A stretch of 28,271 bases of DNA from Streptomyces sp. Edi2 (lineage in GTDB: Bacteria; Actinomycetota; Actinomycetes; Streptomycetales; Streptomycetaceae), in contig NZ_JBEJGX010000006.1 of NCBI RefSeq assembly GCF_040253635.1, positions 1 to 28,271 on the forward strand. Reading direction: 5' to 3'. The notes beneath the pieces are model-generated. The model searched no databases, was not told where the DNA came from, and saw nothing but the letters and a program-made list of their open reading frames with translations. Within the stretch, counting starts at the first letter, position 1. The number at the start of each line of letters is the position of its first letter. Below, piece after piece: positions 1 to 28,271 of this stretch. A program made the translations under genes and the position numbers.

Positions 1-510
1 CACGCATTCGCTAAGGTTAAACGTAACTTGGTTTGTTCCCTGAACAGCACCTCCGTCGATCTCAGTTCTGATTTAGGCTCAGTTTTGTACCGGCAGCTGC
101 CCGGCCAGGTGGGCGCCCTCCTCCGCAGTGATACCTCGTTGGAGGTTGTAGTCGTACTGCAGCTGGTTAACGGGGCTGCTTGCCGGATAGACGTCCTCCC
201 TGTTGCGGCCGGCCGATGAGGACCGCCAAGAAGGCCGGGCCTGCCTGGCTCCGGTGGGCCACGAGACACAGATGGCGGTGAGTGTGAGTCCGCGGTCATG
301 GGGAAGTGGCTGGCTGGTGCGGCTGGCAACATGGTTCGCCTGTCGGGAACGGCCGCCGCGTGACACGCAACGTGACCAGCACCACTCAGAATTACTTATC
401 GGTACGGTCTCGGTGTCCATGTGGAACTGTGCGCAGAATTTACTCATTGCGACTCATGGTGCAGATGGCTATCTCTGCCCCTTTGTGGTGCATTGAATTC
501 GGGGGCGTGT
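1..510. other. Left-edge non-coding stretch, no gene recognised
   Basis: The first 90 bases are noticeably richer in A and T than the rest. A minus-strand reading frame ends at base 79 with a natural-looking tail (…GAHLAGQLPVQN), which could be the last codons of a lost gene, but its upstream part reads as random high-GC translation. Nothing else here resembles a known protein. The promoter of the nuclease gene that begins near 511 should lie in the right half, but I see no convincing -35/-10 pair. Confidence 0.3.
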
Positions 511-2166
511 GTGAGTCAGACGAAGTCGGGCGCCGGGATGTACTTGCAGCGGCTCGCCATCAACAACTTCCGGTCCTGTTATGACGTGGAGGTCGAGTTC
601 CGCCCCGACATCACCCTCCTGGTTGGGGAGAACAACTCCGGCAAGTCCAACGTCATCGAAGCGCTGCGGCTGGCCACCACGCCGCTCAACCGCCGGGCCA
701 CCCGGTGGCTGGAGGAAACCGACCTCGCCCACGGCCGGGAGAGCGATGAGGTGTCCTTCCGTGCGACCTACGCCGGGCTGACGATGGCGCAGCGGGCGCA
801 CTACATCACGGCGCTGGACACCGAGACGAACCTGGCCACCTACACCACGACCTATCAGCGGGACGCCGCACGGCAGCAGATGCGGCCCAACGTGACCGCC
901 GGGCCGGTTGACGGGCCCGACGCGGAGGCGGACAAGCGCGACCAGATCGCCCACGTCTACCTGGCCCCGCTGCGCGACGCGCAGCGGGAGCTGGCCTCCT
1001 CGGACGGCAACCGGCTGCCCGCATCATCAAATATCTCACCAGCGACAAGGAGCGTGACGAATTCCGCAGCCAGGCGAATGAGTCCTTCACGAAGCTCAAG
1101 GACCATCCGGTCCTGATCTCCACGACCAAGGAGATCCAAGGACACCTGGGAGAGCTGACGAACGCGGTGCGCGGGCAGACCGTGGAGGTCTCCTTCGCCG
1201 ATTACGAGCTGCACCGCCTGGCCCGCAGCCTGCGCGTGAAGATGGCCGAGGTGGGCATCCCGCCGACCGACCTGACCGAGTCGGGCCTGGGCTATGCCAA
1301 CCTGCTCTTCATCGCGACCGTCATCCTGGAGCTGCGCAACGCCCAAGACGTGGAGCTGACCATCTTCCTGGTGGAGGAACCCGAGGCGCACCTGCACCCC
1401 CAACTGCAGGCGGTGTTGCTGGACTACCTGTGCGAACAGGCCACGGCCTCGCTGAAGGACGACCCCCACGGCCCGGCTGGCCGCATCCAGGTGATTGCGA
1501 CCGCCCACTCCCCCAACCTGGCCGAGCAGCATCGGCATCGAGAACGTCGTGGCCCTGCGCACGCAGTTGACGAACGAGACGGTCCAGGTCGCCGAGGGGA
1601 GCCCGGCGCAGGACGCGGGTGCTGCCGCTGGCCGCGCTGGACCTCACGGACGAACTGACCGTCGTGACCGACGGCGACCCGGGCCTTCCCGACGAGGAGA
1701 AGGAGAGCGGGCCGGCCGGCACCCCGGTTGCGGCCGCCGCCGACGCGGAGGGGGGTGAGGAGGACGAGCCGGATGACGAGGAGGAGAGCGCGGTGGACAA
1801 CCGCAAGGACCGCCTGCTCGCCCATGCTGTATCCATCGGGGCGCAGGGTCGCTTGATCGTGGTCGAGGCCCAGCACGCCCTGGAGGCGGACCTGCTCGCC
1901 CCCGAGGTTAACGAGCCGGTGCTGCGGGCCGCCTTCCTCAAGCAGCGCCCCCGCTCGCAGAAGAAGTGGCGCGAGATCCTCAGCGAGGAGCGGGGCCGTG
2001 CCTGGGGCCTCTACCTGAAGCTGCGCAAGCACAAGAAGTTCATCAGCAAGGGCGAGTTCGCGCACGACGTGGCCCTGGCCATCGAAAACGGCGACGCTTC
2101 CCAGGCGCCCCCTACCTGGATGCGGCCATCCGCGGGGTGCTGCAGGACCGCGGCGGTGAAGGGTGA
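511..2166 (+). pseudogene. gajA: Decayed OLD-family ATPase/Toprim nuclease (Gabija GajA-like)
   Basis: In Gabija, GajA is an ATP-regulated DNA nuclease with an OLD-type ABC ATPase followed by a Toprim domain. Here the N-terminus reads LAINNFRSC and then Walker A GENNSGKSN (bases 625-651). The ATPase end carries LVEEPEAHLHPQLQ (Walker B, near 1370-1410) and ATAHSPNLA (near 1500). The reading frame is lost near 1017, 1525, 1610 and 2105, and the correct sense resumes in another frame each time. At about 1650 the sequence passes straight from LAALDLTD to VVTDGDPG. The Toprim glutamate motif (VEGxxE type) expected between them is missing, which looks like an internal deletion. The last frame ends at TGA 2164-2166 and overlaps the helicase start. 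The start is uncertain: GTG 511 has a G-rich tract just upstream, and ATG 538 is the alternative. It is unlikely to be functional. Confidence 0.75.
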
Positions 2167-3691
2167 ACGATCCGGACCTGAGCGAGGCCCAGCAGGCGCT
2201 GGTCGATGCCGAGGAGAGCCTGTTCGCTGCTGTCTGCCCGGGCGCAGGCAAGACCCGGGCCATGGTGGCCCGGTAGGACAGTGCGCGGTTCCGCCTGCCG
2301 GAGATGGGACGGGCACGGGACCTGGACGTGGCGTGGTTCGATTTCGAGCCGGACGGGCGGGCCCACCTGATCCTCGGACGGGTGCTTCAGGCCTTCGGTG
2401 ATGCTGCGGCGCACCGCATGCTGGCCCGGCGCAAGCCGGAGGCGGAGAGCCAGGCGGCGCACCTCTTCGGGCGGCTGCTGTGTGCCGGCACGGTCAGCTG
2501 TGAGGCGGCTCGTATCTTGGCCGAGTACCGGCTGGGCATCCCCGACGAGCGGGCGGTCTCGCGCCGCTGCTGCGGGCCCGCTTCGCAGAGAGCATCGTGG
2601 ACGAGGTCCAGGACTGCGGCCGGGAGGAACTGCTCATCCTGCGGGACTGCGGGGTGCGCATCGTCATGGTGGGCGACCTGGACGAGGTGATCTATGAGTT
2701 CCGCAACGCCACGTCTGTGGCCGTGGAGGAGTTCGCGGCCGGCCTCTCTGGGCGTATCCCGCTGGGGACAACTGGCGCAGGTTCCCGGCCGGCTGCGCCT
2801 TCAACAGCGCGCTGCGCTCCTGCCGGCTGGCCGAGACGGCCTGCGGGGATGCCTGCCTGACCCAGCACTCGGTGCATCTGCTTCAGTTCACCAAGCTCGA
2901 CCAGATCGTGCCCGCGGCGCTGGAGGTGGCCGAGCGGTATGAGCTGAGCGCAAAGGAGATGGTGCTGCTTTCCCACGCCGAGGCGCATGGCATGAAGGCA
3001 GTCGGCGCGGCGAACATCGACAGTACCGCCAGCTCCCGGGTGCTGGCCATCGCAAGTGCCGGCTTCCAGCTCCGCTCTCGGCAGACGGCGCCCAAGACGC
3101 GTCGCAGGGCTCTGGCGCAGGTGCAGCGCGCTGTGCTGGCGGTCCTCATCGCCGACCGGGCCACCGCGGACCACAGCCTCGCCGCCCTGTGCGAGGAGGC
3201 GGGCCTCGAGCGGCGCTGGCTGGAGGGCTTCGCGGTGCGCATGGCGCTTGCCCTGGGCCCCACCGGCCAGACCAGCAGGCGTTCGCCGCCGAGGTCCGTG
3301 CCTTCCTCAAGGTGGCCTCCTGGGGCGTGGTGCCTCCTCCCGACCCCGCCGTCCTGAGTCGGCTGTTCAAGGTCCCCTTGGGCTCTGCGTGGGCGGGTGT
3401 CGCCGGGTTCGGGACCACTCCGGCGGTCCGCCACTCCACCGTCCACGGCGTCAAGGGCATGGAGTTCCCCGGCGTCGTGTTGGTGCTGCCCGAACGGCTG
3501 CGGGTGCACCCGGTGACCGGGCGCACGGTCCTGGATGACTGGGAGGGCGACCACGATTCTGAGGCCCGGCGGTTCTGTGCGTCGCTGGCTCCCGCGCCCG
3601 GTGGCTGCTGATCTGCGCGGTCCACCGCAAGTATGCTGACCGTGTCTCGGCGCTCCTGACGGCTCGGTGCGTGCCGCATCTTGAGGCGTAG
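2163..3691 (+). pseudogene. gajB: Decayed UvrD/Rep-type helicase (Gabija GajB-like)
   Basis: GTG 2163 overlaps the preceding stop as GTGA, with GAAGG just upstream, so the pair was translationally coupled. The frame begins with an N-terminal Q-motif-like region and Walker A CPGAGKTR, then hits TAG at 2274. Further pieces lie in shifting frames: WFDFEPDG, Walker B VDEVQDCG (about 2595-2620), VMVGDLDE, GDNWR (about 2767) and HGVKGMEFPGVVL (about 3448-3485). The final VHRKYADRVSALL part ends at TAG 3689-3691. After Walker A the expected motif Ia (SFTN-type) is absent, which points to a deletion at about 2275. Shifts also occur near 2570, 2760, 3285 and 3590. An OLD nuclease followed by a UvrD helicase is the diagnostic Gabija arrangement. 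The remaining span is close to the usual GajB length of roughly 500 codons, but at least five lesions make it a pseudogene. Confidence 0.72.
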
Positions 3692-4408
3692 GAAGGGTGG
3701 GCGAGGCGGCCGGGGTCGCGCTGTGCGCGGCGCGGGGTGCGGTCCTTCGCTCCCGCCGTTCGACTTCTTGGGGTGCCGTCGTCTGCGTGTGGCTTTTTGC
3801 GCTGCCTCATGGCGTGTCGGGCATCGGAGTCTCAGCTTCGTGTCGCTTCCTCGGCGGTCTGTCGTGATCGGAGCAGACCGCCGAGCTTGTGACCTGGGCC
3901 GTCGCGCACCCTCCGAGTCAGCAGCCCGCAGATCTGCCAGCTGTGGGTTGCCAGGTGGTTTGGGGCGAGCGCGGTGTCGGGTCGGCAGTGCGGGCACAGG
4001 TCGACGTCGCCAGCGAGGGTCTGGTCGTGGGCTGCCGGAGCAGGACGTGCGTAGAAACTCCGGGCGTGTGAGGCGCTCGATCGCGCTGTGCGTGCGAGGA
4101 GCTTTCCCGGGCCCTGGTCGGATGGGTGGATCAGCGCGATCCGGCGAAGAGATTGTGGGAACGCGGTATGCCCGCCGCGCCCTCGTTTTCTCTGGACGCT
4201 GGCGCCGACCTGGCGGACGTCTTCGTCCACGACTTGCTGAGGGCGTACGAGCCGCGCGTTGGTGGCCGCGGCGATAGGGCTGGGGCCGGCTCGGCAAGGA
4301 GGCCGGGGCCGGCCGGATGGTCGCGGTCTTGCGATCGCACGACGGATAGCCACCTGCACGGGTGGTGGCACGCACCGCGAGCGTGCCGACTTCGCTTGTG
4401 CCGTTGTG
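3692..4408. other. Convergent intergenic region, no recognised gene
   Basis: This stretch lies between the end of the helicase remnant on the plus strand and the end of the Tpg-like gene on the minus strand. One minus-strand frame (stop at 3832) contains a CPHC…HSWQIC pattern that could be a zinc-ribbon-like remnant, but the surrounding translation is Arg/Pro/Ala-rich and unconvincing, and no start with a ribosome binding site was found. I treat it as spacer or debris. Confidence 0.3.
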
Positions 4409-5029
4409 TCAGGCGCCGAGGCCGATGTGGGAGACGTAGGTGTAGGCGCCCCAGTCGCTGTCGAGTTCGGCGATGACGTCGTCCCAGAGTTCTTCGAGTT
4501 TGTCGACGTCGCCGGCGACCATGGCTTCGACGGCGTCGTCCCAGATGTAGCGGACCTGGAAGCGGCGGACGCGCAGGTTGTCGCGGCGGCGGGTGGGGGT
4601 GACGGCGTCCTGGTTGATGGGGTGGATTTCGATCTTGGTGCCCTGGCCGCCGTGGTTGAGGTGCTGCTGGAAGGCGTGGGGGTTGGCCATGACGTTGTGG
4701 GCGCGCAGGTTCCAGTAGGCGGTGTCGATGGCTTCGCGGTTGGCGGGCTTGGGGGTCTGCTTGCCGCCTGTCCACTTGCGGAGGGTGTGAGAGGTGGCAG
4801 TGATGCCGGCCTCGGCCAGTGCCCGGAGGCCGCCTCGGTGGGTGGTGAGGTATTTCATGCGGGCCATGAGGCCGCGGCGGGTGGTGACGGGGGACTTGAT
4901 GCCGCCCTCGACGATCATGCGTTCGAGGGCGTCTTCGAGGGCGCGGCCCAGGGCGATTTTGCCGTGGACGTTGCCGGGGTCGAGGTTGGCGCCGTACCTG
5001 CCGAAGTTCTTCCAACCGTCGGTGGACAT
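4409..5029 (-). CDS. Tpg-like telomere terminal protein (divergent)
   Basis: The protein is 206 residues. Streptomyces terminal proteins are about 180-260 residues; they bind covalently to the 5' ends of linear replicons and prime end-patching synthesis. The layout matches what I know of Tpg. A short N-terminal helix (ALGRALEDALERM, about 26-38) precedes a basic helix-turn-helix (about 52-105) with MARMKYLTTHRGGLRALA and then SHTLRKWTGGKQTPKP, equivalent to the RYL…GGTKAVA…RTVERY region of Tpg. The C-terminal half ends in an acidic helical stretch (DDAVEAMVAGDVDKLEELW). The start ATG at 5029 shares one base with the TAA of the upstream gene (TAATG), so translation is coupled. Order and coupling match the chromosomal tap-tpg operon. 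The protein diverges from canonical Tpg, and the priming residue cannot be assigned by eye. A plain HTH DNA-binding partner is the alternative. Confidence 0.62.
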   Translation of the reverse strand: MSTDGWKNFGRYGANLDPGNVHGKIALGRALEDALERMIVEGGIKSPVTTRRGLMARMKYLTTHRGGLRALAEAGITATSHTLRKWTGGKQTPKPANREAIDTAYWNLRAHNVMANPHAFQQHLNHGGQGTKIEIHPINQDAVTPTRRRDNLRVRRFQVRYIWDDAVEAMVAGDVDKLEELWDDVIAELDSDWGAYTYVSHIGLGA

Positions 5030-7449
5030 TAGCGGGGCGTCTTCCTGGAGCGGGGCAGGGTGTATTCGTCTTTGCTCTTGAGCTGTCCGGTGAGGCGGCC
5101 TTCTTCGAAGACGGTGCGCCAGTCGGTGTCTCCGGTGATGTGGAGTTCGTCGGTGCCGCGTACGCGGACGACGGTGAGGCCGTTTGTGTGGGCGCGGTGG
5201 GCTTTGAGCCAGAGGTTGGCGAAGGCCTGGCTGCGGATGATGTGCATCCAGTCGGGGCGGCGGATGTCGCGGTTGACGCTGGATTCGCCGATGGTGGAGA
5301 CGAATTTTGAGTACATGGCCTTGATGTATTCGAGGGTGACGTCGTCGCGGTTGTCGATGGCGGTGTGGCGGGCATCGGTGAGGACGCGGCGGAACTTCTC
5401 CAGGAGGCCTTCGGTGGCGCCGGAGGTCCAGGCTTCGGTGATGTGGGGGGCCTCGCACAGGCCGAGCTTGTGGCAGCGGATGAGGAGGCGGATGGTGGCA
5501 TCGTCCAGGAGGACGGGGCCTTCCTCATGGCGGTTGCCGATGGGGTCGGGGAGATCGGGGTGGTCCCAGGCGGGGCGGGCCGGGAGGCGATAGATGCCCG
5601 AGCGCTTGGGCTCGAAGCCGCCGTCGGCGTCGTAGTGGAGAGCGCCGATGGGCAGGTAGGTCTTGAAGGCGGAAAGGTAGGCGGCGTTGGTGTCCAGGGA
5701 AGTGACAGCCACAGGAGCTCCGCCGTCGCGGAGGCGGGCGGCGAGGGGGGTGTTCTCCCAGTTGTGGCGGCCCTCCCAGATGTCGTCCGCTCCGTCCTTG
5801 GTCTTCTTCCTCAAGAAGTCGAGGGTCTCGGGGTAAACGGTGTGCTCGTAATTGCCGCCGACCCGGGTCGCCTCGAAGAGCTCCATGCCGTTGGGGATCG
5901 CTTGCTTGACGAGGGTTTCCGTAGCCGCGTCGGTGTCGCCGTCGTGATCCTCCAGGGCGCGCTCGACTGCGGTGGTGATCATCTGAGTGAAGTGGCTGTA
6001 GTCCCGGCCGGCGTAGGTGGAGCTGCGGGGCGTTGTGGGGCGCGCGGAGACGGGGGCGAGGGTGGACTGGGGGGCCGGTTGGGAGGGCGCGGGTGAGCTG
6101 GAGGCCGGGTTGGGGGGCGGCGTGGGGTCAGCGGTGGGGCTGGTGTGGGGGGCGGGGTCGGTGAAGCGGGCATGGGGCAGGTCGGCGGTCAGGGCGAGGT
6201 CGGCGAGCGTGCCCAGGTCCCGCTCGGTGACGGTGAGGTGGGCCCGGGTCTCCTCGCGGCTGAGGAGGAGGGTGAGGTCGGCGTTCACCGTGGCCAGGAC
6301 GGCGGGGTCGTCGGTGTCCAGAGCGGCCAGGACTGGGATGTTGTGGGCGCGGGCGAGGTGTGCGAGGGCTTGCACGGCGTCTGCGATGGCCTGGTGGCCG
6401 GATAGGGGCAGGCGGGGGTCGTGGGTGGTCTGGAGGCGGTCGACGACCAGCAGCGCGAGGTCAGGGATGTCGGGAACGGTAGAAGCGATCGCGGCTGCAT
6501 CAAGGTCGCTGCCGTCGTCGATGAGCAGCGGCGCCTGGGTGAGCTGGTGGGCGGCGTCGGCGGCGGCCTGCTGTTCGTCGGGGGTGAGGGTGGCGGCGCG
6601 CAGGCGACGGTAGTCGACGGGGGCGAGGGCGGCGATCAGGCGGGCGGCGACGTCGGCGCGGGTCAGCCCGGAGGCGGCGTAGAGGACGGGGAGGTGGTGG
6701 GCGAGGGCAGCGGTGCGGGCCGCGGTAGCAGCAAGGAGGCTGGCTCCGGCACCAGGTTCACCGGCGATGAGGTAGAAGCGGCCGGCCTGGAGGCCGCCGA
6801 GGGCTTGATCGAGGGCCGTGATCCCCGTGGATAGGCCTGGGAGGCTGCCTGCGTCGGGCTCGTTGTCGGCGGTGGGGAGGGTGGCCAGGGCCTCGGCGAA
6901 AGGAGCCAGACGACGCGACGCAGTTGCGGGCGCACTGGTCTGTTGTGCCAGGGAGTGTTGGGGAGTGTGTGCGGTCGGCGACGCGGGAGCCTTGAGTTCT
7001 GTGGTGAAGGTGCTCTGGCCCGTGGGGGTAGCAGGCGACGCGGCAGTGGTGTCCGCGGCGTTGCGGGGCAGTTGCTTGCTTGGGATGCGTGCCGGGGTAG
7101 CGGCCGCTGCGGGCGTGTGGGCAGTGGTTTGCGGGATGAGGACGGCGACTGCGGTGGAGTGACGGCGCAGCACCTGTGGGTGGCCCTCGGCAGCATGCTG
7201 GATGAGGTCGCCCAGTTTCTTGCGGGCTTGGGCGGTCGGCCAGGACGGGGCGGTGGTCAGTTCACACCCGGCTGCCTCGGCGGCGGCGGGTGAGACCAGC
7301 AGTGCCCTGTGCTCTTGGCCCTCGCTTTTGCGTGCGAGCGGGATGGCCTGCCCCTCGCCTGCGGCTTTCACCAGCTGCGGCAGCATCCCGCGCGCCTCGT
7401 GCAGCGTCGACGGCACGGACGCAGCAGGCGGCGTGACCTCGTTCGACAC
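5029..7449 (-). CDS. Phd x2 / DnaB-RecA-like / Tap-like palm fusion protein
   Basis: The protein is 806 residues, starting at GTG 7449 with GGGAG seven bases upstream. Residues 14-60 and 70-106 look like two Phd/YefM-type repeats (SWPTAQARKKLGDLIQHAAE is the clearer one). A Pro/Ala/Thr linker follows. Residues about 200-425 resemble the DnaB C-terminal RecA fold: LSTGITALDQALGGLQAG, a Walker A position GEPGAGAS (230-237) with Ala replacing Lys, Walker B LLVVDRLQTT (333-342), and NADLTLLLSRE. After a Pro-rich linker (432-475), residues 480-806 resemble the C-terminal half of Streptomyces telomere-associated protein Tap. They carry a motif A-like LDTNAAY (585-591), a motif B-like YIKAMYSKFVSTIGES (708-723), RRPDW, and a motif C-like RGTDELHI (764-771). 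Tap is known to work with Tpg at replicon ends and has reported primase/polymerase-type activity. The Tpg-like gene directly downstream supports this role. Whether this protein is catalytic is inference. Confidence 0.65.
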   Translation of the reverse strand: MSNEVTPPAASVPSTLHEARGMLPQLVKAAGEGQAIPLARKSEGQEHRALLVSPAAAEAAGCELTTAPSWPTAQARKKLGDLIQHAAEGHPQVLRRHSTAVAVLIPQTTAHTPAAAATPARIPSKQLPRNAADTTAASPATPTGQSTFTTELKAPASPTAHTPQHSLAQQTSAPATASRRLAPFAEALATLPTADNEPDAGSLPGLSTGITALDQALGGLQAGRFYLIAGEPGAGASLLAATAARTAALAHHLPVLYAASGLTRADVAARLIAALAPVDYRRLRAATLTPDEQQAAADAAHQLTQAPLLIDDGSDLDAAAIASTVPDIPDLALLVVDRLQTTHDPRLPLSGHQAIADAVQALAHLARAHNIPVLAALDTDDPAVLATVNADLTLLLSREETRAHLTVTERDLGTLADLALTADLPHARFTDPAPHTSPTADPTPPPNPASSSPAPSQPAPQSTLAPVSARPTTPRSSTYAGRDYSHFTQMITTAVERALEDHDGDTDAATETLVKQAIPNGMELFEATRVGGNYEHTVYPETLDFLRKKTKDGADDIWEGRHNWENTPLAARLRDGGAPVAVTSLDTNAAYLSAFKTYLPIGALHYDADGGFEPKRSGIYRLPARPAWDHPDLPDPIGNRHEEGPVLLDDATIRLLIRCHKLGLCEAPHITEAWTSGATEGLLEKFRRVLTDARHTAIDNRDDVTLEYIKAMYSKFVSTIGESSVNRDIRRPDWMHIIRSQAFANLWLKAHRAHTNGLTVVRVRGTDELHITGDTDWRTVFEEGRLTGQLKSKDEYTLPRSRKTPR

Positions 7450-7484
7450 TTCAGCACTCCCAACTGCACTTCAGGCATGAGCTG

Positions 7485-7511
7485 CTGGTGGGGTGACACG
7501 CACTCCACCAG
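7485..7511 (-). promoter_or_regulatory. 11-bp hairpin/dyad in the tap-like leader
   Basis: CTGGTGGGGTG and CACTCCACCAG pair across a 5-base loop (10 exact pairs plus one G-T). The dyad lies 36-62 bases ahead of the GTG start of the 806-residue gene and just downstream of a possible start site. It could be an operator for the HTH partner or the Phd-like repeats, or a leader hairpin. Confidence 0.45.
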
Positions 7512-7524
7512 AAAACGTAACGTC

Positions 7525-7530
7525 ACCCTA
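7525..7530 (-). promoter_or_regulatory. Candidate -10 box for the tap-tpg-like operon
   Basis: Read on the minus strand this is TAGGGT, close to the Streptomyces TAGRRT -10 consensus, about 75 bases upstream of the GTG start. No clear TTGACA-type -35 lies 16-18 bases further up, so this is only a candidate. Confidence 0.25.
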
Positions 7531-7711
7531 GCAATACGGGAGCACGTGTCGGTACAAAAGGCGGAGGTCGGTTACAGAACTGGAGCACCGGGGCGTGCGA
7601 GCCGTCTGGGCATCCGCGTGAATGGCCTCAAAGCTGTGTTGGGTGGCATCGACCGGAATGTGGGAGGTGCGGGCTGGGAGGGCGTGTCAGCAGCAGCTGG
7701 TGAGCTGACTG

Positions 7712-8186
7712 TTGCAAAGGCGAGGATGTTTCTATCGTCCGCCGGGCAGACGCCTCGCCTGCCTGGTGTTCGCCGATCCCCTGCCGCCGCGGGGGCTCAC
7801 CTGGCGACAAATGGTCACCTGGTGGACGAAGCGCAAGCCCGACGTTGACCAGAAGACGGCGGCAAGCAGATTGTACTGCCGTCTGTACCGGTTGCTGGAC
7901 TCCCCGCCCGAGCAGATGCTCATGCGCATCTGCTGCGCCCGATACGCCGAGGGAGGCAGCTTCGGCCTACCCGCACGGATCCTCAGGTCTACCTCCGCTA
8001 CGCCCCCTACACCCGGCACAGCGGCAAGCAGTCCGGAGCTCTGTACCGGCAGCGGATGGATTTCCTGCTGCCGGCGCCGGACCGCTCCCGCATCGTCATC
8101 GAGGTCGATGACGTAAGCACTACGGCCGCAAGAACCCGTCCGATGGACATGGGCTCTTCTCCTGGACCGCTGTGCCGCGGCAGTAG
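7712..8186 (+). pseudogene. Broken AbiJ_NTD3-type nuclease (C-terminal remnant)
   Basis: The readable pieces are TWRQMVTWWTKRK, then LLDSPPEQMLMRICCARYAE, then (after a frameshift near 7972) QVYLRYAPYTRHSGKQ and YRQRMDFLLPAPDRSRIVIE. After a second one-base loss near 8114 follow VKHYGRKNPSDGHGLFSW and a TAG at 8184. The order matches the C-terminal part of Streptomyces proteins annotated with an AbiJ_NTD3 domain. In these, a PD-(D/E)xK-like core (D of QRMDF, E-x-D of IEVDD, then KHY) follows an abortive-infection N-terminal domain. The N-terminal domain and the segment after FSW are not present, so the gene is truncated at both ends. The left boundary is approximate. The family is from memory; a restriction-endonuclease-like fragment is the safe description. 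Confidence 0.55.
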
Positions 8187-8341
8187 AGGAGCCTCACGAG
8201 GGTCACTTCGCGTCAGTCGGGGCTCGCCTCCCCGCCTCGACGTACTCTTCGCGCCACGCCGGACGGGCGCGCACAATGATTCTGCATCGTGTCGTGTCGA
8301 GAACAGGGTGGAAAGGGCACCGATCCGGTCAAAGATGGCTC

Positions 8342-9307
8342 TTACGGCTTCCCGTTGCGGATTTTCTTGGCTACCTCATCGAGCAGAATCTCGACCAGTC
8401 CGCTTGGGGGCTTGTAGCCGCCCGAGCGGGTCTTGAGGAAGGCCACCGCACGGACCTTACGCGCCTTGGAGCGAGCTTCCCGGATTTTGGAATCATTCGC
8501 CAATTCCTCTGCAAGGTCTTCCAGCTGCGCTTCCAGCTCGGCGAACGCCTTCTCGGAGGCCGCATCTACAGCGTCTGCGGCACGCTCGACGACAGCCCAG
8601 TAGTTGGCCACACGCGGCCCTACGAGGCGTCGGACGATCCGCTGACGCTGGGCCTGGCTTGGGGCCTCCCGGAACTCAGGACTCTCTCGCAGCTGCGCTG
8701 CGAGCAGCGCGATTTCTCTTTCGCTCATTCGGTCCGGTTCGTCGGCGGTGGTGCGGTCGCGGTTGTCGACGTCCTCGTCGTGAACCGCAAGCGCCCCTTC
8801 GAACTCTGCACTGATTGCGGTGTACCAGGCTGCCTGAACTGCCGTCCAGCAGTGGAGAACTCCGTCTGCGGCGAAGGCCAGGTGTACGTCGCGGCACCGC
8901 CCCTGATGTGTGGTGGCCTGGTGGCGCACCGCGGCAATGCGGTTCCGGGTGTGGACGTCGAGGCTCTGTTCCTCGTCCTCCTCCAGGTCCAGGGAGGCAA
9001 GGTCGAAGGTTTCCCTGCAGCTGTACAGCAGGCGGGCTCCGGCGGTGGCCGCGAGGTCGACGAAGGCTTCAGGAGTCATGTGCTCCGCCGTCATGTACAC
9101 AGTCGGCATGAGTGCGTCGTATGTCTCTGGTACCACCGGGACCAAGGCCAGTCCTCGCCCGGAGGCCCAAGCGGGGATGAGGGGAGCGATCGTGTCAAGT
9201 TCGCTCCCCTCAGAGGCTTCCGATTCCGATGATGAAGTCACAGCCGGTTCCTCGCCAATCATCTGTTTCTCGTGTGGCGCCGTCACGGTAGAGGCATGGT
9301 GCGACAC
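8342..9307 (-). CDS. Hypothetical 321-residue protein
   Basis: I do not recognise this protein. Residues 1-40 are Ser/Glu-rich and probably disordered. Residues about 50-215 look like a mixed alpha/beta domain (GRGLALVPVV, ARLLYSCRETFDLASLDLEE, CWTAVQAAWYTAISAEF). The C-terminal part is helical and charged (AAQLRESPEFREAPSQAQRQ, ASEKAFAELEAQLEDLAEEL) with a basic tail (SKARKVRAV…KKIRNGKP), consistent with a coiled-coil or nucleic-acid-binding end. The start is uncertain: GTG 9307 has no clear ribosome binding site, and ATG 9262 would give about 306 residues. Base composition matches real coding sequence in this frame. It is co-oriented with the Wadjet operon but separated by about 400 bases and a strong hairpin, so it is probably an independent unit. 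Confidence 0.6.
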   Translation of the reverse strand: MSHHASTVTAPHEKQMIGEEPAVTSSSESEASEGSELDTIAPLIPAWASGRGLALVPVVPETYDALMPTVYMTAEHMTPEAFVDLAATAGARLLYSCRETFDLASLDLEEDEEQSLDVHTRNRIAAVRHQATTHQGRCRDVHLAFAADGVLHCWTAVQAAWYTAISAEFEGALAVHDEDVDNRDRTTADEPDRMSEREIALLAAQLRESPEFREAPSQAQRQRIVRRLVGPRVANYWAVVERAADAVDAASEKAFAELEAQLEDLAEELANDSKIREARSKARKVRAVAFLKTRSGGYKPPSGLVEILLDEVAKKIRNGKP

Positions 9308-9510
9308 AGGCCGTGGGTCTGCGGTGTTCGGGAACTGGCCGGGCCACCGAGCGTGATCCGATAGCGTTCGAATGACGCTTGTGCACGGCGTGGCTCACCG
9401 GTGAGTCGCCGGCGGCGTGCCGTCCGGCTGGAGTAATGATGCCCGGCCGACGGGGCGCCGCCTTTGATGCGTACCGGAAGCGGCAGATGCCGCAACCACC
9501 CCTAGTGGAC

Positions 9511-9553
9511 GCCGCAATGGAGCTCCCGAGCCCTTCGTGAGCTCCATTGCGGC
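9511..9553. terminator. 15-bp perfect inverted repeat downstream of jetD
   Basis: GCCGCAATGGAGCTC (9511-9525) and GAGCTCCATTGCGGC (9539-9553) are perfect complements around a 13-base loop. It lies about 150 bases past the jetD stop and 200 bases ahead of the next minus-strand gene, and there is no T tract, as is common for Streptomyces terminators. The rest of 9308-9702 shows no gene. Confidence 0.6.
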
Positions 9554-9702
9554 TCGCGGTCCGGACGTTCGAGCGTAGTTCTCGATCTCCTCGCGGCCTC
9601 GGCCCGGCGCCTGGCGCTGGGGCCCTCTCGGCACAGCCGCTTCTGGTGCTCGCCAACAACAGGGGCTCTGCGCCGCAAGGACGGATACGCGCTCGTCAGT
9701 GG

Positions 9703-11037
9703 TCACTGCGAGCCCGGATTCCTTCCAGACTTGGTCACCGAGGAGCACGGAGAGGCAGTCTTCGAGCTAAGTGAACCCGGGGCGCCGTCCGCAATGTCGC
9801 CAAGCAATTCAGGAAGGAAATCTTCCTCATACACGGGCACGGACTGCTTGAGCATCACGCGTACCAGTCTCGGATCCCACGGTGCGTCCGTTTTCTTGAG
9901 GTGCAGTGTGTCCGTGCCCGCGGGAGCGGCCGAGAGATAGTCGGCTGTGCTCATCCTCCATGGAACGGCTGCTGGTGCGGCAGCGAGGAGGGCGCGCATG
10001 TGCGCCAACCCGGCCTGGTCGAAGTCGGCGCGGACGGCGGTTCGCCAGCCAGCATCCGACAACGCGCCGACTGCTTCGCACTCCAGCTGCGAGGGTGTGC
10101 CGGCTGTGCAGATCACTCGAGGTGTCCAGGCCGTGGCGTGGGCCAGGGCGTGGTGGCTCGCCGCAGCGAGCACGGATGGGTTCTCTGTGACGAAGGCCCA
10201 GTCGCCGATGGTTGTGGGGGGCTCCCATGTGATGTCGGCCAGTTCTCTGGGAGGCAGGGTGAAGGTCGCGCCAGGCGGGATCCGCCACCCACGGGGGGTG
10301 ATTCCGGTGATGATGAGTCCGCCGAGCAGGTCGTCGCAGTCCACTCCGAGGCGGGCCCAGCTTGAGCGCCCCGTCGTGGCGGGGGATCCGGTGAGGGCGA
10401 GGACGAGTGCGGGCAGTGTTCCTGCGTCGAGGGCGTGGGGATTGCCCGGCACGAGGATGCGGCGGTCAATGCGCCGGCCGGGTGTGGGCAGGCAAGCAGC
10501 CACCTGCAGTGCCTGGGCGAGCAGCGCATCGGGATCTGGTGTGTTGAGCAGGCGGGTGATCCAGCCGAGGCTGTTCAGTCGGCTGAAGACGGTGGCCGGT
10601 TCGACGAGTTCACGCACGTGATGGGGCAGGGCTGCTGCGGAGCTTTCCAGCACTGCACGGATCCGGTGGGATGCGGCCGTGTGCTCGGCGCGGATGCGGG
10701 CCTTGGTTGCCAGCCGCCGGTTACAGGCGTGAGCCGCGACGGCTCCAGGGGTGAGTGAGGGTCCGCGGGTGGCGACTGCTGCGGTCAGTGCCTCCAGGCT
10801 GAGGCGGCGACGCTGGCCGGGCTCCGGTGGCCGTCCACCGATGAGACCGGCTGCTGCGGCGCGCTGGGACGGCGAGGTCGGCACCGTTACGGTGACCGCG
10901 GGGCCTGCGGTGAGTGTCTCGTCTCCACGTCGGTCGGCCGCTGCCGCCAGGGCTTGCCACAGCCAGGTGAGGTCGGGGCTGAGCAGGGGGGTTAGGTCGG
11001 CGTCTGCGCATGCTCCGGCACACAGCGAGCAGTTCAC
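9703..11037 (-). CDS. jetD: Wadjet JetD-like Toprim nuclease subunit (TIGR02679/DUF2399 type)
   Basis: The protein is 444 residues and corresponds to the nuclease of the SMC-type Wadjet complex, which cleaves DNA recognised as a closed circle. The C-terminal third has the Toprim features of the family: a glutamate in AFVTENPSV (281-289) and an acidic pair in VRADFDQAGL (335-344), followed by a conserved end PVYEEDFLPELLGD (401-414). The last 25 residues are Ser-rich and unlike the family. The N-terminus carries CSLCAGAC (Cys 3, 6 and 10), a possible small metal site. The start is GTG 11037, overlapping the jetC stop as GTGA; a longer upstream frame is only the jetC shadow. It is the last gene of the operon. 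Confidence 0.8.
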   Translation of the reverse strand: MNCSLCAGACADADLTPLLSPDLTWLWQALAAAADRRGDETLTAGPAVTVTVPTSPSQRAAAAGLIGGRPPEPGQRRRLSLEALTAAVATRGPSLTPGAVAAHACNRRLATKARIRAEHTAASHRIRAVLESSAAALPHHVRELVEPATVFSRLNSLGWITRLLNTPDPDALLAQALQVAACLPTPGRRIDRRILVPGNPHALDAGTLPALVLALTGSPATTGRSSWARLGVDCDDLLGGLIITGITPRGWRIPPGATFTLPPRELADITWEPPTTIGDWAFVTENPSVLAAASHHALAHATAWTPRVICTAGTPSQLECEAVGALSDAGWRTAVRADFDQAGLAHMRALLAAAPAAVPWRMSTADYLSAAPAGTDTLHLKKTDAPWDPRLVRVMLKQSVPVYEEDFLPELLGDIADGAPGSLSSKTASPCSSVTKSGRNPGSQ

Positions 11038-14000
11038 GCTTGCCTCCCGGTGTGGGGTGCGGGATGGGTGTTTTCGGGCAGGTCCTGGTCTGAGCGGATC
11101 AGCATGGGGAAGGCGACGACGGTGCCGTCGGTGCCTGCTTCGAGGTCGTGGGCGTCGATGCCGTCCCATGCGCCGGGGGCTCCGTCCCACAGGTAAGAGG
11201 TGCATAGGACGTCCAGGTCGAGTTCGGCGAGGTAGCGGGCCAGTCCTTCGCGTCCGCGTTCGTCGACTTCGGCAGGGACTTCGTCGAGCGGGATCAGGCG
11301 TAGGCCTGTGCTGGTGAAGCGGTCATAGTTGGCGGCGATGGCGGCGAGCATGGGTGCCAGGACGACAAGGCGTCGTTCGCCGCCGGACAGGCCGGTGCGT
11401 GGGCCCCATTGGCTGGTGACAGGTGTGCCGTCGGGGCCGGGGCGTTCCACGAGGTAGTGGACGTCGACCCAGCTGCGGATGTCGACTGCTGTGGCAAGGC
11501 GCTCTTGCATGGTGGAACCGTCGGCAGCGGCCAGCAGGGATTGGAGTGCCTGCCCGACTTGTTGTTTCTGGGTTTCGGTGCGGACGGCGTCGCCGACCTT
11601 GCAGGACAGGTCGTACACGGTGCGGGTTGCGGCGTCGAGATCGTCTCGCAGGCCAATGTGGACTTGGACTGCGACACCGGAGGATGCCTGGGCTGAGCGC
11701 ATCTTGCGGTTGACCGTCTTCTTCCAGTCGGTCAGGGCGGTCCATGCGGTTCCGATGGCGGCGGGCAGGCGGCCGATGACGAAGTTGCGCAGTGCTGCGG
11801 CTTCCGCCGCGTCGAGTGAGGCTTTGGCCCTGTCGGCGAGGGTCTGCGCGCGGGTGGCGGCGCTGAGGGGGTCGTAGTGGGTTTCCGCATGGGTGAGAAC
11901 GAAGGCGTCGAGCTGTTCGATGCCTGTGGGCGGTTCGTCGCGCGCGATGGTCCAGGTCTGGGCGAGTTCGGCGCGGATGGTGTCGTAGCGCTCGCCGAGG
12001 GTCTTCTTGGAGGCGGTGGGGCGGCGGGCTAGCAGGCCTTCGACGGTGTCGAGGAACTCCGGTCCGTCCGCGGGGCCGGCGCCCGGGGAAATGAGGCCGG
12101 GGTCGGCGCTGAGGGCTTGAGTGACAGGGGGCCAGGCGAGCAGTGTGGCCAGGTGTGCCCGGGTGGCCGCCTGGCGGGGTTGTGTTTCGTCGAACCGGTC
12201 TTGGGCGGAGGCGAGTTCGCTCTCGCAGGTGCTGAGGTGTTTCTCGGCTGTCACGGCCTGCTCTCGGGAGGATTCGAGCTGCCGAAGGAGGTCTTTGGCC
12301 CGTTGGGTGGCTTCCTCGTAGCGTCGGGCGGCGTCCTCGGCGTCACCGTGGGACTGGGCCTCGGTGAGTTCGGCGCGGGTCTCGAGCACCGTGGTGTGCG
12401 CGCTCTGGGCGGCGTGCTGGAGTTCAGCGAGGCGCTCAGTGAGAGCGTTTTCGTCAGGCAGCGCCTCAAGGACGCGCTGGAGTCTGGGCAAAAGGCGTGA
12501 CGACAGCTGGTGTGCGCACCCGTTCAGCTTCTCGGCGCGCGTTCGGCCGTCCTCGATCAGCGTGACCAGATTGCCGGGGTCGGCGGGCAGGCCTAGGCTT
12601 CGGGCGCGGGCCGCCCAGGCGGTATGCAGGCGAGTGCGCTCGGCAGCAGCGTCGTCGGCCCGCTGTCGCAGGGTCCGCGCGGTGGTGTGGCGCTGGTGCG
12701 TTTCCTTCGCGGTGCTGACGCGCTCAGCCTCGGCGTTGGTCAGTGCGTTCCTGGTGGGGAAGGCATGTGCGTCCCTGCGGACCGTGTCGCGCTGCTTGCG
12801 AAGTTCAGCAGCGGCATGGCGCTCTTCCTCAGCGCTGGTTTCGAGTTTCTGCGCGGTCTCGTCGAGCTCGTCGGCTTTGGCACGTGCTTTGGCCAGACGG
12901 GTGCGGGCACCGATGTGTGAGGCGGTAGGGACCTCGCTGCCGGTACCGCGCAGTGCGGCGGCGGGATCTGCGCCGAGGGGGCCTGCAGTGAAGGTGCCAT
13001 CGCGCCCGATGACGAGAGCAGTCGCGTCGCGGTAACCGGTGGCGCTGTCGGCCAGCGCAATGCGCTCCAAGACAGCCTGCGCGAGGCCAGCATGCGGATG
13101 GTCGCGAACTACGTCCAGGACAGCAGCCAGGTTCTGCTCACGAACGGGGCCCAAGGGGCTGATGTGCCAGGCGCGGATGGCGGCTCCGCCTGAGTGCAAG
13201 TGGGCGCCAAGGACTCCGGAGCTGGCGAGTGCCAGCTCAAGGAGCGCCTTTTGTTCGTCATCGTGGTCGACTGCGGGATGCCATTCGAGCAGGGCGCCGA
13301 GCGCGGTGTCGTCCTCGCCCGGCCCGGCCCAGTCCGGACGTGGCAACGGCAGAAGCTGCCCGGAGCGCAGGCGGCGGGCTTCCATGCGGTGCTCTTCGGC
13401 GGTGGTATCGAGGCCGGCTGCGGTGGCGAGGTGCTGCCTGGCCGCGCTTCCGTAAGCGGCTGCGAGGGCTTCACCCATGCGCACCGCTTGATCGGCCCAG
13501 GCGTTGAGCTGGTCCCGGACTGCGGCGGGTTCGGCTGTGGTGAGGGCGTCGACGTCGTTTGCATCCCACACCGGCTGCTCGTCCCAGGAAGGGGCTGGAT
13601 CGTCGTGCATGCCCCGCAAATGAGGGTGCGCTAGCGCCCACGGTGCGACATCGATGAGGAGCTGGCGGGCAGCCGAGCGCGCCGCAGCGGTAGCGCGGTC
13701 GTGGGCCTGATTGGCTTCGTCGAAGGCGCTCTCGGCAGTGGCTGCCGCTTCGTGTGCGGTCGCGGCTGTCGTGCCGGCTGCCGCGACGGGTTCGTGGTCG
13801 CGCAGGATGAGTGCGGCCCTGTCAGCTGCGGCGCGATGCTCCTGAGCTGACTCCTTCCATCCGGTGGCGAGCTGTTCGAGGCCGCCGCGGTCGTGGGTGA
13901 GAGACATGCCGGGGCCCGGGTCGGCGACACGGTCAGCGACAGGGCGGGTGATGCGGGCGCGGGGGTGGCGGGCGAGCAAGGTCTCGAGCGTGGCCGGCCG

Positions 14001-15281
14001 GGCGCCGGCGGCATGTGCGCCGCCGGTGAGGTCGTCGAGGTCGCCGATGACGTCGTCGAGGGCCTCTTGGCCGGTCTTGGTCTGGGTGCGGGCCTGTTCA
14101 GCGGCGGTATGGAGGCTGTCGTAGCTGCTGGCTGCCGCGCTCTGCTCTGCTGTGAGCCGTTTGCGCAGGTCCATGACGCGTCCGTGGGATCGGTAGGCGT
14201 CGCTGGTTTCGATGGCGCGTGCGGAAGCCTCAGCTTCACGGTGTGCGTCACCGAGGCGTTGGATGTCTGTTCTCGCGTGCTCGGCGGCGGTCTGTGCCCC
14301 GTCCAACAGGCCGGTGCGCTGTTGGAGGTGACGTCGGCGTGTGCCGGCTTCGTCGTGAGCTTTGCGTGCGGCCGTGTGAGCGGCGCGGGTGACGTCGATG
14401 GCATGGCCGGTCCATACGCGGGCGAACTCCTCCAGGAGGGTGGCGGCGTGCTCGTCGCGTTCGAACGCCTCGCGGGTGGTGTCGGACTCGGCGAGGGCCT
14501 CCGCGGTAGCGGCGAGGACGTCACCGTCCACGCCCGGAAGGGACTGGCGCAGCGCGTCAGCTGCTGCAGCCGGGGAGACGTCGCCCAGCAGAGTCGGATT
14601 GCGTACTTCCCGCAGCCGCGAGGCGAGCAGGCGCAGTTCGCCGGAGGTAGTGGACCAGACGCGGGTGGCCAGGTGCTCGATGTATTCCTCGGGCTCGGCG
14701 AATACCCGTCCGCCGGCGGCCTCGACGCGGGAGGCGAATTCCTCATGCTCCAGTGCGCCGCCGTTGGTGGCGCACAGCGTCAGTTCCTTCAGTGGGCGGC
14801 CGGGCACTGTGAACGGGACGACTTTCACGGCGGGGGTGGAACTTGGCGAGTACTGGAGCCGGACGCCGAAGCTCACGACCTCCCCGTCGGCTGCCGGCCC
14901 GTTCAGTGTGCTGTCGGGTGTTTTGCTGGCTGGAGCTGCGAAGCTCAGCCACAGGTATCCGTAGCGGCGGCCCCTGGCCGGGGCGCCTTCGCTCATGAGG
15001 AGCTTCAGGGTGGTGGGGCGGGCTTTGCCGGCGGCGAGCTTGGCTGCGTTCAGGTCGAGCAGGTAGGGCCACAGGGCCTCCAACGCGGTGGTTTTTCCGG
15101 TCCCGTTGGGCCCGCGCAGCAGCAGCCGTCCCGATGCCGCGGGCAGATCCAGGGCGCCGTAGCGCCATACGTTCGACAATCCAGCGCCGACCAGGCGCCA
15201 GCGGCCGCCGAACCGATGCGTATTGCCGGAGGGCCGAGGTTGTGGCGGCAGGGAAAAGTCCAGGTCGAGGATGTCACTCAC
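11034..15281 (-). CDS. jetC: Wadjet JetC-like SMC/SbcC ATPase (TIGR02680 type)
   Basis: The protein is 1415 residues and is the SMC-family motor of the anti-plasmid complex. Walker A GPNGTGKT is at residues 57-64, after an N-terminal beta-rich lead (FGGRWRLVGAGLSNVWRYGA). A long Ala/Glu/Arg-rich region (about 220-1150) has the heptad character of SMC coiled coils, including an apparent hinge-side domain near the middle. The ABC signature LSGGE is at about 1298-1302, and Walker B LIPLDE with the catalytic Glu at about 1334 precedes AEVDERGREGLARYL and CTSY. All parts of a bipartite ATPase are present and uninterrupted. The start is GTG 15281, overlapping the jetB stop as GTGA. The open frame runs on to 15899, but that extension is the antisense-like shadow of jetB. 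Confidence 0.88.
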   Translation of the reverse strand: MSDILDLDFSLPPQPRPSGNTHRFGGRWRLVGAGLSNVWRYGALDLPAASGRLLLRGPNGTGKTTALEALWPYLLDLNAAKLAAGKARPTTLKLLMSEGAPARGRRYGYLWLSFAAPASKTPDSTLNGPAADGEVVSFGVRLQYSPSSTPAVKVVPFTVPGRPLKELTLCATNGGALEHEEFASRVEAAGGRVFAEPEEYIEHLATRVWSTTSGELRLLASRLREVRNPTLLGDVSPAAAADALRQSLPGVDGDVLAATAEALAESDTTREAFERDEHAATLLEEFARVWTGHAIDVTRAAHTAARKAHDEAGTRRRHLQQRTGLLDGAQTAAEHARTDIQRLGDAHREAEASARAIETSDAYRSHGRVMDLRKRLTAEQSAAASSYDSLHTAAEQARTQTKTGQEALDDVIGDLDDLTGGAHAAGARPATLETLLARHPRARITRPVADRVADPGPGMSLTHDRGGLEQLATGWKESAQEHRAAADRAALILRDHEPVAAAGTTAATAHEAAATAESAFDEANQAHDRATAAARSAARQLLIDVAPWALAHPHLRGMHDDPAPSWDEQPVWDANDVDALTTAEPAAVRDQLNAWADQAVRMGEALAAAYGSAARQHLATAAGLDTTAEEHRMEARRLRSGQLLPLPRPDWAGPGEDDTALGALLEWHPAVDHDDEQKALLELALASSGVLGAHLHSGGAAIRAWHISPLGPVREQNLAAVLDVVRDHPHAGLAQAVLERIALADSATGYRDATALVIGRDGTFTAGPLGADPAAALRGTGSEVPTASHIGARTRLAKARAKADELDETAQKLETSAEEERHAAAELRKQRDTVRRDAHAFPTRNALTNAEAERVSTAKETHQRHTTARTLRQRADDAAAERTRLHTAWAARARSLGLPADPGNLVTLIEDGRTRAEKLNGCAHQLSSRLLPRLQRVLEALPDENALTERLAELQHAAQSAHTTVLETRAELTEAQSHGDAEDAARRYEEATQRAKDLLRQLESSREQAVTAEKHLSTCESELASAQDRFDETQPRQAATRAHLATLLAWPPVTQALSADPGLISPGAGPADGPEFLDTVEGLLARRPTASKKTLGERYDTIRAELAQTWTIARDEPPTGIEQLDAFVLTHAETHYDPLSAATRAQTLADRAKASLDAAEAAALRNFVIGRLPAAIGTAWTALTDWKKTVNRKMRSAQASSGVAVQVHIGLRDDLDAATRTVYDLSCKVGDAVRTETQKQQVGQALQSLLAAADGSTMQERLATAVDIRSWVDVHYLVERPGPDGTPVTSQWGPRTGLSGGERRLVVLAPMLAAIAANYDRFTSTGLRLIPLDEVPAEVDERGREGLARYLAELDLDVLCTSYLWDGAPGAWDGIDAHDLEAGTDGTVVAFPMLIRSDQDLPENTHPAPHTGRQA

Positions 15282-16657
15282 GGTGCGTGGCCCTCCATTT
15301 TTTCTTCGGCGATGTCGCTGAACAGTCCCTGCTGAAGGGGGGGTTGCTGGTGCTGTTGCACCGGTGTGCTGCGGGGTGAAGGGGTGCGGGTGCGGGCGGC
15401 TTTGGGGAGGGCGGTGCCTTCTTGCGCCCAGCGGCCGGCAGTGGGGGCGAACCACCACATCGGTGTGGTCTGCTCTCCGGTCGGCGGGTCTGCGTGGGTC
15501 AGATGGACAAGGTGGGTGCCCGTCAGTAGGTCGCGGACCTTTCCGGCCAGCAGGTGGGGGTCTTGGGCGTACTCGGCGCCCCAGCCGCCCTTTCCGGAGA
15601 CGTTGTTGCTGGCGAAGGACGTCAGCGCGGCCACCACGTTCTCCTCGGTCATGCCTCGCCACCCTGGCCCGGGTCCGCTGCCGGCGGTGCCGTGCAGCGC
15701 GGCATGGTCGAGCAGCAACAGTGCGGCGTGCGCGATGGTGCCTGGTGCGGGGAAAGGCATCGGGCCGAGTTCGCGGAAGTGCCGGAATGCTTCGTCCGGC
15801 ACCACGAATGCGGCGCCCTCCGCGCGGCGCTCCAGGACGAGTCCGAAAGCGTCGGCCAGGGGGCCACCGTCGTCGCCGCGTACCCGCTGGCTCAGCCACT
15901 GTGCCTCGGCTTCATCCAGTAGCGCGGTGTGCACGCAGGTGTCGTCCACGAGCGCACGGCGCATCCGGCGGGCTGCATCCGGTTCGCGCTGCACCTGCGC
16001 AAGCCATGCCTGAGGGTCGGCAGCTGGGTCGAGCGTTCCGGGGTTGGCGACGGCATACGCCAGCCTGGTGTGGTGGACGGCGAGCAGCACCGGCGCCTGT
16101 TCGTCGTGCAGGTAGCCGTCCAGGTCGCCGTCGAGGCGTTCGACGACGCCGCGTTCGTCGAGCATGCGCAGTGCGGCCAGGATGGCCCGGCGCTCTGTCA
16201 TGTCATGGCGGGCGGGCAGTCCGGCTTCTGCAGCTGCGGCGCGGGCCTGGGTGACCAGGTGTCCAAGTGCGGTGCGCGGCGGCATCGACTCGGCGGCTGC
16301 CAGCAGAAGGAAGAACCAGGAGCAGGCAGCTGGGGTCGGTCCCTGGGCGGCCCACACGTCCGGGCGCGGCGGTGGGCTTTTCCGCAGACGGACCAGGTCG
16401 CGTTCGATGACCAGTACCCACCCCAGCCGGGCCACGGCGGAGCGGAGTGCGTGCTCGTTGCGGCGCACGGCGGCGATGAGTTCATCGTCGCGGCCGCCGA
16501 CCAGCCACGGGTGGGCAGCCAAGTGGCGCAACAGGGCGGCTGTTTCGGCGTCGGCCTCGGGTCGCCATGCTTTGCGCCGTCGCAGCGGGTGAGGGGAGGA
16601 CGCTTCATTTGTTACAGGCTTCGGCTCGGGCGTCTGGGCGTCGGTCTCCTCGCTCAT
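15278..16657 (-). CDS. jetB: Wadjet JetB-like accessory subunit (TIGR02678/DUF2398 type)
   Basis: The protein is 459 residues. It matches the second gene of the TIGR02677-02680 cassette, the KleisinA/KITE-like partner that bridges the SMC heads. Recognisable stretches are LGWVLVIERDLVRLRK (about 79-94), MTERRAILAALRMLDERGVV (winged-helix-like, about 153-172) and, near the C-terminus, TEENVVAALTSFASNN and MWWFAPTAGRWA. The tail is Gln/Pro-rich. ATG 16657 overlaps the jetA stop as ATGA. The assignment rests mainly on position in the cassette and these stretches, with less motif support than jetC. Confidence 0.78.
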   Translation of the reverse strand: MSEETDAQTPEPKPVTNEASSPHPLRRRKAWRPEADAETAALLRHLAAHPWLVGGRDDELIAAVRRNEHALRSAVARLGWVLVIERDLVRLRKSPPPRPDVWAAQGPTPAACSWFFLLLAAAESMPPRTALGHLVTQARAAAAEAGLPARHDMTERRAILAALRMLDERGVVERLDGDLDGYLHDEQAPVLLAVHHTRLAYAVANPGTLDPAADPQAWLAQVQREPDAARRMRRALVDDTCVHTALLDEAEAQWLSQRVRGDDGGPLADAFGLVLERRAEGAAFVVPDEAFRHFRELGPMPFPAPGTIAHAALLLLDHAALHGTAGSGPGPGWRGMTEENVVAALTSFASNNVSGKGGWGAEYAQDPHLLAGKVRDLLTGTHLVHLTHADPPTGEQTTPMWWFAPTAGRWAQEGTALPKAARTRTPSPRSTPVQQHQQPPLQQGLFSDIAEEKMEGHAP

Positions 16658-18282
16658 GCTGCGCCTTCCTGCAAGGTGGCGGGGCGGGGTGCCTCGTTGT
16701 CGGGAGCGGCGGGGCCGGCGTGCGGGGTGAGGTGCAGCAGCGCGTGTGCGCAGACGTCTTCCCGCGTCGTGGTGCCCGCAACGGCGGCGAGGGCCACGGC
16801 GGAGGGGCGGCGGCCGGGCTGGTGGAACAGAGGGATCCGCCTGGGCAGGAGCACACGCCAGGTAGGTGCGTTCAGGGTGCCGACTCCGTTGCCGGTGTGG
16901 ATGAGGGTGCAGGCGAGCCCTTCGCTGGTGCCGGTGCGGCTTGGGCCCGTCGCGGCGGCTCGGGCGGCGGCCATGAGGGCGGCGAGCGCGACGCGGGCAG
17001 CAGCCTCGTCCAGGTGTTGTCCGGGAACTGAGGCCAAGACCGCGGCGACAGCGACTGCGTGCTCGGCTCGCCGACGTGATCGGGCTTCGGCCACTTGCGC
17101 TTTGACTGCTGTGTCGTCACGTGGTGTGGTGCCTCTGCCGCGCGGGCCGGACCGGCCGGTGGTGCGCAGGAGCGTCGGCACTGGCACCTGCGGTCCGCCG
17201 CGCCAGGACGGGTTGCGGCCGGCGTCGTCCTCGTGGGCCTGGCCGTAGAGCTTGCGCCAGGGGTGGTCGCCCGCCGCGGCCTGGAAGATCTGCACGCCGA
17301 TCTGCGGGGTCAGCACCGCCCGGGCAAGAGCCAGGGCGCGGGTACGGGTGGAGGCGGTGCCTGCTGAGGAGTGCAGTCGGCGCAGATTGGCGTGCATGCT
17401 CGGCAATGTCCGTACCAGGCGCAGCGAGAATCGCGCCGCGCGTCCGCTGCGGGCGTCGAACCAGGCAGACAGTCCCTCCCAGTCCTCCACACGGCCTCCG
17501 CGCGAGGCGCTGAGCGCACCGGCAGCGATGAGGTCGCGGGCTTGGGAGGCGTCGACGGCCGCCTGTGCCAGCTGGCCGAACCATGGCCGCAACACCGTCA
17601 GTGCCGCTGCCGCTCGCGCCGAGCCGGAATCGAGTTCGGCGGCGACGCGGGTGGCATAGTCGACCAGCAGGCCCTTGAGGTCGTTGGTGCGTTCCTCGTC
17701 CAGGTCGAACCGGTCGGCCAAGCTCATCAGCGCATCCTCGGCACCGACCAGGGCCGCGTCCAGGTCATCGTGACTGGTGAACACGGCGCTCACTGCATCG
17801 ACGCCTGCGGCCTCCAGATGACCGGCGGCCGGCTCCCTCGTGCCCAGCGACTCGGCGAGCTTCTCAAGGTGGGTCACGATGCGGCTGAGCGACACGATCG
17901 GGATCTCCCGCACGGTCGGCGTGCCGGCCAGGACCTGCCGGTAGAAGCGCTGCACGTGGCGGCCCGCAGGACTGGCGGTGTAGCGCCAGTTCCGTGCCAG
18001 GATCTCGGCATACCGCCGCGCCCGGCTGGTGTCCGACCGTACTGAGACCGCTCCCATGTCCTTCAGGGCATCCAAGCGTGTTTCGACCAGCCGCGCTTCC
18101 ATACCGAGCCGGGTGACCGACAGCGCTGCTGCGACTTCGGTAACTGTCATGTCGGTCACCGACCCCTCAAGCACATCCATGATCGCGATGTAGTCAGCAG
18201 ATTCCGGACGCACCAGATACCCCACGACCTGCCGGGCGTCGCCCACGCCATCAACCGCAGCACGGTCCGACTCTTCCGCCAC
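16654..18282 (-). CDS. jetA: Wadjet JetA-like kleisin subunit (TIGR02677/DUF2397 type)
   Basis: The protein is 542 residues and the first gene of the operon; the product is the kleisin-like subunit of the SMC complex. The N-terminus reads VVGYLVRPESADYIAIMDVL and continues into a winged-helix-like VTEVAAALSV…VETRLDALKDMGAVSV segment. A helical middle follows (SLSRIVTHLEKLAESLGTRE, VFTSHDDLDAALVGAEDALM), as in the family. The start is placed at GTG 18282: an AAGGGGG ribosome binding site lies just upstream, with GTG 18285 as the adjacent alternative. The frame is open to 18435, but codons before 18285 do not look like family sequence. It leads into jetB with a 4-base overlap. Confidence 0.75.
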   Translation of the reverse strand: MAEESDRAAVDGVGDARQVVGYLVRPESADYIAIMDVLEGSVTDMTVTEVAAALSVTRLGMEARLVETRLDALKDMGAVSVRSDTSRARRYAEILARNWRYTASPAGRHVQRFYRQVLAGTPTVREIPIVSLSRIVTHLEKLAESLGTREPAAGHLEAAGVDAVSAVFTSHDDLDAALVGAEDALMSLADRFDLDEERTNDLKGLLVDYATRVAAELDSGSARAAAALTVLRPWFGQLAQAAVDASQARDLIAAGALSASRGGRVEDWEGLSAWFDARSGRAARFSLRLVRTLPSMHANLRRLHSSAGTASTRTRALALARAVLTPQIGVQIFQAAAGDHPWRKLYGQAHEDDAGRNPSWRGGPQVPVPTLLRTTGRSGPRGRGTTPRDDTAVKAQVAEARSRRRAEHAVAVAAVLASVPGQHLDEAAARVALAALMAAARAAATGPSRTGTSEGLACTLIHTGNGVGTLNAPTWRVLLPRRIPLFHQPGRRPSAVALAAVAGTTTREDVCAHALLHLTPHAGPAAPDNEAPRPATLQEGAA

Positions 18283-18440
18283 CACTCCCCCTTCCGCGCG
18301 CCCCTGGCCCAGCCTGTTGTGGGCCTTGTTTTGGAAAGTAGATGCAGCCACTGACAACGCCGCCGAGAATCGGCAAATTCGAGAGTCTTTCCTGCACCCC
18401 ACATGACTCGAATCCACCACCGCAACCAGCCGCAAGTCGC

Positions 18441-18469
18441 AGACGACGAACCGATACTGCCCGTGTCAA
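18441..18469 (-). promoter_or_regulatory. Candidate promoter for the Wadjet operon
   Basis: A perfect TTGACA lies at 18469-18464 on the minus strand. Seventeen bases later is a poor -10 position (TCGTCT). It sits about 160 bases upstream of the jetA start. A small perfect dyad, GAGGCC-gca-GGCCTC, lies just behind it at 18487-18501. The weak -10 keeps confidence low. Confidence 0.25.
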
Positions 18470-18501
18470 CACCTCATTCCATGACCGAGGCCGCAGGCCT
18501 C

Positions 18502-19041
18502 AAAAGCTGGTTTGATCTGCAGCTTTGGGATCCCTGAGCAGACGTCTCGATCGCTGGCGAGGCCTTCCGAGGCACAATGAAACCGAGGCGGCGCACGCTG
18601 CACCCAGCGGGCGGCATTCGGCCAGATTGATGCCCGAAGCCGCAAGCACCGAATGCGCGGACCCCACCGCCGTCTCCCCACTCAAACAATTCGCCAATTC
18701 GTTCGATAATCGGGGTATCCAAGACCCACGACTAATCCAAGGACGGCGCAGGCCCTATTCAGCGTCAGAACGAAGCCTGCGGTGGCTGCCGAAGCGGCCA
18801 AGGCCCAGCTCCAGAAACAGCCTCAGAGCGGTGCCGCTGTTCCAAAAGCCGACCATGTTGACGTCGATCAAGCACAGGCTCGTCGTGCGGCGAAAGCGCG
18901 GGGCCGGGAAGCACCGGCCGTCGGTCGACGGCATGACCCGGAACTGCATACCGGCTCGTCGCAGCTGTCCGGATCGCGTTGTTCGCCGCTCCGGCGGCAG
19001 CGGGCGTTGTGCTAATGCTCTGGCAGTCCGTTGCCGACGGC
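18502..19041. other. Intergenic debris, no recognised gene
   Basis: This stretch is less GC-biased in parts and has several short overlapping frames on both strands, but none with a good start and recognisable product. A plus-strand frame near 18975-19010 encodes a short hydrophobic run (LFAAPAAAGVVLMLW) that could be a remnant membrane segment. I see no RNA gene or convincing mobile-element end. Confidence 0.3.
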
Positions 19042-19437
19042 TCACCGCGACAGTACGACGTGATGCCAGGGAGACGTCATGTCAAGGGAGTTGCAGGTCC
19101 TCCACTTCGACACCAACGAGGTGCGCCGGACCCCAGCGACCAGGTCGGGGTGGTCTCGGAACTGCTGCTCGCGTGCCCAATCGGCGAGGTCGGCTTTGTG
19201 AGCAGCCCGCACGGCGTCGGGGCTGATGCCGGTGAGGGTGGCGATGCCCATGTTGATGTCGTCGAGGCCGTGGTATCGGTTGGCGGGCGCGTAGATGCCA
19301 GCGGCGTCGGCGGCGTACTCACATCCGGCCGCGGCGAATTTCTCGAACAGCCATCGCCGGAAGGGTGTCCTGGGTCTCCCAGGCGGAGTCGTAGTTGTCG
19401 ACTCGGGGTCGTCGTAGCCGGGACCGATGATGGGCAT
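19042..19437 (-). CDS. Hypothetical 131-residue protein
   Basis: I do not recognise the family. The middle reads like real protein: RRWLFEKFAAAGCEYAADAA, IYAPANRYHGLDDINMGIAT, DAVRAAHKADLADWAREQQF. The first 25 residues are Pro/Thr-rich. ATG 19437 has only a weak purine-rich site upstream (GGAAATGAG). It lies 23 bases downstream of the GNAT remnant on the same strand, so it may be the last cistron of the damaged kinase-GNAT unit. No signal peptide or membrane segment is seen. Confidence 0.45.
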   Translation of the reverse strand: MPIIGPGYDDPESTTTTPPGRPRTPFRRWLFEKFAAAGCEYAADAAGIYAPANRYHGLDDINMGIATLTGISPDAVRAAHKADLADWAREQQFRDHPDLVAGVRRTSLVSKWRTCNSLDMTSPWHHVVLSR

Positions 19438-19460
19438 GAGGTCTCATTTCCCGTCGGTGA

Positions 19461-19968
19461 TCAGCAGTAATGGAGTGGAGCTCCGGGCAACGGCAGTGCA
19501 TACACCTGGTACGGCACGGCGGTTGCGTCGTCGGCGGGCCGGTCGGAAGTGCCGGTGCGGGTGAACCGGCTTTGGCCAGGACTCGGCCGGAGGCCGGATT
19601 GTCGGGGTGTGCATGGCCTCCCGGCGCTCCAGGCCGGCGGTGGCGATGGCGAAGGCGGTGACGTGCTTGACCGCTTCGGTGGCGTAGCCGTTGCCCCAGG
19701 TGTCCTCGCGGAGGATGTAGCTGAGGGTGCCCAGGGACGGGGCCCGTCGCCGCAGGGCGATCAGGCCGATCATCTCGTCGGTGGCGAGGATGCCCCAGCT
19801 CCACTGTGCGCGCGGTGTCTCGGCGGCTCTGGCGAGGGCTGTGCGGATCTTCTCGTGGGCCTGGTCGAGGGTAAGGGGCTTGCCGGTGGTGTGCCGGATG
19901 GAGGCGCCGCTGTAGATGCGGGTGAGAGCTGGTGCATCGTCGGGGCCCAGGGCGCGCAGGGTCACCAT
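19461..19968 (-). pseudogene. Frameshifted GNAT N-acetyltransferase
   Basis: GNAT proteins transfer an acetyl group from acetyl-CoA to an amine. From ATG 19968 the frame reads VTLRALGPDDAPALTRIYSG, then AQWSWGILATDEMIGLIALR and LSYILREDTWGNGYATEAVK (the WGxGYATEA acetyl-CoA binding loop) and ERREAMH. The sense then jumps frame near 19610 (HPDNPASGRVLAKAG) and again near 19560 (FTRTGTSDRP…VPYQVYALPL), ending at TGA 19461-19463. The C-terminal strand that completes the fold is therefore split by two shifts. The start overlaps the end of the kinase-like gene. Natural decay or sequence error cannot be separated from this text alone. Confidence 0.7.
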
Positions 19969-20735
19969 GAGGCAGTCAGCTCCTTCACGGTGGGGCGGTC
20001 GGCGGGGTCGGGGCCAGGCACGCGGTGATGGCGTCCTCGGGTTCGGGAACGGGCCGCGGCCGGACGTCGCGCAGCGCTGTGGTGGTGCCCTTGGCGATGG
20101 CGGCCGGCTTCTCCAGCCGGTCGGTGGTGTCGTCGTAGGCGACGCGGCGGTGGCCGGTCCAGCACCAGAACAGGGAGGCGCCCAGGCTCCAGATGCCGGC
20201 GGGCGGCTGGGCGGGAATGTGGGTGTCGGCGGGGGTGGAGAGGATCGCGGTGGCGACTCGGGGGCGGTGGTGCGGGTGAGGGCGCCCCGGTAGGGGACGC
20301 GGCGGTCGGCGGCGGGGCCGCAGGCGAGGGCGTAGTCGATGACGGCGGCGTGGCCGTCGTGGGTGACGAGGGTGTTGGTGGGCTGGACGTCGGCGTGGGC
20401 CCAGCCGGCGGCGTGCAGGCGGGCGAGGCGCTCGGTCCAGGTGCGTGCGATGCCCGCGAGCCAGGGGCGGACTGCGGCACGGTCTCCTTCGGGGCCGCGG
20501 GCGAGGGTGAGGGCCCGCCACAGGGGTACGCCGTCGATCCAGGTGACGGCCAGCCACCGGCCGCCCTCCCACGTTCCGGCGCTCACCCGGTAGTCGGGGC
20601 TGAGGGCGCCGGCGGCGGTGAGGCGAAGGAGGTGGTCGTCCTCCTGGGCCATCTCGGCGGCCTTGTCGCGGGCGCCGTCGCCGTCGGGGTCGTTGGCTTT
20701 CCACGCGACGGCTCCCTTGGGCCTTGGATTTTCCA
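19962..20735 (-). pseudogene. Truncated, frameshifted protein-kinase-like protein
   Basis: Kinase-fold signatures appear in order: AVAWK near the left end of the fragment (possible ATP-anchoring Lys), YRVSAGTWEGGRWLAVTWID, then HAAGWAHADVQPTNTLV (catalytic-loop-like HxDxxPxN) and AAVIDYALA (DFG-like position). The frame then shifts near 20280 to a piece reading PPAGIWSLGASLFWCWTGHR and near 20000 to PADRPTVKELTAS, ending at 19962 inside the GNAT start. The normal N-lobe upstream of AVAWK is missing. It resembles Streptomyces kinase-like genes paired with an acetyltransferase, but its substrate is unknown. The right boundary is approximate. Confidence 0.6.
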
Positions 20736-20921
20736 GGCCGGGAGCCGCGCCGATCGCTCAAAGGATCAGCGCAGCACAAGAGCGCCGGCACCTGTCGAAG
20801 TCCCGACCAACCAGTCGAAGACCGTCGGACCCTCGCCGGCACGCGCCGCGGCAAGATCTTTGCGGGACTGTCGGTCGGATGGTCGGCGACCGGAGCGAAT
20901 TGGTCTTCCCAGTGCGGGGGA

Positions 20922-21787
20922 TCAGCTGCTGAGGTCGAACACGCCCCACGCGGTGAACGGGTCGGCCCGGACGTAGATCCTGCTTCCTCTGCTGACAACC
21001 CGCCGGCGGCCGGGGGCGGCGCCCTCGGGCAGGGTGAGCAGGCCGACGTCCGTTGGCTCGACTGATGTTTCGGTGAGCTCTCCGCGGGCGAGTCGGTCCC
21101 GCTCCTCGCCGTAGCCGCCATGGAAGGCGACCTGCTCGCCGTGGACAGCCACCGCATGGGCGCCCCGTACGCGGTTCGCCCACACTCTCACGGGCCGGTC
21201 ACGGCGGTCGGGGCACATCTCGACGAGTGGGAAGCCGTGTACGGGCACGCCCAGGCGGCGGTGCCCGACACGTTCAGGGCGTAGCAGTCGAAGAGACCGG
21301 GGATGGGGGCGCCGTCTGACGTCCAGGCAAGCCGGCCCGTGGCGCTCCAGCGGCGGATTCCGGCCGGGTTCTCGTCGAAGTGCCCGACCCAGATATGGCC
21401 GGACTCGTCCACGAGCAGGTGCTCGATGGCGTCCCCGACGGAGAAGGACGAGGTCTCGCGGCCGAGCGCGTCAAAGACCTGGACCTGGTCCGCGTCCTCG
21501 TACCGGCGGGCGCGAGACGCAGCGACGACGAACCCGCCGTCGGGCAGGCGGTCCAGGTGCGGCCAGCGGGCCCGTACGGCGCTCAGCTCGGTGAGTTCGA
21601 CGTTGCCGCCCGGATCGACGGAAACGACCAGCGCGTTGAAGGGCAGGACATCGCCGCCGGGCTGCGGAGCGCGTTCGGCGAGCAGCCAGTGGGCGGCGCC
21701 GAAGACGTCGGCGGTACTGGTCAGGACGTGGCGGTCGTGGTGCGCTCGGGGCAGGTGGGCGTAGGGAACGAGGGCGGTCTTCTGCAC
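20922..21787 (-). pseudogene. Frameshifted hypothetical repeat protein (possible beta-propeller)
   Basis: GTG 21787 has a good AGGAGAG site seven bases upstream. The frame runs about 180 codons (VVSVDPGGNVELTELSAVRA, LPDGGFVVAASRARR, VQVFDALGRETSSFSVGDAI, HLLVDESGHIWVGHFDENPA). It then loses sense near 21245, and the protein continues in another frame (VHGFPLVEM, VRVWANRVRGAHAVAVHGEQ, PFTAWGVFDLSS) to a TGA at 20922. Repeated short strands with DG/DESG turns suggest a beta-propeller-like fold of about 288 residues. No catalytic function can be proposed. A single one-base change would restore the whole frame. Confidence 0.55.
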
Positions 21788-21874
21788 GGGCGGGCTCTCC
21801 TGGGTGGGCGGTCACGGCCATCGGGCACTGCGGCAGTCGGTGGCGCGCGAGCGGTGGAGAGCGGAGCAGGGCGC

Positions 21875-22861
21875 CTAGATGTACTGATCGGGGAGGTTGA
21901 TCAACCGTGAGAACGGGGGCTGGTTGCCGCAAGCGCTGTGCGGACGGTGCTGGTTGTACTGGTGCAGCCACGGTGGCAGAGCGTCTCGGCGTTGTTGCTC
22001 GCTGGTGTAGCAGCGGGCGTAGGCCCAGCCGTCGGCCATGGTGCGGTGGAAGCGTTCGACCTTGCCGTTGGTCTGCGGACGGTAAGGGCGCGTGTACTTC
22101 GGTGTGATCGAGAGGGTGTCGCACGTGTCGCGCCACAGGTAGGACCGGTAGGCGCCGCCGTTGTCGGAGAGAATCCTCTCGATGGTGACGCCGCGCTCGG
22201 CGAACCACTCCACCGCGCGATGCAGCACGCCGACTGCGGTCACGGCCGTCTCGTCATCGTGGACCTCGGTGTAGGCGACGCGGGAGTGGTCGTCGATGAC
22301 GGTGTGCACGAACGCATATCCGAGCTTCGGGCCGCCGTAGGCGTTGCGTGACTTGCCCGGTGTCGCGACGCGGTGCTTCTCGCCTTGGCGGCGACCGACG
22401 TACCGCCAACCGCCTCCATCGGGGATGTTCCCGAGCTTCTTCACATCCACGTGCACGAGCGATCCCGGGTGGTCGTGCACGTACCGGCGGACGGGTTCAC
22501 CTGTCGCTCGATCGACGTAGGCGAGTCGGTTCAGTCGGACCGATCGCAGGATTCGGTGCACTGTCGACGGGGCGATGTCGAGTCTCGCGGCGAGCTGGAC
22601 GGGCCCTTCTCGCAGGCGCAGTCGCAGGCTGACGCATCACTTCGTCACGTTCTTGGGTATTTTGGTCGGAGATCTCCGGGGTCGTGAGGATCGGTCCTGC
22701 ATGGACTCGCCTGCAAGGTAGCGATCGGCCCAGCGCTGTACGGTTGGCCAGGACACCTGGAATCGGGCCGCGACTTCGCTGGTCGGCCAGCCGTCGTCAA
22801 CGACGAGTCGAGCGACTTTCAGACGGTGGCGCGGGGTGAGGACGGCGTTCGGATGTGACAT
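21875..22861 (-). mobile_element. IS481-family transposase with an in-frame stop
   Basis: ATG 22861 begins SHPNAVLTPRHRLKVARLVV and a helix-turn-helix (WPTSEVAARFQVSWPTVQRW), typical of IS481-type DDE transposases. After NVTK a TGA (22637-22639) interrupts the frame. The same frame then continues with LRLRLREGPVQLAARL and the intact catalytic region: HVDVKKLG (first Asp), VIDDHSRVAYTEV, LSDNGGAYRS (second Asp) and QTNGKVERFHRT (Glu). It ends PPFSRLINLPDQYI. The total of 328 codons is the family length. The stop makes full-length protein unlikely, although a product starting at 22561 would retain the catalytic domain. I could not identify terminal inverted repeats or a target duplication by eye, so these coordinates are the transposase gene only. 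Confidence 0.85.
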
Positions 22862-22882
22862 GTTTGAGCTCCTGGACAGCCT

Positions 22883-22915
22883 GAAGGGCCGACCATCGGG
22901 TGCGGGCGGCCCTTC
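22883..22915 (-). terminator. Hairpin terminator after the VOC gene
   Basis: GAAGGGCCG (22883-22891) and CGGCCCTTC (22907-22915) are perfect complements around a 15-base loop, 29 bases past the VOC stop. There is no T tract. Confidence 0.55.
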
Positions 22916-22943
22916 GACAACGTGTGGGTAGAGGGCGTGAAGA

Positions 22944-23309
22944 TCAGTCCACCGGGGAGACCCGGATGAGGTTGCCGTCGGGGTCCGTGATGACGAACGT
23001 GCGACCGAAGACAGCGTCGTGTGGCTCCTCCGCGACATGGACTCCCTTCGAGACCCAGCTCGTGAAGATCTCGTCAATCCCGGTCGCTCCTCCTGGGACC
23101 ATCAGTCCGACTTCGCTCGTTCGAGGGGTGTTCGGGACCGCACGCTCGCTGTAGCCCGTCCACAGCGCGAACAGGACGCCGGGAGCAACCTCGAAAGCTA
23201 CGTAGTGGGGACTGATGAAGGTCGGTTCGATCTCGAACAGGTCGCTGTAGAAGGCGGTAGCGGTCTCGGCGTCGCGGACGCCGATCAGGAACAGGTTGGG
23301 TGCGGGCAT
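22944..23309 (-). CDS. VOC (glyoxalase/bleomycin-resistance) superfamily protein
   Basis: The protein is 121 residues. ATG 23309 has GAGGAG seven bases upstream. It shows the paired beta-alpha-beta-beta-beta layout of the vicinal oxygen chelate fold: PNLFLIGVRDAETATAFYSD, then YVAFEVAPGVLFALW, then EVGLMVPGGATGIDEIFTSW and GRTFVITDPDGNLIRV at the C-terminus (DPDGN is the family signature). The length fits a single-module VOC protein. Members bind metals or small toxic molecules; the substrate here is unknown. It is transcribed away from a WYL regulator with about 95 bases between the start codons, so that regulator probably controls it. Confidence 0.88.
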   Translation of the reverse strand: MPAPNLFLIGVRDAETATAFYSDLFEIEPTFISPHYVAFEVAPGVLFALWTGYSERAVPNTPRTSEVGLMVPGGATGIDEIFTSWVSKGVHVAEEPHDAVFGRTFVITDPDGNLIRVSPVD

Positions 23310-23366
23310 AGTGCGCTCCTCAGATCGTTGAATTCTCGGTACTGCTCCAGTTGACCGCCGCATCGC

Positions 23367-23379
23367 GACAGAACCTGTC
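23367..23379. promoter_or_regulatory. Dyad in the VOC/WYL divergent promoter region
   Basis: GACAG-aac-CTGTC is a perfect 5-bp inverted repeat in the middle of the 95-base divergent intergenic region, 26-38 bases ahead of the regulator ATG. It is a candidate operator. A dyad this short can occur by chance. Confidence 0.35.
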
Positions 23380-23404
23380 ACCTTTTCTGCAAAGGTTGGT
23401 CAGT

Positions 23405-24370
23405 ATGAAGGCTTCGAGGCTGTTGCATCTCTTGCTGCTCCTGCAGGCCCGTCAGCGCATCACCACCACCGAGCTCGCCGGACGTCTGGAAGTGTCTCGG
23501 CGGACCGTGCTGCGGGATGTCGAGGCGCTCTCGACAGCAGGTGTGCCTGTCTATGCCGAACGCGGGCGGAACGGCGGGATCGTCTTGCTCCCCAGTGCGC
23601 GGCTCAACGCATCGCATCTGGAACCATCAGAGCTGGAGGCACTCTCCGTAGCCGGTTTGGACAGCGCGCAACTTGAGCGTATGGGTCTGTCTGCGGTGTG
23701 GGAGTCGGCCGCGCGCAAGATCGCCGCTCGGCAGGCTGCAGCACCTGGATCGCCGAGCCTGCTGCAACTGGCGGACCTGGTGCTGGTAGACAGCACCGCG
23801 TGGTTTGCTGACTCAGAGGCAGGGGTCGACGTATCGGATCTGGCCTCGGCACTGCGACACCGCCGCCGGCTGCGAATCCAATACCGGCGCAGCGCCGAGA
23901 ATCAGGCCTCAACGCGGGTGGTCGACCCGTACGGGATCGTCGCGAAATCCGGTCGCTGGTATCTCATCGCCGATGACCAGGGGAACGGTCGGCTGTTCGC
24001 TCTGGAACGACTCTCGTCCTACGAACAACTCGACGCGCCAGCTGCTCTCCGACCAAGCGAAACCCTCCGCACCAGATGGGCCGCGTTGAAGGAACGCACA
24101 GAGGGGCAAGGTCGCGTGAGCGTGACCGTCCGCCTGCCAGAAAATGGACTCGACCTGGCGCGGCGCATCCTCGGCAACCGCATCCACGACGTCTCCGACG
24201 CGGAAAACGGCTGGTGCACCGTCGTCGTCCGCTACCCCGACATCGAGTCAGTGCGTCAGCTCCTCCAGTTCGGCGACCACATCGAGATACTCACCCCAGA
24301 GACAGCCCGCGAACGCATCAGTCAGCTCGCCAGAGACCTGGTTGAAAGGCACTCAACCCCGGCCTCGTGA
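23405..24370 (+). CDS. WYL-domain transcriptional regulator (YafY/DeoR-like)
   Basis: The protein is 321 residues. ATG 23405 follows AAAGG nine bases upstream and matches the usual family N-terminus; the frame is open to 23351 but without family sequence. The N-terminal winged helix-turn-helix reads MKASRLLHLLLLLQARQRIT, TTELAGRLEVSRRTVLRDVE and VYAERGRNGGIVLLP. The WYL domain is at about 155-225 (RIQYRRSAENQASTRVVDPY, SGRWYLIADDQGNGRLFALE). The C-terminal WCX-like part has ENGWCTVVVRYPDIESVRQL. WYL regulators sense ligands or nucleic acids. The divergent position suggests control of the VOC gene and of itself, which is inference. Confidence 0.9.
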   Translation: MKASRLLHLLLLLQARQRITTTELAGRLEVSRRTVLRDVEALSTAGVPVYAERGRNGGIVLLPSARLNASHLEPSELEALSVAGLDSAQLERMGLSAVWESAARKIAARQAAAPGSPSLLQLADLVLVDSTAWFADSEAGVDVSDLASALRHRRRLRIQYRRSAENQASTRVVDPYGIVAKSGRWYLIADDQGNGRLFALERLSSYEQLDAPAALRPSETLRTRWAALKERTEGQGRVSVTVRLPENGLDLARRILGNRIHDVSDAENGWCTVVVRYPDIESVRQLLQFGDHIEILTPETARERISQLARDLVERHSTPAS

Positions 24371-24392
24371 CTGCCGAGCGGAACGCCCTGCT

Positions 24393-24420
24393 CTCAATCA
24401 ACGTCTCCGGTCAGTACACC
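24393..24420 (+). repeat. Possible fragment of an IS481-type transposase 3' end
   Basis: The bases around ATCAACGTCTCCGGTCAG match the last codons of the IS481-type gene in this window (read from its coding strand) at 20 of 24 positions. The reading INVSGQYT resembles the INLPDQYI terminus. The match is short, so this is only a possible insertion scar. Confidence 0.3.
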
Positions 24421-24565
24421 GGCATGGCCCTTTCTGGTCGTCATGAGGTGATCAACGTCGACATCCGACCTCGTGACAAACCTTTTCGGCGCGCCACCCC
24501 AACCGAGACCACCTCCCTCTGGAGGGGACGTCGAGCTGAGCTCTCGATCTACCGGGCAGTCCCAA

Positions 24566-24609
24566 CTGCAGTGCTCAGTCACAGCGGTTACCGTGACTGA
24601 GCACTCCAG
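24566..24609. terminator. 17-bp near-perfect hairpin between the WYL gene and the next gene
   Basis: CTGCAGTGCTCAGTCAC (24566-24582) and GTGACTGAGCACTCCAG (24593-24609) pair at 16 of 17 positions around a 10-base loop. It lies about 200 bases past the WYL stop and about 50 bases ahead of the next start. It may terminate transcription or act as an operator or attenuator for the downstream gene. The rest of 24371-24659 holds no gene. Confidence 0.5.
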
Positions 24610-24659
24610 CCGGCCGGCGCAGGGCGAGGGGCGCGCGGGACTTACGGCAGAATCACGCT

Positions 24660-25157
24660 GTGACGTCCATGGGGCTCCTGGCCGAGCTGGAAGCCGGCAT
24701 GGCAGAGCTGTCCACACCGATGCGGGTGTACGTGGCCGCGGGACGCTTCACCGAGCCGGAAGCCGACCTGCCACAGTTGGCGGCCCGGATCCGCACACTG
24801 CTGGTCGCGATCACGACGGACGAGGCCTGGCGGCGCTTCCTACCCGGGTACGCCCCACCGTCCGTCCCTGAGATCTGCGCTGCTCTGGAACCGGTGGACA
24901 CGCACAGGGCCGCCCCGTTCCTGGCCCAGGTCGCGGCCGTCGACCTGCTCTGGCCGAGCCACCGGCACCTGCCCGCCGAGAGCGCCGAACCCGCGGCGGA
25001 CCGAGTGGTGTCCCTGCTCGGATCAAAGGCCAGCTGGTGGACCAACCACGACGCCGAATGCGGCGCAGTGAACGGGCTCACCCCTCTGTTCGACAGTCTG
25101 CTCGCAGGAACGGACGGTGAGCACTTCGCGCTGGCCCTGCAGATCGCCGACGACTGA
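24660..25157 (+). CDS. Hypothetical 165-residue protein
   Basis: I do not recognise this protein. It starts at GTG 24660 or ATG 24669; neither has a strong ribosome binding site. The sequence is helical and acidic (MGLLAELEAGMAELSTPMRV, LPQLAARIRTLLVAITTDEA, GYAPPSVPEICAALEPVDTH), then DHAECG-like and LFDSLLAGTDGEHFALALQI at the end. No membrane segment, signal peptide or catalytic motif is evident. Codon use looks like real coding sequence and the frame is uninterrupted. The 265 bases after it (25158-25423) hold nothing I can identify. Confidence 0.55.
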   Translation: MTSMGLLAELEAGMAELSTPMRVYVAAGRFTEPEADLPQLAARIRTLLVAITTDEAWRRFLPGYAPPSVPEICAALEPVDTHRAAPFLAQVAAVDLLWPSHRHLPAESAEPAADRVVSLLGSKASWWTNHDAECGAVNGLTPLFDSLLAGTDGEHFALALQIADD

Positions 25158-25423
25158 GCGCCCCATCTGGGCGGGCGCACGGCCAACCGTCAACAATGCC
25201 CGCATTCCTCCTCATCGACGCCGCAGCGCACTCAGCCCAGCTGGCGACTCGCCGCAGCCGTTCGCCTCACCGATCCCAATCCCTGCATCCGCCAAACGGG
25301 TCGGGTGGCCTGGTGATGAGCCGCGGTTCAGGCGTCGTCGGCTGCCTCGGCAAGAAGACCTGAGCCGTGTTCCGCACGCTGTTGACCGCGCTGGACACCG
25401 CGCTGGCGCGATCACTGTGCGGG

Positions 25424-25836
25424 CTAGTTGGTGCAGGTGTCGAGCATGGAGGTCAGCGCGGTCTTCTCGCTGTCGGTGGTGGTGAGTTTGCACACGGACT
25501 TCACATGGGTGCAGTCCTCGGCGTAGGTGCACCACAAGGCGTGCTTGGCCGGCTTCCAGTCGGCTGGGCCGCTGTCGCTCTTGGAGCTGTTGGAGGACTC
25601 GGAGGCGACGACGAGCTGGGGTCTTCGAGGTCGTTGCCGAAGGCTTCGCGCTGGTCCGTGGTCCAGGCGTCGGCGCCGGAGCGCCGGGCTTTGGGCGAGG
25701 GGACCATGTGGTCGATGGTGGCCTGGGCGACGTTGGTGACGGTGGCGTCGTCGTATACGGAGTACCACTTGCCACTGGCCAGCTGACGACACTTGTCGGA
25801 CTCGTCGACGACCTCCTTGCCGCCGCGGGCGGCGTC
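25424..25836 (-). pseudogene. Truncated, frameshifted HNH-family nuclease
   Basis: The readable order is ARGGKEVVDESDKCRQLASG, KWYSVYDDATVTNVAQATID, HMVPSPKARRSGADAWTTDQ, REAFGNDLEDP. A one-base loss near 25620 follows, then QLVVASESSNSSKSDSGPAD, WKPAKHALWCTYAEDCTHVK and SEKTALTSMLDTCTN with stop at 25424. This is the C-terminal half of secreted actinobacterial HNH nucleases (DUF1524/GmrSD-C-like). In these, DHMVPLAE and N-D…N-S…K-x-DxxP-type residues form the active site. Here the motif reads DHMVPSPK, so the Leu-Ala-Glu stretch is also altered. The N-terminal secretion signal and first half are missing. Confidence 0.6.
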
Positions 25837-25899
25837 AGCCCCCTGGGTCCACCCGCAGCGCCGGGCACATCATCCTTGGGCCGGTGACCGGTCCCCTTC

Positions 25900-26345
25900 T
25901 GCCGCAGTCGGTGCGGAGCCCGGCTCATGGCGTTCGTGTCTGTCCGAGGCCAGGTCTGAGGTGCGGCGGTGAGCTTGTCGAGGACGTGCGGGAGCAGGGC
26001 GTTGGCGTAGGCGCGGTGTGGCAGGTCGTGGATGGTGATGCGGCTCGAATGGGTGGAGAGCGGACGGTGGCGTCGTCGGCGGCTTCGCGGACATTGGCCA
26101 GGCGTTGAACGGAGGCCCTGTCCGTCTTCCCCAGGACGTCCTTCGACCACGTGGTCGAAGGACCGGTGCCCGAAGGCCGGTGGGATATGGCCGAGGATCG
26201 CGCGCAGCAGCATGTGGCAGGCGTAGGTGCGCTGTGCGGTGTAGTTGGCGTTGAGCTCGCGGGCGAGGCGGGCAGCTTGTCCAGCTGCCCGGTGGTGCGG
26301 GCGGCTTCGAGGCCGCCGATCAGGCCTTCGTCGATGTAGGGCCGA
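25900..26345 (-). pseudogene. Remnant of a conserved helical hypothetical protein
   Basis: Pieces in alternating frames read RPYIDEGLIGGLEAARTTGQ, LARELNANYTAQRTYACHML, LRAILGHIPPAFGHRSFDHV, KTDRASVQRLANVREAADDA and ITIHDLPHRAYANALLPHVL. This order resembles a widespread bacterial hypothetical family with an LRAILDHIPP core and a late aDd-H segment, whose function I do not know. At least three frame changes interrupt it. It lies just upstream of the HNH remnant on the same strand. The boundaries are approximate. Confidence 0.45.
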
Positions 26346-26368
26346 AGGCGGGCTCGGCAGCCGGGCGG

Positions 26369-26400
26369 CGGTCCGCCCCTTCTTACGGAGGGACGGACCG
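26369..26400 (-). terminator. Hairpin after the small secreted protein gene
   Basis: CGGTCCGCCCC (26369-26379) pairs with GGGACGGACCG (26390-26400), with one G-U pair on the minus transcript and a 10-base loop. It begins 15 bases past the stop of the 84-residue gene. Confidence 0.5.
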
Positions 26401-26415
26401 TTTGAAGTACCTGGA

Positions 26416-26670
26416 TCAGCGCAGCAGCAGGTACAGGTGGAAACTCCTGGACGAGGTCCAGTCGCAGCGCCACCGTATGACGTTGGTGTGGTTGTCCTTC
26501 CACCACTGACCGCTGCGCTCGCACGCGGCGCTCTTGTTGAATGTCTCTTTGGTGTCGTACCAGGACGAAGAGACCGTTGACGGAGCAGCAGTCGCCGTCG
26601 CTGGCACGGCGACAGCGGCAGTAGCAGTAGCACCCAGAACAGCCGCCGCGACGGCCAAACGCATTCTCAT
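26416..26670 (-). CDS. Small secreted protein (84 residues)
   Basis: ATG 26670 has AAGGGGAG about seven bases upstream, a strong site. Residues 1-29 form a Sec signal peptide: basic start MRMR, a hydrophobic Ala/Val core, and an Ala-x-Ala site near residue 29 (ATATAAP). The mature part of about 55 residues has two cysteines (C50 and C69, possible disulphide) and many aromatic residues (SSWYDTKETFNKSAACERSG, WWKDNHTN, WRCDW, FHLYLLLR). Its role is unknown; small secreted Streptomyces proteins of this kind are usually annotated as hypothetical. It is divergent from the HTH-ricin gene, with about 500 bases between them. A hairpin follows it. Confidence 0.7.
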   Translation of the reverse strand: MRMRLAVAAAVLGATATAAVAVPATATAAPSTVSSSWYDTKETFNKSAACERSGQWWKDNHTNVIRWRCDWTSSRSFHLYLLLR

Positions 26671-26781
26671 AGGTGGACTCCCCTTGCAGTGAGGGACGTG
26701 GGACGGTTACCCGTGCTCGGGATTCCCGTCGGGCCGGATGTTGCGAGCTTGCTCCCTCGGTCTGGGGATGTCAGCACACAA

Positions 26782-26823
26782 CCTGTCCGGGACATGTTCG
26801 GAACAGGTGCCGGACATGTCCGG
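26782..26823. promoter_or_regulatory. Composite operator-like dyads, copy 1
   Basis: CCTGTCCGG (26782-26790) is followed four bases later by the perfect dyad TGTTC-g-GAACA (26795-26805), and then by a 14-bp perfect palindrome CCGGACATGTCCGG (26810-26823). The GACATGT core occurs twice, 22 bases apart (about two helical turns). It lies in the divergent intergenic region between 26671 and 27173, which holds no other gene. Confidence 0.5.
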
Positions 26824-27125
26824 GCTGATCAGCCGGGCAAGTCGGACTGTTGTCCGCGTTCACTGTCGACGACCGGCGCGTCGGCACAGTCCCCACCGCT
26901 CCTGTTCTTCACCATCCGTACGCCGGTCCAGTGGTCACCCGTCTTGCGGTTGACACCGACGTCTCGGCACGCGGCGAGAGGGCGCAAACCAGAGAATCTT
27001 CCCTCAGGCGTCGAAGACCGCCCCTGCGGTCCCAGTACGGGCAACCCACCCTCCCCGCCCCGATTTGCGATCCCGCGCCCCGAACAGCTCGATTTGCTCT
27101 TGTGTGTCCAGCTCACGCTTGCGAG

Positions 27126-27145
27126 CCTGTCCGGTGTTCCGAACA
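27126..27145. promoter_or_regulatory. Composite operator-like dyad, copy 2
   Basis: CCTGTCCGG is followed directly by TGTTC-c-GAACA, the same two elements as in copy 1, ending 28 bases before the ATG of the HTH-ricin gene. Recurrence of both parts together argues for a protein binding site, most simply an autoregulatory one. Confidence 0.5.
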
Positions 27146-27173
27146 CGGGGGAAAGCGGAGGGAGTGGGCGGAC

Positions 27174-28199
27174 ATGCCCGACGAGCAGCCACCCGATCCC
27201 CGGCGAGCCAGGACTCCGGCGGAGTTCGTCGTGGTGATGCGGCTCATGAAGGACCGTTCAGGCCTGACGTACCGGCAGCTGGCCGTGCACGCCGAAGAAC
27301 GCGGGGACGCGCTCCCGGCCAGCACCCTTGCCGGTACCCTCAGCCGCGGTTCCCTTCCCCGCCCCGAGGTCGTGGAGGCTTTCGTCCGCGCCTGCGGTGG
27401 TTCTCCGCGCGACGTTGAACGCTGGCTGAGGGCCCACCGCGACCTGACCCGCAGCAGCCCCCATACCACCGCCCCCGAGGACACCACGGCGGCGGGCGAC
27501 ACCGACACAAGCGGCACTCACCAGGGAAAGCCGTCCCCTGAACAGGGGACGACTCCGGGACCGAGGAGGCCGGCACACGGTCGCCTCATCGGCAGCGTCT
27601 CCTTGGCCCTGCTGGCCGTGACCGGCGGCTCCCTGGCGCTCACGCGCCTCACCCGGGAGGAAACAGCCCCGGCACATATCATCGGTGCGGCTCCGGCCTC
27701 CGCCACGCCCCGCGCCGCGCTCCCCGGACCCCAGCCGGGCATCTACCGCATCCGTTCCGCTGCCTCGTCGCTCTGCCTGTCCGAACGAGAAGAGGAGAGC
27801 AGCGGCCGCATCTACCAGGCCACCTGCGCCAAAGCCGTCCCGGTCTACTCCGTCGAGCCGATGGAAGACGGCACCTACCGGCTCCGCTCCCTCCACCCGG
27901 TCTTCGGCAACGGCTGCCTCGGCGTGACGGGCGGGAGCACACACACAGGCGCCCAACTGACGAACGACTACTGCGGCCACCGCGGAAACGCCGAACACTT
28001 CCAGCTCCAACCCGCCGGCCACGCCCGCTACCGACTCGTCCCCACCCACACCGGCGCCTGCACCTCGATCCACGGAAGCCCACCGACGCAATGGACCCCC
28101 GTGATCCAGCTTCCCTGCCGCACAAAGGACCCAAAGCAGCTTTTCCTCCTCGACAGCCGCCCCCCACCGACACCCGCACCCTCCATCACCAACAACTGA
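27174..28199 (+). CDS. HTH-transmembrane-ricin-like membrane protein
   Basis: The protein is 341 residues. ATG 27174 follows GGAGGGAG; the frame is open further upstream but without protein-like sequence. Residues about 14-90 form an XRE-like helix-turn-helix domain of the type common in actinomycete membrane regulators (TPAEFVVVMRLMKDRSGLTY, RQLAVHAEERG, TLAGTLSRGSLPRPEVVEAF). A Thr/Pro-rich linker leads to one membrane helix (RLIGSVSLALLAVTGGSLAL, about 137-156). The outside part (about 187-330) resembles a ricin-type beta-trefoil lectin: GIYRIRSAASSLCLSE, TYRLRSLHPVFGNGCLGV and YRLVPTHTGACTSIHG, each a strand pair with a Cys-containing turn. It may sense an extracellular glycan or ligand, with the cytoplasmic HTH binding DNA. 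The function is inferred from architecture only. Confidence 0.7.
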   Translation: MPDEQPPDPRRARTPAEFVVVMRLMKDRSGLTYRQLAVHAEERGDALPASTLAGTLSRGSLPRPEVVEAFVRACGGSPRDVERWLRAHRDLTRSSPHTTAPEDTTAAGDTDTSGTHQGKPSPEQGTTPGPRRPAHGRLIGSVSLALLAVTGGSLALTRLTREETAPAHIIGAAPASATPRAALPGPQPGIYRIRSAASSLCLSEREEESSGRIYQATCAKAVPVYSVEPMEDGTYRLRSLHPVFGNGCLGVTGGSTHTGAQLTNDYCGHRGNAEHFQLQPAGHARYRLVPTHTGACTSIHGSPPTQWTPVIQLPCRTKDPKQLFLLDSRPPPTPAPSITNN

Positions 28200-28271
28200 C
28201 CCAACCGCACCAACCCCACCACAACGCCACAGCGCCACAGCGCCACAGGCACCACAAAACAGCCAAAAACA
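28200..28271. other. Right-edge C/A-rich stretch with short tandem repeat
   Basis: CGCCACAG is repeated in tandem (GCGCCACA units near 28222-28250) in an otherwise C/A-rich non-coding tail after the last stop codon. No terminator hairpin was seen before the window ends. Confidence 0.3.

Follow-up and report, generated by a model that had tools for sequence, protein, structure and literature searches.

What do two coupled genes close to the end of a Streptomyces replicon do, and do they represent the archetypal tap-tpg operon or a lineage of their own? The window, the whole stretch of 28,271 nucleotides from Streptomyces sp. Edi2 that was analyzed, carries both genes on its minus strand. The initial annotation had described a distinct tap-tpg-like end-replication operon in which Phd- and DnaB-like modules replace the helix-turn-helix (HTH) of archetypal Tap. 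This description held, as did the coupling of two open reading frames of 806 and 206 amino acids. We consider it very probable that the pair serves to patch the ends of a linear Streptomyces chromosome and represents a Tap/Tpg lineage distinct from the archetype. The operon has the following features:

4409..5029, minus strand: Tpg-like gene, 206 aa, candidate terminal (primer) protein; its start overlaps the Tap-like stop (TAATG)
5029..7449, minus strand: Tap-like gene, 806 aa; in order, Phd-like region, DnaB-like pseudo-ATPase, linker, predicted protein-primed family-B polymerase domain
7132..7242, minus strand: Phd/YefM-like region, residues 70-106 (Pfam and TIGR01552), with a weaker second copy at about residues 11-60
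6325..6837, minus strand: DnaB-like RecA-fold domain, residues 205-375 (DnaB_C match, E 1.2e-24)
6739-6762, minus strand: Walker A of the DnaB-like domain, GEPGAGAS, without Lys
6430-6447, minus strand: Walker B of the DnaB-like domain, VVDRLQ, retained
5032..6012, minus strand: exonuclease-less family-B polymerase domain in the predicted model, residues 480-806
5677..5700, minus strand: motif A, SLDTNAAY, residues 584-591; Asp586 and Asn588 invariant in an alignment of 44
5296..5331, minus strand: motif B, EYIKAMYSKFVS, residues 707-718; Lys710, Tyr713 and Lys715 invariant in the same alignment
5137..5160, minus strand: motif C, RGTDELHI, residues 764-771; GTDEL invariant in the same alignment

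Both genes are conserved far more than chance predicts. Homology at E<=1e-3 was found for the C-terminal part of the 806-aa protein in 1870 of 7998 scored candidates and for the 206-aa protein in 109 of 628. Furthermore, the Tap-like and Tpg-like genes lie next to each other in relatives across the annotated records examined.

Where archetypal Tap carries HTH_3, the 806-aa protein shows Phd-like and DnaB-like regions. The Phd repeats proposed earlier were reduced to one region, residues 70-106, which matches Phd/YefM at E 1.3e-5, below the Pfam cut-off (25.3 versus 29.8 bits), while TIGR01552 clears its own cut-off (22.5 versus 20.8 bits); the second repeat is a weak likeness by eye. The DnaB-like domain was recovered as proposed, and with it a RecA fold of the protein's own, although in a degenerate form that has lost the Walker A lysine. 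This lysine is replaced by Ser, Ala or Gly in all 89 DnaB-bearing homologs among the 120 homologs listed. The domain is thus a degenerate pseudo-ATPase in the 89 homologs checked and, for that reason, probably does not act as a motor; the loss of the lysine led us to reject an active DnaB helicase domain. The Phd/DnaB fusion is commonplace in the family, not rare.

The palm-like motifs A, B and C proposed for the C-terminal region proved to be conserved in an alignment of 44 sequences (A3), made up of the window and 43 of 80 homologous loci; 51 loci were tried, of which four without a usable frame and four near-duplicates were dropped. Motif C, previously given as DTD, is corrected to GTD. The first residue of this motif is usually Asp in family B polymerases, and here it is Gly. 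The catalytic aspartates, Asp586 in motif A and Asp767 in motif C, are invariant in all 44 sequences, and we presume from the motifs that they correspond to the phi29 catalytic residues. Alignments were used in place of a motif regular expression, which was too narrow for use over the homologs.

The proposed polymerase palm was likewise upheld, as a structure search with the predicted model matched a family-B palm and fingers fold, with a resemblance to phage polymerases. More specifically, the matched phi29 range begins at residue 170-171 in four of the five phi29 rows and at residue 123 in the fifth. A 3'-5' exonuclease domain is absent, the remainder of the protein being Phd- and DnaB-like. 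By sequence alone, neither Pfam on 46 aligned rows (A1) nor a PDB profile search returned a polymerase. Residues 480-806 are thus predicted, by the model, to be a phi29-like, protein-primed family-B polymerase domain.

A fold of this kind could also persist as a structural relic, in which case the pair would be an end-binding and recruitment complex without catalysis of its own, and a host Y-family polymerase would prime. The GTD of motif C and the already dead DnaB-like domain would fit such a complex, as would the statement in the introduction of PMC4513846 that DinB1 or DinB2 is needed for Streptomyces end patching. However, whereas the Walker A lysine has been lost, Asp586, Asp767 and Lys710 do not vary across the alignment of 44, and the abstract of that paper reports synthesis of up to 13 nt in vitro by archetypal Tap with Tpg alone. 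We judge the non-catalytic complex to be unlikely and favor an active polymerase, reasoning by analogy with archetypal Tap/Tpg for the activity and from prediction for the fold.

For the 206-aa partner, the AlphaFold2 model reached a pLDDT of 90.7. The likeness to terminal proteins was not borne out by structure, since a fold search with the model gave nothing in the PDB at E<=0.001. Small HTH regulators are among the weaker hits, of which the best has E 1.5 and none exceeds a probability of 0.38; phi29 terminal protein is absent among the 50 PDB matches listed. Likeness to archetypal Tpg is confined to the HTH (BLASTP 5e-4 over 42 aa; hhalign E 6.3e-4, probability 28%). As a counterpart of Thr/Ser-114 and the acidic residue of archetypal Tpg, no conserved Thr/Ser was seen among 14 sequences in the likely equivalent region, which hhalign left unaligned. 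Hydroxyl-bearing positions of the 206-aa protein that proved invariant among the sequences compared are Ser46, Tyr60, Tyr105, Tyr196 and Tyr198.

The surroundings of the operon place it close to one tip of a linear replicon:

1..52, plus strand: probable Nanopore native-barcode adapter remnant on the contig end; near-identical letters occur at both ends of contig C4 and one end of C5
53..4408, no strand: subtelomeric stretch; window position 53 matches base 425 of S. natalensis contig L032, counted from its telomeric end
17579..28271, no strand: terminal inverted repeat that recurs at each end of chromosome contig C3 (left end 99.1%; right end 98.3%, starting at 19030)

The linear replicon assumed earlier was confirmed as a chromosome end. 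Because the right part of the window repeats both ends of the chromosome contig, a circular plasmid and an unrelated 28-kb linear plasmid were ruled out as its source. The 50-odd bases common to the ends of contigs C4, C5 and C6 were dropped as a shared telomere because they read as a Nanopore barcode flank, which we take window positions 1..52 to be. Judged against the S. natalensis contig, the window's own telomere is absent from the assembly, with about 424 bp missing. Gabija- and Wadjet-like genes adjoin the pair.

The telomeres of relatives lie at the extreme ends of their records or contigs and show hairpin covariation, and Sg2247-like terminal hairpins are present at the ends of close relatives. 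The new telomere class proposed for this operon stood in part: the telomere of the relatives has diverged, but it is a branch of the Sg2247-type layout and not wholly new. Like the Sg2247-type telomeres of pSGZL, S. rimosus and S. albidoflavus J1074 (PMC8743542), it has a GCGCGC start, a hairpin, a GACGC core and a CTAC-loop hairpin, while the hairpin sequences differ and a separate sub-type belongs to the DnaB-fused branch. A loose core match (two mismatches) also occurred at apparently unrelated ends (L009, L055, L062, L085, L111 and others), and therefore exact and BLAST matches were counted for the closest loci. An intact core at the contig end was not seen in 7 of these 17 loci (L032-L048). 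The core was not found at the S. cyaneochromogenes chromosome ends (L033, L041) or in L039, L042, L044 and L046; L038 begins within the core, and in L047 foreign, adapter-like letters precede the telomere. The core scan of loci gave no match at the pRL1 end (L112), and no Sg2247 match was found in 6 of 31 close carriers. Among the loci scanned, the archetypal telomere query matched only two archetypal control records. Close homologs of the pSGZL Tpg-like protein occur on 25 of 35 Sg2247-type plasmid records, the other 10 having no close Tpg-like gene among the matches listed.

In relatives the operon is also found close to plasmid ends, while some carriers have it far from record ends, for example at 37 kb in H6, 80 kb in H7 and 432 of 635 kb in H17. 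This distribution, the frequency of relatives on linear plasmids, the resemblance to phage polymerases and the adjoining Gabija- and Wadjet-like genes would suit a protein-primed replication module of plasmid or phage origin that sits in the terminal repeat and is not used for the ends of this chromosome. We hold this to be highly improbable, as the pair lies near telomeres of one matching type in many relatives and archetypal Tpg was not found in the source genome at E<=1e-3, an empty result that proves little.

Under the favored end-patching reading, replication from an internal origin would leave a 3' overhang at each end that folds into hairpins, as is established for archetypal telomeres. 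The N-terminal Phd-like region, together with the ATPase-deficient DnaB-like domain, may recognize or grip the folded telomere in place of the archetypal Tap HTH. Through Asp586 and Asp767, the phi29-like domain would then attach the first nucleotide to a hydroxyl group on the 206-aa partner before extending a short primer. This nucleotide is probably dGMP, because the most complete ends read GCGCGC. Host polymerases would complete the gap, with the 206-aa protein remaining on the 5' end. An HTH branch of the same family may likewise serve Sg2247-type telomeres, as suggested by their co-occurrence.

Direct comparison of the 806-aa protein with archetypal Tap gives a weak link (hhalign E 2.3e-4, probability 44%) and nothing significant by BLASTP (E 0.46). 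A bridge protein on pSGZL combines an archetypal-type HTH (54% over 76 aa) with a C-terminus like that of the 806-aa protein (52% over 327 aa). We lean toward the view that linear chromosomes captured a single superfamily of protein-primed family-B polymerases without an exonuclease, to which the Streptomyces end-patching polymerases, archetypal Tap included, belong. Their front modules (HTH, Phd with an inactive DnaB, or the long N-terminal part of the plasmid C4 protein, L006:12545-16330) would be exchangeable around a retained polymerase core, each paired with a telomere type and a primer protein of its own. If true, this would contradict published statements that a polymerase motif is missing from these proteins and that Streptomyces lacks a family-B polymerase. 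It would also provide the missing proteins of Sg2247-type telomeres, whose identity is called elusive in PMC8743542. Fold prediction and telomere co-occurrence offer direct, testable answers, including for these telomere proteins, and indicate that the polymerases have kept their core while exchanging the front module.

Among other known systems, phi29 DNA polymerase has an exonuclease domain, whereas the Tap-like polymerase domain lacks one and carries GTD in motif C. In place of phi29 terminal protein there is an HTH primer protein without a significant solved-structure match, and the presumed role is end patching only. As described in PMC8743542 (section 13), the candidate telomere proteins of pRL2 are similar, with a Tap-and-helicase-like protein beside a Tpg-like one. 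Tac/Tpc of SCP1, likened by description, presumably does the same job, and polymerase activity is reported for it in PMC4513846. Archetypal Tap/Tpg (L031:1778-4558; homologs named 'telomere-associated protein Tap') shares the order tap then tpg in the same direction, an HTH in both Tpg and the 206-aa protein, and, by profile comparison, a similar C-terminal motif order. It differs in its HTH front, as against the Phd-like and pseudo-DnaB front here, in a Tpg of about 185 aa versus 206 aa, and in its telomere, which is of another type than that of the pair's relatives.

The two minus-strand genes under study form a real, diverged tap-tpg operon at the chromosome end, laid out as follows.

5029-7449, minus strand: Tap-like gene, ORF of 806 aa
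4409-5029, minus strand: Tpg-like gene, ORF of 206 aa, sharing a TAATG overlap with the 806-aa gene

In the N-terminal portion of the 806-aa protein, residues 70-106 resemble Phd/YefM, passing the cut-off of TIGR01552 and falling below that of Pfam. Of the Phd repeats proposed in the initial annotation, the second can be made out only weakly. Residues 205-375 are DnaB_C-like (E 1.2e-24), and a DnaB-like part was recognized by pattern in 89 of the 120 listed homologs. All 89 of these have the Walker A lysine replaced by Ser, Ala or Gly, and 87 retain the Walker B pattern. The DnaB-like part is a conserved pseudo-ATPase. The C-terminal part gave no meaningful match in a Pfam scan and is predicted to adopt a family-B polymerase fold.

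For comparison, we used the archetypal Tap locus L031, whose homologs are named telomere-associated protein Tap. Direct BLASTP of the 806-aa protein against this Tap gave no match (E 0.46). The protein of pSGZL bridges the two, with its N-terminal HTH sharing 54% identity over 76 aa with archetypal Tap and its C-terminus sharing 52% identity over 327 aa with the 806-aa protein. Profile comparison of the C-terminus of the window family with archetypal Tap reached E 2.3e-4 at a probability of just 44%. The 206-aa protein matches archetypal Tpg in the HTH (BLASTP 5e-4; hhalign E 6.3e-4, probability 28%). The nucleotide acceptor of archetypal Tpg is given as Thr-114 (PMC3572947). No conserved Thr/Ser counterpart was found in 14 aligned Tpg-like sequences, in a region that is not confidently alignable; the invariant hydroxyl residues are Ser46, Tyr60, Tyr105, Tyr196 and Tyr198. 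The AlphaFold2 model of the 206-aa protein is confident (pLDDT 90.7, pTM 0.81) and has no match among solved structures at E<=0.001, so its fold argues neither for nor against a phi29-like terminal protein. The pair would act by protein priming, probably with dGMP as the first nucleotide; the front modules of the Tap-like protein would have a role of their own.

The window is the entire contig C6 of the Edi2 genome. Its positions 17579-28271 correspond to bases 1-10700 of the 9,116,766-base chromosome contig C3 (99.1% identity), and positions 19030-28271 correspond, inverted, to the opposite C3 end (98.3% identity). Because the right part repeats both C3 ends, the simplest reading of C6 is as the outer portion of the chromosome's terminal inverted repeat, at one end or both. 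Bases 1-52 resemble the ends of contig C4 and the start of contig C5, and we take them to be Nanopore native-barcode flank. From position 53 onward, the window parallels a Streptomyces natalensis contig (L032), with aligned blocks at 92.8-94.4% and insertions in L032. Since position 53 matches L032 base 425, counted from the telomeric end, the expected telomere would lie about 4.8 kb from the pair. The chromosome's own telomere lies beyond the sequenced bases and is probably served by this pair. The 206-aa protein has one match in the genome, and archetypal Tpg has none at E<=1e-3, an empty answer that alone shows nothing.

Several other features were found along the window. Between the operon and the telomeric side (421-3357) there are Gabija-like pieces, with GajA spread over three frames and GajB confined to a single frame, which may reflect either decay or long-read errors. 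A Wadjet type II operon occupies 9703-18435, near the linear chromosome end, with JetA2, JetB2, JetC2 and JetD2 all matching PADLOC models; Wadjet attacks circular plasmids. At the right end (26850-28199), a protein with HTH_31 and a ricin-type lectin domain falls in the stretch repeated at both C3 ends.

Telomeres could be examined in relatives. With the NBC_01216 plasmid end as query, four PLSDB records were retrieved, all four carrying a DnaB-fused Tap. The same telomere stands at the contig end in 10 of the 17 closest genome loci (L032-L048) and was not seen there in the other 7; in 9 of the 10, the exact core GACGCGCCGTC lies within the last 40 bases. In L047, a public draft contig, the telomere is present behind foreign, adapter-like letters. 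Such adapters at contig ends, including the adapter-looking bases 1-52 of the window, may mark the ends of linear molecules. A looser core occupies the same place in 8 of 63 more distant loci (L059, L066, L068, L075, L078, L091, L092, L107), and loose matches occur at unrelated ends too. In order, the layout has GCGCGC, a hairpin, GACGCGC and a second hairpin carrying a CTAC loop, and is the same as that of the Sg2247-type pSGZL end. Across 16 aligned ends, which were picked for showing the core and from which the structure itself was read, 95.9% of cells are paired, and both sides have changed in 8 of the 13 pairs. None of 500 shuffles reached the observed pairing, two-sided change or covariation score; the number of further pair types was unremarkable (206/500), and shifted structures lowered pairing to 28-41%.

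Six telomere classes have been reported, and the end-patching proteins for Sg2247 are described as not known (PMC8743542). The pSGZL telomere was found in 35 PLSDB records. The Tpg-like protein of pSGZL matches 152 records, 60 of them listed, 31 of these at >=60% identity; these 31 close carriers include 25 of the 35 records with the telomere. Archetypal-telomere records number 96, of which 25 are listed, and no overlap exists between these 25 and the 60 listed Tpg-like matches. Fisher's test gives p 4e-9 for the co-occurrence, on listed rows only and with records that are not independent. Ten of the 35 telomere records have no close Tpg-like gene among the matches listed, 6 of the 31 close carriers have no pSGZL telomere match, and two Sg2247 records also hold archetypal Tpg.

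By tblastn, the 806-aa and 206-aa proteins match 148 and 151 PLSDB records (60 listed for each), and host labels among the matches listed are Streptomyces, Kitasatospora, Embleya or Streptantibioticus only. In all six records examined, DnaB-bearing relatives lie about 11 kb or less from the record end and adjoin a Tpg-like gene. The pair occurs at both ends in the four records with both ends examined; in the remaining two, a Tpg-like locus lies close to either end. The records of pKP058 and pSGZL are labelled circular, yet have telomere-like sequence at their ends, and other carriers, among them H6, H7 and H17, have the pair farther inside. An additional AAA domain is present in three relatives that are 1601-2060 aa long, S. 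althioticus encodes the DnaB and C-terminal parts as two overlapping ORFs, and a second branch (pSGZL) has a short HTH front in place of the DnaB-type front. With the pSGZL C-terminus as query, the family was detected in 26 of 61 Streptomyces genomes, in G011, G024 and G059 by weak matches only.

Other end types occur in this strain as well. Contig C4, 22 kb long, has its own terminal repeats and a third tap-tpg-like pair.

L006:12545-16998 (contig C4): gene for a 1261-aa protein, then gene for a 222-aa HTH protein

The 1261-aa protein ends with the same palm motif order (DGNKAY, RRPDWGHAIR, KTDEL) and matches the window family by hhalign (probability 96%, E 5.7e-9), suggesting that the polymerase core has been combined with more than one kind of front part. 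The right end of C2 (L018; 297 kb) and the left end of C5 (L008; 19.5 kb) share yet another end type, rich in palindromes, at 88.6% over 114 bases.

Neither a polymerase fold in Tap nor proteins for Sg2247 telomeres are named in the titles and abstract openings listed by searches of the open-licence PMC library, and on this scope priority is uncertain. Tap and Tac are described as acting as polymerases without any polymerase motif (PMC4513846). A Tap- and helicase-like protein of pRL2, described second-hand (PMC8743542), may be an earlier sighting of the same kind.
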